Origin: Spirosoma aerolatum
Lineage (GTDB): Bacteria; Bacteroidota; Bacteroidia; Cytophagales; Spirosomataceae
Reading direction: 5' to 3'
NCBI RefSeq assembly: GCF_002056795.1
Contig: NZ_CP020104.1
Coordinates: forward strand, 2,863,001-2,927,000
DNA length: 64,000 bases
Shown: piece by piece, positions 1-64,000 of the stretch
Layout of the letters: the number at the start of each line of letters is the position of its first letter
Numbering within the stretch: position 1 is the stretch's first letter
The notes under the pieces: model-generated
Database searches by the model: none
What the model was told of the DNA's origin: nothing
Seen by the model: only the letters and a program-made list of their open reading frames with translations
Program-made: the position numbers and the translations under genes

Positions 1-2748
1 TTCTTTGGCGCGGGCGGGTTCTTTTTCATAGTCGTAAAATGCGTATTTCTGCCCCATCGGGCCGGTGGTTTCGTTACGCTGGGTTTTGGTGCCAATACTT
101 GGAATGCCCTGCATAAACGAAAGATCGCCCGATGGAAAAAGAGGTTCGTAATTGTGCCACTGGTCGGTTTTCCAGGCCGGGGTGAAAAGCCGGAAAAACA
201 CATCTTCGTTCTCGGTTGCGACAATAAACGGATTATCGGCTTCGAACCGGCACCAGTACATATTGGCGTGATAGCCTTTGAATTCGGGATAAACCAAGGG
301 TTGTTCACCCGTTTCGGTGTTGTTGTAGGCTTTGCTCCAGACGCCCAGCGTACCACCCTTCAGTCGGTTTTTCCAGACGCGGTAGGGACCTTTCCCCATC
401 CACTTAACCGCCTTCATTTTGTCTTCCGGGAACGAGAAATTGACCCCATTCATAAAGGTGAAATAGGCATTCGGGAAATAGCGCACCCGCATCTTTACCC
501 AACCCGATGGATAGATGGTCCATTGCAGGGTATTGAAAGCCGTTTTTCGGTCGAAGGTCGATTCGATGATGATATTTTTGCCGTCGCTTCGCTGGGTGAA
601 GTGGCTGAAGTTCGTAACGGCTTCCTGCAAAATAGGCCCGTTGGTTAGTAGAATGTTTCCGTTGGCATTCGAAACCTGACGTAGTATGCCGTTCTTCCGG
701 CTGATTGACAGGCGAATACCATTCGCTGTTACGGTATAGAGTGAATCGGTTTCGCTGAGCGTTACACTACCCGAACCTTCGGTGTTGACCATTGTGGCCG
801 CAAACTTATCGGGTAACGTAATCGGGAAGCTCCAGGTAAACAGTTCGCGATGGAACGGGTCCGTTGCTGTAATGTACAACAGATCGTAGGTCGTCCAGTC
901 GGTGGGGAGAGTTGCTTTCAATACGCCTTTTTCCAGCGGTTTCAGGTTGGGGGCAGCCACCGAAAACGGTTTGCCCGCGCTGTATGAACCTCCGACTTTG
1001 ACTAATTTCCCGGTAAACGAGCACTGATTGAGATTAGTAAAATGGTAGCGGTTTTCGACCGGGAACGTACCATCGAAGGTGGGGGTAATTTCCCGACGTT
1101 CCAGCCGGATGGGCGACCAGACTTCTTTGACCGTAAAAAAGCTCCCTTCCTTTTCGCGGTATGGCCCCACAATGCCATCGGCCCCACGATTGCCGTCGGT
1201 ATCGAGCAGGCCTTTTCCTCTATTCCGGTCGGTACGGACAATGCCCTGATCGGCAAAATCCCACAGGAAACCACCGGCTGCGAGCGGTTCGTGCCACATC
1301 GCTTCCCAATAATCGTCCAGACCAGCGCCGTGCCCGCCATCGTACAAACCGTGCAGAAACTCGGTGGGTAAGGTAATCGAATGGCCGAGGTTATAATTGC
1401 CAATGCCGTAGTTGTATTCGCGGTAATGCTGCGTATCGAAGCCGTTGAAATCTTCCCAGGCGTGTAGCAAGTGGCGTTTCTGAATGTCTTTCTGGGCGAA
1501 AAGCGGATCTAGCTCTCGATTGTGTCCACCTTCGTTGCCGTTGATCCAGAGTATGACCGATGGGTGATTAACATCGTGACGAATGAGTTCGTGCAGGAGT
1601 TTGGTGCCGGTGGGCGTGTCGTAATGCCCGTGCCAGCCCGCCAGTTCATCGAATACAAACAACCCCAGCGAATCGCAGACATCCAGAAAATGATCGTCGG
1701 GTGGGTAGTGCGACATTCGGACGGCGTTCATGTTCATGTCTTTCATCAGGTTGACATCCAGAACACTGATCGATTTACTCAGCGTTCGTCCCGATGTTGG
1801 CCAGAACGAGTGTCGGTTTACGCCCTTCAGTTTGATTTTGGTGCCATTGACGTAGATGCCATCCCGCTGCCGAACTTCTACTGTGCGGAAGCCAAAGGTT
1901 TGCGTAACGACGTGGACGGTCTTTCCGCCCTGTTGCAAGCGACATTCAACTTTATAGCGGTTCGGCGTTTCGGAGGTCCACAAAAGCGGATTGGCGATGG
2001 TTTTGGTCAGCGTGATCTGTTGAACACCTGCGCCAATCTTGGTCGTGAAGGGCGTGCCCACTTTTTGACCGGCCATCGTGTAGATTTGGGCAGTTAGGTC
2101 GGCGGGTTTGTTGTTGCCCTGAATCTGTAACTGAGCCGTAAATGTTCCATTGGCTTTGGCGTCGATGGCTACGTGAGCGATGTGTTCGGTTGGGAGAATT
2201 TCCAGATAAACAGGCCGGAAAATACCCCCGAAAATCCAGAAGTCCCCTTTACGTTCGGCGTCGTTTACCGACGGGTTGGCCGAATGTTTCGAGACGGTAG
2301 CTTCGAGTAAATTGCTGGTGCCGTAGTTCAGTAGCGAGGATACCTCGTAGTCGAAGGCGTAGTACGAACCCTGGTGAATGGCTCCGGCCGATTTGCCGTT
2401 AATTTTTATGTCGGCGTCGGTCATTACGCCCTCAAACACCAGATTCACGTGTTTCCCTTTCCAGGCTGCCGGTGCCTGAAATTCGTATTTGTAAAGCCCC
2501 TGTTCCTTGCCTTTCGCACTGTCTTTGTTGAACCCGTAGTTGTATTTCCCGAACCCCTGCAACTCCCAGTTCGATGGTACCGGAATAGTTGTCCATCGGC
2601 CCGAATTCTGTCCGGCAGTGCAGTAGAAATGCCAGTTTACAGTATGATCATTCCCCGTTCCCGATAGGTAGCGCCGTTCGGTCTGCTGCGCCGTAGCAAG
2701 CCGAGCGAGTGTGAGAAGTGCTATAACAAAGAATACGCTTATTTTCAC
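1..2748 (-). CDS. Secreted GH2 beta-galactosidase, 3' end off the window
   Basis: Reading from a GTG at 2748 leftwards gives 916 codons without a stop, so the C-terminus lies outside the window. The start is fixed by a GTGA overlap with the stop of the upstream gene. Residues 1-21 form a signal peptide ending in TAQ, followed by a GH2 sugar-binding fold (IPVPSNWELQGFG). The catalytic barrel shows the acid/base motif WINGNEGGHN (near plus-strand 1540) and a TEFLHG segment carrying the likely nucleophile Glu. These are GH2 LacZ-type features. Predicted role: removal of terminal beta-galactose from plant or microbial glycans outside the cytoplasm. It is the last gene of a three-glycosidase operon. 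The family is clear; the exact linkage is not. Confidence 0.9.
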   Translation of the reverse strand, partial: MKISVFFVIALLTLARLATAQQTERRYLSGTGNDHTVNWHFYCTAGQNSGRWTTIPVPSNWELQGFGKYNYGFNKDSAKGKEQGLYKYEFQAPAAWKGKHVNLVFEGVMTDADIKINGKSAGAIHQGSYYAFDYEVSSLLNYGTSNLLEATVSKHSANPSVNDAERKGDFWIFGGIFRPVYLEILPTEHIAHVAIDAKANGTFTAQLQIQGNNKPADLTAQIYTMAGQKVGTPFTTKIGAGVQQITLTKTIANPLLWTSETPNRYKVECRLQQGGKTVHVVTQTFGFRTVEVRQRDGIYVNGTKIKLKGVNRHSFWPTSGRTLSKSISVLDVNLMKDMNMNAVRMSHYPPDDHFLDVCDSLGLFVFDELAGWHGHYDTPTGTKLLHELIRHDVNHPSVILWINGNEGGHNRELDPLFAQKDIQKRHLLHAWEDFNGFDTQHYREYNYGIGNYNLGHSITLPTEFLHGLYDGGHGAGLDDYWEAMWHEPLAAGGFLWDFADQGIVRTDRNRGKGLLDTDGNRGADGIVGPYREKEGSFFTVKEVWSPIRLERREITPTFDGTFPVENRYHFTNLNQCSFTGKLVKVGGSYSAGKPFSVAAPNLKPLEKGVLKATLPTDWTTYDLLYITATDPFHRELFTWSFPITLPDKFAATMVNTEGSGSVTLSETDSLYTVTANGIRLSISRKNGILRQVSNANGNILLTNGPILQEAVTNFSHFTQRSDGKNIIIESTFDRKTAFNTLQWTIYPSGWVKMRVRYFPNAYFTFMNGVNFSFPEDKMKAVKWMGKGPYRVWKNRLKGGTLGVWSKAYNNTETGEQPLVYPEFKGYHANMYWCRFEADNPFIVATENEDVFFRLFTPAWKTDQWHNYEPLFPSGDLSFMQGIPSIGTKTQRNETTGPMGQKYAFYDYEKEPARAKE

Positions 2749-3647
2749 TTTACTAATCGTTTCAAAATCTTTCGTTTCGCTTTAAAAATCGTACCGTGTT
2801 TATGGCCTTCAGGAACGGAAATTTCTGACTTTATATCCGTAAAGGTTTTGAAATCGCGCGTTCGGACGGCGTCGTAGGTTTTGTCCTGATACGAATCGAA
2901 GTAGATCAGCCAATCGTTGCCAACTTTGGCAACGGACGGGCCTTCGGTGAATTTTTTGGTGAAGGGAGCTGATACATTGGTGTATGGCCCGGTTGCCTGC
3001 GAGCCAAACGCCACTTTGAGGTTGCGCTCCGGGCGGGTGTTGTCTTTCAGGACTAGTACATAGTCTGAGGGTTTGCGCTTGACAATCACTGCATCGATGA
3101 CACTGAATTTTGGGTCCATAAAGAGATGGGTTGGGGCAAACGTCTGAAAGTCCTTCGTGGTGGTGTAATACATCCGGTGGTTATTGTTCTCCTCTTCCTG
3201 ACCGCGTTCGAATCGGCCGGGAATAGTAGAAGCCCAGCTAATTACGAACTGGTCGGCTACATCGTCGTAAAACAGTTCGGGTGCCCAGACGTTCACGGTG
3301 GTCGGTTCGTATTCCATCACCGGAATAAACCGCTCCGGCGACCAGTGAATCAGGTCTTTCGAATAGGCATAGCCAAACCCTTTATCATCGCGCCAGCTAC
3401 TCGTCCAGACCAGATGGAAGGTGCCATCTTTCCCCTGCGCAATCGACGGGTCGCGCATGACTTTCTGAGTGCCAATTTCGGGTTTGAGAAATGTGCGGTT
3501 CAGGTCCGTCCATTTATAGCCGTCGTAGCTGTATAGAAAGCGTAACCCCTCGCTGGCCGGTTCATGAAACGAACTGAACAGATACACCTCTTTCGTGCAG
3601 GAGCTTAAACTGGCGACGAGGCCAAGCAGGAAAACTAAACGCTTCAT
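2745..3647 (-). CDS. GH43-like five-bladed beta-propeller lipoprotein
   Basis: Encodes 300 residues from the ATG at 3647, which overlaps the previous stop as ATGA; an in-frame start at 3671 would add eight residues before the lipoprotein signal and is less likely. The signal LVASLSSC predicts lipidation at Cys17 or so. The body has the GH43/GH32-type propeller signature: RDPSIAQGKDGTFHLVWTSS, then VWAPELFYDD, a FSVIDA blade and EGPSVAKVGNDWLIYFD, which supply the usual Asp and Glu positions. Members act on arabinan, xylan or related side chains. The first catalytic Asp near the N-terminus is not obvious, so it may be a divergent or non-arabinose enzyme. Flanked by GH140 and GH2 genes in the same operon. 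Confidence 0.75.
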   Translation of the reverse strand: MKRLVFLLGLVASLSSCTKEVYLFSSFHEPASEGLRFLYSYDGYKWTDLNRTFLKPEIGTQKVMRDPSIAQGKDGTFHLVWTSSWRDDKGFGYAYSKDLIHWSPERFIPVMEYEPTTVNVWAPELFYDDVADQFVISWASTIPGRFERGQEEENNNHRMYYTTTKDFQTFAPTHLFMDPKFSVIDAVIVKRKPSDYVLVLKDNTRPERNLKVAFGSQATGPYTNVSAPFTKKFTEGPSVAKVGNDWLIYFDSYQDKTYDAVRTRDFKTFTDIKSEISVPEGHKHGTIFKAKRKILKRLVK

Positions 3648-5062
3648 TTCTTCTGAATGACTAATACCCAATCGTTGCCATTTTTAGGCTCGGCTGGTGG
3701 GTTAAATTCATAAATACCTGTGTTGGTTATGTCGCCAATGGCGGTTGTTTTGCCATCGCGGGGGCTGTACCACGAAGCCGCTACCGTATTGCCGGGCAGT
3801 TTGCCCATATTCAGCCTGATGTTCCGACCCGTGTACGTATAAACCAATGCGTAATCAGGGCCGCGACTGGCGACCAGATAGTCGTATCGATTGCCCTGAT
3901 TGGCGATGAGCGACTGATCGGGAATGCGGTCGAAAAAGGAGTACCTGAGCAGCAGGCTTTTCAGGTGAATCATCTGAGAGGCTCCGGGTGCATCAAGGGC
4001 TTTTTTCCAGTCGTCGATAGCGCCGAACGAACTCTTGCTGTCGCCTTTTTTATAGAATTGAAGGACCGAATTGTGCCCATAGGTATAGCCAAACGCGCCC
4101 GCCAGTACCGACCAGTAGCCATAGCGACGCACATCATCGGCTGTCCATCGGGGGCCTTGTAGGTCGTGTAAACCATGCGGAATCTGCTCATACGACGGTT
4201 CGCCATCTATCACGGGCTTGGTTGGTTTTAGCGCCAGATCGGCCTGCATATACCGCCAGTTGTCTTCGCCATAATGCTGTTTATCTTTCGCGGATGTATC
4301 CTGGGCATACGACTTATGACCCGACTGTATCATGTTGAAATCCAGCCAGGGTTCATTATGAAACCACTCCGACGACGACGAACGACCGCGTGGATGAAAG
4401 GTGATCAGGTGAGTTGTGTCGATCCGATTGAGGGTTTGGCCGATGGTTTTCCAGACATCCAGTGAGTCGCTGCCTTTGATGTCACCCCCATCCAGCCAGA
4501 TGATGTTCGGACGGTTTTTGTAGCGGTTTGCGAGGAACTCGGCGTAGGTTTTCGCCCGTTGCTGATCGACCAGTTTGCTCTTAACATTGTTGCCCCAAAG
4601 CGGCACCATCGCTATATAGATGCCCTTTTCAGCAGCTTTGTTGACTACAAAATCAACATGGTCCCAGAAATCGTATTGGGTCGCGTCACTGAAAGAGGCC
4701 CCATCAGTGAGTTTCGGGGTTGCGATGTTTTTATTGATGAGGGCCGAATCACCATATACATTAGCGGCTGCCAGCGTATGCAAAACCATGACCTGCACCA
4801 CATTGAAGCCTTTCTGCTTTCGGTTTTCGAGATATTGTTCGGTTTCGTCGCGCGTCAGTCGGGTAAACAACAGCCAGCCCGTATCGCCCAACCAGAAAAA
4901 GGGTTTGTTAGTACCAATGGCCAGAAATCGGCCATTTTGGGAGATAGAAAGTTTAGGCGAATCGATTTTTTGGGCTTCCCCTGGGCAACCACAGGCCAGA
5001 AAGAGGACCAACATAAGGTATACAGGAAACAGGGTTTTAACCAGTGGGTTTAGCATGTACAA
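3644..5062 (-). CDS. GH140-like secreted glycosidase (DUF4038 barrel plus collagen-binding-like domain)
   Basis: 472 residues, the usual size for the DUF4038/GH140 family. An N-terminal hydrophobic signal ends in LFLACGC, so it may be a lipoprotein. The barrel begins NGRFLAIGTNKPFFWLGDTG, a family hallmark, and continues with GFNVVQVMVLHTL, WGNN and NIIWLDGGD (probable catalytic acid region). The C-terminal segment from about residue 385 (DYALVYTYTGRNIRLNMGKL and SWYSPRDGKTT) is the PF12904-type beta domain normally paired with it. The characterised GH140 from Bacteroides thetaiotaomicron is an apiosidase acting on rhamnogalacturonan II; apiose specificity here is inference from family only. 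First gene of the operon, divergent from the DeoR regulator. A second in-frame start lies two codons in. Confidence 0.8.
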   Translation of the reverse strand: MYMLNPLVKTLFPVYLMLVLFLACGCPGEAQKIDSPKLSISQNGRFLAIGTNKPFFWLGDTGWLLFTRLTRDETEQYLENRKQKGFNVVQVMVLHTLAAANVYGDSALINKNIATPKLTDGASFSDATQYDFWDHVDFVVNKAAEKGIYIAMVPLWGNNVKSKLVDQQRAKTYAEFLANRYKNRPNIIWLDGGDIKGSDSLDVWKTIGQTLNRIDTTHLITFHPRGRSSSSEWFHNEPWLDFNMIQSGHKSYAQDTSAKDKQHYGEDNWRYMQADLALKPTKPVIDGEPSYEQIPHGLHDLQGPRWTADDVRRYGYWSVLAGAFGYTYGHNSVLQFYKKGDSKSSFGAIDDWKKALDAPGASQMIHLKSLLLRYSFFDRIPDQSLIANQGNRYDYLVASRGPDYALVYTYTGRNIRLNMGKLPGNTVAASWYSPRDGKTTAIGDITNTGIYEFNPPAEPKNGNDWVLVIQKK

Positions 5063-5172
5063 AGAATGAGATTTTCCTGTCCGGTAACTTGTATGATTTT
5101 TTCGGCGGTTTGTATGATTTTAGCAACGTGCCTAATGCGTTCCGATTAGCCGTTTTCGGTTTAGAGTGGGGG

Positions 5173-5202
5173 GCTATGGTTCGTTGATAGACGAAGGAAC
5201 AG
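5173..5202 (+). repeat. 30-bp direct repeat, copy 1 (dyad TTCGT-N6-ACGAA)
   Basis: Identical over 30 bases to the copy at 5238-5267. The core is an inverted repeat with 5-bp arms and a 6-bp spacer, the size range expected of a dimeric regulator half-site pair. Confidence 0.85.
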
Positions 5203-5237
5203 CCTTGAGCTTTTGCCGTTTTTGCAGCGTAGCAGTT

Positions 5238-5267
5238 GCTATGGTTCGTTGATAGACGAAGGAACAG
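5238..5267 (+). repeat. 30-bp direct repeat, copy 2
   Basis: Second perfect copy of the repeat at 5173-5202. It ends about 65 bp before the proposed -7 box of the DeoR gene. Confidence 0.85.
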
Positions 5268-5366
5268 GACTAATGCGCTGAGCTTGTGTCGATGGCCTCA
5301 CCAGATTGCCGAAGGAAATGATTCTTTTCTTTACTTTTGATTGTTTTCGATATGAAAGAAGTCAGT

Positions 5367-6131
5367 ATGCTGCCGAACCAACGCCGGGATAAAATACTCG
5401 AACTGTTAAAGGAAGACGGATCTGCCAAGGTGGTCGACCTGGCCCGGATCTTCAAAGTGACCGAAGTGACGATTCGTCAGGACCTGGAGAAACTGGAAAA
5501 AGACGGTCTGGTCATTAAAGAACATGGGGGCGCTTATCTGAAAAACGTCGAAGATCAGGTGCGTACGTTTTCGCTCGGCAATCAGGAGAATATTGATAAG
5601 AAAGAAGCCATTGCCAACAAATGCCTGGAGTTTATCGAAAGTGGCGACAGCATCATTCTGGACTCCGGTTCGACAACGACCGAGATCGCTAAAAAGCTGC
5701 TGGGCTACAAAAACCTGACAGTCATCACCAACGCCCTGAATATCGCGCTAATTCTGGGAGCCGAACCCGGTATTGAGGTGATTATGACCGGGGGTGAATT
5801 CAAACCGCCTACCTTGTCGCTGACCGGGCAGAAAGCCGCCGATTTTTTCAAGGGAATCAACGTGCAGAAGTTGTTTCTGGCTACGGCGGGTATCTCGCTC
5901 AAATCGGGACTGACCTATCCGAGTATCAGTGATCTGGTCGTCAAAAAAGCGATGATCGACGCGGCCGACACGACCTATCTGGTCGCTGATTCGACCAAGA
6001 TCGGTAAAAGCGCTTTCGCCAGTCTGGGCGCGTTGTCGCTGATTGATTACATCATTACGGATGCGGGTATCGAAGAGAAACACAAGCAGGTGTTTCACGA
6101 CAACGAAATCGAGCTGATAATTGCTACCTAG
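5367..6131 (+). CDS. DeoR/GlpR-family transcriptional regulator
   Basis: 254 residues from the ATG at 5367. This start matches the family (MLPNQRRDKILELL) and has a purine-rich GAAAGAAG just upstream; ATG 5352 and TTG 5337 are in-frame alternatives. Residues 1-60 form a winged helix (AKVVDLARIFKVTEVTIRQDLEKL), with the classic VKEHGGAY-type junction. The rest is the DeoR sensor fold (DSGSTTTEIAKKL, VITNALNIA, LADSTKIG), which in this family binds phosphorylated sugars. It is transcribed away from the GH140-GH43-GH2 operon, which it most likely represses until a sugar phosphate appears. The 30-bp repeats upstream are candidate operators. Confidence 0.92.
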   Translation: MLPNQRRDKILELLKEDGSAKVVDLARIFKVTEVTIRQDLEKLEKDGLVIKEHGGAYLKNVEDQVRTFSLGNQENIDKKEAIANKCLEFIESGDSIILDSGSTTTEIAKKLLGYKNLTVITNALNIALILGAEPGIEVIMTGGEFKPPTLSLTGQKAADFFKGINVQKLFLATAGISLKSGLTYPSISDLVVKKAMIDAADTTYLVADSTKIGKSAFASLGALSLIDYIITDAGIEEKHKQVFHDNEIELIIAT

Positions 6132-6157
6132 GGAGTACGTTTTTCTGACAGGATTTA

Positions 6158-6184
6158 CAGGATTCTTCCCGGTAGATAATCCTG
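6158..6184 (+). terminator. Weak hairpin after the DeoR gene
   Basis: CAGGATT pairs with AATCCTG across a 13-nt loop, within a stretch resembling a known ACAGGATTTACAGGAT-type intergenic repeat. There is no T-run, so this could be only a repeat. Confidence 0.3.
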
Positions 6185-6301
6185 TATCTACAAGAGGCTA
6201 CTGGCTGTCTAAATGCCTTGTTGGTTAATTTCTCTGGTTTTTTTTGTCATTCTGCTTTCTGTCGTTCCTCGGAATGATAGAAAACTTAAATTACGCTGTA
6301 A

Positions 6302-6724
6302 CTACATCCGGTAGGGGACGTTTTTTACCAATTTCAAATTGTTCAATTCCTGGATGACAATTACATTTTGCCGGGGGACTATTTCCCGGTCAATCCAGTT
6401 TTGTACGCGTGATGGCTTAAAATTATAGAGTCGACAGTAATCGGCGATGGTAACCCACTCACCCAGAATATATTCTTTCCCCTCGTAAGTAATTTTCCCT
6501 TTTTGGCTGAGAATCAGATTGGCTTTTTCGGTTAATGCATCGAGCGTGTTGACTCGTTCTGCCAGTTTAGACTCAAAATAGGGTTTCATAAACTGACGAA
6601 TTTCGTTTCGTTGGTCAATTGGCAATGACCCTAGAAATTGCTGATAGTCAGCAAGGACTATCTTGCGCTCCTCGCGCGAGGTGGCTTTCGTATAACGCTC
6701 TAAATAATTTTTTGCTTCTTCCAT
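6302..6724 (-). CDS. Unknown 140-residue protein with helix-turn-helix-like C-terminus
   Basis: I do not recognise the family. Residues 1-75 are charged and helical (REERKIVLADYQQFLG, FESKLAERVNTLDALTEKANLI). The C-terminal half (ILGEWVTIADYCRLYNFKPS then RVQNWIDREIVPRQNV) looks like a short MerR/excisionase-type winged helix: a VTIADYCRLY helix, a turn, and a recognition-like helix followed by a small wing. No signal peptide. It follows the 60-residue gene at 6740-6922 by 15 bp and is probably co-transcribed. The pair could be a small regulatory or plasmid-derived module; no function is assigned. Confidence 0.6.
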   Translation of the reverse strand: MEEAKNYLERYTKATSREERKIVLADYQQFLGSLPIDQRNEIRQFMKPYFESKLAERVNTLDALTEKANLILSQKGKITYEGKEYILGEWVTIADYCRLYNFKPSRVQNWIDREIVPRQNVIVIQELNNLKLVKNVPYRM

Positions 6725-6739
6725 AGATCAACTAAGGAT

Positions 6740-6922
6740 TTAAAGTTCGCTTAAACGTTCATTGATCTTTTTAAGGGTATCTCGATAATTGGCAGCTTTC
6801 CTGACAAGAAATTGAAATTGATCATCATCTTCATCTACGCCCCACCATATCATCTCTTCTAGTTGCTCCAATTGCTCTTCCATATTGCGTTTTAAGTCAA
6901 GCAATACTTCTTTTTCAGTCAT
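6740..6922 (-). CDS. Unknown 60-residue coiled-coil protein
   Basis: From the ATG at 6922 the product is 60 residues, highly charged, with heptad-like spacing (VLLDLKRNMEEQLEQLEEMI and YRDTLKKINERLSEL) around an acidic DEDDDQF turn, so a helical hairpin is likely. The open frame extends to 6955, but those extra 11 residues are written by the inverted-repeat element at 6934-7074, so the inner ATG was preferred. It lies 15 bp upstream of the 140-residue gene. No homologue is recognised; it could be an antitoxin-like partner, but nothing in the sequence proves this. Confidence 0.5.
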   Translation of the reverse strand: MTEKEVLLDLKRNMEEQLEQLEEMIWWGVDEDDDQFQFLVRKAANYRDTLKKINERLSEL

Positions 6923-6933
6923 ACTGAATACAT

Positions 6934-7074
6934 TGTAAACTAAATTTTCTGTCATTCCGACGCAGGAGGAATCTTCGGGATAGAAAAAAAGACGATACTC
7001 ATCCGAAGGTTCCCGCTCCGGCGGCCCGGTCGTTCCTCGGAAGGACAGAAAAATGCCAGAAAATTTAGTTTACA
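6934..7074. repeat. 141-bp element with perfect 18-bp terminal inverted repeats
   Basis: The ends TGTAAACTAAATTTTCTG (6934-6951) and its exact complement (7057-7074) bracket a decayed TGTCATTCCGA/TCTTCGG palindrome of the kind found elsewhere in the window. It looks like a MITE or a nested repeat. It lies directly at the 5' end of the 60-residue gene and may carry its promoter. Confidence 0.7.
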
Positions 7075-7137
7075 GTGCACTGAAGGGCATTAGTGCATCA
7101 AAGATATAGTTTGTGTAATTACTTCACAAGATATAGC

Positions 7138-9882
7138 TTACTCAAACAGCCAGTCGATGTTCTTTTTATTTCCGGCCAGACCGGCGTCGAAAACGGGTAT
7201 TTCCTGATCACCGTCCATAAAGCCAAGGAGCAGGCAGGCTCCCTTACCTAAATTCAGTGTATGCTGACCCGCTTTGAACGAGTAGGTATGCACATTGACG
7301 GGCGGTAATCCGTCAATCAGAATCGCATTCGAGATCTTGATGTCCGACTGGCCGTAGTCGTTGGCGCTGGCGTCGGTTTCAAGTTCAGGAACGGGTAGGT
7401 AGTTCGGGTTCTTTTCGTTGAAAAAACCGACGAGCAACTTCACGGGTTGCGACGCCGTGAAGGTCAGGCTGGTGCGCTCCGACTGCTGTTTGGATTTTGC
7501 CAGTTTCAGCCCCTTCAACTGCGTCAATTCGGGCGTTACGTCGCTGATCGTGAGAGACGTATCGGCAAAAGCCCGTTGGCCTTTTTTGATGGCGTACAGG
7601 TCAGCCGTTGGCCTTTGAATGGTGACGGTGGCTGGTTTTAGTATGACCGGTTTCCTGGCGGCCGTAGCGGGGGTTGATTTCAGGGAGTCAATTACGTGTT
7701 TGAATCGGCTGAGTTCTTTCTGATAAACCGGTAGCATTTCCTCCCACGTTTTGTAGGTTCCATCGACACCACGCATGGGAATTTTTCGCTGTTGTGTCTG
7801 CATGCTATTGGCGTACAGATACGTGTCTCTGGTGAGATTCGTCAGATCGGTAAAATGCTTCACACTGCTTTCGAGCAACGGTACGGCCTTTTCCAGATCG
7901 TGGATGTCGTTCGAATATTTGTAACGTAGTACGGCAATGGCGGCACGGGCTTTCTGGGCGTAGAAATTGGCCAGCGCATTCTGGCAATACATATCGTTTT
8001 TCAGCCGGTTGAACTCGACCTTGCCTTTTGTTACGGCATCAGACGCTTTGTCGATGGCCGCTACTGCTTTTTTACCGTGCTCAATCACTTCATCAGCAAT
8101 TTGAACGGGCGTTTCGCCAATGTGCTTTTCGTGCTTCCAGTCTTTTTCGGCGTAATCGATAATCATTTCGCCTTCGGGCGCTTCGGATTCGTACATAAGC
8201 GTGAACAGCCCATAACGGAACGGATTGATCAACTGGGTCATGAGCATCCCAAGGGTCAATGTCTGGCGGTTACCGTCGGTGATGCCATAGCGACGCAGAA
8301 GTTTTGGCTCAATCTCACCCGCCTGTTCGTAAGCTTCCAATACATCTTTCCCTTTTTCCGGCGAGAGACCGTATTGGGCCGCCAGTTGATTACCCCAGTA
8401 GGTGATTTCGTCCGACCGATTTCGATTCGCTTTCCAGGCGTAACGCGCCCAGGTTTTGTACCATAGCCAGTCTCGGTCGAGCTGGAGTTGGCGAGGGCTG
8501 GTTTTATCGGCAGTATAGGGCCAATCCCAGTACGAGGCTTCGGGATAGAGGTGCAGACCGTTGGCACCGTATACAGTGTGCATCGCCTGAACCGACTTCT
8601 GAATAAAATCGGCCGAACCGTATCGGAAGGGTTCCAGATTAGCCAGAATATGTACATTCTCAACGTGAACAGTACCGATGTTGCTTAGAGTGCGGTGCAG
8701 GTCGGCCCATTTGCCGCGTGGGGTGTAGGTGGTAAGCGCTTCACCATTGTATTTCGCCATCGTGTACAGGTTTTTATACAGGGGCAGAGCCGCTTTCATG
8801 ACGCGGGGCGCGTCGGTATCGTGGGCACGTAGCACAATGGGCGGTTCGGTGGTCTGCCCCAGCGCTTTCAAGCCGTCTTTGACACCGGGTATAATCGTTT
8901 TGGTAAACCAGTCGACATCATCCTGGCCGACTCCTTCCATCGCTTCGCCAAGCGTAATGAGCAAACCAGCGTTCGGGTATTTCTGGACGAAGGCCGCAAT
9001 GGATTTCTGCGTATAGTCGGCAATAAGTGGGGTAATTGGGCGATTGCGATCCTGCGTTTTGATGTGGTGATGTTCGGCGAAGGGTTTCGAGACGATAATA
9101 TTGTAGAACATCTGAATAACCCAGATACCGCGTTTATCGGCTTCTTCGGTCAGAAACCGGAACATGTCTTCGTTCTTTTTGAAGGTCGCATCATCAACCT
9201 CTACGGCATACGGGTATTCGTTCAGCCGCACCAGCGACGCAAACGGGTGACCATTCCACAAATACAGCGAGTTGTAGCGGTTCTCAACCAGCATATCCAG
9301 ATAGCGAATCCATAGCGCCTTATCATACAGCCACGGAAAGGTTTCGGGCGTATAGGGATATTCGTATACAGTACGTCCGGGCAGGTAGGTTGGTTTCTGA
9401 ACGCCCACGCACGTACCGCGCAATACCATTTCGGGTTTGTCGCTAATGTTGATCGTTTCGGGTAGTTTACCTGTTTCGGCTACTCGGTCCGCTAATTCCA
9501 GACAACCGTACAACGTGCCCGATGCATCGGCACCCGCGATAAGCAAGGGCTTCTGAGCCTCTTTCCGAATAGTAAAACTTTCTTTCCCCGTTTCTTTTGC
9601 TTCGGAAAGCGAATAGGCAGCCGCCACTTGGTTAACCCCACTATCCGACCATTGCCCAATAATAATTTGCTGACCGCCTTTGGTTGGCATTCTCGATGCA
9701 ACGGAAACCTGATAGCCTGCTTTTGTTAGCGCCTGCTTCAGCTTTTCGACCCCGAACGCGATACGGGCATGTGCGGATTGTGGAATAACAAGCGTTATTG
9801 ACGGACTATGTTGAACCGCTTTTTGGGCCGTTGCTGGCAAGGTTAGCAGGAGAAGAATCAAAAAGAAAGCTGTACGAATCAT
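7138..9882 (-). CDS. Large secreted glycosidase-like protein (alpha-glucuronidase-type N-terminal domain)
   Basis: 914 residues from ATG 9882, which begins a clean signal peptide (IRTAFFLILLLLTLPATAQ); the in-frame ATG at 9906 adds eight residues before it. Residues 30-150 resemble the non-catalytic domain found at the start of GH67/GH115/GH20-type enzymes (QIIIGQWSDSG, then LLIAGADASGTLYGCLELAD). The following barrel-like region (RYLDMLVENRYNSLYLWNGH, EADKRGIWVIQMFYNI, LLITLGEAMEG) holds several acidic candidates including the Glu of LGEAMEG. A long helical segment and a C-terminal beta domain follow. Probably a uronic-acid or related exo-glycosidase of the cell envelope; the precise family is not certain. 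Stands alone, upstream of the SusD end. Confidence 0.6.
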   Translation of the reverse strand: MIRTAFFLILLLLTLPATAQKAVQHSPSITLVIPQSAHARIAFGVEKLKQALTKAGYQVSVASRMPTKGGQQIIIGQWSDSGVNQVAAAYSLSEAKETGKESFTIRKEAQKPLLIAGADASGTLYGCLELADRVAETGKLPETINISDKPEMVLRGTCVGVQKPTYLPGRTVYEYPYTPETFPWLYDKALWIRYLDMLVENRYNSLYLWNGHPFASLVRLNEYPYAVEVDDATFKKNEDMFRFLTEEADKRGIWVIQMFYNIIVSKPFAEHHHIKTQDRNRPITPLIADYTQKSIAAFVQKYPNAGLLITLGEAMEGVGQDDVDWFTKTIIPGVKDGLKALGQTTEPPIVLRAHDTDAPRVMKAALPLYKNLYTMAKYNGEALTTYTPRGKWADLHRTLSNIGTVHVENVHILANLEPFRYGSADFIQKSVQAMHTVYGANGLHLYPEASYWDWPYTADKTSPRQLQLDRDWLWYKTWARYAWKANRNRSDEITYWGNQLAAQYGLSPEKGKDVLEAYEQAGEIEPKLLRRYGITDGNRQTLTLGMLMTQLINPFRYGLFTLMYESEAPEGEMIIDYAEKDWKHEKHIGETPVQIADEVIEHGKKAVAAIDKASDAVTKGKVEFNRLKNDMYCQNALANFYAQKARAAIAVLRYKYSNDIHDLEKAVPLLESSVKHFTDLTNLTRDTYLYANSMQTQQRKIPMRGVDGTYKTWEEMLPVYQKELSRFKHVIDSLKSTPATAARKPVILKPATVTIQRPTADLYAIKKGQRAFADTSLTISDVTPELTQLKGLKLAKSKQQSERTSLTFTASQPVKLLVGFFNEKNPNYLPVPELETDASANDYGQSDIKISNAILIDGLPPVNVHTYSFKAGQHTLNLGKGACLLLGFMDGDQEIPVFDAGLAGNKKNIDWLFE

Positions 9883-10577
9883 GGCGTTAGCTGTTCCTGC
9901 GTACAAAAATTTCGAGACATCGACCTGTCGAACAGTAAGCAGAACCAGGACAAATGTACTGACTCATCCATCCGTCAACCTCCATCTTTTTTTCTGGAAG
10001 TTGTAGCATATTAGCGGAATAGAACCTGCAGGAACGTCCTTGCGGTATACCCTAAACTAGTTCCGCTCATTTACTTACGCCCCATTATGGATTTTGGTAT
10101 TCTATCGCGTTTATCATATTGAACTCAGCACTATTTATCCAGGTAGAAGCGATTTATACAAAAAACCCTGGTCGCGTTTTGCGTTAAAAATTTAGCATCT
10201 GTTTATCCGTTTAGCTGCGTTTAATAAAGCAGAAATAGCTGTGGCGTCAGATTCTCCAATGTGACACTGTGAGGTTTCTCAAAACTGAACAAATCAGCCA
10301 TTAGAAACCCGGTGAAAAGCTTGAGAGCCGTATAAGAAATGGGCGTGGGCTTTACTATCTCCAAATGTCATCATCAGGAGCAATGATTGGTTGAACTAGC
10401 TAGGCAAACAACGAATGGTCGGGCCCCGTGTCGTGTTTTCCCGCATATTCACTTCTAGAGCTGCTGGGCGTATTGGACATACCACACTAGATTAGTCTTA
10501 ACTGGAGTTTCCCAATAACAGCACATCCCGAAAGTTCACGACTTTCAGGATGTGCATGAATGGCATCTGACTAGCTG
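9883..10577. other. Gene-free 695-bp stretch
   Basis: No convincing coding frame on either strand and no tRNA-like fold was seen. The left end must hold the promoter of the glycosidase-like gene at 7138-9882, and the right end contains the hairpin at 10521-10555 just past the SusD stop. The middle shows no repeat that I can relate to other parts of the window. Confidence 0.5.
10521..10555 (-). terminator. Hairpin after the SusC/SusD operon
   Basis: A 15-bp stem (GCACATCCCGAAAGT against ACTTTCAGGATGTGC, one mismatch) with a 5-nt loop lies 22 bp past the SusD stop. The T-run is weak, so termination is likely but not proven. Confidence 0.6.
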
Positions 10578-12218
10578 CTAATACCCCGGATTCTGTTTAA
10601 AATCACCTTTACTCGTAACCGCATCGATTTCACTTTGCGGAATCGGTCGTACGACGTGGAAATCCTGTATGTACTTGCCTGCATCGGGGTTATACTTTCT
10701 TACCCGTTCAACCAGTTTGTTGGTCCGTTTCAGGTCGAACCAGCGTACCTGTTCGCCAGCCAGTTCGCGGGCCCGCTCGTCCAGAATAAAGTCGAGCGTT
10801 ACGTCGGCAGCAGTTATACGCATGGCCGCCTGTTTACCAGGTTGGGCCGCCCGCGTGCGAATTTCGTTCAGATAATACGCTGCTGAGTCTTTTTTGCCGA
10901 GGTTAAGTTGGGCTTCAGCCGCTAGCAGATAGACTTCGCCAAGTCGTAATATATAGGCATCGCGCGAACTTTCGGTCGTGGCATCGGTTGCGCGGGTAGG
11001 GTCGTCGAATTTGCGGAGCGATACGTAGTGAAAACGGTCGTTAGGCGTTCCATCGGCCTTGTACACATCGTTCACATCATAAATCCGGTACTTTTTCGAT
11101 TGCCGGAAAGCGGTCGTCACTGGGTATTTGGTCGTCAGGACGGCTGTGTCGCCCAGATTCATACCTGCCGGACGTTTGGTGGCATCGGTTTCATTGGCAT
11201 ACCAAACGGATTTGAACGATGCATCGTAACGTGCGTCGTTTTGTTCGTTGAACAGATTCAACAGAAACAGCGTCGGCATATAGCGAACATTCGGAAATCC
11301 ATTGGCCACATCGCGTTTCATGCCCGGCTGGGTGTTGTATTCCATTAGAAATAGCGTGTGGTTAACATTGCTGCCCGCGTTGAAGGTCAGGTTAGACGAA
11401 TAGTTTACCGCCCACAGGATTTCTGAATTTTGCTGGTTGGTAATCTTCCACAAATCGGCGTAGGAGGGAAGCAGTTTATACGTATAGCCCATAATTACTT
11501 TCTTCGCATAATTGCTGGCTTCCTGGTGTTTACCACGCGTCAGATACACTTTCGCCAGAAAGGCTTCGGCGGCTGGCCGCGTAATGCGTCCGTAATCGGT
11601 CGTGGTTACTGGGATGCTCGTCACGGCAAGCTGTAAATCGGTCATAATCTGCTCATACACGGCATCGACGGGCGTACGGGTTGCGGTAGTTTCGATGGTT
11701 TCGGTAGGCTGTAATAGCAGAGGCACCGGCCCAAAACTTTCAACCAGATGATAGTAGTACCACGCCCGCATGAAACGAGCCTGTCCTTCCAGTTCTTTCT
11801 GCCGGGTAGCCGTTGCCCCCGATGTAGGTAGGTATTTCAGCACGTTGTTGGCCAGATTGATGGCGGCAAAGCATTGCTGCCACATTCGGGTTTTGACCCA
11901 GACGTTGTCGGTTGTCAGGCCCTGATAAGTCATCAGGGGTGGTTGCGGAAACACACCGTTGCTGCCCGAATTTCCGGCATTGGCTGCGTTGGTCCAGATG
12001 TCGGTGCCCATTTCCATGAGTGCCTCGCCTTCTTCTTTGCCGTAGAAATAGCGGTTGTAGGTGTATAATCCATTGACCCCTGCTTCAATCCCTTCGGGAG
12101 TAGTAAACAGACTTTGCGCCGTAGACCCTGCCGGATTGTATTCCTGCAACTGCTTTTCGCAGGAGAAGAACGAAGCGGCAAGCGCAACTACGGGAATATA
12201 TTTTAGGTATGATTTCAT
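10578..12218 (-). CDS. SusD/RagB-family nutrient-binding lipoprotein
   Basis: 546 residues from ATG 12218. The frame extends upstream to 12305, but that part is made of GAAAGAGTGA-type repeats and lacks coding character. The lipoprotein signal is VALAASFFSC. Typical SusD features follow: N-terminal YNRYFYGKEEGEALMEMGTD, TPR-like helices (ARFMRAWYYYHLVESFGPVP) and the C-terminal LGEVYLLAAEAQLNLGKKDS and ELAGEQVRWFDLKRT motifs. It sits on the outer membrane surface and captures an oligosaccharide for the SusC channel encoded just upstream. Ligand unknown; nearby GH127, GH2 and GH140 genes suggest arabinose-, galactose- or apiose-containing plant glycans. Confidence 0.95.
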   Translation of the reverse strand: MKSYLKYIPVVALAASFFSCEKQLQEYNPAGSTAQSLFTTPEGIEAGVNGLYTYNRYFYGKEEGEALMEMGTDIWTNAANAGNSGSNGVFPQPPLMTYQGLTTDNVWVKTRMWQQCFAAINLANNVLKYLPTSGATATRQKELEGQARFMRAWYYYHLVESFGPVPLLLQPTETIETTATRTPVDAVYEQIMTDLQLAVTSIPVTTTDYGRITRPAAEAFLAKVYLTRGKHQEASNYAKKVIMGYTYKLLPSYADLWKITNQQNSEILWAVNYSSNLTFNAGSNVNHTLFLMEYNTQPGMKRDVANGFPNVRYMPTLFLLNLFNEQNDARYDASFKSVWYANETDATKRPAGMNLGDTAVLTTKYPVTTAFRQSKKYRIYDVNDVYKADGTPNDRFHYVSLRKFDDPTRATDATTESSRDAYILRLGEVYLLAAEAQLNLGKKDSAAYYLNEIRTRAAQPGKQAAMRITAADVTLDFILDERARELAGEQVRWFDLKRTNKLVERVRKYNPDAGKYIQDFHVVRPIPQSEIDAVTSKGDFKQNPGY

Positions 12219-12342
12219 GGTGAAAGAGCAAAAGAGTGAATGAGCGAAAGAGTGAATGAGCGAAAGAGTGAATAGCTGGACTACCGGAGCGGAGAGCGAA
12301 AACATGCGTCAGCCGCTCTTTCACTTTTTCGCTCTTTTAAAA
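12219..12342. repeat. SusC-SusD spacer rich in GAAAGAGTGA repeats
   Basis: Several copies of (T)GAGCGAAAGAGTGAA on one side and complementary CTCTTTCACTTTTTCGCTC on the other could form a long imperfect stem in the susC-susD transcript. The same family recurs at 59056-59145. Such a fold could set the relative expression of SusC and SusD; this is inference. Confidence 0.6.
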
Positions 12343-15300
12343 CTAAAACCCAAGATTTAGTCCAAACACGTACAGGCGGTTGAGCGGACGGTCGATGACG
12401 CCCTCCCCTTCGGGGTCGAAATCGTTCAGATTGCTGAATGTGTGCAGATTTTTGCCCGACACATACACCCGCAGGTTATCCACTTTGATTTTGCTGGTGA
12501 TTGCCTTCGGAATGGTGTATCCCAGTGTGATGTTCCGAATTTTAGCAAACGAAGCCTGCCGTTCCGTCAGTGTGGTGACGTAGGTAGAGCTACGGGTCGC
12601 ATTCGGACGTGGGTAATCGTTTGTTGGGTTTTCGGGGGTCCAGTAATCGATGCTGGCTCCGTTGCTGCTGGCGTTGCGGGTGTATTTGGCGTAATAATCC
12701 GAGCTGATCCACTGGCCTACCCGGGCTACCAGCAAGATGTTCAGATCGAAATTTTTGTACCGGATGTCGTTACTAAAACCTCCCGTCCACGAGGGTACAC
12801 GTGACCCAATGATTGTTCGGTCGGTGCCGTCAATTTTACCGTCGTTGTTCAGGTCGGCAATCTTGATATCACCGGGAATCGCATTGTATTTAGCCGCTTC
12901 GGATTCTTCCCCCAATTGCCAGATACCCAGCTTTTTGTAGTCGTAATAAATCTGCGAAGGCTGACCTTCGATGAGTGAGTTCCGGTAATCGTCGGCAATG
13001 ACGTTGCCGTTGGGCAGTGACACAATCATCTCTTTGTTTCGGGCAAACGTCACGTTGCTCGACCAGCTAAAACCTTTCTTATTGATGTTCTGCGTGGTGA
13101 TACCGATTTCAAGTCCCCGGTTTCGGGTTTTGCCAATGTTTCGATTGACGGTCGTTACGCCCGTGAGCAGAGGCAGGGTGTAGGGGAAAATCAGGTCGTT
13201 GGTCCGCGCATCGTAGTAGTCGATGTTTGCCGTAATGCGATTATTCCATAACCCCACGTCCAGACCCACATCGGCTGTTGTGGTTAATTCCCATTGTAAA
13301 TCCTGATTGCCGATGGTTTGGTTGATCAAATAGGCATTGGCCGCATTGGCGTCGTTGTATGAAAAGGACACGGTCGAAAGCGAATTCTGCGTAGCGTAGG
13401 GGTTGATCACGTCGTTCCCCGATTTTCCGTAGCTAGCCCGAATTTTAAGATCGGTCACCAGATTCTGGTTCTTCATGAACGCTTCGTCACTGATCCGCCA
13501 GCCCAGGCCAACTGATGGAAAAAAGGCCCATTTGTGCCCTTCGCCCAATTTAGAGGAACCGTCTGAACGACCTGTAACCGTCAGCAAGTACTTATCTTTG
13601 AAACTGTAGTTAATCCGTCCGGTAAACGAAATGAGCTTATTCTGGGTGTAGCCACTGCCGTAGAACGGGTTCTGATTGGCGGCCGTCAGGTTGTAGAAAT
13701 ACTGAGCCGGAATCAACTGGTTGTTACCGCCCGCATAGCTCGATGTGTTGGTAAATGTCAGATAACTGTTGACGGCCGTAACCGTGAATGAGTGGTCCTG
13801 GATAGCCCGTTTGTAAGTAAATACGTTTTCCCAGCTCAGGTTCCGGCTCTGGTTGTTGGTGATGGATGCCTGCGAACGGCTGCCCGCACCGTCGATGGTG
13901 TTCACGCCGTAATAACTGCCTGCTTCGGAAGTCGCGAAAATAGCCCCCAGTGTCGACCGGAAAGTGAACCCGTTGAAGGGGGTTAGTTCCAGATACGTCG
14001 ATAGTGTACCCCGGTTGGTTTTGGTATTGCGTTTATAGGCATTGGGTTGTTCGTCGGCCAGTGGATTGATGATGCTCCCACCCAGCGGAAACGCAATAAA
14101 GTTACCGTTTTCGTCGTATGGAGTGCCCAGCGGCAGGATGCTCGAAGCCCGGTTGAACGGGTCCCGGCGGATGTCATTGTCGATGTAGGCCAGTTGCGTC
14201 TGGATACCTACTTTGACCCAGTCGTTGATGGTCTGATCGACGTTGATCCGGGCCGAATAGCGATTGTACTCATCCAGTTTCATCAAGCCTTTTTCGTTAA
14301 AATATTCGGCCGAGAAGTAGATTTTGGTTTTATCGGTTCCGCCCGTAATGCCAATCTGATGGTTCTGCTGAAAGCCGTTATGCAACAGCAAATCAGGCCA
14401 TACCGGGAATTGCTGCTTCTGAATGGCATCTAGCTGCGGGGCGTTGAAAATCTTCGGATCATCGGCTGGGCTGCTCCAGGTGCCCGATGCCCGGTAGGCT
14501 TCTCGCCGGAAATCGATGTACTCAGGCCCCGTCATGAACTTACCATAGCCAGCCACTTCAGAAATACCGGCGTAGGAGTTAAGGCTCAGTTTCGCTTTGC
14601 CGGTAGTACCCCGTTTGGTCGTGATAATGATAACCCCATTGGCCCCTCGTGATCCATAAATGGCTGTCGATGAGGCATCTTTCAGTACGTCAATCGTGGC
14701 AATATCGTTGGGGTTGATGTCCGATGCGGCAACGCCCTGTACGCCATCGACAATGTACAGCACGTTGTTGGAGTTGCTGGGGTTGGCAATCGAACGATTA
14801 CCCCGAATACGGATCGAAGCGCCTTGCCCAGCATATCCATTTGTTCGGGTAATATCGGCTCCAGGAATCTTGCCCTGTAAGGCTTCAACGGGCGAGGTGA
14901 CTGGAACTTTGGTGACTTCGTCGCCTTTGATGGCAACGACCGACCCCGTCAGATCACGTTTGCGCTGCGTACCATAACCAACCACAACAACCTCATTCAG
15001 TTGCTTGCTGTCAACCTGCATGGTTACGTTTACGTCGGTTTGGCTGTTGAGCGCTACCTCCTGGTTTAAGTACCCGACAAAACTAAATACCAGCGTACTG
15101 GCTCCGTCGGGAACGGTGAGTTGATAAGCCCCGTTGGCGTCGGTCGTGGTCCCCTTACCTGTGTTTTTAATAACGACACTGACGCCCGGTAACCCCTGCC
15201 CGGTTTCATCCTTGACAATACCCCGAATGGTTCTGTCGGCAATGAGGGGATTACTTCCTGATCCGGTAACGTTTAGCAGAGATGCTATTATAGCCGATGC

Positions 15301-15414
15301 GAATCGATCAGGATTGGTCTGGTTAATGGCTAGACTTTGCGAGAAAACTACACTGGAAAAGCCTACCTGTATCAGGCCAAACAGGCTCCAGGACCAGGTA
15401 CGGATGTGTTTCAT
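12343..15414 (-). CDS. SusC/RagA-family TonB-linked outer membrane transporter
   Basis: 1023 residues. A signal peptide ends near VVFSQ. A carboxypeptidase-regulatory-like domain follows (IRGIVKDETGQGLPGVSVVI), then a TonB-box-like VVVGYGTQ, the plug (LNEVVVVGYGTQRKRDLTGS, then YIVDGVQG and DVLKDASSTAIYGSRGANGV), and the C-terminal barrel ending in LYVFGLNLGF with terminal Phe. All are family landmarks. It imports the glycan bound by the SusD protein downstream, using TonB energy. Together they mark a polysaccharide utilisation locus. No sigma/anti-sigma or hybrid two-component gene lies next to it, so regulation may be from elsewhere. Confidence 0.96.
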   Translation of the reverse strand: MKHIRTWSWSLFGLIQVGFSSVVFSQSLAINQTNPDRFASAIIASLLNVTGSGSNPLIADRTIRGIVKDETGQGLPGVSVVIKNTGKGTTTDANGAYQLTVPDGASTLVFSFVGYLNQEVALNSQTDVNVTMQVDSKQLNEVVVVGYGTQRKRDLTGSVVAIKGDEVTKVPVTSPVEALQGKIPGADITRTNGYAGQGASIRIRGNRSIANPSNSNNVLYIVDGVQGVAASDINPNDIATIDVLKDASSTAIYGSRGANGVIIITTKRGTTGKAKLSLNSYAGISEVAGYGKFMTGPEYIDFRREAYRASGTWSSPADDPKIFNAPQLDAIQKQQFPVWPDLLLHNGFQQNHQIGITGGTDKTKIYFSAEYFNEKGLMKLDEYNRYSARINVDQTINDWVKVGIQTQLAYIDNDIRRDPFNRASSILPLGTPYDENGNFIAFPLGGSIINPLADEQPNAYKRNTKTNRGTLSTYLELTPFNGFTFRSTLGAIFATSEAGSYYGVNTIDGAGSRSQASITNNQSRNLSWENVFTYKRAIQDHSFTVTAVNSYLTFTNTSSYAGGNNQLIPAQYFYNLTAANQNPFYGSGYTQNKLISFTGRINYSFKDKYLLTVTGRSDGSSKLGEGHKWAFFPSVGLGWRISDEAFMKNQNLVTDLKIRASYGKSGNDVINPYATQNSLSTVSFSYNDANAANAYLINQTIGNQDLQWELTTTADVGLDVGLWNNRITANIDYYDARTNDLIFPYTLPLLTGVTTVNRNIGKTRNRGLEIGITTQNINKKGFSWSSNVTFARNKEMIVSLPNGNVIADDYRNSLIEGQPSQIYYDYKKLGIWQLGEESEAAKYNAIPGDIKIADLNNDGKIDGTDRTIIGSRVPSWTGGFSNDIRYKNFDLNILLVARVGQWISSDYYAKYTRNASSNGASIDYWTPENPTNDYPRPNATRSSTYVTTLTERQASFAKIRNITLGYTIPKAITSKIKVDNLRVYVSGKNLHTFSNLNDFDPEGEGVIDRPLNRLYVFGLNLGF

Positions 15415-15797
15415 AATGATAAAGGTGAGTAAAGTGACTGCGCAATAGTGTCTTTAATGCCTTGACAAATAGGTCGTTATGGCGCTTGTTGGAATATACA
15501 TAGCCGATTTTCTCAGCTATGTACTAAAGCCTATTGCGTCTGAGAAATTGAAACGATGGGCAAACTTAGTGCATTAAAATAGCCTGAATTTGCATCATTT
15601 TCTCTAAAAATTATACAATATTATCATGGTATAACTTTTTGAAATTATTGAACTTTTGAAAGAAGATGTATCGATTCATCACCTATATCTAGCTGCGCAT
15701 TTTCAGCATGAATTAACATCGGCCGACACCCAATGTGGACTGTTATAACCCTTATCCTGTTTTTTCGGTTAGCTAATCATTCCCTTATGTTTGCACC
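15415..15797. promoter_or_regulatory. Divergent region upstream of susC and the EEP-family gene
   Basis: On the minus strand, TAAGTTTG at 15568-15561 fits a -7 box and would give susC a leader of about 140 nt. The leader contains a perfect 8-bp stem, TACATAGC (15497-15504) with GCTATGTA (15516-15523). The right half is AT-rich and must carry the plus-strand promoter; no clear box was found there. Confidence 0.4.
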
Positions 15798-16880
15798 ATG
15801 CCTACACTTGATTTAGTGCTGCTTATCGCTTCCATTAGTATCATATGCGCTTCGTTTATTAATCTAATCCGACTCGATTACTGGTGGATTCGCATATGGG
15901 ACTTCCCGCATTTGCAATTGACCGTGCTGGCGGCTCTTGGCTTGCTGGGCTGGCTGCTCCTGGGACATCCTGTGAATGGCATTCTGCTGATCGTACCTGT
16001 TGGATTGCTGGCAACGTTAACCTATCAGTTCTGGCTGGTTTATCCATTTACCCCTTTACATAAAAAGCAGGTTCTTTCTTTTTCGGCGTCTGATAAAGAG
16101 ACAAATGTCTCGGAGCATGTTGATTCGGTACGGCTACTGACTGCGAATGTTTTCATGGAAAATACACGTATGCCTGAGGTAAAAGCATTGGCGGAGAAGC
16201 ATAAACCAGACCTACTTTTAGTGCTGGAAGCCAATCAGAAATGGCAGGATGCGCTGGTCGACCTGGAGAAAGTGTATCCGTATAGAATCTTGTATCCACT
16301 GGAAAATACCTATGGCATGCTGTTCTATTCCCGCTTTCCCATACGTTTTCATCAGTTGCGGTTTCTCATTCAGGACGATATTCCCTCCATTTATGCACAG
16401 CTTGAACTGCCCAGCGGACAATTGATTCATTTTTATGGCGTACATCCGATGCCGCCAAGCCCTACCGAGCATTATCGATCAACAGAACGAGATGCCGAAC
16501 TGATTCTGGTAGGGAAAGAGGCCCGAACCAAATCGGCCCCTGTCATTGTTGCGGGCGATCTGAACGATGTAGCCTGGTCACATACCACACGCCTATTTCA
16601 ACGAATCAGCGGTTTGTTAGATCCTCGTATTGGCCGGGGGCTATATAATACGTTTCACGCACGCTATTTTTTCCTGCGCTGGCCTTTAGATCACATCTTT
16701 GTTTCTCATCATTTTCAGTTACAGACGATCCGGCGTTTACCTAACTGTGGTTCGGATCATTTTCCAATGCTGGCGACACTCAGCTACGTAGGCGATCAGA
16801 CAAAGAACGGGGTAGAAATACCTCAGCCGGAGGGTAATGATCTGGAAGAGGCTACCGAAAAAATCAGTGAATCGGAATGA
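15798..16880 (+). CDS. Membrane-anchored endonuclease/exonuclease/phosphatase-family protein
   Basis: 360 residues. Three hydrophobic segments occupy residues 1-90 (LVLLIASISIICASFINLI, LTVLAALGLLGWLLL, GILLIVPVGLLATLT). The EEP catalytic fold follows: RLLTANVFMEN (Asn), DLLLVLEAN (metal-binding Glu), YGVHPMPPSP, VIVAGDLNDVAWS (Asp/Asn) and a terminal GSDHFPMLATL (Asp-His pair). All key residues are present, so it should be an active metal-dependent phosphoesterase facing outward or attached to the membrane, like YafD-type proteins. The substrate (nucleic acid, lipid phosphate or sugar phosphate) cannot be told. It stands alone on the plus strand. Confidence 0.85.
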   Translation: MPTLDLVLLIASISIICASFINLIRLDYWWIRIWDFPHLQLTVLAALGLLGWLLLGHPVNGILLIVPVGLLATLTYQFWLVYPFTPLHKKQVLSFSASDKETNVSEHVDSVRLLTANVFMENTRMPEVKALAEKHKPDLLLVLEANQKWQDALVDLEKVYPYRILYPLENTYGMLFYSRFPIRFHQLRFLIQDDIPSIYAQLELPSGQLIHFYGVHPMPPSPTEHYRSTERDAELILVGKEARTKSAPVIVAGDLNDVAWSHTTRLFQRISGLLDPRIGRGLYNTFHARYFFLRWPLDHIFVSHHFQLQTIRRLPNCGSDHFPMLATLSYVGDQTKNGVEIPQPEGNDLEEATEKISESE

Positions 16881-16980
16881 AGGTGTCAACCACAGTTTCT
16901 CTGAACTGCCAGTGAACCAGTATACCAACGACGTTCATCCGCACGACAATTGCCGATGAACCGAGTAGGCTATAGAGAAG

Positions 16981-17664
16981 TTACTTTCTTTTGATGAAAT
17001 AGAAGTAGATTTCGGTCCTAACCGTAAAATTCATTGCTTCGTAGAGCTGAATGGCCCGCTTGTTGTCGGAGCGCACATGCAGAAAGGGTATGCCCTCGCT
17101 CTGCTGGATTCGGTAGAGCTGATTCGAGATGAGTTGTCGGGCGTAGCCTTTGCCCAGATGGTCGGGATGGGTACAAACGGCACTGACTTCAGCATAACTA
17201 AACGGATTCAGCCGCTGCCCGCTCATGGCAATCAGTTTCCCTTCGTCAACGATTCCTTCATAATGACCGAATTCGATTGTTCGGGTTGAAAAAGGGCCGG
17301 GTCGGGTTAGCTGGGTCAGGGCAATCATGTCAGGAACGTCCGCACTTGTCAAGGGTCTGATCGGCAGGCTAGTTTGGGGCTTTTCGGTAACGGAATCGTA
17401 AACCATCTGTAAGCCATCTACCCGCTGCAAAAGCGTCCATGAATCAGGAATGGGTAATTGGGTTGTCGTAATAAGCCCAATCGGACTGTCAAAGGGAATT
17501 GCCGCATCGAGCAGGTGGAGGTTCTGCGCTGTGTTTTGGTGCAGGGCAACGAACGGAGATACCTCAGGTGTAAAGTATTTTACCTTGTCTGTGCCACCGC
17601 CTAAGTGTTTGTTGCCCGATACCAGGGCGTTCCAGGCTGGATTGTCCAATATATTCTCCATCAA
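16981..17664 (-). CDS. GNAT N-acetyltransferase (FR47-like)
   Basis: 227 residues. The C-terminal third carries the acetyl-CoA site: ISAVCTHPDHLGKGYARQLI-type sequence (written here as EVSAVCTHPDHLGKGYARQL) followed by GIPFLHVRSDNKRAIQLYEA, the standard GNAT motifs A and B. The N-terminal half (residues 1-115) is a degenerate GNAT-like fold as in FR47 proteins. It would transfer an acetyl group from acetyl-CoA to an amine; the acceptor is unknown. A second Met one codon in is an equally good start. Convergent with the preceding EEP-family gene and same strand as the GH127 gene. Confidence 0.88.
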   Translation of the reverse strand: MMENILDNPAWNALVSGNKHLGGGTDKVKYFTPEVSPFVALHQNTAQNLHLLDAAIPFDSPIGLITTTQLPIPDSWTLLQRVDGLQMVYDSVTEKPQTSLPIRPLTSADVPDMIALTQLTRPGPFSTRTIEFGHYEGIVDEGKLIAMSGQRLNPFSYAEVSAVCTHPDHLGKGYARQLISNQLYRIQQSEGIPFLHVRSDNKRAIQLYEAMNFTVRTEIYFYFIKRK

Positions 17665-17738
17665 TTGCTAGGGCTGTCTACGAAGAGAAGCAATTTTAGG
17701 CCTAAACATGTTCCCGAGTGTGTGTTGATCCGTTCAGA

Positions 17739-19880
17739 TTATCGAATAAACGGAATCCAGACTTCCATTTCCGAATGCCCCCGGTTGGCCCAGGCGTAGT
17801 ACGGAATCAGTCGCACACGGGTGGAGGCCGGTGTTTTGGCAGAGACTTCCCGATAAAGATGGTTAGTCCAGTTGCTTTCGGTCAATAGGCTGGCATTGCC
17901 TTCCAGTGCCATCAGCGGACTGTTCTCAATCGTTACGGGTGTAGGTTTTAGGGTGTTTTTCAACGATAGGGCCACGCTCGTCAGCTTCGTTTTCGGATTG
18001 TCGACCGATTCCAGACAGTATACGAGGGGGCCACGCTTAACGGCTACCTGATTACGGTTTTCCTCAACCAGCGGATTCGATTCGATCAGTTTTACAGGCA
18101 TTGGTAGGTTAATACCAACTTTGTCTCCGGCTTTCCAGACACGGTTTATCTCGGCATATTCGCCCGAACGGATAGGCGTTGAGACGGTTACGCCATTGAC
18201 CTTGATGGTTGCACCCTGACACCAGCCCGGAATCCGGATAAAAACGGAGAAAGGTTTTGCCGGGGCCTGTTCCAGTTGGACGCTAATGGCTCCGTCCCAG
18301 GGGTAATTGGTTGTTTGTGTCAGGCGAATAGGGGCGCCGTCTTTAAGCGTGGTAGTCAACTGGCTACCGCCAAACAGATTTACCCACAGTCCTTTATCCG
18401 AAATGCTGTAGGCATAACTGCTCACTTCGGCCATCGTCCGTACGGTGTTTGGTGGGCAACAGTTCGAGAGCCGGATATACGGCTGCCGACCGCCCATCCA
18501 GCGCAACTGATACGGGTAATTATCTGACGCACTGAGCGGATTGGTGTAGAAAAACGTCGTACCACCCAGGTTCACGCCCGACAGAATGGCGTTGTATAAC
18601 TCCAGTTCCATCACATCGGCATATTTGGCCTGACCCGTAATCTGAAGCATTCGGTAATTCCAGAGCAGGTTACCGATGTTGGCGCAGGTTTCGTTATGGG
18701 CCGAATGGTTGGGTAACTGATACGCCTTGCCATAGGCCTGATGAATTTTTTGTACCGTATCAGGCTTATACGACGTTCCTTCGGGCGAAACCCCATCGTA
18801 CAGCGCCCCGCAGCCACCCGTTACATACATTTTCCGATTTACGACATCGTTCCACATCAGATCGAGCGTGGTTAGTAGCGAACTGTCGCCGGTTTCGGCA
18901 AAGACATCAGCGGCTCCGGCAAACAGGTAATTGGCCCGAACAGCATGTCCGATTACTTTTTTCATCTGCCGGAACGGAACCCGGTCGGAGTTATCGTCGG
19001 TGCCTTCGGTCATACCCCGAATGTCGATCAGCTTTTTGGCGAGTGTCAGGTAGCGTGGGTCGTGGGTGGTCCGATACATTTCGGTAATGCCCATGTAATG
19101 TGACGGACAAATGGCGTTGCGGGCCTGCTCAGGTGTGGCCGTTTGATAAAAACCGATCAGAAAATCGGTGGCTTTTTTCGCAATGTTCAGGAGAGAGGTT
19201 TTGCCCGTTGCCCGGTAATGCACACAGGCAGCCGTCATCAGATGGCCGAAGTTGTAGGCTTCAAAGCTGAGCTTATCGCGGAAGGCCGCCCCATCAGACA
19301 TCTTTTTCTCGCCCGGCGTGGATTCGCCCGGCGTGGATTCGCCCGGCGTGGATTCGCCCGGCGTGGATTCGCCCGGCGTGGATTCGCCCGGCGTGGATTC
19401 GCCTGTTTTCTTCTGTTGTATGATCGCTTTGGTATATACGTAGCCATCGGGGGCCTGCGCTTTGGCGATTACGGCAATGGCCTTATCCATCTGCTCGTCC
19501 AGCTTTTTATCGTTCGTAAGGGCGAACATACTCGCCACCGACTCCAGCGTTTTGTAGAAATCCCCGTCGTGAAACGATGGTCCTTTGAAGTTCCCTGATT
19601 CCAGACCGGCGGCTATTTCGAAATTGCGGAAGGCATGACTTACATTCGGATTGGTATACGTATCCCACAGATGCGGCACCATCGAATCGCGGCAAACCGC
19701 AAAACGGTCGGCCCAGAAGCCGGTTGTCCATTTTACAGCGTTGAGGTCGGTACTTTCCAGCCGGGCAAACTTGCTTTTAGAGGTATTGACCAGGGCATTC
19801 GTTTGCCCCCAAACGGGCGAGAGCGATGCCACTGCAGCAGCCAGTAACGTAAATCGAATCAGGAATCGGTAAAGGTTCAT
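17739..19880 (-). CDS. GH127 beta-L-arabinofuranosidase (DUF1680)
   Basis: 713 residues with a signal peptide ending VWGQ. The family's zinc-cysteine site is intact: Glu397 and Cys399 in HNETCANIG, and Cys474-Cys475 in LSNCCPPNTVR, matching the Glu/Cys/Cys-Cys arrangement of characterised GH127 enzymes in which a cysteine is the nucleophile. GWCQGATIKVNG lies in the C-terminal beta domain. It should release beta-L-arabinofuranose from arabinan- or extensin-type glycans. Odd feature: residues 161-190 are six tandem ESTPG units encoded by perfect 15-bp repeats, inserted between two helices of the barrel. The gene is monocistronic. Confidence 0.93.
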   Translation of the reverse strand: MNLYRFLIRFTLLAAAVASLSPVWGQTNALVNTSKSKFARLESTDLNAVKWTTGFWADRFAVCRDSMVPHLWDTYTNPNVSHAFRNFEIAAGLESGNFKGPSFHDGDFYKTLESVASMFALTNDKKLDEQMDKAIAVIAKAQAPDGYVYTKAIIQQKKTGESTPGESTPGESTPGESTPGESTPGESTPGEKKMSDGAAFRDKLSFEAYNFGHLMTAACVHYRATGKTSLLNIAKKATDFLIGFYQTATPEQARNAICPSHYMGITEMYRTTHDPRYLTLAKKLIDIRGMTEGTDDNSDRVPFRQMKKVIGHAVRANYLFAGAADVFAETGDSSLLTTLDLMWNDVVNRKMYVTGGCGALYDGVSPEGTSYKPDTVQKIHQAYGKAYQLPNHSAHNETCANIGNLLWNYRMLQITGQAKYADVMELELYNAILSGVNLGGTTFFYTNPLSASDNYPYQLRWMGGRQPYIRLSNCCPPNTVRTMAEVSSYAYSISDKGLWVNLFGGSQLTTTLKDGAPIRLTQTTNYPWDGAISVQLEQAPAKPFSVFIRIPGWCQGATIKVNGVTVSTPIRSGEYAEINRVWKAGDKVGINLPMPVKLIESNPLVEENRNQVAVKRGPLVYCLESVDNPKTKLTSVALSLKNTLKPTPVTIENSPLMALEGNASLLTESNWTNHLYREVSAKTPASTRVRLIPYYAWANRGHSEMEVWIPFIR
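19311..19400 (-). repeat. Six perfect 15-bp tandem repeats inside the GH127 gene
   Basis: The unit GCCCGGCGTGGATTC (plus strand) is repeated six times without change and keeps the reading frame, encoding (ESTPG)6. The uniformity points to recent slippage expansion. Confidence 0.97.
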
Positions 19881-20289
19881 GACAGACGGATTGCATAAAA
19901 GACAAAATTAATAGCAATAATCCACTATCAACTATGCGATTTTCTCCGTTGGTTATAGCATGTTAGCATCAAGCCTGTCTGAAATAGTTGAATGTATATT
20001 TTGACTTATTGTTTTTTGTCCTGCTGAGGAACGAAGCATCTTTGGTAGGGGGGAGATCCTTATTACTACCGAAGATGCTTCGTTCCTCAGCAGGACAAAA
20101 CCACGTTATTTATTGTCTGGCTATAACAGGTTCGAGAATGGTCATCTATTAACAATGTTCTTACTAAGTACAGGTATAAAGAGAGTGATTTATCGGAAGG
20201 TATGAAGAAACTTCAAAATTTTAATTCGATTACTTTGTAATACAAAGTTCTTTGGTAAATTTGCTTCCAGACTTTAAAACAATACAGAC
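19881..20289. promoter_or_regulatory. Intergenic region with a long palindrome and a promoter/operator
   Basis: Holds the palindrome at 20014-20100 and, before the small membrane gene, a dyad ACTTTG-TAATA-CAAAGT at 20232-20248 overlapping a candidate -33 TTTG. A TAAATTTG -7 box lies at 20256-20263, about 27 bp before the ATG. The spacing between boxes is 18 bp. Confidence 0.5.
20014..20100. repeat. Long intergenic palindrome (34-bp arms)
   Basis: Arms 20014-20047 and 20067-20100, starting TTTTGTCCTGCTGAGGAACG, pair with one mismatch. Member of the window-wide TGTC(A)...GACA palindrome family; may also act as a two-way terminator. Confidence 0.9.
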
Positions 20290-20580
20290 ATGATCACTCA
20301 GAACACAAGACTTACCGGGATTTTGCTGACCGTGGCGATTCTATTATCGATTCCCTTCCTGGCGATGCAGTTTACGAATGAGGTGAACTGGAACCTTTTT
20401 GATTTTATCGTAGCGGGTACGTTATTGCTCGTTACGGGGCTGATGTGTGAGCTGGTTTTGCGAACAGTACGCAAACCCAAATACCGGCTCGCACTCTGCG
20501 GTGCCATTCTACTGGCGCTGGTGCTGATCTGGATCGAACTGGCTGTCGGTATCTTCGGAAGCCCGATTGCCGGGAGTTAG
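20290..20580 (+). CDS. Small three-helix membrane protein
   Basis: 96 residues with three hydrophobic stretches (about 10-27, 38-57 and 67-90) and a short polar link rich in Arg and Lys between the second and third (RTVRKPKYR), placing that loop in the cytoplasm. No enzyme motif. The family is not firmly recognised. It has its own promoter with an operator-like dyad (ACTTTG-N5-CAAAGT), so it is probably controlled by a specific repressor that is not encoded next to it. Confidence 0.65.
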   Translation: MITQNTRLTGILLTVAILLSIPFLAMQFTNEVNWNLFDFIVAGTLLLVTGLMCELVLRTVRKPKYRLALCGAILLALVLIWIELAVGIFGSPIAGS

Positions 20581-20606
20581 TGGAAGAAATATAAACGTGT
20601 TTTCTA

Positions 20607-20677
20607 AAACCGCGAGGACGCTATAGACGCAAAGAGAGTTATGATACTTCTTAGCGTCTTTAGCGTCCTTGCGGTTT
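20607..20677. repeat. Dyad repeat of the ACCGCGAGGACGC family
   Basis: Arms 20607-20630 and 20654-20677 pair with two mismatches over 24 bp. Related to the repeat at 51693-51757. It lies between two convergent genes and may terminate both. Confidence 0.85.
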
Positions 20678-20686
20678 AATTAAGCC

Positions 20687-21250
20687 CTAAACCCGAAGTG
20701 AGCCCCGGAAACCCCGAACGCCATAATAGGATTCGGCACCGTTGTGGTACACAAAAACCGTATCGTAGCGACGGTCGCAAAAGAGTGCCCCGCCCAGCTT
20801 TCGGATGGCCAGAGGGGTAACGATCCAGCTCGATGTTTTCAGGTCGAACTTTCCGAGTGTCTGTAGCATTCGATATTGCTCTTCTGTCAACAGGCCAACG
20901 CCCATGGCTGCTGCCATATCCAGAGCGGAGTTGGCGGGTTTGTTTTCTTTTCTGGATTCCAACGCTTCCCGATCAAAGCAAACACTCCGGCGACCTTTAG
21001 GGGTTTCGGGCGAACAATCGAAAAAAATGTACTCACCCGTGCCCACATCCTGACCGACCACATCGGGCTCACCACCCGTACGCTCCATTTCATACAGTGA
21101 CCAAAGTTTTTCGGGAGCTGCTTCCAGCTTTGCCTGTAGAGCCGCCCAATCAAGGCCCGTATGACGATTACGATTCTTCTCAAAACGCACGTGTAAGGTG
21201 TTGAGTAGTTCTGTCTGCTGGTCGGGCAATAATTGCTGTTTATTGTTCAT
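20687..21250 (-). CDS. DUF4256 domain protein
   Basis: 187 residues matching the DUF4256 family over its whole length: EKNRNRHTGLDWAALQAKLE, YEMERTGGEPDVVG, GEYIFFDCSPETPKGRRSVC and the C-terminal GGALFCDRRYDTVFVYHNGA then YYGVRGFRGSLRV. The family is widespread in soil bacteria and has no established function. No signal peptide, so cytoplasmic. It sits beside the AHSA1/ArsR pair on the same strand, a neighbourhood often seen for such small housekeeping proteins, but with a 76-bp gap. Confidence 0.88.
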   Translation of the reverse strand: MNNKQQLLPDQQTELLNTLHVRFEKNRNRHTGLDWAALQAKLEAAPEKLWSLYEMERTGGEPDVVGQDVGTGEYIFFDCSPETPKGRRSVCFDREALESRKENKPANSALDMAAAMGVGLLTEEQYRMLQTLGKFDLKTSSWIVTPLAIRKLGGALFCDRRYDTVFVYHNGAESYYGVRGFRGSLRV

Positions 21251-21326
21251 AAGGAGTTAGTGATTAACGAAACTAAGTTTTCGGGTATCGGGTCTGAAGT
21301 ACCATAACATCAGGGGTGGAAGTATA

Positions 21327-21806
21327 TTACGCTTCGTCATGATGTATGAACTTGCTTACGATGTCCTGTAAGCGATTATGGGCCATATTGATGCCTTTGG
21401 CAAAGGGCAGTTGTAATACCTGATCTCTGATCGCGACGGATCGGTAGAGGACCTGCATCGTTAGTTGACTGGTAGTCGGTGTGCGTTCGTTAAACTCCAG
21501 AAACTCAAGCTGAGCGCCAAAGGGAGCACTTTCCATTTCGAAGGTTCGGGTGATTTTCCGGTTCGGGACAAACTCGTGAAAAACCCCGTTGAAGCCGTGT
21601 TTATTGCCTTTGGGATCAGTGGTTTCGAATTGCCAGCTACCGTGTTTTTTAGGTTCCAGTTTCAGCACCTTCGTCCCCATCCATTGCTCCACCAGGTCGG
21701 GTTCTACATGCGCTTTGAAGAGCAGTTCGAGCGGCAGGTCAAACTCCCGTGTGATCACTAATTCCTGTTTGCCCGCTTCGGCATGGACTTTGGTTTTCGG
21801 CTCCAT
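21327..21806 (-). CDS. SRPBCC/AHSA1-domain protein
   Basis: 159 residues. Begins with the family pattern ELVITREFDLPLELLFKAHVEPDLVEQWMG, then FHEFVPNRKITRTFEME and a C-terminal amphipathic helix. This helix-grip fold binds hydrophobic ligands; members next to ArsR-type regulators are common and their ligands mostly unknown. The start lies 7 bp after the stop of the ArsR gene, so the two are one operon and the ArsR protein probably controls both. Confidence 0.9.
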   Translation of the reverse strand: MEPKTKVHAEAGKQELVITREFDLPLELLFKAHVEPDLVEQWMGTKVLKLEPKKHGSWQFETTDPKGNKHGFNGVFHEFVPNRKITRTFEMESAPFGAQLEFLEFNERTPTTSQLTMQVLYRSVAIRDQVLQLPFAKGINMAHNRLQDIVSKFIHHDEA

Positions 21807-21813
21807 GTGGTTT

Positions 21814-22137
21814 CTATTGGTTGGCTTGATAGTTCTTCAGGATGGCTTCCAGTTTGTTGAATCGGTCGTCCCACATCTGGCGGAACGGCTCGATAAAATC
21901 TGCTATTTCTTTCATCTTTTTGGGGTTTAAATGATAGTAGATTTCCCGGCCGGCCTGTTCCTGTCGCAGTAATTCACATTCGGTAAGAATGTGCAGGTGT
22001 TTGGAAACGGTGGGCCGGGCCGTGTCGAAGTTGGCGGCAATGGCACCGGCTGTCATCGCCTGCGAGGCTACCAGCAGCAGGATTGCCCGCCGGGTTGGGT
22101 CGGCTATAGCCTGAAATACGTCTCGTCGTAGATTCAT
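21814..22137 (-). CDS. ArsR-family winged-helix repressor
   Basis: 107 residues with a standard ArsR fold: [20 protein letters not shown], a recognition helix in [20 protein letters not shown] and a wing ending [10 protein letters not shown]. The metal-binding Cys cluster of ArsR/SmtB (ELCVCDL) is absent, so it does not sense arsenic or zinc in the classical way. Upstream, TATTTGACTAC-like sequence occurs twice (22146-22156 and 22172-22182, as TTATTTGACTAC and CTATTTGACTAC), which could be its operator. Cotranscribed with the AHSA1 gene. Confidence 0.92.
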
Positions 22138-22263
22138 TATGTAGTTATTTGACTACAAATATACGTGTAGCTATTTGACTACGCAAATGTTTCTGAGTCG
22201 ATTTTGGGTTTGTTCCTTGACTTGCCCGTAATACAATCGCAGATGCGTGAAAACTATGTTGCA

Positions 22264-24018
22264 TCAGCGCCAGACTGGTATGCGGATGTAGCTGTTGGTG
22301 TACCAGTTTATTCGCAGCGGCTCTTTGGCGTCCCGTATGGACTCCGTGCTTACGTCGTTGCCGGTGCCATAGTTCAGTTGCGAAAAGGGGTTTTTGTTGA
22401 CGTTGATCGCCACGACCAGCCGACTGCCTTTGCTTAGTTTTTTACTGATCAGGTGCGTGTTTGATACGTCAATGGTCGTTTGGGTATTGGGTGTCAGCAA
22501 GGTTCGTTTGGTGATGTCGTTTGCATAACTCGCCCGACCGATGTAATACGACAGATGAAAATAATCGCCAGCCGGGGTCAGTTCGTAAAGGGTAACGCCA
22601 AGGTCTACATCCTTTTTGTTGATGCTGATGGTCAATTGGGCCAGAAAAGAGCCATTGATGAGCATCGACTCCGACAGGGGTTCACTGACGAAAACAAACC
22701 CATTGCTGGTGTCGATCTCTTTCCGCGAAATGGGGTCGGGGTAGTAGTTGTTAGTGCTGGTTTGCCGGTCTGCGAAATCAACCTGCTGCGACAAATAGCC
22801 CGTTTTAGCTGACTTCGTAGGGCGTAAGGCATAAAAATCGCCCGTTTTCTGGTCGGTCAGGTAAAAGGTTAAGTAGCCATTGTGCATCTTGTCGAGTGAA
22901 GGCGCACTACGCCAGCTATTGGCACCCATCACTTCGTAATTGATTGTATCGGCCAGCATTTCAGGTTTGGGGCCTTGTTTCAGGATGTGGTCGAACCACT
23001 GATAGGTTATTTTTTTTATGTCGAACAACGCAACCGAATCGACCGAATAGCCATTGATTACGCGCTCGCCACCAATCTGTGTTCCAAAATGGCCGTAGGG
23101 GCCAATGATCAGGTAACAGGGGGTTTGGGGGGCATACTTCTGAAGCTCCCGCAGATAATACAGACTCGAATTCTGGGAGTCGTTATAGTAGCCGTCAAAA
23201 GCCAGAATGGGAATGTTTATGCTGGCAAAATCGCGTTCGTAAGGGGCCATTGCCTGCCAATAGCGGTCGAAGTCGGGGTGACTGATCCAGCGCTGAAACC
23301 ACTTGTTGGGCGTTCCGTCGAGGCTATCCATCCTGTTGTAAGCCACACCACTTTGCCACCAGTCGAACATCATTTTTCGGAACCGCTTCCGGTCATTGCC
23401 GACTAAGGTATCGAGGTATTTGTTATTGCCTACATAGAACGACCATTCGTAGTTAGGATTAACGAATACGTTGTTCTCCATCGGTAGGCCCATGCCTGGC
23501 CGGTTGGCTACATACGGTACGATGGTTTTAAGGGCGGGGTGTAGTTTTTTGCAGGCTGCCCACTGGGAGAAACCGTTATAACTGCCGCCAAACATACCGA
23601 CGCTGCCGTTGCACCAGGGTTGTCGGCTAATCCAGTCGATCACGTCGTAGGTGTCGGTTGCTTCATGTTCATACGGATAAATGGCGTTGGGACTAAACCG
23701 TTTTCCGCGTGTATAGGCAATGACACCCACATACCCCCGGTCGGCCGACTCTTTCAACGACTTCATGTCTCGTCCTTTATCCCGTACATAAATCGTAAAC
23801 TGCAGGACGACGGGCAGGGGCTGCGTTACGCCTTTCTTTCGGACAACCATTACCGATAGACTAGCTCCATCCTGGGTAGTAATCAATACGCTATCCTGAA
23901 TGTCGTAGGGGCTGGTTGCATCATCGGCTTTTGTACTGACTGTTTGTTGGGCAATACTGATGAAGGACGATAAAAATAGAAGCAAGAAGCAAAGAAGGCG
24001 TTTACGGATTATTCGCAT
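22264..24018 (-). CDS. Secreted CocE/NonD-family hydrolase
   Basis: 584 residues from ATG 24018, which opens a signal peptide (RKRLLCFLLLFLSSFISIAQ). The alpha/beta-hydrolase core has the nucleophile elbow GMFGGSYNGFSQW, with the neighbouring DTYDVIDWISRQPWCNGSVG that is diagnostic of the X-Pro dipeptidyl-peptidase/CocE family. The acid and His residues fall in ILAFDGYYND and IGPYGHFG. The C-terminal jelly-roll (about 400-584) is also standard. Family members hydrolyse acyl esters or amides such as cocaine, glutaryl-cephalosporins or X-Pro peptides; the natural substrate is unknown. Monocistronic. Confidence 0.9.
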   Translation of the reverse strand: MRIIRKRLLCFLLLFLSSFISIAQQTVSTKADDATSPYDIQDSVLITTQDGASLSVMVVRKKGVTQPLPVVLQFTIYVRDKGRDMKSLKESADRGYVGVIAYTRGKRFSPNAIYPYEHEATDTYDVIDWISRQPWCNGSVGMFGGSYNGFSQWAACKKLHPALKTIVPYVANRPGMGLPMENNVFVNPNYEWSFYVGNNKYLDTLVGNDRKRFRKMMFDWWQSGVAYNRMDSLDGTPNKWFQRWISHPDFDRYWQAMAPYERDFASINIPILAFDGYYNDSQNSSLYYLRELQKYAPQTPCYLIIGPYGHFGTQIGGERVINGYSVDSVALFDIKKITYQWFDHILKQGPKPEMLADTINYEVMGANSWRSAPSLDKMHNGYLTFYLTDQKTGDFYALRPTKSAKTGYLSQQVDFADRQTSTNNYYPDPISRKEIDTSNGFVFVSEPLSESMLINGSFLAQLTISINKKDVDLGVTLYELTPAGDYFHLSYYIGRASYANDITKRTLLTPNTQTTIDVSNTHLISKKLSKGSRLVVAINVNKNPFSQLNYGTGNDVSTESIRDAKEPLRINWYTNSYIRIPVWR

Positions 24019-24144
24019 GATTGACGATTCGTTGTATCGTATCATCAGCCGTTACCAGCCGACGATACGATACAAGGACATATTTTCGGATAAGAAGCTG
24101 CATGCGCAGATTAAATGAAAAAAACGTTTTATCAATGTCTTTTT

Positions 24145-24238
24145 ATCATCCCGAACGGTCCGCCGGTGCGGCAGGAGGGATTTTCAGGGCTGGTTATTCA
24201 ATGGGATTATCCGAAGATCCCTCCTGCGTCGGGATGAC
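24145..24238. repeat. TGTCAT-family palindrome with an arm insertion
   Basis: Outer arms ATCATCCCGA/TCGGGATGA and inner arms GCAGGAGGGAT/ATCCCTCCTGC pair; the left arm carries an extra GC-rich stretch of about 16 bases (24155-24170). Lies between the CocE-type gene and the PEP-synthase-like gene. Confidence 0.85.
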
Positions 24239-24261
24239 AAAGAACGCATGCATACTCCGGT

Positions 24262-26889
24262 TTACAGGATTTCAATGTACCCATCGGTTCCATTTAGCCG
24301 GATTCGTTGCCCGTCTTTGATCAGCTTCGTCGCCTGATCGATGCCCACAACGGCGGGTAAGCCATACTCACGGGCGATAACGGCTCCGTGGGTCATCAGG
24401 CCACCGACTTCAGTAACCAGCCCTTTGATGGCGACAAACAGGGGGGTCCAGCTCGGGTCGGTAAAGGGCGTAACGAGAATATCGCCTTCTTCCAGGTCGG
24501 TGTCTTCCATCTTCAGAATGACCCGCGCCCGTCCCTCAATCACGCCCGCCGAAACGGGTAGCCCCACAATAGCGTCAGCCGGGAGATTGTCGCGTTTGTA
24601 CTGACCCGTAATGATTTCACCGTCGGATGTCATCACCCGTGGAGGTGTTAGTTTTTCAAAGCGTTTGTAGTCGTCTTTTCGCTGATTGATCAGGTCATAG
24701 TCCAGCGTATGGGTGCGGATGACGTCGCGGAGTTCGTCAAATTTGAGATAAAACAAGTCTTCTTTTTCGTGAAGAACGCCCGCCTGCACGAGTCGCCCGG
24801 CTTCCTTTAGCAGTGCTTGTTTAAAGATGAAATACCGACTGACGATGCCGTATTTAGGATACTCCCGATACCCGGCCAGGTTACGAACCAGGTCGATCAT
24901 GCGGCTCGTTTCGTTCACTTTCTCGTCGCCATCCGGTAATTCCTTCAGCCGGGCCAGAATCTCCTGTTTTTTGGCCATCGCTTCCCGCAACCCCCGCTCA
25001 AACCGCCGACTGCTTTCGCCCGGTTCAAAGTTTTTGATGTTGCTTAGAATCAGCGGAATAAGCGTGGCTGGTTTCTCACTCCATCGGGGTCTCGTAATGT
25101 CGATTTCTCCGGCACAGCGCATGCCGTATCTGGTCAGAAAAATGTTGATGGCGTTGCGGGCTTCTGGTCCACCGGCCACCGTAGCCAGTTCATCCAGGAA
25201 ATGATCGTCTTGTTCCTGCGCAAGGTTACCCCGTTGTAAATAGGCAATTACGTCAGGATAAGGGCGAATGGCATCGGCCACATCCAGCAAGGCCAGTCCC
25301 ATTTCCGACGTAATGTTGTTCGGCACTGATTGCGTCAGAGTGTCGGCTACGGCTTTTTCACCCAACCACATCTCCATATGTTCGTTGAGCCAGGAGGCCG
25401 CGTTCATGCCTGTCATGATAACGCCGAAACTTTGCGAATCAGCCGCCCCTCGTTTCGACTGTTGGGTTGTTTCCTGAATAAAATCGAGCAGGTCTGTGCC
25501 CGACTTTGATTGAATAGCCTGTTTTAGCTCCGCTATGGCTGATTCACTGCGCCCGATCAATTCCGAAACAATAGCCGGATCGTAGTCGGCCAGGGTTTGG
25601 TAATCGATTGGCGGTGGGCCTGGAGGGTTTTTGGCTAGAATCGCTTCCGGCTGCTCTGGCACCGATTTGATGAAATCGCCACGCTCCAGCAGGGTCATAA
25701 ATGCATCTCTGATGAGCGGGTCCGATTTGCCCAGCACATTGACAAGCATGTGTCGTTTGACAGGCGATGCCAGATCATCGACCACATCCACAAAAATCCG
25801 TCCACCCGCCGTGGGCATCGGTCGGCCCGCCGTCAGTTGCCACATGGCGATACCCAACGGCTTCATGGCATCGGTCATCATTTGCTGGTGCCCAACCGAT
25901 ACATACACATGGGGGCCTTCGTCGGCTCCTTCCGGGAGGGGAAATAAAGTCGTGATTGGCCGACTCTGGACAACGTAAACTGAATGACCCACCAGACACC
26001 ATTCGATGTCCTGCGGCTGGCCGAAATGGGTTTCAATCGTACGGCCAATGCGTTCTAACTGCAAAATCTGCTCGTCGCTCAGCGCTGGCTGGTTTTGTTG
26101 TTCTACGTCAATGGCTTGTTCGGTTGTGCCCCCCGTATCGGTAGCATAAATAGCCAGTTTCTTAGTAGAAACGTTCTTTTCAATTAGTTCGCCATGGCGC
26201 ACTTTATACGTATCGGCATTGACCAGACCCGCGACCAAGGCTTCACCAAGTCCGAAACTGGCGTCGATGGATACGACCTTGCGGTTACCTGAAATGGGGT
26301 CGGCGGTAAACAGAACGCCCGCTGTCTGGGGAAAAACCATCTTCTGAACCACCACCGCCAGCCGGACGTTGCGGTGGTCGAAGCCATGCTGAATGCGGTA
26401 GGTTACGGCCCGCTCCGTGAATAGCGATGCCCAGCATTTACTGATATGTCGTAAAATAGCTTCTTCTCCGATGATATTCAGATACGTATCCTGCTGACCG
26501 GCAAAGGAAGCGGTAGGCAAATCCTCGGCGGTGGCGCTGGACCGTACCGCATAAGCCTCCTGTTCACCAAACATTTTGAGGTGTTCCGTAATCGCTTCGG
26601 CCATAGCCTGGGGAATGGGAATGGCTGCGATAGCCGCGCGGAGTTCGGCGCTGAGTGTACTGATCTCATTCCGCTTGTGTATGTCCAGCAGCGCCAGTTG
26701 ATTGAGCAGTGAATGAACGGTTTCATCCTGCGCCACAACCTCATTATAGGCTTCCGTCGTCACGCAAAAGCCTGCGGGTACGTTTATGCCCGTGATCCGG
26801 GACAACTCTCCCAGATTAGCCCCTTTGCCACCAACAACGTTGAGCTTTGTTTTGTCTATGGATTGAAAATCAAGCGTGTAAGGGTTCAT
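24262..26889 (-). CDS. PEP synthase-like phosphotransferase, rifamycin phosphotransferase (Rph) layout
   Basis: 875 residues. Residues 1-320 form the ATP-binding domain (VGGKGANLGELSRITGINVP, YAVRSSATAEDLPTASFAGQ, QDIEWCL). The middle 330-760 is the long insert typical of rifamycin phosphotransferases and unlike true PEP synthase. The C-terminal swivelling domain has catalytic His834 in GGLMTHGAVIAREYGLP, 41 residues from the end. Length and architecture fit Rph (about 867 residues) better than PpsA (about 790). Rph enzymes transfer the beta-phosphate of ATP to rifamycins. An adjacent MarR gene supports a drug-response role. A role in central metabolism cannot be excluded. Confidence 0.8.
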   Translation of the reverse strand: MNPYTLDFQSIDKTKLNVVGGKGANLGELSRITGINVPAGFCVTTEAYNEVVAQDETVHSLLNQLALLDIHKRNEISTLSAELRAAIAAIPIPQAMAEAITEHLKMFGEQEAYAVRSSATAEDLPTASFAGQQDTYLNIIGEEAILRHISKCWASLFTERAVTYRIQHGFDHRNVRLAVVVQKMVFPQTAGVLFTADPISGNRKVVSIDASFGLGEALVAGLVNADTYKVRHGELIEKNVSTKKLAIYATDTGGTTEQAIDVEQQNQPALSDEQILQLERIGRTIETHFGQPQDIEWCLVGHSVYVVQSRPITTLFPLPEGADEGPHVYVSVGHQQMMTDAMKPLGIAMWQLTAGRPMPTAGGRIFVDVVDDLASPVKRHMLVNVLGKSDPLIRDAFMTLLERGDFIKSVPEQPEAILAKNPPGPPPIDYQTLADYDPAIVSELIGRSESAIAELKQAIQSKSGTDLLDFIQETTQQSKRGAADSQSFGVIMTGMNAASWLNEHMEMWLGEKAVADTLTQSVPNNITSEMGLALLDVADAIRPYPDVIAYLQRGNLAQEQDDHFLDELATVAGGPEARNAINIFLTRYGMRCAGEIDITRPRWSEKPATLIPLILSNIKNFEPGESSRRFERGLREAMAKKQEILARLKELPDGDEKVNETSRMIDLVRNLAGYREYPKYGIVSRYFIFKQALLKEAGRLVQAGVLHEKEDLFYLKFDELRDVIRTHTLDYDLINQRKDDYKRFEKLTPPRVMTSDGEIITGQYKRDNLPADAIVGLPVSAGVIEGRARVILKMEDTDLEEGDILVTPFTDPSWTPLFVAIKGLVTEVGGLMTHGAVIAREYGLPAVVGIDQATKLIKDGQRIRLNGTDGYIEIL

Positions 26890-26899
26890 GTAAGGGTCG

Positions 26900-26988
26900 A
26901 ATGATTGAATGGTTGAATGATTGTATTGAGTACTGTATGTGTTTCACTCTGTCAATCGACAAGTCAATCATTCAACCATTCAATCATT
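26900..26988. repeat. Dyad repeat with 24-bp perfect arms that ends the MarR gene
   Basis: Arms 26900-26923 and 26965-26988 are exact complements (AATGATTGAATGGTTGAATG...). The right arm encodes the last seven codons and stop of the MarR gene (MIEWLND). Confidence 0.95.
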
Positions 26989-27416
26989 TCATTCATCAGG
27001 GCAATGGCTTTTGTAAAGTAGGTGTCAATGATAGTGCGCTCCTCGTCCGAAAAGGAAGCCAGAAGCTGTTGCGACTGGCTGCGGAAGTCTCGGTAAAGGG
27101 GTTCCAGCAACGCCATGATCGCTTCGGTGTTTGGCGCAATAAAGACCTTCCGTCGGTCGTCGGGGGCAAATCGGCGGCTTACCAGTCCTTTCTTTTCAAA
27201 TCGGTCGATTAAGCCCGTCACGGCTCCCGTTGTCAGACCCGTCAACGTGGCCAGTTCACCCGCGGTCATTTGCCCTTTCTCGATCAGGAAGCCGAGGTAT
27301 TTATGATCCGTACCCGAAATTCCAGCTTTACGGGCCACGGCTTCGTGCATCTGAATGGAGGTGTAGGCATATAGCTGGCTAAGTTTTCTTGTGGTTTTAA
27401 CAGCATCGTTAGTCAT
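26964..27416 (-). CDS. MarR-family transcriptional regulator
   Basis: 150 residues. The winged helix is clear: GISGTDHKYLGFLIEKGQMT, TAGELATLTGLTTGAVTGLI, DRFEKKGLVSRRFAPDDRRK. Helical dimerisation segments flank it. It lies just upstream of the rifamycin phosphotransferase-like gene on the same strand and probably controls it, as MarR proteins do for drug-modifying enzymes. Its final residues MIEWLND are encoded by an intergenic repeat arm, so the original C-terminus was probably replaced. Its first 23 or so codons are duplicated as a remnant at 29188-29252. Confidence 0.92.
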   Translation of the reverse strand: MTNDAVKTTRKLSQLYAYTSIQMHEAVARKAGISGTDHKYLGFLIEKGQMTAGELATLTGLTTGAVTGLIDRFEKKGLVSRRFAPDDRRKVFIAPNTEAIMALLEPLYRDFRSQSQQLLASFSDEERTIIDTYFTKAIALMNEMIEWLND

Positions 27417-27537
27417 TTATATCTTATTGTCTAAATATCTTAGTTGTAAAGATAATTGGATAAATTGAAAATTCACTACTCATAGGTAAGAGCCTACCGG
27501 ATGTGCCCATAATTTGAACCTGTCTATTTAATAGCTT

Positions 27538-27625
27538 TTTTGTCATCCCGACGGAGGAGGGATTTTCGGAGATTGACGGCTTAATAAGCTCACCCGGAGA
27601 TCCCTCCTCCGTCGGGATGACAAAA
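27538..27625. repeat. TGTCATCCCGA palindrome
   Basis: Arms begin TTTTGTCATCCCGACGGAGG and close with the complement at 27594-27625. It lies between the divergent MarR and SDR genes. Confidence 0.92.
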
Positions 27626-27678
27626 TCTAATTATGACTCGATTAAGGAAATGTTAAACAGTCGATTTTTTTAAATTTA

Positions 27679-27726
27679 TTTGGAACAATCGTTCCGTTAT
27701 GTTTATGTTTGCGGAACGATTGTTCC
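27679..27726 (+). promoter_or_regulatory. SDR promoter with two TetR-type operators
   Basis: A -33 TTTG (27679-27682) and a -7 TATGTTTG (27704-27711) are separated by 21 bp, an excellent Bacteroidota promoter. Operator 1, GGAACAATCGTTCC (27682-27695), starts on the last base of the -33 box. Operator 2, GGAACGATTGTTCC (27713-27726), follows the -7 box and is the exact reverse complement of operator 1. Confidence 0.85.
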
Positions 27727-27752
27727 AGTATTGAATCTAAATTGACGAAAAA

Positions 27753-28511
27753 ATGAGTAGACTGAGTAATAAGATCGCCGTGATTACCGGCGGAAATTCG
27801 GGGATTGGTTTTGCTACCGCCCAACAATTTATTGCAGAAGGGGCCAGCGTCATTATCACCGGACGAAACCAGCAGGCCATTGATGAAGCGGTAAAAAAAC
27901 TAGGCGATAAGGCCATCGGTATTCGTTCGGACGCGTCCAGCATTAGCGATACAGAAGCACTGGTCGAAACGGTAAAGGCACGGTATGGTCGGGTCGATGT
28001 ACTGGTCGTCAACGCCGGGGTTAATTTTATGGAGCCAGTAGGACAGATTACCGAAAAGGGCTTCGACTATATCTCGAATATCAACCTGAAAGGGGCCATT
28101 TTCACCATAGAGAAGTTTATCCCCATCCTGGCCGAAGGCGCTTCCGTTATTAATGTCACCTCCGTTAGTGCGTTTGTCGTTGGTATGGGAACGGCGGTAT
28201 ACGCAGCCAGCAAAGCCGCACTCACCGCGTACAGCCGAACGGCTGCCATCGAGCTGGCCCCCCGAAAAATTCGGGTCAATACCATTGCCCCAGCCATGAC
28301 CGAAACCGAGATCTTCCATAAAGGAAACGGGGCTTTTACGGCGGACATGATTGCGTTTACCAAAAACAAAATGCCGTTTAAACGCTATGGTCATCCAGCC
28401 GAAGTGGCAAAGCTGGCGGTTTTCCTGGCTTCCGATGATGCTTCCTTTATTTCGGGCAGCGAGTACGTGATTGACGGAGCGGCTTCTGTAAATGAGCCGT
28501 TTAGAGTGTAA
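27753..28511 (+). CDS. Classical SDR oxidoreductase (TetR-controlled)
   Basis: 252 residues. Cofactor motif AVITGGNSGIGFATAQQF, NAG motif VVNAGV, catalytic Ser in INVTSVSAF, and YAASKAAL giving the Tyr-x-x-x-Lys pair; C-terminal GSEYVIDGAASVNEP is typical. NAD(P)-dependent; the residue after the glycine motif (TGRNQQ) suggests NADP(H). Substrate unknown. It is the regulated partner of the TetR gene downstream: two operators bracket its promoter and a third lies before the TetR gene. TetR-SDR pairs of this kind usually answer electrophiles or quinones. Confidence 0.93.
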   Translation: MSRLSNKIAVITGGNSGIGFATAQQFIAEGASVIITGRNQQAIDEAVKKLGDKAIGIRSDASSISDTEALVETVKARYGRVDVLVVNAGVNFMEPVGQITEKGFDYISNINLKGAIFTIEKFIPILAEGASVINVTSVSAFVVGMGTAVYAASKAALTAYSRTAAIELAPRKIRVNTIAPAMTETEIFHKGNGAFTADMIAFTKNKMPFKRYGHPAEVAKLAVFLASDDASFISGSEYVIDGAASVNEPFRV

Positions 28512-28528
28512 ATTTTTTTTGTCATAAA

Positions 28529-28560
28529 CTGGAACGACCATTCCAATGTTCTACCTTTGT
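28529..28560 (+). promoter_or_regulatory. TetR gene promoter with operator 3
   Basis: Operator GGAACGACCATTCC at 28532-28545 matches the paired operators at 27682 and 27713. A -7 box TACCTTTG ends near 28560. The -33 position reads ACTG and overlaps the operator as in the SDR promoter. Bound repressor would block both boxes. Confidence 0.75.
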
Positions 28561-28587
28561 GAAGGAAATCCTCTTCACAAAGGTTTT
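28555..28587 (+). promoter_or_regulatory. Leader hairpin directly before the TetR start codon
   Basis: CTTTGTGAAG pairs perfectly with CTTCACAAAG, followed by GTTTTTT and then the ATG at 28590. It looks like a terminator fold but lies in the leader, so it may limit translation or cause early termination. Confidence 0.6.
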
Positions 28588-28589
28588 TT

Positions 28590-29177
28590 ATGGCAAGAAC
28601 AAAATTGTTTGACGAAGCGCTTATCCTGAACAAAGCCATGAATTTGTTTTGGGAAAAGGGATATAACGCCACGTCGGCGCAGGATTTAGTAGACGGGCTG
28701 AACATCAGCCGTTCGAGCTTGTACGATACGTTTGGCGACAAACATTCGCTGTTTGTAAAAGCCCTGAAATTATACCGGGAAGAGCGGATCGATCCCGTAC
28801 TCAACGGGCTGGAGTCGGCCAGCGATATGGAGCAATATATCCGGGATGTATTTACCACGGTCAAAGATGATGCCCTGAATGATACCTGTTCAAAAGGGTG
28901 CTTTATGGTTAATTCGGCCGTAGAGATGGCCCCCACAGACCCAGAAATCGCATCGATTGTGTATGGAATTATGGTCGATACAGAAAAGGCCATTACGCAG
29001 GCCATAGCCATAGGGCAGGAGCGGGGCTTATTTTCTACGAAACACTCGGCTCAGTCGTTAGCGAGGTTTGTTTTTAACGCCCTGAACGGGTTACGCGTTA
29101 CCGTCAAATTTGATACGGATAAACGCATGTTCGACGATATTGTGGATGTGAGTCTGGCTGCCTTAAAAGTTAGCTGA
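28590..29177 (+). CDS. TetR/AcrR-family repressor
   Basis: 195 residues. N-terminal helix-turn-helix FDEALILNKAMNLFWEKGYN followed by ATSAQDLVDGLNISRSSLYD and TFGDKHSLFVKAL are textbook TetR; the ligand domain has the TetR_C family Cys pair region CSKGCFMVNSAVEMAP. The Cys residues in DTCSKGCF could allow thiol-based sensing, as known for some members of this subgroup, but this is inference. It likely represses itself and the upstream SDR gene through the three GGAAC-N4-(G/A)TTCC sites. Confidence 0.94.
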   Translation: MARTKLFDEALILNKAMNLFWEKGYNATSAQDLVDGLNISRSSLYDTFGDKHSLFVKALKLYREERIDPVLNGLESASDMEQYIRDVFTTVKDDALNDTCSKGCFMVNSAVEMAPTDPEIASIVYGIMVDTEKAITQAIAIGQERGLFSTKHSAQSLARFVFNALNGLRVTVKFDTDKRMFDDIVDVSLAALKVS

Positions 29178-29187
29178 TGAGCCTGGG

Positions 29188-29252
29188 CATCTGAATCGAT
29201 GTATCAGGGTATAGCTGGCTTCGTTTTCTTGTGGGTTTAATGGCAAACGGAA
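29188..29252 (-). pseudogene. Remnant of the 5' end of a MarR gene
   Basis: Read on the minus strand, it gives AIKPTRKRSQLYPDTSIQMP, aligned with AVKTTRKLSQLYAYTSIQMH of the intact MarR protein encoded at 26964-27416. DNA identity is near perfect in TATAGCTGGCT and GTTTTCTTGTGG. No start or body remains. It makes an approximately 65-bp direct repeat that flanks the SDR-TetR pair. Confidence 0.8.
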
Positions 29253-29378
29253 GTTGATTAGTAACTAGTTGCAGGGGCAATAGGCTGGAAATCAATGGTT
29301 CGTCTACCTATTAGCCGGGAAATAGGATAACTATTCGTCCGCTGGCTGGTTTGGTCTATATCCTTAAACCATCAATTC

Positions 29379-30710
29379 ATGCCTACCCGCTTTGTCCATT
29401 ATTGGCAGCAACTTCGTGAATCGCTTTGGTTCCTACCGGGCTTACTGTTACTTGCTTCTTTTGGATTGGCGTATGGTTTGGTTGAGTTTGATGCCCACAC
29501 GAGTTGGCAGGGCGAAAAGCGATTTCCACTTCTGTTCGGCACAGGTGCTGATGGGGCAAGAGGTATGCTGGCAGCCATTGCCGGTTCCATGCTGACGGTA
29601 GCGACGCTGGCTTTTTCCCTAACCTTATCGACCATTTCACAGGTTAGTAGCCAATATTCTCCCCGCGTATTACGTAACTTCATGCGTGACCGGGTCAATC
29701 AGTTCGTGATGGGTTATTTTGTGGGTGTATTTGCCTATTGCCTGATCGTACTGGGCACCATTCGTGGTACAGACGAAGTTAAGTTCGTGCCATCCACTGC
29801 CGTCTTGACAGGACTTATACTAGCACTGGGGGGTGTGGCAGCGCTAATCTTTTTTATTCATCATATTGCTGAATCACTCCAGACCGGAACCATCGTCCAA
29901 CATATTTTCCACGAAACGACTAAAGCCATTGCTGATTTGTTCCCTGATCAGCTTGGTGAACCCATCGATGATCCGAAGAAAGCGGAAGCGGCACTCCAGT
30001 ATGCCGATGAACAGACGGGCTGGCATCCGGTACCGACAAACAAATCGGGCTATCTTCAACTGATTAATACCGATGGGCTGCTCAACTGGGCGATCAGCAA
30101 TCGGGTTGTTTTGCGTGTCGAAAAAGAAATGGGTGCTTTTGTGGGGGAGGGTACTGTACTCTTTTCCGTACGTAGTGGGATGGAACGCCCTGATCCTATG
30201 GAAGCAGACTGGCCTGATAGCCTGATGGAGTATATTAGCATAGGAAGGCATCGCAATGTAGAACAGGACGTAGCTTTTGGTATTCAACAACTAGTCGACA
30301 TTGCGTTAAAAGCCCTTTCTCCGGGTATTAATGATACCACTACGGCTATTATGGCCATCGACTACCTGGGAGCAATCTGTGAGCATCTGGCTCAGCGCGA
30401 GTTTCCGGCCCGGTTACGTTCCGACGGACAGCATTTGCGGGTGTTGGTTCGCAGTGCGGACTTTGCAGATTACATCCGTCTGGCTTTTGATCTACCCCGT
30501 ATCAATGCCAGGGGTAACCATGCCGTATTACGTCGGTTGCTGAGGGCACTTGCGCTGGTCAATGAAGCGGTTTGCTCCGAAGACAGCAAGCCAGTCCTGC
30601 GCGAACAGGCCGATCTGCTAGTTCAGTATGCTGATCAGACACTGGCTACTGATTATGAAAAACAACAGGTACACAGTCTGTATGCTATTTTGATGAAAAC
30701 GTGGGCTTAA
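29379..30710 (+). CDS. DUF2254 membrane protein
   Basis: 443 residues. Four hydrophobic segments lie in the first 165 residues (LWFLPGLLLLASFGLAYGLV, GMLAAIAGSMLTVATLAFSL, FVMGYFVGVFAYCLIVLGTI, LTGLILALGGVAALIFFIHH). The soluble C-terminal region has the DUF2254 hallmarks FSPRVLRNFMRDR-type, RDVEQDVAFGIQQLVDIALK and ALSPGINDTTTAIMAIDYLG. The family is widespread in bacteria; function is unproven, with suggested links to membrane stress or ion homeostasis. Single gene with its own leader. Confidence 0.92.
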   Translation: MPTRFVHYWQQLRESLWFLPGLLLLASFGLAYGLVEFDAHTSWQGEKRFPLLFGTGADGARGMLAAIAGSMLTVATLAFSLTLSTISQVSSQYSPRVLRNFMRDRVNQFVMGYFVGVFAYCLIVLGTIRGTDEVKFVPSTAVLTGLILALGGVAALIFFIHHIAESLQTGTIVQHIFHETTKAIADLFPDQLGEPIDDPKKAEAALQYADEQTGWHPVPTNKSGYLQLINTDGLLNWAISNRVVLRVEKEMGAFVGEGTVLFSVRSGMERPDPMEADWPDSLMEYISIGRHRNVEQDVAFGIQQLVDIALKALSPGINDTTTAIMAIDYLGAICEHLAQREFPARLRSDGQHLRVLVRSADFADYIRLAFDLPRINARGNHAVLRRLLRALALVNEAVCSEDSKPVLREQADLLVQYADQTLATDYEKQQVHSLYAILMKTWA

Positions 30711-30787
30711 AGGTACTTCCGGCAAAGAAAGTGCCTAGTTGAAAAATCTACAGGGATTACTCCTCTCCAGCTTACTTTCTAACCAGA

Positions 30788-30817
30788 TTCTAAGCGTAGC
30801 CTAAGCTTTGCCTAATT
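30788..30817 (+). promoter_or_regulatory. Three CTAAG direct repeats with 11-bp period
   Basis: CTAAG at 30790 and 30801 and CTAAT at 30812 are spaced exactly 11 bp, each preceded by T or C. One-turn spacing is what OmpR/PhoB-type response regulators use. The same array is found at 33651-33688. It lies about 100 bp before the gene at 30910. Confidence 0.7.
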
Positions 30818-30909
30818 TTTACGGCGTTTGTTAAGTTAATAACCAGCCAATAAAACGGCTGAAAAGTAGCTCTGTTGGGCTATACATGTTTAACCTAACC
30901 ACGTGAATT

Positions 30910-31470
30910 ATGGCTATCAATACGCATGTAACTCAGGAAAAAGCAACGTCAGTCTCCAGAATAACCCTGCTCCTGTATGGGATTGTTGTTCTTCTGGCGC
31001 TTGGAATAGGGTATTTACTGTACCGAAATGTTCAGTTGAACCAGGAGACTATACGCCAGCGTACGCAGTTGCAGACAGTAGTACAGGAAAATCAATTGAT
31101 CAGCGACCGCCAGCAACTTCAGTTCGGTATGAAAACGTTCGTATGGGCTATTCGTAATGCCATGTTGCAGAACAAATCGGGCGAAATCAACGAGTATTTC
31201 AATACGCTGGTTAAAGATCGGGGAGTTCAGGAAGTGCTACTGGTCGATCCGGCCGGAAACGTCACCATGTCAACCAATAAGAAAAATCAGGGAATTGCTT
31301 TTGCCAGTCGTTACCCAGCTTACTTGCTTGAACAACAGGCTGTTTATTTCAGTAATAAACAGCTCTATGAGCTATCGGCGCCTGTTAATGGCCCTAATAG
31401 TCGTTTAGGAACGCTGGTTATGTTTTACAAACCTTCGCCTATTTTGCCTGATTCACTGAATGCTCAGTAG
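30910..31470 (+). CDS. Single-pass membrane protein with extracytoplasmic sensor-like domain
   Basis: 186 residues. A short cytoplasmic tail (1-16) precedes one membrane helix (RITLLLYGIVVLLALGIGYL) and a coiled-coil stalk (NQETIRQRTQLQTVVQENQL). The outer domain (about 75-175) resembles a compact PAS/Cache fold as seen in chemoreceptor and kinase sensors (KDRGVQEVLLVDPAGNVTMS, then LYELSAPV and LGTLVMFYKP). No output domain follows, so it may be a partner of another envelope protein. Family not recognised. A CTAAG array upstream predicts control by a response regulator. Confidence 0.65.
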   Translation: MAINTHVTQEKATSVSRITLLLYGIVVLLALGIGYLLYRNVQLNQETIRQRTQLQTVVQENQLISDRQQLQFGMKTFVWAIRNAMLQNKSGEINEYFNTLVKDRGVQEVLLVDPAGNVTMSTNKKNQGIAFASRYPAYLLEQQAVYFSNKQLYELSAPVNGPNSRLGTLVMFYKPSPILPDSLNAQ

Positions 31471-31667
31471 GAAGTCTGTTTCTCCATAAGTCTTGCGTTC
31501 TTACGCTGCCGTCTGGCAATTTGATGATCCCCGTTGATGCCATGCGGACGGTTACACGCGATCAGACGAACCAGCAGTTCGGCTCTAGGAAAGGCAGCAG
31601 CCAGTTTGGAAAATGTGCACGATCAGATACAGGTGGGTGATCAGTGTAGAACAATCCCAGAACTATC

Positions 31668-32711
31668 ATGAAACGGACACTTACCTTTTCTCGTCGTGTG
31701 GTTACGGCCACGTTTATTGCCCTGCTGCTAGTTGCTCTTTTTGGGCTTATAGGCTATGCTGCCAGCTTTTTCTTTCTGGTTTTTGGAAGCATTACGGTTG
31801 CCGTTGTCATCAGCGGCTTAAGCCACTTTGTTAGACGAAACGTGTCTTTATCGTATAGCCTGTCGGTGGGCCTGGTTATGATAATACTGGTAGTGCTTAT
31901 AGGTGGTACAATCTGGGCACTGGCTCCAACGGTTAGTCGACAGGCCGACGAATTGGCCAAATCATTGCCGCAGTCAGTGATTCGGCTTAGAGATAACCTC
32001 TCGCAGACCGAATTAGGGCGAAAGGTGCTGGAAGGTATCCCAGACCAACCCGGTCAGCTGCTGAGTGCAGGCGGACCGGGGCGTGGGGTATTATCGCAGA
32101 TAACCGGTGTAGTTTCCGGAACGCTCGGTGGACTGGCCAACGTGCTGATTGTAGTGATTGCGGGTATTTATCTGGCCTCTGCCCCCGACAATTACCGCCG
32201 TGGCTTCGTTCGGTTGTTTAGTCCATCGTATCGCGGCCGGCTGCTGGGCGTGATGGACCAGTGCTATACAACGCTAAAAAATTGGTTTATAAGCCGCACC
32301 ATTACAATGACAGTGGTTGGGTTAGTTACTGGTGTTGGACTGGCCTTGTTAGGAATCCCATTTGCTATTGTATTGGGAATCATGGCTGGTGTGCTGAATT
32401 TTATCCCGAATCTGGGACCTTACATTGCGTTGGTACCCGCCTTGCTGGTTGCTATGCCACAGGGCACGAATTACCTACTGTATGTGATGGCGCTCTATAT
32501 GGGGGTTCAATCGCTGGAAGGTTACATCCTGACCCCTATGCTCGACAAGCGGTTTGTGTCGGTTCCACCAGCGCTGTTGCTCTTTGGACAGGTCTTACTT
32601 GGGGTTTTAGTCGGGCTGGTCGGTGTATTATTTGCTTCCCCGTTAATTGCTGTACTGCTGGTTTGTGTCGAGGAACTTTATGTAAAAGACCGGCTGGAAC
32701 TGAAAACGTAA
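31668..32711 (+). CDS. AI-2E family transporter (PerM/TqsA-like)
   Basis: 347 residues with about eight membrane helices in the family pattern: helices at 8-55 (ATFIALLLVALFGLIGYAAS, then FLVFGSITVAVVISGLSHFV), an extended soluble segment (95-135), and the C-terminal set with the conserved GVLNFIPNLGPYIALVPALL motif and QSLEGYILTPMLDKRFVSVP. Members export autoinducer-2 or act as Na+/H+ antiporters or general permeases; which applies here is unknown. Separated by about 200 bp of non-coding DNA from the sensor-like gene upstream, and close to the lipoprotein at 32750. Confidence 0.93.
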   Translation: MKRTLTFSRRVVTATFIALLLVALFGLIGYAASFFFLVFGSITVAVVISGLSHFVRRNVSLSYSLSVGLVMIILVVLIGGTIWALAPTVSRQADELAKSLPQSVIRLRDNLSQTELGRKVLEGIPDQPGQLLSAGGPGRGVLSQITGVVSGTLGGLANVLIVVIAGIYLASAPDNYRRGFVRLFSPSYRGRLLGVMDQCYTTLKNWFISRTITMTVVGLVTGVGLALLGIPFAIVLGIMAGVLNFIPNLGPYIALVPALLVAMPQGTNYLLYVMALYMGVQSLEGYILTPMLDKRFVSVPPALLLFGQVLLGVLVGLVGVLFASPLIAVLLVCVEELYVKDRLELKT

Positions 32712-32749
32712 ACCAGGTTTCAATAAATCAATATATAAATCTCAACGAA

Positions 32750-33151
32750 ATGAAAACAATCAAACATATCGCAACAGGACTGATTATGGCTGGAATGCTT
32801 AACGCCTGTACACCTAAAATGAGTTTTGTTACCTCTACCATTGTTCCGGCCGCGAATGGCAAGATAGATGTAACGAAAGACGAAAACAAGAATTACTTAA
32901 CACACCTTAGGGTGTCCAATCTGGCTGATCCCCAGAAACTCACTCCTGCCAGAAACCTATATCTGGTCTGGATGGAATCAGATAACTCGGTCGTCCGAAA
33001 GCTAGGCCAGTTAATGCCATCTGGCAAAACACTTGATGCAGAACTGACTACCACATCGGTAGCCAAGCCGAATGAAATCTTTATTACGGCTGAAGATAAG
33101 GCTGATATCACAAATCCAGAAGGGCAGATCATTTTAACAACTAAACAATAA
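32750..33151 (+). CDS. Small lipoprotein of unknown function
   Basis: 133 residues from ATG 32750. An open frame continues far upstream but only as the out-of-frame shadow of the transporter gene. Signal peptide IATGLIMAGMLNAC predicts lipidation at Cys20. The mature part is a beta-rich domain (MSFVTSTIVPAANGKIDVTK and YLTHLRVSNLADPQKLTPAR, then YLVWMESDNSVVRKLGQL), reminiscent of a fibronectin or Ig-like sandwich; EIFITAEDKADITNPEGQII closes it. 38 bp after the transporter stop, so possibly cotranscribed. Confidence 0.75.
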   Translation: MKTIKHIATGLIMAGMLNACTPKMSFVTSTIVPAANGKIDVTKDENKNYLTHLRVSNLADPQKLTPARNLYLVWMESDNSVVRKLGQLMPSGKTLDAELTTTSVAKPNEIFITAEDKADITNPEGQIILTTKQ

Positions 33152-33244
33152 GGAGAGTTTTCGAAACTGGTTGAGGAAGCTGCTTCGGTCCATAGGAGCG
33201 ATTTTTAGCGGTTAGCTCAGCCAGCTTTAAACCTGGTAAACAGT

Positions 33245-33451
33245 ATGAAAACGCAGAATGAAGAAAACATTATCCGGGCGAAAAAAGCCAGTTCACCCGA
33301 TGGCCTGGAAAACCAGTCGGCAGAAGGTCACAGTGGGGTCAGTAACGAATTACCGGCTGAGGATGTAGCCATGCAGAAGCTACAGAATGACGAATTGGGA
33401 AATAGTCATTTGCCTGGGTCGGATGAGCCAGGTGAAAATGATCTACAATAA
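33245..33451 (+). CDS. Small acidic disordered protein
   Basis: 68 residues, very rich in Glu, Asp, Asn, Ser and Gln, with no hydrophobic core (ENIIRAKKASSPDGLENQSA to HLPGSDEPGENDLQ). It has no signal peptide. Codon use is like its neighbours, the frame has a purine-rich stretch upstream and a strong terminator follows at 33538-33579, which supports a real gene. The composition resembles small stress-induced hydrophilic proteins, but no family is assigned. Confidence 0.55.
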   Translation: MKTQNEENIIRAKKASSPDGLENQSAEGHSGVSNELPAEDVAMQKLQNDELGNSHLPGSDEPGENDLQ

Positions 33452-33537
33452 ACCCCAATCGAAACCTGGACGATAAATCAGACAAAGACAATCCGACCTG
33501 GACCTAAACGAATGGTTAAGGACCAGGAGATAAGAGT

Positions 33538-33579
33538 AAACGGTGGCTTCCGCCAGTAAGGGAGTCACCGTTTCTTTTT
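33538..33579 (+). terminator. Rho-independent terminator
   Basis: AAACGGTG pairs with CACCGTTT around an inner CTTCC/GGGAG stem, followed by CTTTTT. It closes the plus-strand group ending with the 68-residue gene. Confidence 0.88.
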
Positions 33580-33647
33580 GATCAATTTTCGTACATGTCC
33601 GCCCAGCAAAAGGCTCAGAAAAGACTCATGGAGGATCTAATTAGCTG

Positions 33648-33706
33648 TTTCTAAGCTAATTCTAAGAAGACTTTAAGTAGGCTCTAAATCCAAATCAGGA
33701 GCTTTG
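33648..33706 (+). promoter_or_regulatory. Four CTAAG-type direct repeats (11-bp period) before a -7-like box
   Basis: CTAAG at 33651, CTAAG at 33662, TTAAG at 33673 and CTAAA at 33684 are in exact 11-bp register. A weak -7 box GAGCTTTG lies at 33699-33706. The arrangement resembles activation by an OmpR/PhoB-type regulator. The matching array at 30790 suggests a shared regulator. Confidence 0.75.
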
Positions 33707-33732
33707 CCACTGAACAATTAAACTCAACACGT

Positions 33733-34290
33733 ATGAAAGCACTACTTATTGCCACAACTCTGCTATTGACAGCCAGCTCGCTTTGGGCTCAGGACGTAAC
33801 GGTGGAAGCCGACAAAAAACTCAATATCGATTTCAGTAAGTACAAGACTTATGGCTGGGCCTCCCAGGTGGATAGCAAACTCGATCCGGGGTTTTATTTT
33901 TTGAATGACCTGGAATTAAAAGATAGGATTCGAAATGCCGTTCGGTTTGCGATGGATGGCCGGGGCTATAAATACACTCGGCAACATCCCGATCTTCTGG
34001 TCAATTTTCGGGTGTTTGAGAAGCCCGTTTCGATCAAAGGCTATACTGGCTATGGAACAACATATTTTGGAGCCAATGAAGTACGTCAACCCGACGATGA
34101 ATCAACCTTTGAGGTGAAAGCCGGAAGTCTTATCATCAACCTTGTAGAAACTAAAACTGGGCAGGTCGTATGGCGTGGTCTGGCTTCAGGTCTGACAAAC
34201 ACGAATGGGTTTGATCGCGACCAGAATAAAATTAAACAGGCCATAAATTTGATTTTTGAGAAGTATTCGTCTCGGGCCGATGCCTATTAA
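33733..34290 (+). CDS. DUF4136 domain envelope protein
   Basis: 185 residues with a signal peptide ending LWAQ. The DUF4136 pattern is clear: INIDFSKYKTYGWA-type start (DFSKYKTYGWASQVDS), RIRNAVRFAMDGRGYKYTRQ, DLLVNFRVFEK, then SLIINLVETKTGQVVWRGLA and a C-terminal INLIFEKY helix. The Cys that makes many members lipoproteins is absent, so this one is periplasmic. Function of the family is unknown; it is common in envelope-stress regulons. Control by the CTAAG array upstream fits that idea. Confidence 0.9.
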   Translation: MKALLIATTLLLTASSLWAQDVTVEADKKLNIDFSKYKTYGWASQVDSKLDPGFYFLNDLELKDRIRNAVRFAMDGRGYKYTRQHPDLLVNFRVFEKPVSIKGYTGYGTTYFGANEVRQPDDESTFEVKAGSLIINLVETKTGQVVWRGLASGLTNTNGFDRDQNKIKQAINLIFEKYSSRADAY

Positions 34291-34399
34291 AATTGGGCGT
34301 TCCCTGGTGTCTGAACAATCAGGCTGTCAGTTTATTCAGTCACCACCTTTAGAGCAGGGCTGTTAAATGCTCTGGCCACATCGGGTTTTAACCAAATTT

Positions 34400-34508
34400 T
34401 CCCCCAGCCCCTTAAAGGGGGAGAATGTTTGGCGTGAACCGCTCCTCCTTTAGGGAGCTGGGGAATACGGCGGAACTTAACAATCCTGCCTAAAGGGGTT
34501 GGGGTAAA
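34400..34508. repeat. CCCCAGCCCCTTAAAGGGG-type intergenic repeat
   Basis: CCCCAGCCCCTTAAAGGGGGA (34402-34422) pairs with CTCCTTTAGGGAGCTGGGG (34445-34463), and a third related unit CCTAAAGGGGTTGGGG follows at 34489-34504. It lies between convergent genes. Confidence 0.8.
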
Positions 34509-34565
34509 GTACGATTACAAGTTAAAACAGGTACTGGTTTCTGATCAACCTCCGCAAGCAGTTTA

Positions 34566-35504
34566 TTAATTAAACTGTTCCCGAAACGCGAGCGGTGTTT
34601 GCCGGGTCTTTTCCTTGAATAGTTTGCTGAACGATTGTGGGTGCTCGAAGCCCAGTTCATAAGCGATTTCGCTGACGGATAAGCTGGTTGTGGAGAGCTT
34701 TTCTTTGGCTTTTTCGATTAGTTTTTCGTGGATCAGCTGCTGCGTGTTCAGGCCGGTTAGCGAACGTAGCAGATCACTTAAATAGCCCGAAGAGAGGTGC
34801 AGTTGGTCGGCGAGGTATTGAACGGTGGGAATGCCCTTTTCCAGTGAATTGAGTCCATCAAAATAAGTGTTCAGAATCGTATCCAGATTTTCTAATACCG
34901 TATGGTGAACAGGCTTTCGGGTAATGAATTGCCGTTTATAAAAGCGATGGGCGTAGCTTAGCAACAGCTCGATCTGGGAAATGATCACATCCTGACTGAA
35001 CTCGTCGAGCCGGTTGTGTAATTCTTCTTCCAGATTTCGGAAAAGGGCCAGAATAACCTCTTTTTCCTTGTCCGACAGGTGAAGGGCTTCCTGAACAGAG
35101 TACGAGAAAAAAGTATACTGCCTGATTTTTTCGGCAAGCGGGTAGTTGAGCAGAAAATCGGGATGGATCAGCAACGAAATCTGCTGATTGGTACACCTTT
35201 TCTCACCATTACTGGTTTCATCGTCGCTACTGCCGATAAGCTGGTTGGGAGCTGCAAAAAATAATCCGCCCTCGTTGTAATCGAAATGAGTCTGGCCATA
35301 CCGCAGGATACCTCCCAAATAAGGCCGAAACGAGATTTTGTAAAAGCTCAGCACATGCCTGGGTAAGGGTTCTGAACCTTCCAATGGCTGGTCGACACCG
35401 TTGAACAGCGTGATCAAGGGGTGCAACGGAGCCGGAAGCCCGGTAGCTTTTGAGGCTTCGGACAGCGATTCAAATCGTATGGGGGCGGTTTCTGCTTTTT
35501 TCAT
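34566..35504 (-). CDS. AraC-family regulator (paralogue A)
   Basis: 312 residues. The N-terminal 200 residues form a cupin-type sensor fold specific to this paralogue group (GLPAPLHPLITLFNGVDQPL, YGQTHFDYNEGGLFFAAPNQ, LLIHPDFLLNYPLAEKIR). The C-terminal 100 residues are the double helix-turn-helix: VQYLADQLHLSSGYLSDLLR and SLSVSEIAYELGFEHPQSFS then KLFKEKTRQTPLAFREQF. It is encoded next to an SDR gene on the same strand, which it probably activates. Two close paralogues lie at 36569-37477 and 39211-40134. Confidence 0.93.
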   Translation of the reverse strand: MKKAETAPIRFESLSEASKATGLPAPLHPLITLFNGVDQPLEGSEPLPRHVLSFYKISFRPYLGGILRYGQTHFDYNEGGLFFAAPNQLIGSSDDETSNGEKRCTNQQISLLIHPDFLLNYPLAEKIRQYTFFSYSVQEALHLSDKEKEVILALFRNLEEELHNRLDEFSQDVIISQIELLLSYAHRFYKRQFITRKPVHHTVLENLDTILNTYFDGLNSLEKGIPTVQYLADQLHLSSGYLSDLLRSLTGLNTQQLIHEKLIEKAKEKLSTTSLSVSEIAYELGFEHPQSFSKLFKEKTRQTPLAFREQFN

Positions 35505-35522
35505 GAATCAATGGTACAACTA

Positions 35523-35568
35523 TTTTGTCATCCCTCCTGCGACTACGCGTCCCGGTCGGGATGACAAA
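35523..35568. repeat. Shortened TGTCAT palindrome
   Basis: TTTTGTCATCCC...GGGATGACAAA with a compressed centre; a deleted member of the intergenic palindrome family, between AraC paralogue A and its SDR neighbour. Confidence 0.8.
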
Positions 35569-35575
35569 TGTCGAA

Positions 35576-36436
35576 TTACCCTTGGGCCGCATTCGAAATA
35601 CTTGCCCAGGCTTCCCAGGTTGCTATGCGTTGGGCATACGCCTTACGAACTTCTGGTAATGTATGACTTCCCAGAAACAGCCGCAAAGGCGGATTTGGGG
35701 TATCGACTACGCTGAAGATCGCTTCGGGTGTGGCTTCAGGATTGCCGCGTTCCAACGCCCGAAGGCTGCCGAAAAAGGCCGCTTTAAAGTCATCGTAAAC
35801 CGGGAGACTATCCGCAAACTTCAACGAGTCCTGACTACCAAACTCCGTGGCATAGGCTCCAGGTTCAATAATGGTCACGTCGATGCCAAATGGCTTGACC
35901 TCCGCTGCCAGACTTTCGTGAATGGCTTCGAACGCCCATTTCGACGAACAGTAATAGCCAATGACCGGATACGTGACGTGCCCTAACGAACTGGATGTGC
36001 CCAGAATGTGCCCTTTACCTTGTTTGCGCAATAGCGGCAAAGCAGCCTGAATAACCGAAACGGGCCCTAACACATTGGTATCGTACAGTGCCCGGATGTT
36101 ATCGGCGGAGGCTTCTTCAATGGTTCCGATCAGCGAGTAACCGGCATTATTGAAAACAATATCCAGTCTGCCAAAATGGGCATGCGCTGTATCAACGGCC
36201 GATTTTACCTGGTCGGCATTGGTCACATCTAAGGCCAATGTCAATACGCGATCACCGTATTTCTCGTTCAGGTCGGCCAGGCTTTCGACGTTGCGGGCGG
36301 TGGCCGCTACTTTATCCCCCCGTTGCAGGGCCGCTTCGGTCCATACTCGCCCAAACCCTCTGGAAGACCCGGTGATGAACCATACTTTTTCTGCTTTATT
36401 GCCGCTATTGACTGCATTTTTCTCTTGTTGTACCAT
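35576..36436 (-). CDS. Classical SDR oxidoreductase next to AraC paralogue A
   Basis: 286 residues from ATG 36436; the frame also offers GTG 36448. Cofactor motif VWFITGSSRGFGRVWTEAAL with Arg in the TARN loop indicates NADP(H). The NNAGYSLIG motif, catalytic Ser in LGTSSSLG and YYCSSKWA supply the Asn-Ser-Tyr-Lys set. C-terminal region (VTIIEPGAYATEFG) is typical of the retinol-dehydrogenase-like SDR group. Substrate unknown. Lies upstream of AraC paralogue A on the same strand, separated by about 70 bp containing a shortened palindrome. Confidence 0.93.
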   Translation of the reverse strand: MVQQEKNAVNSGNKAEKVWFITGSSRGFGRVWTEAALQRGDKVAATARNVESLADLNEKYGDRVLTLALDVTNADQVKSAVDTAHAHFGRLDIVFNNAGYSLIGTIEEASADNIRALYDTNVLGPVSVIQAALPLLRKQGKGHILGTSSSLGHVTYPVIGYYCSSKWAFEAIHESLAAEVKPFGIDVTIIEPGAYATEFGSQDSLKFADSLPVYDDFKAAFFGSLRALERGNPEATPEAIFSVVDTPNPPLRLFLGSHTLPEVRKAYAQRIATWEAWASISNAAQG

Positions 36437-36568
36437 GATTATTTTCACTTAAATAAACGATAGTACAAAGGTCAGCAGGTGCCCGCCAGGGAATGTAGTC
36501 TAATTGCGGTTCGTTGTAGTCAATTTGCGGGTTGGTTTCTGTGTCTATTCTTGAATCACCAAAAGGCA

Positions 36569-37477
36569 TCAGTTAAACTGCTCCCGAAAGGCCAGTGGGG
36601 TTTGGTTGGTCTTCTCCTTAAATAATTTACTGAACGATTGCGGATGCTCAAAACCCAGTTCGTACGCAATTTCTGAAACGGATAATTGAGTGGTGGAAAG
36701 CTGCTCCTTTGCTTTTTCGATCAGTTTCTCGTGAATGTATTGCTGCGTACTCAGGCCAGTTAATGTTTTCAGTAACCCTCTCAGGTAGCTTTGGGAAATG
36801 TTCAGGTTGTCGGAAATATACTGCACCGTAGGCAATCCTTTGGAAAACAACGCTTCGTTGTTGAAATAATCCGTCATCAGTTATTCCAGTCGGTCGAGTA
36901 CCTGATGATTGGTTTTTTTTCGGGTCAGGAACTGGCGTTGATAAAAGCGTTCGGCGTAGTTGAGTAAGGTTTCAAGGTGCGAAATGATAATGTTCTGACT
37001 GAACGTGTCAATGTTGTTCTGATACTCCGTTTGAATGTTTGCGACAATGCCATTCACGATTGATTTTTCTTTGTCGGACAGAAACAGCGCTTCGTGTACG
37101 GTATAGCTAAAAAATTCATACTTCCTGATGGTCTTGGCCAGGGACGTGCCCCACAGGAAATCGGGATGGATGAGCAGAATCCAACCCGACAAATCATCGT
37201 CCGGTTCGGGACCGGCACCGCGCAGAATCTGATTGGGGGCTACAAAATAGAGCATGCCTTCGTCGAAATCGTAGGTCTGTTGCCCGTAAAAAAGTTTGTT
37301 CGTAAACCCTTTTTTTAGCGATATATAATAGAAGTCGAACAGCGCACTCAGCTCGCCGGTGAAGTCGGGCATCTTCAGGTCGGCGTAGTTCAACAGGCTG
37401 ATGAGGGGGTGTTCGGGAGCGGGTAAGCCCAATATACGATGGGCTTCGGGTATGGTTTTTATTTTCAGGGGCGCCAT
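36569..37477 (-). pseudogene. AraC-family regulator (paralogue B) broken by an in-frame stop
   Basis: Two open segments, 36881-37477 (198 residues, sensor part) and 36569-36877 (102 residues, DNA-binding part), lie in the same frame and are separated by one TAA (36883-36881) in ...CTG GAA TAA CTG ATG.... The intact paralogues read ERLEIILNEY or ENLDTILNTY at this point; here it is DRLE-stop-LMTDY. Joined, the length (about 301 residues) equals that of paralogues A and C. The DNA-binding half has VQYISDNLNISQSYLRGLLK and LSVSEIAYELGFEHPQSF intact. The downstream ATG at 36877 could still make a free DNA-binding domain. No shift in frame is involved. A sequencing error is possible. Confidence 0.88.
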
Positions 37478-37483
37478 ATCGTA

Positions 37484-37843
37484 TCAGACGTTTTTGACGA
37501 ACGGATAACGCAGCCAGATCATGACTAGCGGCATGATTAAAAACGGAATTTCCATCAGGACCATGCTAAAATGACCGGCTCTCACCGCTAATGCCATGAT
37601 AAGCAATATCGACATGGCATTCAGCACATTGCCGAGGAAAAAGGTTTGCGGAATGAGCAGCAGAACCCCTATCAGAATTGTTAAACCCCCGAAGAATGGA
37701 ACTATCGATTCGCTGATACCGAGTTCATGCATCATTTTCATTGATTCGGGATGGTTTCGATAATTGAACGTGTCCCAACCGTGTTTGAATGCCAGAACGA
37801 CCGACACGGCCAGTAATACTAAGGCAATGATATTTTTTACCAT
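37484..37843 (-). CDS. DoxX-like four-helix membrane protein
   Basis: 119 residues with four membrane helices (IIALVLLAVSVVLAFKHGWD, IVPFFGGLTILIGVLLLI, LGNVLNAMSILLIMALAV, EIPFLIMPLVMIWL), the layout of the DoxX-like family. Function in this family is loosely tied to redox or membrane stress. It lies between AraC paralogue B and an SDR gene, 2 bp after the SDR stop and 6 bp before the AraC frame, so the three appear to be one operon. Confidence 0.85.
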   Translation of the reverse strand: MVKNIIALVLLAVSVVLAFKHGWDTFNYRNHPESMKMMHELGISESIVPFFGGLTILIGVLLLIPQTFFLGNVLNAMSILLIMALAVRAGHFSMVLMEIPFLIMPLVMIWLRYPFVKNV

Positions 37844-37845
37844 GA

Positions 37846-38625
37846 CTATCCGTTGGTTTGTGCTTTAAGTTTTCCAAATTCCCGGTGGCCGAATTTGATC
37901 ATCTGGCCGGGTGCAATTCGGCTCATTGCCTTGATGACATTGATCAGAAACGGCTTGATCTCTAAGGTATCGTTTTTGAGGGCTTTTACCACCACATGTA
38001 CCATCTTATCTACGTCCATCATCATAGCTGGATTAGGCTGTACGGCCCAGTCGTTTTGCAGGTTGGTGTTTACACCCGGTGGTATCATTTCAAACACCTT
38101 TACATTCGTATCTTCCAACTGCAATCGCAGGGCTTGCGTATAGGCCCGAACGCCAGCTTTGGTTGCACTGTAAATGGGAGCCGACGAGTAGGGCATAAAG
38201 GCAATGCCCGATGAAACATTGACGATGGCAGCTGAGGTTTGTTTCAGCAGATGAGGAAGAAATTGATGTACCATCTGGATCGTTCCCGACAGGTTGGTAT
38301 CGATTTCGCGGGTAATATTTTCCAGGTCCATCGAACGGTCTTGCAGGTCAATCAGCCGCATGGCTCCGGCATTGTTGACGACGATATTGAGGGCTGGAAA
38401 TTGTCTGGTAACCTCGTTGTACAACTGTTTGATATCGCCAGATTTACTGACATCGCTCTGAACCGTGTATACGTTGGGGAACTGATCCTTTGTTCGGAGT
38501 AAAGCATCAGGGTTGCGGCCCGTTATGATGAGAGTTGTACCGAGTTCGGTAAGTTGTTTTACCAGCTCCAGACCGATACCGCTGGTGCCGCCCGTGATGA
38601 GTACAGTGCTATTTTTTAAGTCCAT
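37846..38625 (-). CDS. Classical SDR oxidoreductase (DltE-like)
   Basis: 259 residues from ATG 38625 (MDLKNSTVLITGG), the usual start for this subgroup; ATG 38652 is an in-frame alternative. Cofactor motif ITGGTSGIGLELVKQL, NNAG motif VVNNAGAM, catalytic Ser in VNVSSGIAF and YSATKAGV. The C-terminal part includes EMIPPGVNTNL. NADP(H) is suggested by TGRNPDAL. Begins the operon SDR - DoxX-like - AraC paralogue B. Substrate unknown. Confidence 0.92.
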   Translation of the reverse strand: MDLKNSTVLITGGTSGIGLELVKQLTELGTTLIITGRNPDALLRTKDQFPNVYTVQSDVSKSGDIKQLYNEVTRQFPALNIVVNNAGAMRLIDLQDRSMDLENITREIDTNLSGTIQMVHQFLPHLLKQTSAAIVNVSSGIAFMPYSSAPIYSATKAGVRAYTQALRLQLEDTNVKVFEMIPPGVNTNLQNDWAVQPNPAMMMDVDKMVHVVVKALKNDTLEIKPFLINVIKAMSRIAPGQMIKFGHREFGKLKAQTNG

Positions 38626-38966
38626 TTTTTGCCGTATTGGTTGATGAGACAAAGGTCTGCACGCAGCCAGACACCGACGTAGCCAAAGCGACTTTTGCTG
38701 TAGTCAAAAGTTAAATGGTAAATGTAACCCCTTCTGGAGAAGATATAGTTAACGGGAAGCTAGTTAGTAAGCTGCCGGGGGCGACAGGTTTTCTGTCGAC
38801 AAAACGGAGATGAACCAGCGATTTGTGAACTAGCTGGATTCTGGTGAGGAATTGCGAAATTCTACCCGCGATTAGTGTCTAAACCAGGCGCTCCCTAATT
38901 TTTATAACTTAACGAGGGTAAACAATCCAGCCTGAATGCCTAACTGGTAACAAGTTTCGTTGCGCA

Positions 38967-39055
38967 ATGGCCCGGATTCCTAACTTTCATACCATCACCG
39001 ATTTTTTTCGCGTTTACGGATTAGGGGAGCCCCTTCATCCTTACGTATGGATAAA
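38967..39055 (+). pseudogene. 5' remnant of an AraC-family gene of the same paralogue group
   Basis: ARIPNFHTITDFFRVYGLGE then PLHPYVWI aligns with the first residues of AraC paralogue C (IKTITEFHHLRELPKPKHPL then ISI) and paralogue A. Similarity stops after about 30 codons, some 30 bp before the palindrome at 39086. No later part of the gene is present. It is on the plus strand, opposite to the intact copies. Confidence 0.7.
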
Positions 39056-39085
39056 TAGAACCTGTGTAGATGTTCGTGCCAGTAG

Positions 39086-39178
39086 CCTTTTTGTCATGCC
39101 GAGGAACGAGGCATTTTTGGACTCTGATTATTCATCGGCGCTTCCGAAGATGCCTCGTTCCTCGGCATGACAAAAAGG
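39086..39178. repeat. TGTCATGCCGA palindrome (28-bp perfect arms)
   Basis: Arms 39086-39113 and 39151-39178 (CCTTTTTGTCATGCCGAGGA...) are exact complements. Sits between the AraC remnant and the 3' end of AraC paralogue C. Confidence 0.95.
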
Positions 39179-39210
39179 TTGAATAGCCTCTACACAACCA
39201 TCGATCGACC

Positions 39211-40134
39211 TTAGTTAAACCGCTCCCGAAATTCCAATGGGCTTTGGTGGGTCTTGCTTTTGAATAATCGGCTGAAGGACTGCGGCTGTTCGAACCCCAG
39301 TTCATAGGCGATTTCTGAAACCGACAGATGAGTGGTGGATAGGCGTTCTTTCGCTTTTTCGATCACCTTTTCGTGGATCATTTGCTGCGTCGATTGGCCG
39401 GTCAGTTGTTTCAGCAGACTACGCAGGTAACCGGGCGAAACGTGCAGATTTTCTGCAATATACTGCACCGAAGGCAGCCCTTGCAGCATGAGCTTTTCGC
39501 TGTTGATATACTCGTTCAGGATAATTTCCAGCCGCTCCAGAATCTCGTGGTTTACCTTTTGGCGGGTAATAAACTGTCGCTGGTAGAAACGGTCGGAGTA
39601 GTGCAGCAGCGTTTCCAGCTGCGATACAATGATGGACTGACTAAACGCATCGATCCTGTCCTGGTATTCGTCGTCGATGATGCGGATGATCTGGTTCATT
39701 TTCTGCTCTTCAGCTTCCGACAAAAACAGCGCTTCGTTGACCGTGTAGTCGAAAAAAGCGTACTTCTTACTGGTCGATGCCAGCGAGGTATTCCACAGAA
39801 AATCGGGATGGATCAGGAGCATCCAGCCAGACGGTCCTCGGGTATCTTCATCGAACTGAACGCTGAACACCTGGTTTGGGGCCATGAAAAACATCACGCC
39901 ATCGTTGAAATCGTACTGATACGTTTGCTGGCCGTATTTGTACGTATGGTTCATTCCCCGCTTCAGCGAAATAGTATAAAAGTCGAACACCAGGTGTTCA
40001 ACGCCTTTTCCCAGCCGTTTTTTAAACGTATCAAAATGAACAATACTGATGAGTGGATGCTTCGGCTTCGGTAGCTCCCGCAAGTGGTGAAACTCGGTAA
40101 TGGTCTTGATCCGGTGAGGCCCCAGGCTGTTCAT
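39211..40134 (-). CDS. AraC-family regulator (paralogue C)
   Basis: 307 residues. Sensor half as in paralogues A and B (YGQQTYQYDFNDGVMFFMAP, WMLLIHPDFLWNTSLASTS, FFDYTVNEALFLSEAEEQ), then a linker RLEIILNEYINSE and the double helix-turn-helix (VQYIAENLHVSPGYLRSLLK, LSVSEIAYELGFEQPQSFSR). It is the closest intact relative of the broken paralogue B. It follows the epimerase-like SDR gene on the same strand after a palindrome; it may control that gene. Ligand unknown. Confidence 0.93.
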   Translation of the reverse strand: MNSLGPHRIKTITEFHHLRELPKPKHPLISIVHFDTFKKRLGKGVEHLVFDFYTISLKRGMNHTYKYGQQTYQYDFNDGVMFFMAPNQVFSVQFDEDTRGPSGWMLLIHPDFLWNTSLASTSKKYAFFDYTVNEALFLSEAEEQKMNQIIRIIDDEYQDRIDAFSQSIIVSQLETLLHYSDRFYQRQFITRQKVNHEILERLEIILNEYINSEKLMLQGLPSVQYIAENLHVSPGYLRSLLKQLTGQSTQQMIHEKVIEKAKERLSTTHLSVSEIAYELGFEQPQSFSRLFKSKTHQSPLEFRERFN

Positions 40135-40197
40135 AGCTTAAAGATAGCAAGTGAATGATAGATAAAACTGAGATTGTCGACTGGATATTCGGTTAGA

Positions 40198-40290
40198 TTT
40201 TCTGTCATCCCGACGGCAGGAGGGATCTTCGGTAATGAACTAAAAAAACGTTCTACCGAAGATCCCTCCTGCCGTCGGGATGACAGAAAA
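40198..40290. repeat. TGTCATCCCGA palindrome (37-bp perfect arms)
   Basis: Arms 40198-40234 and 40254-40290 are exact complements with a 19-nt loop, the longest perfect example in the window. It lies between the SDR gene at 40299 and AraC paralogue C and could act as terminator for the SDR gene. Confidence 0.97.
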
Positions 40291-40298
40291 TGCCAGTA

Positions 40299-41201
40299 CT
40301 ACTGCGCAGGAAAATACACATCGCCCCGCAAGTCGTCCATCAGGCTTGGGTGGGTAGGGTGCCAGTCCAGCATTGCTTGTGTGATGGCACTGGACGACGG
40401 GTTATTGAAGGACGCAAAATGCTGGAACCAGCCAAAATAGGACGGTGCTTCTTCAAACGTCAGCGATACAACTGGTAGATTGAGTTTTGCAGCAATGGCC
40501 TCCGCGATCTGGCGCGTCGATACTCCCTGATCGGCCACCGCGTGGTACCGGGTACCGCTGGGTGCTTCCTTTTCCAGTGCCAGCCTATAGAGTCGGGCGG
40601 CATCCAGTCGGTGGACACCTGGCCACACATTGGACCCTCCGTTGATAACGGCTACTTTCCCATGTTGCCGGGCCAGATTGATAAGGATAGGGACGAAGCC
40701 ATACGCATCACCCTCGCCATGCACTGAAGGCGACAGTCTTACGACTGATACGCGAATGCCCTGAGCCGCCACGACATCCACCGCCAGTTCGGTAGCCGAA
40801 CGCGGATTGTGAGTGGTCCCTTGTAAGCGCATATCTTCGGTCAGCAACTCGTTCCCATTGATTACGGCTGTGCCGGAGGTGACTACAAACGGCTTGTCGG
40901 TGCCCAGTAGGGCCTGACCCATGGTTTCGATAACCGTTTTGTCGATGGCACACACGTCCGCAAAGCGGGTAAAATCGTGGATAAAACCCAGGTGGATAAC
41001 GCCATCTGCCGCAGTAACTCCGGCTTTCAGACTGTCCAGATCGGTTAAGTCGCCGGGGTGGGGTGTCACGCCGAACGATAGGAGTTTCTGGGCTGCCGCT
41101 TCCGAGCGGGCGAGTCCCGTTACCTGATGTCCGGCTGCAATCAATTCTTTTACGACGGCCGATCCAATAAATCCGGTTGCGCCTGTTACGAATACGTTCA
41201 T
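40299..41201 (-). CDS. Extended-SDR NAD-dependent epimerase/dehydratase-like protein
   Basis: 300 residues. Extended-SDR dinucleotide motif MNVFVTGATGFIGSAVVKEL, NADP-type TGLARSEAAAQKL, and GVIHLGFIHDF in place of the usual substrate loop. The catalytic position has Thr-Ser (VVTSGTAVI), but the canonical YxxxK is replaced by a NPRSATELAV segment, so catalysis may be atypical; the nearest family is the atypical SDR5-like group. C-terminal FQHFASFNNPSSSAITQAML is a common ending in this group. No substrate predicted. Codirectional with AraC paralogue C. Confidence 0.85.
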   Translation of the reverse strand: MNVFVTGATGFIGSAVVKELIAAGHQVTGLARSEAAAQKLLSFGVTPHPGDLTDLDSLKAGVTAADGVIHLGFIHDFTRFADVCAIDKTVIETMGQALLGTDKPFVVTSGTAVINGNELLTEDMRLQGTTHNPRSATELAVDVVAAQGIRVSVVRLSPSVHGEGDAYGFVPILINLARQHGKVAVINGGSNVWPGVHRLDAARLYRLALEKEAPSGTRYHAVADQGVSTRQIAEAIAAKLNLPVVSLTFEEAPSYFGWFQHFASFNNPSSSAITQAMLDWHPTHPSLMDDLRGDVYFPAQ

Positions 41202-41344
41202 GATACTGTTCTTTGCTTTTTGGTGTCACAAAGTTCAGTCGCCATCGTTCGGAAGGCGTAGCCGAAACGCAGGTTGTTGTAACCGAAAAATGATTTGTAA
41301 AAATGAGATCATCTACTGATTGGTAAAAGCGTAAGACTAAGCAC

Positions 41345-41689
41345 CTACCGATCAACCTGTACCGTTTCAATCTGGCTATGTTCGAAGGTGATGTTGACCG
41401 ACCGTTCGCCCTTGGGTCGGGTTCGGTGGGCAACGTTTTTAGGAATCGTAAAGAGCTGGCCGGGTAATAACTCAATCGTTTCGGTTTCCAGTTCAATGAT
41501 TAAAACGCCTTCCACCGTCATAAACGTCTCATCGGAGTTGGGGTGATAATGCCAGAAATAAGGCTCGGTCATCACGCTCAACCTGACGACATGGTCATTC
41601 ACTTCAGCGACCGGAAAATTCGCATAGTTTGTCGTCACCGATTGGATTAGTTTACCGGTATCCAGGGTGGTGAGGGGGAGCGCCTTCAT
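41345..41689 (-). CDS. Small single-domain cupin
   Basis: 114 residues. Cupin motif 1 is YFWHYHPNSDETFMTVEGVL (His, His, Glu) and motif 2 is QLFTIPKNVAHRTRPKGE (His), so the metal site is complete. Such proteins are often sugar-binding or dioxygenase-like with unclear substrates. No signal peptide. It stands between the epimerase-like SDR and the monooxygenase on the same strand, with gaps of over 100 bp each side, so it may be its own unit. Confidence 0.9.
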   Translation of the reverse strand: MKALPLTTLDTGKLIQSVTTNYANFPVAEVNDHVVRLSVMTEPYFWHYHPNSDETFMTVEGVLIIELETETIELLPGQLFTIPKNVAHRTRPKGERSVNITFEHSQIETVQVDR

Positions 41690-41827
41690 AGAGCTATTTA
41701 GTTAGTAGGGATAAACGTAAGTCAACGGCTTTTAGCTGTTGATAGCTACGCTAATTTCTAATCAGTCCTATATCAACGGCTCGTCCACGATTATAGCGGG
41801 GCGGCATGGCTTTTTCTGATATCGGCC

Positions 41828-42928
41828 TTATTTTTTGAATCGTTGAATAAACGCCTGAATACCCTCTTCCGTTTCGGGTACCAAATAATTCATTCCTCGG
41901 GTGATCCTTGCTTGCACACTTTCCACAACCGGTCGGTATGTTTCGTTGTAGTTCGCAAACGCCGTTTCGTAATTATCCGTTTCGTGAAGCTCTTTGGCCA
42001 AAATCGTTGCGCCCTGCATGGCCAGGCTTGTGCCCATTCCGGTATGAAAACTAGCTGCATGCGCGGCATCGCCAAGGAGGGCAACCCGTCCGTTTGTCCA
42101 GGTCGGCATATGGATTTGGCAAACTTCATCAAAATACAGATTGTCGGAATGAATCATGGCGTCTAAAATTTCAGGAATTCGCCATGCGCTATTTTTAAAC
42201 GTCTCTTTCAGAGTTTGTTTGTGCTGCGCTTGATTTCTGTAGTCAAAATTTAGCTTGGGCGATCTGAAAACAAGAAAAGCGTTTACCGTATTTTTAAACG
42301 GATAAATAGCTGCCATTTTGCCCGGTTCATTGTATATAGTGCCCGAATTAGGTTTGTTGGGCTTCAGGTCTGGCACCTCAACAATGGCAAAGTACTCTCC
42401 AAAAAATTTTGAGTAATTTTCTTCGTTGCCAAAAGCCATTTTTCTGACGGATGAGTGGGTGCCATCTGCACCAAAAACAAAATCAAATGTTCGGCTCTCG
42501 CCGTTTTTAAACCCAATCTCAATCTCGTTTTCCTGCTGAATTAATTTCTCAATTCTGTTTTCGAAAAGACATTCGACCTCATGGGTTGGTATATTCTCGT
42601 AAAGTATATCCACCAGATCATCGCGATGAAGTTCAATATCACCAAGGTATTCGGTTTGCGTATTTAACGAAAATGTGGCTAGTGTTTCATTTTGAGCATT
42701 TACGAGTACATCGGTATGCACAAATTCATTCGCTTTAATCTTCTCCAAAATACCCATTTGTCGGGCAACGTCCAGCGCTTCGCCCCGCACATCGATGGGT
42801 GAACCCCCGCGCCTTAATCCTGACGAAATTTCGACGATAGTTACCCGGTAACCGTATTTGTTGAGCCAATAGGCTAAAGTTAGCCCAGCTATGCTGGCTC
42901 CTGATATCAACACTTGCTTCTTCTTCAT
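41828..42928 (-). CDS. FAD-dependent monooxygenase (TetX/PHBH-like)
   Basis: 366 residues from ATG 42928, which starts the FAD motif directly (QVLISGASIAGLTLAYWLNK, GxGxxG variant GASIAG). The DG motif (FGADGTHSSVRKMAF) and the GD motif (NGRVALLGDAAHAASFHTGM) complete the class A flavin monooxygenase signature. Closest general group: TetX-like and other aromatic hydroxylases of Bacteroidota. It could modify tetracycline-like or other aromatic compounds; key substrate residues cannot be judged. It is divergent from an AraC-type regulator at 43017, which likely controls it. Confidence 0.9.
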   Translation of the reverse strand: MKKKQVLISGASIAGLTLAYWLNKYGYRVTIVEISSGLRRGGSPIDVRGEALDVARQMGILEKIKANEFVHTDVLVNAQNETLATFSLNTQTEYLGDIELHRDDLVDILYENIPTHEVECLFENRIEKLIQQENEIEIGFKNGESRTFDFVFGADGTHSSVRKMAFGNEENYSKFFGEYFAIVEVPDLKPNKPNSGTIYNEPGKMAAIYPFKNTVNAFLVFRSPKLNFDYRNQAQHKQTLKETFKNSAWRIPEILDAMIHSDNLYFDEVCQIHMPTWTNGRVALLGDAAHAASFHTGMGTSLAMQGATILAKELHETDNYETAFANYNETYRPVVESVQARITRGMNYLVPETEEGIQAFIQRFKK

Positions 42929-43016
42929 GACGTTTATTGGTTTCGATAAAGCAAATGTGATTGTATTTTTACGCATAAAATAACGCTATAACTACTAAAA
43001 ATAACCGTAAAACTTT

Positions 43017-43967
43017 ATGTTGACAGAAGAAGATAAGCAGCGCTTTATTCAGTTTGTAAATAAAATCGGCTACGATATTGGCGAGCAGATAATTCAAAAT
43101 GTGGAGGTACAGTATCAGAAAAGCGTCACGTTTTTGCCCGACCTGGCAATGTTTATTGCTTCGTATGTGGTCAGGAAAACGTTTTCACGGCTTACGACAC
43201 CACCGAAATACATCGACAACAGTATTCGATTTTTCTTTCATAACCTATTTGATTACAATGACCCAACGGATGAAAAAAGAACGCTAAAAAGGCCGGAAAA
43301 ACCTCCTTACGTGCGCGTGTTTCCGTCAACGCTACCACACACCAGTGTTTTCGAAAAAGATGCGCATGTGAACGTGGTTTCTATATTTATCAGTGCCGAT
43401 TACCTGAAGAGTTTTCTAAGTGAAGACGCCGAAGCGTTTCAATATCTGTTTGCTGGTGATACTAATTTTTTGATTGAAGAATTTATGACGGATGATATTA
43501 TCCGAACCGTAAATGAACTGGTACAAAAGGAAGAACCGCCAGTTTTGAAAAGTTATCAGTACAGACTAAAAGCGATGGAACTGTTGTTTTATCTGTTTCG
43601 AAGCCTGAGTAGGCGTGAAAAATCGGTTCATCAAAAACTCAGTGACAAAGACATACAGGCCATATATAACGTGCGCGACAAATTAGTTTCCTCGCTGAAT
43701 CAACCCAGTACAATCGCTGAATTGAAGCAGATTGCCGGAATGAACGAGTTAAAAATGCGCCATCTCTTTACGCAGATTTTCGGTATGGGTATTTATGATT
43801 ACTATCAGTATCTGCGAATGAAGGAAGCTGCCCGGCTCATCCGCGATGAAAACTGCTCTGTATCGGAAGCAGGTTATAAAATGGGCTTTGAAAACCTTAG
43901 CCATTTTTCAAAAGTGTTTGAAAAGCATATAGGTATAAAGCCCAAGAAATACAGTAAACTGACATAA
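43017..43967 (+). CDS. AraC-family regulator (divergent from the monooxygenase)
   Basis: 316 residues, unrelated in its N-terminal half to the AraC paralogues nearby. Residues 1-215 are helical (EDKQRFIQFVNKIGYDIGEQ, VSIFISADYLKSFLSEDAEA), the C-terminal 100 residues are the DNA-binding domain (IAELKQIAGMNELKMRHLFT and CSVSEAGYKMGFENLSHFSK then VFEKHIGIKPKKYSK). The 88-bp gap to the monooxygenase start is AT-rich and must contain both promoters. Likely ligand: a compound that the monooxygenase acts on. Confidence 0.92.
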   Translation: MLTEEDKQRFIQFVNKIGYDIGEQIIQNVEVQYQKSVTFLPDLAMFIASYVVRKTFSRLTTPPKYIDNSIRFFFHNLFDYNDPTDEKRTLKRPEKPPYVRVFPSTLPHTSVFEKDAHVNVVSIFISADYLKSFLSEDAEAFQYLFAGDTNFLIEEFMTDDIIRTVNELVQKEEPPVLKSYQYRLKAMELLFYLFRSLSRREKSVHQKLSDKDIQAIYNVRDKLVSSLNQPSTIAELKQIAGMNELKMRHLFTQIFGMGIYDYYQYLRMKEAARLIRDENCSVSEAGYKMGFENLSHFSKVFEKHIGIKPKKYSKLT

Positions 43968-44189
43968 AGAGGCTATCACGAATCCATTAAAGTACTTCTG
44001 AAATGCCAGTGGACATTGTCGATTTTAGTCTTAACAGCTTACGGTTACGGATGTTTGACGCCTGGTGGATAGGCAACTTTCGAAATGGGCAAAAGCGGTT
44101 TTGGGCTGTATACAGATCAAATTTTCCGGTTTGTCTATAAACCTGACTGATTCGACAATGATAGTCGCGGTCTGGACTTCGGCATAGGG

Positions 44190-44687
44190 TTAGCCGTTGT
44201 TGGAAGGGATGACTTTTTGAATGAAATCCGATTTCGCTAGCGCGTATTCTGGGCTATCGATGTCTTTATTTTTGAGATTTTTGCGTTTTATGCGTTCATA
44301 TTCTCGTCGAAACGATTCGTTCTCGATTAGTTTGTCTCGTAGTTTCAGTTGATTTTTTACAACCTCAGATTGGATGGAGCAATAGTGAAGATTGAATTGT
44401 CTTGGATTCCCTTTTATGAACCAATGCCGGCCTTCAATACCTGCTTCTCCTTTATATATATAGTCGATTGTGGCAAGTTGGTCAATAATGGTCTGTGAGG
44501 GAGGAAATGTACTGGCTTCTATAGCGATGTCAATAATCGGTTTTGCCATTAAGTCGGGAACCGCTGTACTACCTACGTGGTGAATGTTATCGACCTGCTG
44601 CGCCAGTACGTTAAAAAGCTTCTGTTGCTCCAGATTGAAAATTGACGCCCATTGGTCGTCGTGTTTTTGCAGCTTTATTAATTCCAT
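44190..44687 (-). CDS. GrpB-family protein
   Basis: 165 residues from ATG 44687; the frame extends to 44780, but the family starts at MELIKLQKHDDQW. The nucleotidyltransferase-like GrpB signature is present: VDNIHHVGSTAVPDLMAKPI (HxGSTxVP) and IDIAIEA. The WFIKGNPRQFNLHYCSIQSE segment is also typical. Family function is not settled; some members are fused to dephospho-CoA kinase and others modify small molecules. Cytoplasmic, single gene. Confidence 0.92.
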   Translation of the reverse strand: MELIKLQKHDDQWASIFNLEQQKLFNVLAQQVDNIHHVGSTAVPDLMAKPIIDIAIEASTFPPSQTIIDQLATIDYIYKGEAGIEGRHWFIKGNPRQFNLHYCSIQSEVVKNQLKLRDKLIENESFRREYERIKRKNLKNKDIDSPEYALAKSDFIQKVIPSNNG

Positions 44688-45032
44688 TTTTGCACTAGTT
44701 TTTCCTGAGCTTGCGCGGTCGTTTGGATATACGTACAGTAAGAATATTTTGACACTGGTGAGCGTACTGTTTAAGCTCAATCAGGCTGCTATCTCATGTA
44801 TACGTTTTGAAAATAGCTGTTTGCCTTTTGGTTTCCACCATGAACGGCAATGCCTGTTTTGTAATAGGCCTGGTAGGCAACTATACAAAACAAGCACTAC
44901 AATGTTTAGGCTTATCTGGAAAAAATGATCCGTTCATTGACAACCGGGTTGCGGATGAGCAACTTTATAGTTTCCAACTGGCTCTGTGATAGTACCTTCC
45001 TCGATCGTTTATCAATGATAAGCCTCCGTCGA
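44688..45032. other. Gene-free spacer
   Basis: About 345 bp between two minus-strand genes. No coding signal, tandem repeat or good hairpin was found. The left end should hold the GrpB promoter. Confidence 0.5.
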
Positions 45033-46343
45033 CTAAGGAATGACCGAAGGAACGCCCTGGAAACGGGCCGATACACTGATTGGGGTTATTTCTTTGTAAT
45101 AAGTACCCGCTAAAGTCCCGCGTATAGGTTTTCCGGCACCACTGTATTCGGTAATGGTTACCATGATGTTGCCCGACACCCACTCCGTACTATACGGTTT
45201 ATAGTATCCATGTGCGTAGCCCTCGCCAGATGTTCCTGCTGCAATAGTATGATTAGGGCCGTCTTTAGGGAAGTTATACGTACCTTTTCCCCGAAAATCG
45301 TCGATGATAAAGGAGACAAATGGGAGGCCTGTGGGTGAGGCAGATACAAGAGTTCCCATGAGCTTATTACCCATGATTGAGAGTGCGACATTGGGGTTGT
45401 TATCTATTGCTCCGCCCACACTTAAGCGTGCCGCCGATTCTACCCGGATAGACTGTACTACTGTAACTCGTCCAAAAGGTTGCACATCCAGTTCAGCCCC
45501 GATCATTACGGGATTGGTATCCGGTTCGCGGATGGGAGCGTCATAGCTAGCTTTAGCCAGCGTTCGGTCTTCGGTGATTTGCCCTACGTTACCATAGTTG
45601 TCGCCCTTGACGGTTCCGTCGGTTACGCCGTTGATGGTCCAGCGTACCAGCCGACTGGCTGATACTACCTTCACGGGGGTAAGTGGCACCAAATCTACAG
45701 CAGGATTGTCAGTGGCTCCTTCCTGATAATAGACGGTTAGCTGCGTCTGCTCGCCTGGGGCCAGCACTCGTTTATCGGTGCGAAGTTCAAACTGCTCGTA
45801 GAATGCATACGGTGCCAGGCGATCGATGGATACAGTTACGGTCTTATGGGTTTGATCGAGTTTTACTTTTCGTTGTCCCTGCCACACACCGTTCTTATCC
45901 TGATAGGCTACCCCCAAAGCTTCGGGGACCGATCCGTCAACGTCATCGGCGGTGTAGGTTAAGGTTAATTGCGCTTCGGTCAGTAGCGGGACCTCGGCGC
46001 TCAGCCGACCCTGTGCAGCGGCTACACTGAGTGCGTAAGCCGTGCCCGTGCCACCGGGAGCTTTGTTTTCAACGGGTTGTGCGCTAATAGTGGTCGAGGA
46101 AGCGAGGGCACCCGCCGGAATGGTCAGTTTTAATTTACCATCGGAGGTGGTTAGGGTACCGCCATCCGGGCCAATGGTTTGCGAAATGGCGGCCCCAGTG
46201 GGAGCGCCCACTTCAGTCTGTAGCCCTCCCGCAGAACCTGAAGGGTTATCTGGAGATGGATCGATTGGCGCAATATTGGTATTGGGTTCACTACAGGCCA
46301 GCAAGCCAGTAAGCAGTAATGGAAGTAGGTGAAATCGTTTCAT
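45033..46343 (-). CDS. Large lipoprotein with ZU5-like beta domain
   Basis: 436 residues. Signal LPLLLTGLLAC predicts lipidation at Cys17. A Pro/Ser/Asp-rich linker follows, then a ZU5-like segment (TIGPDGGTLTTSDGKLKLTI then PAGALASSTTISAQPV), which in other proteins is an adhesion or autoprocessing beta domain. The remainder is beta-rich with no enzyme motif and ends in a domain resembling a DUF6252-type fold (FIIDDFRGKGTYNF and GNIMVTITEYSGAGKPIRGT then LAGTYY), typical of surface lipoproteins of Bacteroidota. Probable outer-surface protein; function unknown. Confidence 0.75.
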   Translation of the reverse strand: MKRFHLLPLLLTGLLACSEPNTNIAPIDPSPDNPSGSAGGLQTEVGAPTGAAISQTIGPDGGTLTTSDGKLKLTIPAGALASSTTISAQPVENKAPGGTGTAYALSVAAAQGRLSAEVPLLTEAQLTLTYTADDVDGSVPEALGVAYQDKNGVWQGQRKVKLDQTHKTVTVSIDRLAPYAFYEQFELRTDKRVLAPGEQTQLTVYYQEGATDNPAVDLVPLTPVKVVSASRLVRWTINGVTDGTVKGDNYGNVGQITEDRTLAKASYDAPIREPDTNPVMIGAELDVQPFGRVTVVQSIRVESAARLSVGGAIDNNPNVALSIMGNKLMGTLVSASPTGLPFVSFIIDDFRGKGTYNFPKDGPNHTIAAGTSGEGYAHGYYKPYSTEWVSGNIMVTITEYSGAGKPIRGTLAGTYYKEITPISVSARFQGVPSVIP

Positions 46344-46924
46344 GACAAAGAAGCCAGTTAGGGGTTGTATGTCGATTGACAGGACAAAATTGCCTCCCGA
46401 ACCGGCCTTCGTTAAGAATGACCTGTATCAACTGTATGATTATAAACGCCAATTGACTGTTTGCTGGATTGAATTGGAGCGATTGGCTAAACGAATTTCT
46501 GCTTGTTTGCAGATGGGTCTGGATTGGGTGAACTAAGGAACAAAAATAGACAGGCAATCGCAAGAACCTTTTTCATGGAAACAGTGATGCAATCGAAATA
46601 GAAGATAAAAGTAGGTCTCATTTAGAAAGTAAACGAAAATTTCTTGGGTGTTTTTGTACAATATACAGGTGGGTTATAAAAAATAATTACGTTTGTTATA
46701 TCAAATTGAGCCCTTATAGGACTTATGTAATATATCTTGATTGAAATTAAAGCCTTAATTACCTATGTATTCGGGTAATCGGCTGAGAAACTCTACTGGT
46801 TGGGTTCTTTGTATTTTTGATAAATTTCTTTTATTTTCTTTTATTTGCTTTTAATTTTGTTTGGGTTGGCCCGGTTCAGAATTAGATTCTTAACTATATC
46901 AGCCAATGAATTTTTGAATCAACC
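46344..46924. promoter_or_regulatory. Upstream region of the sugar locus
   Basis: 580 bp with no convincing gene. The right half is strongly AT-rich with repeated TTTTATTTTCTTTT runs. TATTTTTG at 46812-46819 fits a -7 box, giving a leader of about 100 nt for the isomerase; no perfect -33 partner was found. No operator-like palindrome was recognised. Confidence 0.35.
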
Positions 46925-48343
46925 ATGAGCGTAAAAACAGGTACCCCCATCTCTTTAGGTGTTATTATTGGAAACCGGGACTTCTTCCCCGACAAACTCG
47001 TTGGCGAGTGCCGCTCCGATCTGCTGGACGTTTTTCAGAAAGTGGGCGTCAATCCCATTATGCTGGATGAAACGGCTACCAAACTGGGTGGTGTTGAAAC
47101 GTTTCAGGAAGCGCAGAAATGTGCCGAACTGTTTCGCAAACATGCCGACACGATTATGGGCGTTCTGGTTGTTCTGCCCAACTTCGGGGATGAAAAAGGT
47201 GTAGCCGAAACCCTGAAACTTGCTCGACTGGATGTGCCCGTGTTAATTCAGGCGTATCCCGATGATCTGAGTCGAATGGATGTAGCCCGTCGGCGGGATG
47301 CGTGGTGTGGCAAAATTTCAGTTTGTAACAACCTTTACCAATTCGGGATCAACTACTCGCTGACTACCAAGCACGTTGTCCACCCATCCGACCCCAGCTT
47401 TGAAGCCGACCTGAAAAACTTTATGGCGGTATGCCGGGTCGTAAAAGGGCTTCGGAATGTTCGGATTGGGGCCGTTGGCGCACGTCCGGGAGCCTTTAAT
47501 ACAGTTCGGTACAGTGAGAAAATCCTCCAGCGTAACGGGATTTCGGTAGTGACTATCGACCTGTCGCATATTCTGGGCAATGCCAATAAACTGACGGCTG
47601 CCGATCAGTCGGTAAAAGATCGACTTGACGCCATCAAAGCCTATACGCCCACGGGCCGCACGCCCGATGATAAACTGATACAGATTGCTAAGCTGGACGT
47701 AGTGCTGAACGATTTCATGCAGGAACACGCCCTGGACGCTACGGCCATTCAATGCTGGACCTCGCTTCAGCAAAACTACGGTTGTAACGTCTGTACCAGC
47801 ATGAGCATCATGAGCGAGAATATGCTCCCCAGTGCCTGCGAGGTCGATGTAACGGGCACACTCAGCATGTATGCCATGCAACTGGCTTCGGGTTCACCCA
47901 GCGCCCTGGTCGACTGGAACAACAACTATGCTGACGACGAAAACAAATGCGTGCTGTTCCACTGCGGCAACTGGGCCAAGTCGTTCCTGCCCGACATCGA
48001 AATCAGTACGGCCCCCATTCTCGGTACAACCGTAGGCGAAGAAAATACCTATGGGGCGTTGGCCGGTCGTACCCCCGCTAACCCGCTGACCTATGGACGC
48101 ATAAGCACCGATGACCCGAAAGGGGTAATGAAAGCCTACATCGGCGAAGGCGTTCTGACCAACGATCCGTTGAACACGTTCGGCAACCGGGCGGTGGCGC
48201 AGATCGATAACCTACAAGGGCTGATGCAGTACGTCTGTCGAAACGGGTTCGAACACCATGTCGTTATGAATGCGTCCAAAACTGCCGGAATTCTGGAGGA
48301 AGCCATGCGCAACTACATGGGCTGGGACGTATACAAGCATTGA
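46925..48343 (+). CDS. L-fucose/L-arabinose isomerase-family sugar isomerase
   Basis: 472 residues. The fold and metal site of the FucI/AraA superfamily are visible: Glu306 in LPSACEVDVTGT, Asp330 in ALVDWNNNY and His444/His445 in FEHHVVMN as third ligand. N-terminal GVIIGNRDFFPDKLVGE and MGVLVVLPNFGDEKGVAE are typical of the shorter FucI-like branch. It should interconvert an aldose and a ketose in the cytoplasm. True FucI is about 590 residues and AraA about 500, so the substrate is open. First gene of the plus-strand sugar locus. Confidence 0.88.
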   Translation: MSVKTGTPISLGVIIGNRDFFPDKLVGECRSDLLDVFQKVGVNPIMLDETATKLGGVETFQEAQKCAELFRKHADTIMGVLVVLPNFGDEKGVAETLKLARLDVPVLIQAYPDDLSRMDVARRRDAWCGKISVCNNLYQFGINYSLTTKHVVHPSDPSFEADLKNFMAVCRVVKGLRNVRIGAVGARPGAFNTVRYSEKILQRNGISVVTIDLSHILGNANKLTAADQSVKDRLDAIKAYTPTGRTPDDKLIQIAKLDVVLNDFMQEHALDATAIQCWTSLQQNYGCNVCTSMSIMSENMLPSACEVDVTGTLSMYAMQLASGSPSALVDWNNNYADDENKCVLFHCGNWAKSFLPDIEISTAPILGTTVGEENTYGALAGRTPANPLTYGRISTDDPKGVMKAYIGEGVLTNDPLNTFGNRAVAQIDNLQGLMQYVCRNGFEHHVVMNASKTAGILEEAMRNYMGWDVYKH

Positions 48344-48382
48344 TCGTACTTGCCTGATGCCCCCCCTCTTAACCGCTATACA

Positions 48383-49558
48383 ATGAAACCTACTCTAACC
48401 CTTACTGCGCTGATCGGCCTGATGTACGTTGGGCTAATTGCTGGTTCGTGGGCGCAGCAACGCCCAAATCCTGTAGTGTCGCCCGAAATACGGCCCGATA
48501 ACTCGGTGATTTTTCGCATTAAAGCACCCAATGCTAAATCGGTCCGATTGTTTGGGACCTGGCTGAAGGATTTACGGAATACCATCGAGATGACGCCTAA
48601 AGATTCGAGTCTGTTCGAAACGAAGGTGGGACCATTGCCGGCCGATATGTATGAGTACCGCTTTATTGTCGATGGAATTTCTATTCTCGACCCCGTCAAT
48701 ACCATTGCTACCCGCGACGGCTCGTATATCGAAAGTCGGCTGATGTTGCCAGGGCCGCTAACACAACTCTATGATGTACAGCCGGTGCCGCATGGAGTTT
48801 TGTCGGCCGTTTGGTACCCCTCGCCGACAATAGGGATGGATCGACGGATGGAGATTTACACCCCACCCGGCTACGAGAAAAGTGGGAAAAAATATCCGGT
48901 GCTGTATCTGTTTCATGGGGCCGGTGGTGACGAAGAGGGCTGGGTCAGCCGGGGGCGGACTAACTATATTCTGGATAACCTGATCGCGGCTGGCAAGGCA
49001 GAACCGATGATTGTTGTGATAACGAATGGCGTGCCCAGTGTGGCGGCTGCTCCGGGCGAGCGACCCGCTTTTGCCAACGCGGCTACCAACAGCCCGTCGG
49101 GTGTTCAGGCGATGACTAGCGGAAAGTTTGAAGCCAGTCTGATGAAGGATGTGATTCCATTCGTTGAAGCAAACTATCGGGTTATCGCAGACCCGGCACA
49201 CCGGGCGATTGCCGGTCTGTCGATGGGCGGTTATCATACGCAGCAGATTACCAATGCCAACCCTGGCACATTTAGTTATATCGGTGTGATGAGCATGGGC
49301 CTTTTCGACGGGCCAAATGCCCGGAACTACAATAAGGAGGAGCATATCAAACAACTCAACGCACTGAAACAGGCTAAACCCAAACTCTACTGGATTGGCT
49401 GCGGGAAAGATGACTTCCTGTATGCTAGCGTCACAAAGCTACGGGCTTTGTACGATCAGATCGGCTTACCCTACACCTATCGGGAAAGTGAAGGTGGCCA
49501 TACGTGGGTTAACTGGCGGCTGTATCTAACGGAATTAGCGCCTAAGCTTTTCAAATAG
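48383..49558 (+). CDS. Secreted esterase D/feruloyl-esterase-like protein with N-terminal beta domain
   Basis: 391 residues from ATG 48383 (signal peptide to SWAQQ). Residues 35-125 form a CBM48/early-set beta domain (DNSVIFRIKAPNAKSVRLFG then EYRFIVDG). The catalytic alpha/beta domain has KYPVLYLFHGAGGDEEGWVS, nucleophile Ser280 in AGLSMGGYH, Asp in IGCGKDDFLY and His373 in EGGHTW. This layout is that of enterochelin-esterase-like and xylan feruloyl or acetyl esterases from Bacteroidota. It would remove ester groups from a glycan outside the cytoplasm. 39 bp after the isomerase, so same transcript. Confidence 0.9.
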   Translation: MKPTLTLTALIGLMYVGLIAGSWAQQRPNPVVSPEIRPDNSVIFRIKAPNAKSVRLFGTWLKDLRNTIEMTPKDSSLFETKVGPLPADMYEYRFIVDGISILDPVNTIATRDGSYIESRLMLPGPLTQLYDVQPVPHGVLSAVWYPSPTIGMDRRMEIYTPPGYEKSGKKYPVLYLFHGAGGDEEGWVSRGRTNYILDNLIAAGKAEPMIVVITNGVPSVAAAPGERPAFANAATNSPSGVQAMTSGKFEASLMKDVIPFVEANYRVIADPAHRAIAGLSMGGYHTQQITNANPGTFSYIGVMSMGLFDGPNARNYNKEEHIKQLNALKQAKPKLYWIGCGKDDFLYASVTKLRALYDQIGLPYTYRESEGGHTWVNWRLYLTELAPKLFK

Positions 49559-49629
49559 TCCCGTTACCTACTAACTCCAAAGCGATCAGGGTTGATTAAT
49601 ACGGTACGAAATAAGTGATTTTAATAGGT

Positions 49630-50439
49630 ATGACTATCAGTGAATTAGCGCAGAAATCGGTGCAATACCGCCGAACGATACTGAAATATATTGTAGGGGC
49701 AAATGCCGGTCATACGGGGGGGAGTTTGTCCTGTATCGACATCCTGAATGTACTCTACAACAACGTTCTGAATGTTAGCCCCGAAACCGCCAAATCGCCT
49801 GACCGCGATCGATACATTCAGAGTAAAGGGCATACGGTTGAGGCCCTTTACGTAGTGCTGGCCGACCGGGGTTTCTTCCCCGAATCGGATCTGGAAACGC
49901 TTTGCCGCTACAAATCGCACTACATCGGACATCCAACCAAAAAAATTGCCGGTATCGAGCAGAATACAGGATCGCTTGGGCATGGGCTATCGCTGAGTGT
50001 TGGTACGGCCATTTCAGCTAAACTGGATGAAAAACCATTTCGGGTCTTTACGTTGCTGGGTGATGGGGAATTACCCGAAGGATCAAACTGGGAAGCGGCA
50101 CTGCTGGCGGCTCAGTATAAGCTCGATAACCTCTGCGCCATCGTCGATAAAAATGGCCTTCAAATCACGGCACCCACTGCCGACGTGTGTAGCACCGACC
50201 CTCTCGATAAAAAATTTGATGCGTTTGGCTGGGCTGTCCGGGAAATTGACGGGCATGATTTCGGCCAACTGATCGACGCGTTTAATGAATTACCGTTCGA
50301 ACCCGGCAAGCCCAGTGTGATCATTGCCCATACCATAAAAGGTAAGGGTGTCAGCTACATGGAAAACCAGCTCAAGTGGCACCACGGTGTACCCAATAAA
50401 GAACAGTACGAGCAGGCGCTGGTGGAATTGAGTGAATGA
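49630..50439 (+). CDS. Transketolase-type enzyme, N-terminal (TPP pyrophosphate-binding) subunit
   Basis: 269 residues from ATG 49630; a GTG at 49615 is in frame. TPP signature GDGELPEGSNWEAALLAAQY followed by KLDNLCAIVDKN is intact, as are SKGHTVEALY, GSLGHGLSLSVGTA and HTIKGKGVSYME. It pairs with the C-terminal subunit at 51776. Split transketolases of this size act on ketose phosphates or in apulose phosphate and other specialised pathways. Here it should cleave the ketose phosphate formed by the isomerase and kinase of the locus; substrate is inference. Confidence 0.93.
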   Translation: MTISELAQKSVQYRRTILKYIVGANAGHTGGSLSCIDILNVLYNNVLNVSPETAKSPDRDRYIQSKGHTVEALYVVLADRGFFPESDLETLCRYKSHYIGHPTKKIAGIEQNTGSLGHGLSLSVGTAISAKLDEKPFRVFTLLGDGELPEGSNWEAALLAAQYKLDNLCAIVDKNGLQITAPTADVCSTDPLDKKFDAFGWAVREIDGHDFGQLIDAFNELPFEPGKPSVIIAHTIKGKGVSYMENQLKWHHGVPNKEQYEQALVELSE

Positions 50440-50505
50440 GCAATTGATGAATAAAAAACCGACCAGTAGACCGCTGAACGTTCTCGTTTTACGCTTGATT
50501 AACGT

Positions 50506-50594
50506 GTTTTTGTCATTTCGACCGTAGGGAGAAATCTCAAATTTCCATTATCAATCAGCTTGGGATTTCTCCCTACGGTCGAAATGACAAAAAC
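50506..50594. repeat. TGTCATTTCGA palindrome (35-bp arms)
   Basis: Arms 50506-50540 and 50560-50594 pair with one mismatch. Lies between the transketolase N-subunit gene and the nucleoside hydrolase gene. Confidence 0.95.
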
Positions 50595-50638
50595 GAGTTT
50601 AACCGAAACTTGTCAAATACATTAAACAAGTAGACTGT

Positions 50639-51664
50639 ATGATTTTTTTTCGAAGACTTACCGGCCTGAGCTTGATCCTCGGCCTGATAGTCCAATTAAC
50701 TGTCTTTGGGCAGTCGAAAGGATTGGCGGGTGTGGAGCCTCGAATGCGGGTCATTGTTGACAACGATTTTAGTGGTGATCCTGACGGACTATTTCAACTG
50801 GCTCATTTGCTGATGTCGCCCTCGGTAGAAATTCGGGCTATTATCGGCTCTCATCTCCATGTAAACGATGGGTTTGATCGTTCGAAGACCCAGGCCGATA
50901 ATGCGGCTAAAAAAGCAAAGGAAGTGCTCCAGGCCATGAATGTGACGAAGGCTATTCCTGTCTTTGCCGGATCGAATACGGCGATGGTGAACGACAGTAC
51001 GCCCGTTAAAAATGAAGCTGTCAGTTTCATCATTCAGGAAGCCTTACGGACCGATACTAAAACGCCACTTTACGTGGTTTGCGGAGCAGGACTCACTGAA
51101 ATCGCGTCGGCTGCCCTGACCGATTCGCGGATTGCCGACAAACTGACACTCATCTGGATTGGTGGCCCTGAATACAGTGATCTGGCTCTTCCGCCACCGG
51201 GTTATTCGGAAGTTGAGTACAACCTGAACATCGATCAGGCAGCAGCACGAGTCGTATTTAACCGGTCGGCCTTGCGTTTGTGGCAAATCCCGCGAAATGT
51301 GTATCGACAGTGCCTGTTGTCGTATGCCCAATTGCTGACGAAGGTGAAGCCACAGGGCAAAATTGGCGCTTACCTGAGTGAAACCCTGGAGGTCCTAATG
51401 GATCGTATTCAGAAGTTTATCAACATTGGTGAAACCTACATTCTGGGCGATAGTCCGCTGGTGCTGCTTACAGCGCTACAGTCGTCGTTTGAGCCCGACC
51501 CCTCGTCGAGTCAGTACGTTGTTCGGCAGGCACCCCGCATCAATCAGGCAGGAACCTATGTCCACAACCACGCTGGTAGGCCGATTCGGGTGTATACCCA
51601 ACTGGATACGAACCTGATGTTTGCTGATTTTTTCGCCAAGCTAGAGCTATTGAATAGGCATTAG
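50639..51664 (+). CDS. Secreted nucleoside hydrolase-family protein
   Basis: 341 residues with a signal peptide ending VFGQ. The metal-binding start VIVDNDFSGDPDGLFQLAHL corresponds to the DxDxGxDD motif of inosine-uridine hydrolases, with some replacement. Further family landmarks: VVCGAGLTEIASAALTDSRI, IWIGGPEYSD (as IGG.E), YNLNIDQAAARVVF, and a C-terminal LGDSPLVLLTAL. Nucleoside hydrolases split N-glycosidic bonds of ribosides. Signal peptide and position between two transketolase genes suggest an envelope sugar-releasing role. No direct evidence for nucleosides as substrate. Confidence 0.88.
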   Translation: MIFFRRLTGLSLILGLIVQLTVFGQSKGLAGVEPRMRVIVDNDFSGDPDGLFQLAHLLMSPSVEIRAIIGSHLHVNDGFDRSKTQADNAAKKAKEVLQAMNVTKAIPVFAGSNTAMVNDSTPVKNEAVSFIIQEALRTDTKTPLYVVCGAGLTEIASAALTDSRIADKLTLIWIGGPEYSDLALPPPGYSEVEYNLNIDQAAARVVFNRSALRLWQIPRNVYRQCLLSYAQLLTKVKPQGKIGAYLSETLEVLMDRIQKFINIGETYILGDSPLVLLTALQSSFEPDPSSSQYVVRQAPRINQAGTYVHNHAGRPIRVYTQLDTNLMFADFFAKLELLNRH

Positions 51665-51692
51665 GGACAGAAGGCTAAGTTACGTTCAATGA

Positions 51693-51757
51693 ACCGCGAG
51701 GACGCAAAGATGCAAGGGTATAAAACTTTAACAATCAATTCTTTGCGTCCTCGCGGT
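51693..51757. repeat. Dyad repeat of the ACCGCGAGGACGC family (18-bp perfect arms)
   Basis: ACCGCGAGGACGCAAAGA (51693-51710) and its exact complement (51740-51757). Related to 20607-20677. Lies directly before the second transketolase gene. Confidence 0.93.
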
Positions 51758-51775
51758 GAGAAATAAAATACAACC

Positions 51776-52756
51776 ATGGGAGAAGTAAGTACAGTAGTCG
51801 ATAAAAAAGCCCTTCCAGACGTGGACCGGGCCAATCTGGATGTATTTTCGAATACGCTCCAGGAACTGGCCAGTACCGACCGGCAAATTCTGGTGGTGAC
51901 CAGCGATTCGCGGGGTTCGGGTAAACTGGGGCCATTCGGACAGAAGTACCCAGCACAGCACATCGAAATCGGCATTGCTGAACAAAACCTGGTGGGAGTT
52001 GCCGCTGGTCTGGCTTCAACGGGTAAGAAGGTATTTGCCGTTTCGCCCGCTTGTTTCCTGACGGCACGGTCGTTCGAGCAGATCAAAACCGACGTGGCCT
52101 ACTCCGATAATCCGGTAAAACTGATCGGCATAAGCGCCGGGGTGAGCTATGGGGCTTTGGGATCGACCCACCACAGCCTACACGATTTTGCGGCCTTGCG
52201 GGCGGTTCATAACCTGATGGTGGTTGCCCCCGCCGATAATTTCGAGACCGAACAGGCTATCCGGCAAGCGGCCGAACTCGACCATCCGATTTACATTCGA
52301 TTTGGCAAAAAGCCCATGCCCTTGCTATCGGAAGCGAATCAGGCGTTTGCATTTGGTAAAGGGCGAATCATCAACCAGGGCGACGATCTGGTACTGATCG
52401 CAACTGGCGAAACGGTCTATCCGGCTCTGCTGGCGGCTCATAAACTGGAAGCCCTGCACGACATCAAGACAACGGTAATCAGCATGCATACTATCAAACC
52501 ACTGGATTATGATCTACTGGCGACAGTTGCGGCCAAAGGATGTCCCATCCTGACGGTGGAAGAACATAGTGTATTCGGAGGGTTGGGCGAAGCCTGTGCG
52601 TCTTTTCTGATCCAGAATGGTTTTCGTAATCGGTTCAGAATCATGGGTATTCCTGATGAATACACGGTTACAGGCTCGCAGATTGAAATTTTCAACCATT
52701 ACGGTTTATCCGAAGAAGGCATTACGAACGAAGCACAGATCTTGTTGGATCTGTAG
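51776..52756 (+). CDS. Transketolase-type enzyme, C-terminal subunit
   Basis: 326 residues. Pyrimidine-binding domain with the catalytic Glu motif HIEIGIAEQNLVGVAAGLAS, then FLTARSFEQIKTDVAYSDN, GSTHHSLHDFAALRAV, and the C-terminal ligand-side domain (LIATGETVYPALLAAH, ILTVEEHSVFGGLGEACASF). It completes the split transketolase with the gene at 49630. About 1.3 kb separates the halves, occupied by a nucleoside hydrolase. The stop codon lies within a dyad repeat (52753-52828). Confidence 0.93.
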   Translation: MGEVSTVVDKKALPDVDRANLDVFSNTLQELASTDRQILVVTSDSRGSGKLGPFGQKYPAQHIEIGIAEQNLVGVAAGLASTGKKVFAVSPACFLTARSFEQIKTDVAYSDNPVKLIGISAGVSYGALGSTHHSLHDFAALRAVHNLMVVAPADNFETEQAIRQAAELDHPIYIRFGKKPMPLLSEANQAFAFGKGRIINQGDDLVLIATGETVYPALLAAHKLEALHDIKTTVISMHTIKPLDYDLLATVAAKGCPILTVEEHSVFGGLGEACASFLIQNGFRNRFRIMGIPDEYTVTGSQIEIFNHYGLSEEGITNEAQILLDL

Positions 52757-52828
52757 AGACGCCATACCTGGCGTCTCATTGGCGACAGCAACCATCCGGT
52801 CAGGAGACGCGAGGTATCGCGTCTCTAC
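52753..52828. repeat. GTAGAGACGC dyad repeat containing a stop codon
   Basis: Arms 52753-52777 and 52804-52828 pair with three mismatches over 25 bp. The left arm supplies the TAG that ends the transketolase C-subunit gene. Confidence 0.93.
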
Positions 52829-52847
52829 AAATTATCCTAAACCATAC

Positions 52848-54287
52848 ATGAAACATATTCTTTGCTTAATCGCTCTATGCCTGTTGGCGAGTTTACCTTC
52901 GTCCAGCCATGGCCAGTCACCGAAAAATAAACAGCGGGTACTGATTCTGACCGACATTGAAAATGAACCGGATGATTCGGAATCGCTGGTTCGCCTGCTC
53001 ACCTATGCCAATCAACTGGACATTGAAGGGTTGGTGGCGACAACCTCCATTCACCTGCAAAAACGGGTAGCTCCCGAAACCATTCATCGGATTGTGGATG
53101 CCTACGGGAAGGTGCAACCCAATTTGCTGAAACATGAACCAGGTTACCCAACGGCGCAGGCGCTGAAAGCCCTTATTAAGAAAGGATTGCCCGTGTATGG
53201 CATGGGTGGAGTGGGCGACGGTAAAGACTCAGAAGGATCGTCGTGGATAATCCGGCAACTGGAAAAGCCCGACAGTCGACCTCTATGGGTGTCGGCATGG
53301 GGGGGCGTCAATACGCTGGCACAGGCCCTCTGGACCATTCAGAAGAGCCGAGCGCCAGAGCAGGCGGAACAGCTTTACCGCAAACTTCGCGTATATACCA
53401 TTTCGGATCAGGACGATAGTGGCCCCTGGATTCGTAAGACCTTTCCAAGCGTGTTTTATGTCGTCAGTCCCGGTTATGGTTATGAATTTGCTACCTGGCG
53501 CGGTATCAACACCAACGAACCCGGCACGCGCCCGGAGTATGTCAGTGATGCGTGGTTAGCCGAAAACATTCAACAGGGGCATGGGCCACTAGGCGCGATG
53601 TATCCCGACGTGGCCTTTGGTATGGAAGGGGATACACCCTCTTTTCTGAATCTGATCCCTAATGGACTGAATGCACCAGAGCATCCCGACTGGGGTGGTT
53701 GGGGAGGACGGTATGTTCTGCAACAGCCTAGACTAGTGCCCAGTCGGAACAAGCCCGCCAGCGCACCCGCCGAAGAGCCTGAAACGCGACCCATCTGGAC
53801 CAATGCGGCCGATTCGGTCTTAACCCCAAGAACCTTTATGACAACTCCTTCAACCAGTGGGCCAAAGCCAGCAAAAAGCACGATGGCTACCATCTGGCGT
53901 TGGCGTACTGAATTTCAGAATGATTTTGCCGCCCGGATGGACTGGTGTACCAAATCGTACAAGGAAGCGAATCACCCACCTGTGCCCCGTTTGTCGCATC
54001 CCGAAAATCTGACCGTGAAATCGGGAGAGATGTTTTACCTGCGGGCGTCCGACTCTACCGACCCCGACGGCGATTCGATGAGTTTTCGTTGGATGCAATA
54101 TCCCGAAGTGGGAACGTACCAGGGTGTTATTTTATACGAAAATTTTGTCACGAACATCTACGAAGCTCGCCCAATCGCTCCTAAAGTAACCAGTCCGCAG
54201 ACCATTCATTTCATCCTGAAAGTGACCGACAAAGGCACACCCGCCTTAACGCGGTACAAACGAGTCATTGTTACCGTTGTTCCGTAG
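52848..54287 (+). CDS. Secreted DUF1593 (nucleoside-hydrolase-like) protein, copy 1
   Basis: 479 residues from ATG 52848 with signal peptide to SSHGQ. DUF1593 signature: [20 protein letters not shown] (Asp/Glu metal site), [55 protein letters not shown]-terminal beta domain ([20 protein letters not shown] and [13 protein letters not shown]) follows. The catalytic domain is related to nucleoside hydrolases; some members are cellulose-binding. About 25 residues before ATIWRWR differ strongly from copy 2 and read better in another frame (see findings). Likely periplasmic or surface glycosidase of unknown specificity. Confidence 0.88.
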
Positions 54288-54312
54288 CGTGAACCCAATA
54301 CGACTAAACCTC

Positions 54313-55725
54313 ATGAAAGCTGCTTATCTAGTTATCTGGCTCCTGCTGCTCGGACTGCCAACTCTGCCAAGTCAGGCTCAACAAGCCGGGCAAAAATTAC
54401 GGGTGCTGGTGCTGACGGATATCGAAAATGAACCTGATGATGCCCAGTCGATGGTTCGTTTCCTGACGTATGCCAATCAATGGGATGTAGAGGGGCTGAT
54501 TGCCACTACCTCGGTTCATCAGAAAGATCGGGTGGCTCCGGAGCGGATCAGACAGATTGTAACGGCCTACGGGAAGGTCCGGTCGAATTTATTGCTGCAC
54601 GAAAAAGGCTATCCCGAAACGCAGTACCTGACCAGTGTCATCAAGTCGGGTTACCCTAATTTCGGCATGGGTGCCGTTGGGCCGGGGAAAGATTCGGAAG
54701 GCTCGGAATGGATTATTTCGGTTGTCGATAAAAACGATGATCGACCTGTCTGGATTCCGGTGTGGGGAGGAGCCAACTGTCTGGCGCAGGCGCTCTGGAA
54801 AGTCCGGCAAACGCGTGCGCCCGACGATGTCGAGAAATTTGTGGCCAAACTCCGGGTCTATACCATTTCCGACCAGGACGATACGGGCCCCTGGCTTCGG
54901 AAAACCTTTCCGAATCTGTTTTACATTGCCAGCCCCGGTTTTCATGCCGGGGGCGCCTATCATCAGGCTACATGGAGCGGAATCAGTGGCGATAAATTTC
55001 ACGGGCGGTTCCAGGGGGCAGATTTTAGTCTGGTCGATAACCCCTGGCTTGACGAAAACATCCGTAAAAATCACGGGGCGCTGGGGGCCGAACATCCGTT
55101 TACAAAATTCCTGATGGAAGGCGATACACCGACGTTTTTGTTTCTGATCGACAATGGCTTAAGCGACCCTGAACATCCGAATTATGGCAGTTGGGGTGGC
55201 CGTTACGAGTTCTATACACCCCGTATGCGCAAGTGGTTTTACGAGCCCGAAACCCGCCCGTTCTGGTCCGATGTCGAGGATGAAGTGATGGGTGTAGACA
55301 GTGGTTGGTACACCAGTAATAAAGCAACGATCTGGCGGTGGCGGAAAGCGTATCAACACGATTTTGCTGCCCGCATCGACTGGACTATCAAGCCCTACAA
55401 AGAGGCCAATCATCCGCCTATTGCCAAATTAGGTCATCCAAATCAGGTGCGGGCAAAAAGCGGTGAAAAGGTTATGCTGAGCGCAGACGGCTCTACGGAC
55501 CCTGATGGTAATCCATTGACTTACGAATGGATTTATTACCGTGAACCGGGTACGTTCGAAAGTAGTCGGGCGTTGGAGATACAGGATAAACTGAAAAAAA
55601 ATGCCTTCATCATGGCACCAAGCGTGACAAAGCCCGAAACATTTCACGTTATCCTGGCCGTGACTGATACCGGAACACCGTCATTGACTCGATACCAGCG
55701 CGTTATCGTAACGGTAATGCCGTAG
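54313..55725 (+). CDS. Secreted DUF1593 (nucleoside-hydrolase-like) protein, copy 2
   Basis: 470 residues from ATG 54313, signal peptide to SQAQQ. Same layout as copy 1 25 bp upstream: [66 protein letters not shown], then [20 protein letters not shown] and a PKD/Ig-like C-terminal domain ([18 protein letters not shown]). Overall about half of residues match copy 1, so an old tandem duplication. Substrate unknown; possibly a different linkage than copy 1. Same transcript. Confidence 0.9.
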
Positions 55726-55727
55726 CA

Positions 55728-55810
55728 TTTTGTCATTCCGACGATAGGAGGAATCTCAAACTTGACTATTACTCAGACTTGAGATTCCTCCTATCGTCGG
55801 AATGACAAAA
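55728..55810. repeat. TGTCATTCCGA palindrome (32-bp perfect arms)
   Basis: Arms 55728-55759 and 55779-55810 are exact complements. It starts 3 bp past the stop of DUF1593 copy 2 and lies before the ABC transporter genes. Confidence 0.96.
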
Positions 55811-55822
55811 AAACTAAACTAT

Positions 55823-56791
55823 ATGAATAATTTACTCACATACAGTCGCTTATTCGTCCTGCTACTCCTGCTGCTGCTGGCAGGAAGCTGTACGAGTAAA
55901 ACGGACGCTAATGGCCCAAAGAAGGTAGCCGTCATCGTGTCGACGCTCAACAATCCGTGGTTTGTGGTACTGGCCGAAACAGCGGCTGCCGAAGCCAAAG
56001 CCTTAGGGTACGAAACCAAAATCTTCGATTCGCAGAACAACACGGCCCTCGAAAGCGATCACTTTGAGAATGCCATCGTGTCGGGATTCAGCGCTATTCT
56101 GCTGAATCCGACTGATTCCGACGGCTCCATTGTCAACGCACGCAAAGCTATTGAAGCCGGTATACCCGTGTTCTGTATGGACCGGGAAGTCAATTCGCCC
56201 AGGGCGGCAACCTGCCAGATTCTGTCCGACAACTATTCGGGCTGCGTGGCTATTGGCAAGTACTTCGTTCAGACCTTACGCGCCAAAGCGGCAAACACAC
56301 CGATCAACTACGTTGAGATTCTGGGATTAGTGGGTGACAACAACACCTGGAACCGCTCGAAAGGCTTTCATAGCGTGGTTGATCAGTACAAGAATTTTAA
56401 GATGGTGGCCCAGCAAAGCGCCGATTTCGACCGGAATAAGGCAATGGAAGTACTGGAGTCCATTCTTCAGGCCCATCCCGACATCAATGCGGTTTTCTGC
56501 GGAAACGATGCGATGGCTATGGGTGCGTATCAGGCGTTGGTAGCGGCTGGCAAAGCTAACGATGTGGGTGTGTTTGGCTTCGACGGGGCCGACGATGTGA
56601 TGAATTCCATCCGCGATGGAAAGATCAAGGCAACCGGACTGCAATCGCCCCAGACGATGGCCAAAACAGCCGCCCAGTTTGCTGATGAGTACTTCAAGGG
56701 TAAACGCGACTTCGCTAAAAAGATACCCGTGGCCGTCGAGCTGATTGACCAGGAGAACATCAAGGATTATCCGGCCACTAAAAAATCCTGA
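55823..56791 (+). CDS. Ribose-type sugar-binding lipoprotein of an ABC importer
   Basis: 322 residues from ATG 55823; an upstream frame start at 55802 falls in the palindrome edge. Lipoprotein signal LLLLLLLAGSC. The RbsB-type periplasmic-binding fold is clear: VAVIVSTLNNPWFVVLAETA, FSAILLNPTDSDGSIVNARK, GIPVFCMDREV, then DINAVFCGNDAMAMGAYQAL and DVGVFGFDGADDVMNSIRDG. Closest described group: D-ribose/D-allose/D-apiose-type binding proteins (type B, PF13407). It would deliver a monosaccharide to the permease encoded at 59153. Exact sugar unknown. Confidence 0.93.
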   Translation: MNNLLTYSRLFVLLLLLLLAGSCTSKTDANGPKKVAVIVSTLNNPWFVVLAETAAAEAKALGYETKIFDSQNNTALESDHFENAIVSGFSAILLNPTDSDGSIVNARKAIEAGIPVFCMDREVNSPRAATCQILSDNYSGCVAIGKYFVQTLRAKAANTPINYVEILGLVGDNNTWNRSKGFHSVVDQYKNFKMVAQQSADFDRNKAMEVLESILQAHPDINAVFCGNDAMAMGAYQALVAAGKANDVGVFGFDGADDVMNSIRDGKIKATGLQSPQTMAKTAAQFADEYFKGKRDFAKKIPVAVELIDQENIKDYPATKKS

Positions 56792-56797
56792 CCAACG

Positions 56798-57562
56798 ATG
56801 CCGAAAAACGCACTGAAATACACCATGCTACTCGTTCTGCTGGCGGTTGTAGCTTATAACTCGGTCTATTTCAAACGACTGGACGAAGTAAAAGCATCGA
56901 CAGGGCCCAATGCTGGTCAGCCATTTGACGCGGCTTCCTACGCCGGTACATTCTGGACCAACAAGCTCCTGCCCACAACAGCAAAAGCTACTGAGTTCGA
57001 CGTGCTTATTTCATTGTTAAAAACCGATAAGGAGAAGGCATTCGAGACCTACTCGCACGCACTGGGCATTGGCAACATCCGCTATTTTCTGGTGAAAGGA
57101 ACGGGCAACGTAACAGCTGTTGGCGACAACGACATCACCGTTTTACTGCCTTCAGGCAAATCGGTTAAGCTGGCGACGGAGTACATTTTCGGAAATGCCG
57201 CCCGCGATGCCTCCGGCCTGATCCAGATTACGGAATTCGATAATACAATGGACCTCAACAATGTATCGGCCGAACTGAATACGATTATCCGAAACAAGGT
57301 TGTGCCACCCCTGAAAGCAAACGCTAAACCGGGGGCAACAATCAACTTCGTCGGTGCCATCGAACTAAACAAAGCGCATTTGCATCTGGAGACTATAGAG
57401 GTGATTCCGATTGTGGTAAAGCTGGGTACAGGTAGCCAGGAGCGGGGGGTAAAGTCTCTGTCTATCAGCATAGGCCCTCTGCTCCACGCCCCATATTCCT
57501 TGCGCCTTGCTCCACACCCCACGCATCCTGCCCCCTGCACTCTGCATCCAAAACCATGTTAA
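56798..57562 (+). CDS. DUF2291-family protein of a sugar ABC system
   Basis: 254 residues. One N-terminal membrane helix (YTMLLVLLAVVAYNSVYF), then the DUF2291 domain (AASYAGTFWTNKLLPTTAKA, DVLISLLKTDKEKAFETYSH, VPPLKANAKPGATINFVGAI, and HLETIEVIPIVVKLG). DUF2291 proteins are found with ribose-type importers of Bacteroidota and related groups; their role is unknown. After residue 212 the tail (PLLHAPYSLRLAPHPTHPAP...) is low complexity and encoded by a pyrimidine-rich repeat-like stretch, probably a replaced C-terminus. The gene overlaps the next by 7 bp. Confidence 0.85.
   Translation: MPKNALKYTMLLVLLAVVAYNSVYFKRLDEVKASTGPNAGQPFDAASYAGTFWTNKLLPTTAKATEFDVLISLLKTDKEKAFETYSHALGIGNIRYFLVKGTGNVTAVGDNDITVLLPSGKSVKLATEYIFGNAARDASGLIQITEFDNTMDLNNVSAELNTIIRNKVVPPLKANAKPGATINFVGAIELNKAHLHLETIEVIPIVVKLGTGSQERGVKSLSISIGPLLHAPYSLRLAPHPTHPAPCTLHPKPC
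57475..57552 (+). repeat. CTCCACNCC-type pyrimidine-rich repeat forming a gene end
   Basis: CTGCTCCACGCCCCATATTCC, then CTTGCTCCACACCCCACGCATC and similar units, about 78 bp. It encodes the odd C-terminal tail of the DUF2291 protein. Confidence 0.6.
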
Positions 57563-59079
57563 TAGCCGAAAATATCACCAAACGATTTGCGGGTGTAACA
57601 GCGCTGGACGGGGTTTGTCTGGAGTTTCGGGCAGGCGCAGTAACCGCCGTAATCGGTGAGAACGGAGCCGGGAAATCCACGCTGATGAAAATTCTGTCGG
57701 GCGTTTACCCGGATTACGAAGGACAAATTCGGTTCAAGGGGGAGCTTGTTCGGTTCAACTCCATTCGCGATGCGCAGGCTTGTGGCATTGCTATTATCCA
57801 CCAGGAACTGAATCTGATTCCGTATCTGACTATCACGGAAAACATCTTTCTGGGTCGCGAAATCACCACGCGCTGGGGTACGCTCGACAAGAACGCGATG
57901 CGGATCAAAACGCAGGAGTTACTGGCCAGACTCAAACTGCCAATCGATCCTGAATCACGGGTGTCTGAACTGAAAGTGGGTCAGCAGCAGGTGGTTGAAA
58001 TGGCAAAAGCGTTGCTCGTTGAGTCGGACGTGATTATTATGGATGAGCCGACATCAGCGATCAGCGAGAGCGAGGTAGTGGTTCTGTTCACGATTATCGA
58101 CGATCTGCGGAAGGAAAACAAAGCTATTGTTTATATCTCACACAAACTGGACGAACTGTTTACCATTGCTGACCACTATGTTGTTCTACGTGATGGTAAA
58201 TCCATTGAATCGGGTAGTATGCACGGCATTGACCACGATACACTTATTCGGAAGATGGTGGGTCGCGACATTAATACGATTCGCCGGAAAACGACGGGTC
58301 AGGCTTTTGATCCGTTGCTGTCAGTCGAAAACCTGTGCCTGAAACACCCAACCCATGTGCAGGAAAATCAGCTTAAAAATATCTCGTTCAGCGTAGGGCG
58401 GGGTGAAGTGGTCGGGCTGTTTGGGCTGATGGGTGCCGGACGAACGGAGCTATTGGAATCTCTTTTTGGGCTTCATCCAAAGCGTTGTTCGGGAACCGTA
58501 TACCTCGATGGAAAGTCGATTCTGCCGAAAACTCCGGTCGATGCAATTCGGTTCGGCATGGCGCTAGTGCCAGAAGATCGCAAAAAAGACGGACTGGTGC
58601 TGGATATGGATGTACAAATGAACATCAGCCTGACCGCCCTCGAAAAAATTGAACAGGCTGGTTTGCTGAGTCAGGTTAAAGAAACCACGCTGGCCAAAAA
58701 ATACATAGCCGATTTACGGATTAAAACGCCTTCGGAAAGGCAGACAGCCAAAAATCTGAGTGGTGGTAATCAGCAGAAAATTGTCCTGTCGAAATGGCTG
58801 GCGACAAACCCAAAGTTGCTGATGCTCGACGAACCCACACGGGGTATCGACGTAAATGCCAAAAACGAAATTTACAAGCTCATTCTGCAATTGGCCGATG
58901 AAGGCATGGGGATTCTGGTGGTTTCGTCGGAACTGCCCGAAATCCTGGCCATTTCGGACCGGGTTCTGGTCATGAGCGAAGGCGTCATAACCGCCGACAT
59001 GGCCGTACAGGATGCATCGGAAGATGTAATCCTGAAGGCTGCAATACCAAAATCAATGAGTGAAAGAGTGAAAGAGTGA
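57556..59079 (+). CDS. Ribose-type ABC importer ATPase (two nucleotide-binding domains)
   Basis: 507 residues. First domain: Walker A GENGAGKSTLMKIL, signature VSELKVGQQQVVEMAKALL, Walker B VIIMDEPTSAISESE. Second domain lacks a canonical Walker A (GLMGAGRTELLESL) as is normal for RbsA/MglA proteins, with signature NLSGGNQQKIVLSKWL and Walker B LLMLDEPTRGID. It powers uptake with the permease at 59153 and the binding protein at 55823. The final residues SERVKE are encoded by a GAAAGAGTGA repeat. Confidence 0.95.
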   Translation: MLIAENITKRFAGVTALDGVCLEFRAGAVTAVIGENGAGKSTLMKILSGVYPDYEGQIRFKGELVRFNSIRDAQACGIAIIHQELNLIPYLTITENIFLGREITTRWGTLDKNAMRIKTQELLARLKLPIDPESRVSELKVGQQQVVEMAKALLVESDVIIMDEPTSAISESEVVVLFTIIDDLRKENKAIVYISHKLDELFTIADHYVVLRDGKSIESGSMHGIDHDTLIRKMVGRDINTIRRKTTGQAFDPLLSVENLCLKHPTHVQENQLKNISFSVGRGEVVGLFGLMGAGRTELLESLFGLHPKRCSGTVYLDGKSILPKTPVDAIRFGMALVPEDRKKDGLVLDMDVQMNISLTALEKIEQAGLLSQVKETTLAKKYIADLRIKTPSERQTAKNLSGGNQQKIVLSKWLATNPKLLMLDEPTRGIDVNAKNEIYKLILQLADEGMGILVVSSELPEILAISDRVLVMSEGVITADMAVQDASEDVILKAAIPKSMSERVKE

Positions 59080-59148
59080 TTGAGCGAAATGACTTTATTC
59101 ACTCTTTCACTCTTTCACTCTTTCACTCTTTCGCTCTTTCACCCTTTA
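59056..59148. repeat. GAAAGAGTGA inverted repeat at the ATPase gene end
   Basis: GAGTGAAAGAGTGAAAGAGTGATTGAGCGAAA (59057-59090) faces TTCACTCTTTCACTC repeated five times (59098-59148). The left side supplies the stop codon of the ATPase gene. The family also occurs at 12219-12342. Confidence 0.9.
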
Positions 59149-59152
59149 ACTT

Positions 59153-60133
59153 ATGCAGCTAACCGCAACTACCTACCGACCTTTCCTGACGCGATTCCAA
59201 TCGCTGATTGCTCTGTTTATTCTTTGCCTGGGAATCAGTCTTCTATCGGATAAATTCCTGACCGTAGCCAATTTCTGGAACGTACTCCGGCAGATTTCGG
59301 TCAATGTATGCATATCAACGGGCATGACGCTGGTAGTGCTGACAGCGGGTATAGACCTGTCAGTAGGTTCCGTTTTGGCTCTGTCGGGGGCAATTACGGC
59401 TGGCCTTCTGCGTAACGGTATTCCCATTCAGTCGGCCAATTTATACATTGGTTTTACTTTATTGGGAGCAATACTGGCTGGCATCCTGACGGGTTCGGCG
59501 CTGGGGTGGTTCAATGGCTGGGCTATTACACGCTTCAAATTGCCGCCCTTTGTAGCCACACTGGCGATGCTGACCATTGCCCGTGGCCTGACCATGCTCT
59601 GGACGGAAGGGTTTCCGATTACGGGCCTTGGCGACTCGTTTACGTTCCTGGGAACAGGCTGGTTTTTGGGTATTCCAGTTCCGGTCTGGTTATCGGGCCT
59701 TATTGTCACCACGGCCGTGCTGGTCACCAATAAAACCCGGTTAGGGCGCTATATCTACGCCATCGGTGGGAGCGAAAGCGCAGCCCGGTTGTCGGGCGTG
59801 AATATTGAAAGGATCAAAATAGCCGTATACACCATTGCCGGAGGATTAGCAGCTATTGGGGGCCTACTCGTAACCTCGCGACTGGATTCGGCCCAGCCCA
59901 ACGCCGGAACAAGTTATGAACTCGATTCCATAGCGGCAGTCGTCATTGGCGGAACCTCCCTTTCGGGTGGCCGGGGTAGTATACTCGGTACGGTGCAGGG
60001 CGCTATTATCATTGGTGTTCTGAACAACGGCCTGGTCCTTCTGAATGTATCACCTTTCTGGCAACAGGTCGTAAAAGGGTTCGTCATCCTGCTGGCCGTA
60101 ATCATCGATAAGCGAACAGAGAAAAATGAATAA
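59153..60133 (+). CDS. Ribose-type ABC importer permease
   Basis: 326 residues with about eight to ten membrane helices. Family landmarks: FWNVLRQISVNVCISTGMTL, VLTAGIDLSVGSVLALSGAI, WAITRFKLPPFVATLAMLTI, and the C-terminal IAAVVIGGTSLSGGRGSILG (coupling loop) then GTVQGAIIIGVLNNGLVLLN. These match RbsC-type permeases. Its last residues EKNE and stop come from a dyad repeat of the ATGAATAATG type. Transports the sugar bound by the lipoprotein at 55823. Confidence 0.95.
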   Translation: MQLTATTYRPFLTRFQSLIALFILCLGISLLSDKFLTVANFWNVLRQISVNVCISTGMTLVVLTAGIDLSVGSVLALSGAITAGLLRNGIPIQSANLYIGFTLLGAILAGILTGSALGWFNGWAITRFKLPPFVATLAMLTIARGLTMLWTEGFPITGLGDSFTFLGTGWFLGIPVPVWLSGLIVTTAVLVTNKTRLGRYIYAIGGSESAARLSGVNIERIKIAVYTIAGGLAAIGGLLVTSRLDSAQPNAGTSYELDSIAAVVIGGTSLSGGRGSILGTVQGAIIIGVLNNGLVLLNVSPFWQQVVKGFVILLAVIIDKRTEKNE

Positions 60134-60222
60134 TGTAAAATGAACAATGGATAATGTGATTGGGGAATCCGTCTATTCGCTTCATTATTCATTTTACGTT
60201 ATTCATTATCCATTATTCATTA
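60124..60222. repeat. ATGAATAATG dyad repeat at the permease gene end
   Basis: AATGAATAATGTAAAATGAA to GGATAATG on the left faces CATTATTCATTTTACGTTATTCATTATCCATTATTCATT (shortened here to its ends, 60183-60220) on the right. The left part carries the TAA that ends the permease gene. Confidence 0.85.
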
Positions 60223-60228
60223 AGTTAA

Positions 60229-61728
60229 ATGACCAATTCCTACATTCTGGCCATTGACCAGGGAACCAGCAGTACCAAAACGCTTTTGTTTGACCAGAAC
60301 GGGCAGGTAGTCGCGCGGGCTTCGGAGCCGTTGATAACCAACTATTTGGCCGATGGATTCGTTGAGCAGGGCCCGGAAGATTTATTCCGAAATGTACTCA
60401 TTTCGGTGGGAAAATGCATCGGGAGTTTTGCGGCTCAAGGCGGTGATCTAAAAGCTATCAGCGCCTGTGGTATTTCCAATCAGCGCGAAACATTTGTCGT
60501 TTGGGATGACACAGGTGTTCCACTCTATAATGCAATTGTCTGGCAATGTAAACGCTCTATTCAAGTCTGTGAGCGATTGAAAGCAGAAGGGCTGGAGCAA
60601 CGCATTCAGGAAAAAACCGGGCTATTTATTGACCCTTACTTTTCGGGAACCAAACTGATCTGGCTATACGAGAATGACGAGAAGGTTCGGCAGGCCGTCG
60701 ATGCCGGAAAGGCGTACTTTGGTACGGTCGATACGTGGCTGCTTTACAAACTGACCAACGGCCAGCACTACCTTACCGATTATACCAACGCATCCCGAAC
60801 GTTGTTTTTTAACCTGCACACGTTAAGCTGGGATCTGGAACTGCTCGCTGCGTTTGGGCTCTCGAAGCTGAATCTGCCTGAGCCCAAACCATCTTCGGCC
60901 TTTTTCGGAAAATCGAATTTCAATGGTTTATTTGATCATACCTTACCCATTACCAGCCTGATAGGCGATTCGCACGCGGCCGCCTTTGGCGAAGGTTGTT
61001 TTGCACCGGGAACGGCAAAAGCTACATTAGGAACGGGCTGCTCGATCATGATGAATATCGGAGAGGAGCCTATTACATCGCAACAGGGTATGGTTACAAC
61101 CATTTGCTGGAGCACTGAAGAGCGGCCGGGCCGACGTTCGGTAGACTATGCCCTGGAAGGGGTGATCGTCACCTGTGGCGCTACCATCGAATGGCTAAAA
61201 AACAGCTTGGGATTATTTGCCGAAAGCCGAGAAACAGAAGCGATGGCAATGGCTGTACCCGACAATGGTGGGGTGTATATCATTCCGGCATTTAGCGGAT
61301 TAGGGGCTCCTCACTGGCAAATGTCCCGCAAAGCGTCGATCTCCGGGCTGACGTTCGGTTCAACGAAAAATCATGTAGTCAGAGCGGCTCTGGAATCCAT
61401 TCCCTATCAGATCAACGATGTAATAGTAGCGATGGAGCAGGATACCGGAATAACGTTGAACGAACTGATGGTACACGGTGGAATCAGTGCCAATCAGTTT
61501 GTTGTACAGTTCCTGACTGATCTACTTGGGAAGCCGGTCGTTAACCGCGACATGCCTGATGTATCGGCTTTGGGAGCGGCTTATCTGGCTGGCCTGAAAA
61601 CCGGACTGTTTAAAAACCTAGATCATTTACAGACATTAAACGCGGGTAAAGTTTCCATAACGCCCAATGTCGAACGGTCGGCTGTAGAAAAAGCGTATGC
61701 AGGCTGGCAGGCTGCTCTCAAGGAATAA
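60229..61728 (+). CDS. FGGY-family carbohydrate kinase (GlpK-like with altered substrate pocket)
   Basis: 499 residues, close to glycerol kinase length. N-terminal ATP motif AIDQGTSSTKTLLFDQNGQV. Glycerol-contacting residues of GlpK are partly kept (NQRETFVVWDDTG with Arg-Glu, YNAIVWQCKRS with Trp, DPYFSGTKLIWL with Tyr), but the AGDQQAALFG segment is GDSHAAAFG, losing the Gln that contacts glycerol. The ATP-side motif ISGLTFG and MVHGGISANQFVVQFLTDLL are intact. A ketose or polyol other than glycerol is therefore the more likely substrate, in line with the isomerase and transketolase of the locus. Last gene of the cluster. Confidence 0.88.
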   Translation: MTNSYILAIDQGTSSTKTLLFDQNGQVVARASEPLITNYLADGFVEQGPEDLFRNVLISVGKCIGSFAAQGGDLKAISACGISNQRETFVVWDDTGVPLYNAIVWQCKRSIQVCERLKAEGLEQRIQEKTGLFIDPYFSGTKLIWLYENDEKVRQAVDAGKAYFGTVDTWLLYKLTNGQHYLTDYTNASRTLFFNLHTLSWDLELLAAFGLSKLNLPEPKPSSAFFGKSNFNGLFDHTLPITSLIGDSHAAAFGEGCFAPGTAKATLGTGCSIMMNIGEEPITSQQGMVTTICWSTEERPGRRSVDYALEGVIVTCGATIEWLKNSLGLFAESRETEAMAMAVPDNGGVYIIPAFSGLGAPHWQMSRKASISGLTFGSTKNHVVRAALESIPYQINDVIVAMEQDTGITLNELMVHGGISANQFVVQFLTDLLGKPVVNRDMPDVSALGAAYLAGLKTGLFKNLDHLQTLNAGKVSITPNVERSAVEKAYAGWQAALKE

Positions 61729-61737
61729 TGGAATGCG

Positions 61738-61778
61738 GATTGTTATGATCTGTGTAAATCATAATCATTATAACAATC
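61738..61778 (+). terminator. Nested hairpin after the kinase gene
   Basis: GATTGTTAT (61738-61746) pairs with ATAACAATC (61770-61778), and an inner TTATGAT/ATCATAA pair (61743-61749 and 61758-61764) is an alternative stem. It lies between convergent genes; only a weak T-run. Confidence 0.5.
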
Positions 61779-61799
61779 TGTGTTCTATATGAAGCAGAA

Positions 61800-62153
61800 T
61801 TAAAATAAACCTTTCCCGAAAAGATGGCTCAGGCTAATAGGTTCGTTGTTAAGAATGAAAAAATAAACCAGTGCAGCCAGAACTAAATAACTGATGGCCA
61901 GCCATTTTTTCTTCTGATCGAACTCGGCTCGATGGTGATGGTAATCATAAATCATAGATGCCGACAAACCCATAACCATCAGAAAGAACGAGAACACCCC
62001 GAAATCTGTTCGATACATACTCACCGACTGCATAAACCGTGCGCCCGAAACAATGTAAAGCAACCAGGCTCCGAACCCTGCCCGGTATAAGTAGACGCTT
62101 AACCGTCGGTCATTTTTAAGATCGAAAAGATCGTCGGTGAATTTTTCGGACAT
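61800..62153 (-). CDS. Small three-helix membrane protein
   Basis: 117 residues. A charged N-terminus (SEKFTDDLFDLKNDRRLS) precedes three membrane helices (about 28-42 AWLLYIVSGARF, 52-68 VFSFFLMVMGLSAS, 83-100 WLAISYLVLAALVYFF). The second loop is histidine-rich (YDYHHHRAEF), which could bind metal. No known family. Convergent with the kinase gene and divergent from the OsmC gene. Confidence 0.7.
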   Translation of the reverse strand: MSEKFTDDLFDLKNDRRLSVYLYRAGFGAWLLYIVSGARFMQSVSMYRTDFGVFSFFLMVMGLSASMIYDYHHHRAEFDQKKKWLAISYLVLAALVYFFILNNEPISLSHLFGKGLF

Positions 62154-62259
62154 GGTTTTATTTACTTTGAGATGGTGAATATAAACACTTTAGCTTATAA
62201 ACGCAAAAAAGACAATGCTTGATTCACAACCCGTTACTGCTACTCAGGAATTTAACACA

Positions 62260-62676
62260 ATGCAGATCGAACTGGTGCGTGTCGATGATGCTTTCCATTT
62301 TGAAGCCATCGGCAAATCGGGAGTTGCCCAGCATATAGACGCGGCTACTGATATCGGCGGACATAATGCTGGAGCCCGACCTATGGAAATGCTGCTGATG
62401 GGACTGGCCGGCTGTACCGCTATCGACGTTATTCTGATTCTGCAAAAACAAAAGTATGTGATCGAAGATTTCCGGCTGAAGGTCGATGGGATGCGTGAAA
62501 AAGATGCCCATCCAGCTCCATTCCGCAAAATACATATTACGTACTTATTGAAAGGCAAACTCGATACGGATAAGGTAAAACGGGCTATCGACCTGTCGAT
62601 GGATAAGTATTGCTCCGCAACGGCTCAGTTTCGCCCCTCTGCCGATATTACTTACTCTTTTGACATTCAGGAGTGA
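62260..62676 (+). CDS. OsmC-family protein
   Basis: 138 residues from ATG 62260 (MQIELVRVDDAFHFEA); the frame opens at 62215, but relatives start here. OsmC fold landmarks: GARPMEMLLMGLAGCTAIDV with the redox Cys, ILILQKQKYVIEDFRLKVDG, HITYLLKG, and the second Cys in DKYCSATAQFRPSADITY. The two Cys positions match the peroxidatic and resolving Cys of OsmC/Ohr proteins. Expected role: reduction of organic hydroperoxides. No OhrR-type regulator is next to it. Confidence 0.93.
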   Translation: MQIELVRVDDAFHFEAIGKSGVAQHIDAATDIGGHNAGARPMEMLLMGLAGCTAIDVILILQKQKYVIEDFRLKVDGMREKDAHPAPFRKIHITYLLKGKLDTDKVKRAIDLSMDKYCSATAQFRPSADITYSFDIQE

Positions 62677-62758
62677 TTTTTCAACGCAATGGCGTAGTTT
62701 TTGCATAAAATTGAGAAAGATGCGTTATCGCATTAAACCTTGCTAAACTACATTGACC

Positions 62759-62926
62759 ATGAAAAAAGCCCTGCTCGGGTTGGCCCTGCTAACCACCCTG
62801 ACTACTGTTTCGTTCGCCGGAGAAATTCGTAAAGAGAAAAAAGCCAAAAAGGCGAAATCGGAAAACTGTGAAAAATCGTGCGATAAAGGTAGCCATGCCT
62901 GCTGCATGAAAAAAGCACAGGCCTAA
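62759..62926 (+). CDS. Small secreted Cys/Lys-rich protein (55 residues)
   Basis: ATG 62759 to TAA 62926 encodes a 55-residue precursor. Residues 1-20 are a good signal peptide (KKALLGLALLTTLTTVSFAG). The mature part is Lys-rich (EIRKEKKAKKAKSEN) and then has four Cys and one His in ENCEKSCDKGSHACCMKK, a possible metal-binding knot. It is followed by a strong terminator at 62981, which supports a real gene. I do not recognise a family. Confidence 0.7.
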   Translation: MKKALLGLALLTTLTTVSFAGEIRKEKKAKKAKSENCEKSCDKGSHACCMKKAQA

Positions 62927-62980
62927 ACTAACGATTGTTCGCACAAACTGTAAAGACCGAATGACGCGCAGCCAATGCCT

Positions 62981-63023
62981 AAAAATAAACCCCTCGCCTT
63001 CGTTGGCTGAGGGGTTTATTTTT
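62981..63023. terminator. Strong bidirectional-type terminator
   Basis: AAAAATAAACCCCTC (62981-62995) pairs exactly with GAGGGGTTTATTTTT (63009-63023), a 15-bp stem with A- and T-runs at its ends. It closes the small-protein transcript ahead of thymidylate synthase. Confidence 0.93.
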
Positions 63024-63066
63024 GCCTAACGGTTGACTTATCCCTTCCGACTTCCGACTTTTGATT

Positions 63067-63861
63067 ATGCAACAGTACCACGACCTCCTTCGCCATATTC
63101 TTCAGCATGGCACGCGCAAAACAGACCGCACCGGCACCGGCACCCTTAGCGTGTTTGGGTATCAGATGCGTTTCAATCTGGAAGATGGCTTCCCACTCCT
63201 GACCACCAAAAAGGTTCATACCAAATCCATTATTCATGAACTGCTGTGGTTTATTAAGGGCGATACGAACATCAAGTACCTGAAAGACAATGGCGTATCG
63301 ATCTGGGACGAATGGGCTGACGAAAACGGCGACTTGGGGCCTGTATATGGCAAACAATGGCGAAGCTGGGCCGCTCCCGACGGACGAGTCATCGATCAGT
63401 TGCAGGAAGTGCTGAAGCAACTTAAAAACTCGCCCGATTCCCGGCGGATGATTATTTCAGCCTGGAATCCCGCCGATGTGCCGAGTATGGCTTTACCCCC
63501 CTGCCACTTGCTGATGCAGTTTTATGTGGCCGATGGAAAATTATCCTGCCAACTGTATCAGCGTAGTGCCGACGTCTTTCTGGGTGTTCCGTTCAATATC
63601 GCCAGCTACGCCCTGTTGACCATGATGATCGCGCAGGAGTGCGGCTATATTGCCCACGAATTTATCTGGACAGGCGGAGATACACACCTGTACCTGAACC
63701 ATCTGGAGCAGGTCGAAACGCAACTTTCCCGTGAACCCCGCCCGTTGCCAACCATGCGCCTGAACCCCGCCGTAACGACTATTTTTGACTTCAGTTACGG
63801 CGATTTTACGCTCGAAAACTACAATCCCTATCCAGCTATTAAAGCTCCGGTAGCCGTTTAG
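63067..63861 (+). CDS. thyA: Thymidylate synthase (ThyA)
   Basis: 264 residues from ATG 63067, exactly the E. coli ThyA length. All landmarks are present: [40 protein letters not shown], the active-site [11 protein letters not shown] with nucleophile Cys, [20 protein letters not shown] and the C-terminal [14 protein letters not shown]. It makes dTMP from dUMP using methylene-tetrahydrofolate. Housekeeping gene; marks the return from accessory to core sequence. The next gene starts 11 bp later. Confidence 0.98.
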
Positions 63862-63872
63862 CATTCGGGCAA

Positions 63873-64000
63873 ATGGAATACTACGATCAGATTTTTGACC
63901 CACTGACGAAGGTAGTTGAACAGTGGTCTGGGCATGAGTTTGAGCAGTGCACGTTCAGAAAGCTGGATTTAACCCAGGCCATGCTCAGCCATGCCAGCTT
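63873..64000 (+). CDS. Pentapeptide-repeat protein, 5' part only
   Basis: Starts ATG 63873 and runs off the right edge (42 codons seen). The segment CTFRKLDLTQAMLSHASF shows the five-residue A(D/N)LxX rhythm of pentapeptide repeats after a short lead (EYYDQIFDPLTKVVEQWSGH). It lies 11 bp after thyA and is probably cotranscribed. Function unknown. Confidence 0.75.
   Translation, partial: MEYYDQIFDPLTKVVEQWSGHEFEQCTFRKLDLTQAMLSHAS

Follow-up and report, generated by a model that had tools for sequence, protein, structure and literature searches.

In the described D-apiose pathway, apiose is converted to apulose, and kinase and transketolase reactions follow. The original paper on this non-oxidative (transketolase) route, which comprises ApsI, AplK, AptA and AptB together with an ABC importer, is said to be that of Carter et al. 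from 2018. On the pectin side, we take the RG-II utilization loci of Bacteroidota, of the Bacteroides thetaiotaomicron type, as the system to compare with. The nucleoside-hydrolase superfamily is, to our knowledge, known only for N-riboside hydrolysis; its reference metal motif is D-x-D-x-x-x-D-D. For the DUF1593 family a single solved structure is known to us but no activity, and the word DUF1593 was absent from the papers returned by a PMC literature search. In PMC13001218, genes of E. coli SE15 serve as queries for D-apiose degradation under the names aplK, aptA and aptB, the D-apiose isomerase apsI is named from Pectobacterium, and Escherichia (E. coli) strains bearing the D-apiose cluster grew on D-apiose.

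The stretch analyzed here (the window) comprises 64,000 nucleotides of Spirosoma aerolatum. It contains what is probably a D-apiose utilization operon, fed by a pectin (RG-II-type) locus 27–47 kb upstream.

The twelve-gene operon and its catabolic core

Scans with Pfam and NCBIfam identified twelve consecutive genes at 46925–61728, all on the + strand, and confirmed the first-pass annotation of this region in gene identities, order and strand. A FucI/AraA-type sugar isomerase, the candidate D-apiose isomerase, comes first (46925–48343; PF02952, E 2.8e-27). It is followed by an accessory esterase predicted to be exported (48350–49558, with the Met start likely at 48383; PF00756, E 9.5e-24), the AptA-like N half of a transketolase (49615–50439; PF00456), a second accessory protein, nucleoside-hydrolase-like (NH) and also predicted to be exported (50639–51664; PF01156, E 1.5e-15), and the AptB-like C half of the transketolase (51776–52756; PF02779, PF02780). 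Two Sde182_NH-like proteins of predicted export, both with PF07632 and PF21027, lie next: DUF1593a (ORF 52617–54287, Met start probably 52848; E 1.2e-112) and DUF1593b (ORF 54268–55725, Met start probably 54313; E 3.1e-114). The remaining genes encode an RbsB-type substrate-binding (SBP) lipoprotein (55802–56791), an importer-associated DUF2291 protein (56798–57562; PF10054), the ATPase (57556–59079) and permease (59153–60133) of an ABC importer, and a GlpK-like FGGY kinase (60229–61728), the AplK-like candidate for an apulose kinase. Judged by eye, Sec signal peptides are present at the start of NH, DUF1593a, DUF1593b and the esterase, and the SBP carries a lipobox. End-to-end alignment with the Spirosoma panaciterrae copy ruled out that DUF1593a is a frameshifted gene.

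To assess conservation, named genomes were scanned by isomerase alignment. Of the 463 places confirmed in this way, we retained the best 80 as related loci; the named loci nearest to the window's isomerase belong to Spirosoma. Their titles name Bacteroidota (read from names), except for one MAG titled Williamsia. Sixty-one of the 80 stretches were full length and 19 were shorter, many ending ahead of the operon's end. Among these best 80 loci, the isomerase gene was called in 79 (in L036 it was displaced by a longer opposite-strand frame), the transketolase N half in 76 and the C half in 73. The SBP was found in 68/80, the ATPase in 66/80, DUF2291 in 65/80 and the permease in 59/80, while the FGGY kinase was seen in 56/80, many stretches ending early. 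A DeoR gene was present in 53 of the 80, usually directly 5' of the isomerase. On these gene calls, the core is an operon that Bacteroidota conserve. As had been proposed at first pass, one unit is formed by isomerase, kinase, split transketolase and importer, their order being conserved in related named loci. Within the window's class, the isomerase occurred in 4/295 genomes, the window genome included.

The core, made up of the isomerase, the split transketolase, the GlpK-like FGGY kinase and the RbsB-type importer with DUF2291, appears to match the D-apiose pathway described in Enterobacterales. The isomerase matched 15 records, with the best matches (54% identity) in Klebsiella pneumoniae, Sodalis praecaptivus and Rahnella, where the gene sits inside AptAB-type clusters. 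The order in these clusters is SBP, DUF2291, ATPase, permease, regulator, AptA, AptB, isomerase and FGGY kinase, with one additional gene ahead of the regulator in two of the three. According to its gene table, the E. coli SE15 cluster consists of a transporter, kinase, regulator, AptAB and two oxidoreductases, without an isomerase. The transketolase N half was 49% identical to its E. coli SE15 counterpart and 56% to that of Listeria; for the C half, the values were 40% and 46%, respectively. Both AptA and AptB of the transketolase pathway would thus be represented, by the two halves. The FGGY kinase was closest to glycerol kinase, at 552 bits versus the TIGR01311 GlpK equivalog cut-off of 590, and was 39% identical to the kinase of the SE15 apiose cluster, which makes it the putative AplK. 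The earlier statement that no described pathway has exactly this set does not hold for the core, given its match to the D-apiose cluster (PMC13001218; E. coli SE15 gene table).

Split transketolases are found more widely. The N half also matched those in plasmid records, and Collinsella has split transketolases of comparable identity outside apiose clusters, which counts against the apiose reading. Two other gene groups speak for it. In Listeria, isomerase, TkA, TkB and kinase are accompanied by a PTS and by a DUF4038 gene, which clusters by sequence with PF13204 proteins, and in Monoglobus the same four catabolic genes accompany a DUF5060 gene from a second PF13204-bearing sequence cluster, PF13204 having been seen in the scanned member of each cluster. 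Split transketolases also occur in the sulfoquinovose transketolase route, and the isomerase weakly matches the sulfoquinovose isomerase model, which raises degradation of sulfoquinovose or another sulfosugar by such a route as a reading of the locus. We consider this highly improbable: the relatives of the isomerase sit in apiose-type clusters, and the match scored 92.7 bits against a cut-off of 700, on which the sulfoquinovose reading was rejected.

The upstream pectin locus and the identity of the sugar

Positions 1–19880 read as a pectin (RG-II-type) locus. It includes a GH2 enzyme that continues past the window edge (1–2748, – strand), a GH43-type (BT_3657-like) enzyme (2745–3671, – strand; PF22847 over cut-off, PF04616 below cut-off), a predicted GH140-type apiosidase (3644–5062, – strand; PF13204, E 9.6e-115), a DeoR regulator displaced from the operon (5337–6131, + strand), SusD (10578–12305, – strand), SusC (12343–15414, – strand) and a GH127 enzyme (17739–19880, – strand). 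A GNAT protein, an X-Pro peptidase-like protein and a 922-residue protein without a family were also among the ten upstream genes scanned. The GH140-type, DeoR, SusC/D, GH127, GH43-type and GH2 genes had all been missed at first pass. The pectin locus and the apiose operon can now be presented as parts of one region, only part of which was seen in that reading.

The PF13204 catalytic domain in the protein at 3644–5062 scored 384 bits versus a cut-off of 26.5, and a genome search with PF13204 gave one match within the window (3932–4942, minus strand). This protein was 54–58% identical to its five best relatives, which adjoin the operon in L074, L084, L091, L102 and L103. The displaced DeoR was 92% identical to the operon-linked copy of L039. 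Relatives of several upstream pectin-locus genes lie near the operon in other genomes; the GH127 family, for instance, is also beside it in L027 and L033. PF13204-type genes were present in the stretch of 13/80 best loci, some together with BT_1020-like and GH127 genes, and a GH140-type gene was found in 10 of the 61 full-length stretches.

At the genome level, PF13204 was over cut-off in 48/50 genomes with the isomerase versus 19/291 genomes of the class without it, and PF07632 (DUF1593) in 41/50 versus 14/291, co-occurrence counts that are confounded by phylogeny and lifestyle, the 50 genomes having been chosen from the 80 loci, mostly with long stretches, and not being phylogenetically independent. 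A shared operator linking the operon, the GH140/DeoR genes and unlinked DUF1593 genes was also considered. A T-rich direct repeat was learned upstream of the operon in 79 loci, with the window and two near kin left out, and its two top sites in the window fell in the isomerase promoter and in the gap between GH140 and DeoR. Column-permuted motifs ranked this gap above all sites outside the two promoters in 30/300 trials. At unlinked DUF1593 loci, the top site of the real motif was at the DUF1593 promoter in 3/18 cases versus a permuted mean of 2.6, and in genomes without the isomerase this was so in 0/10 loci. The shared operator was dropped as not significant against the permuted control.

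The sugar of the operon is most likely D-apiose, because the window also holds a pectin locus with a GH140-type apiosidase and the operon's usual DeoR. Apiose was one of three sugars suggested at first pass, and it is now the best supported, by GH140 and DeoR in the window and by the match to the Enterobacterales cluster. The suggestion of a glycan-bound starting compound gains support from the GH140-type apiosidase in the same window.

Does the importer point to the same sugar? The positions of the ribose-contacting residues in the SBP were taken from E. coli RbsB, which we presume to be a valid guide. The pocket shows a ribose-type set: compared with T. maritima TM0958, the closest structure match, it has kept each of the seven polar residues that contact ribose, and its aromatic set agrees as well. 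Identity to TM0958 was 55–57% in the aligned part of a poor SBP model (pLDDT 56.8, three sequences), and 5ibq, which we take to be an SBP structure with an apiose ligand, was not among the structure entry titles matched by this model. The polar residues of the pocket are common to ribose-binding proteins and the SBPs of the Enterobacterales clusters, except that of SE15. T. maritima, in the control set, had a PF13204 match and no PF07632 match. The pocket does not decide the sugar, since its residues agree with those of ribose-binding TM0958 and T. maritima also has PF13204; it was dropped as an arbiter, as ribose and apiose cannot be told apart by these residues. Both pentoses may be substrates of the transporter.

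These observations bear on a different reading, riboside salvage, in which NH and DUF1593 would act on nucleosides or ribosides outside the cell to free D-ribose, to be catabolized by way of the RbsB-type importer and the enzymes. TM0958, to which the SBP is closest, binds ribose (PMC2630998), the seven polar contacts are kept, and the NH fold is a ribohydrolase fold. Yet neither ribokinase nor RbsD, as in an rbs operon, is among the twelve genes, and ribose needs no dedicated isomerase, kinase and split transketolase. Moreover, GH140 and pectin enzymes accompany the operon, an NH gene is seen in few related loci, and the metal motifs of DUF1593 and NH depart from that of nucleoside hydrolases (see below). 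We regard riboside salvage as unlikely.

DUF1593, NH and esterase genes

DUF1593a and DUF1593b match PF07632 over its full length (positions 1–268), at 376 and 381 bits versus a cut-off of 26.8. In fold the DUF1593 proteins are of the NH type, and D...DD and GD motifs are conserved in them. Their metal motif is D-x-E-x-E-P-D-D, with Glu in place of the nucleoside-hydrolase Asp, and only the first Asp and the last two Asp are invariant in 80 copies. In NH (50639–51664), the corresponding segment is DNDFSGDPDG, in which the last Asp is shifted by one.

A DUF1593 gene lay within about 10 kb in 35 of the best 80 loci (49 copies, fragments counted). Forty-five of the 80 had none in the stretch, 19/80 stretches being short, and DUF1593 is on this count dispensable. 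An NH gene was seen in 7/80; in an eighth locus, L053, the gene was cut by the stretch end and was seen in a separate look. The PF00756 esterase family was represented in 8/80, and in L028, L030, L031, L032 and L034 another alpha/beta hydrolase (cluster f24) takes the place of the window esterase after the isomerase. Either a DUF1593 or a GH140-type gene was present in 43/80. Among full-length stretches, DUF1593 was found in 32/61 and NH in 7/61. The first-pass annotation had made DUF1593 and NH the release step of a single pathway. We ran the test it proposed and found that NH-type genes vary independently of the core and also occur without it; frequencies of 35/80 for DUF1593, 7/80 for NH and 8/80 for the esterase do not support an obligatory step of one fixed pathway.

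Linkage of DUF1593 to the operon is nonetheless non-random and far above chance. Forty in-locus copies (fragments counted) occurred in 27/50 loci, versus 0.29 expected if the 87 DUF1593 matches of the 50 genomes were spread evenly; about half of these 87 fall outside the operon stretch. PF07632 was present in 4/4 class genomes with the isomerase, the sole match in G065 and G110 being away from the operon. The positions of the copies vary: 20 lie between the transketolase C half and the SBP, 7 follow the kinase, 6 stand between permease and kinase, another 5 between isomerase and transketolase, 5 are divergent upstream and 6 are elsewhere. A tree made by a quick method from 80 of the 98 hits (rows below 300 aa and near-duplicates left out; copies of G001 (L112), 14–22 kb from the isomerase, scored as unlinked) required 15 switches of the linked/unlinked label, of which supported branches force at least 10, and placed operon-linked copies in deep lineages of both tree halves. 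From the label changes and the varied positions, we infer that linkage to the operon arose or was lost many times.

Copies away from the operon have several kinds of neighbors. One unlinked DUF1593 copy, in a Sphingobacteriaceae genome, has an apiose-type DeoR (83%), SusC/D and a PF13204 gene nearby, and in other genomes unlinked copies are beside GH28 or GH5. DUF1593 occurs in 11 plasmid records; in the 6 that were viewed, the incomplete gene tables list no apiose genes in the stretch around it. Neighbors in these records included GH65, glucuronate isomerase and GH115, a pair of GH127-type genes together with several esterases, and a set of rhamnosidase, PTS and GH1. A relative of NH occurred in 24 plasmid records, and in the one viewed it adjoins a GH1 gene. 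The presence of DUF1593 in glycan loci without apiose genes counts against an apiose-only role.

What, then, might these proteins do? For DUF1593 and NH, hydrolysis of apiofuranosyl or other furanosyl linkages seems the most likely role. Our best inference is that DUF1593, NH and the esterase are exported accessory hydrolases for apiose-bearing substrates, possibly including an NH-fold family of apiosidases. It is quite conceivable that the core serves D-apiose while DUF1593, NH and the esterase act on residues nearby in the same plant substrate (acyl groups, uronosyl linkages or other furanosides), leaving the apiosyl bonds untouched, so that apiose is freed by GH140 alone. GH140 is already in the window, PF13204 accompanies the isomerase in nearly all genomes sampled, and DUF1593 is elsewhere near GH5, GH28, GH115, glucuronate isomerase or rhamnosidase, all of which fits such a division of labor. 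Against it, several DUF1593 lineages have been inserted repeatedly inside the apiose operon, between catabolic and transport genes, and no other hydrolase cluster reached ten loci. More tentatively, we propose that DUF1593 and its PF01156 partner are exported NH-fold apiofuranosyl glycosidases. They would then be an alternative to GH140 and would give the superfamily an O-glycosidase branch, with DUF1593 lineages for different apiosides recruited several times into the apiose operon. This would give the widespread DUF1593 family a testable substrate, apiose compounds, and, if true, would add a new type of enzyme that removes apiose from pectin or plant phenolics.

Proposed pathway and comparison with known systems

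Combining sequence and gene context, we suggest the following route. Free apiose would arise outside the inner membrane through the action of the GH140-type enzyme and perhaps also of DUF1593, NH and the esterase, as exported proteins. The RbsB-type lipoprotein would bind the free sugar, and the ABC importer with DUF2291 would take it up. Inside, the isomerase would convert apiose to apulose and the GlpK-like FGGY kinase would phosphorylate it; the split transketolase would then form xylulose 5-phosphate and dihydroxyacetone phosphate from phosphorylated apulose and glyceraldehyde 3-phosphate. As a pathway, the core is of a kind already known, and the Bacteroidota form seen here is linked to a pectin locus. 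What stands out is that DUF1593 and related proteins have been recruited repeatedly into the apiose operon.

The window shares SusC/SusD, GH140, GH127, GH43-type and GH2 genes with RG-II loci of the B. thetaiotaomicron type. It differs from these in having an apiose catabolic operon in the same region and in that the scan of ten upstream genes found no BT_1020-like gene. Nucleoside hydrolases (RihA, IUNH) and the effector XopQ are 9–15% identical to the Spirosoma proteins, which, unlike them, are predicted to be exported and lie in sugar loci. Compared with Sde182/PF07632 of Saccharophagus degradans (PDB 2yhg), the Spirosoma members are distinguished by their place inside a sugar catabolic operon. 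With the D-apiose transketolase pathway, the operon has in common an isomerase-type gene, an FGGY kinase, a split transketolase, an RbsB-type SBP, DUF2291, an ATPase and a permease. In the Enterobacterales apiose clusters a sugar-binding regulator stands beside these genes, whereas in the Spirosoma region the DeoR is 41 kb off. The Spirosoma operon further differs from those clusters in its SBP, which is nearest to the T. maritima ribose protein, and in holding genes for DUF1593, NH and esterase proteins of predicted export.

Repeated words between and within genes

Hairpins built of repeated short words were found at three gene boundaries in the window. Their sequences differ from one another, and the predicted RNA folds of these intergenic segments, at 59055-59152, 60120-60228 and 26895-26992, gave z-scores of -9.4, -5.5 and -7.0, respectively, versus shuffled sequences. 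A comparable repeat at 12215-12290 showed no fold by the same measure (z -0.2).

The DUF2291 frame of the candidate D-apiose operon (56798-57562) is 254 aa long, versus a median of 209 residues among its relatives. Over its C-terminal ∼45 residues (57430-57562) the DNA is rich in C and T and contains repeated words. The GH127 gene of the pectin locus (17739-19880, minus strand) contains a perfect tandem repeat of a 15-base unit (6.3 copies, 19309-19403).

Protein families outside the operon

A candidate for an as yet uncharacterised enzyme of pectin breakdown is the 922-residue protein encoded at 7138-9906, for which a Pfam scan at E 1e-5 found no family. Relatives with 58-81% identity are carried by L030, a locus of another genome with a related isomerase operon, and by four Dyadobacter loci. 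Several copies of one family of ∼300 residues occupy 34566-40134, one of them (36569-37477) apparently split into two pieces; multiple copies are also present in two other such loci, L025 and L026.

Broken DUF1593 copies in related loci

In L030 and a further related locus, L138, broken DUF1593 copies lie within the operon or adjoin it, which suggests that these genes undergo turnover there.
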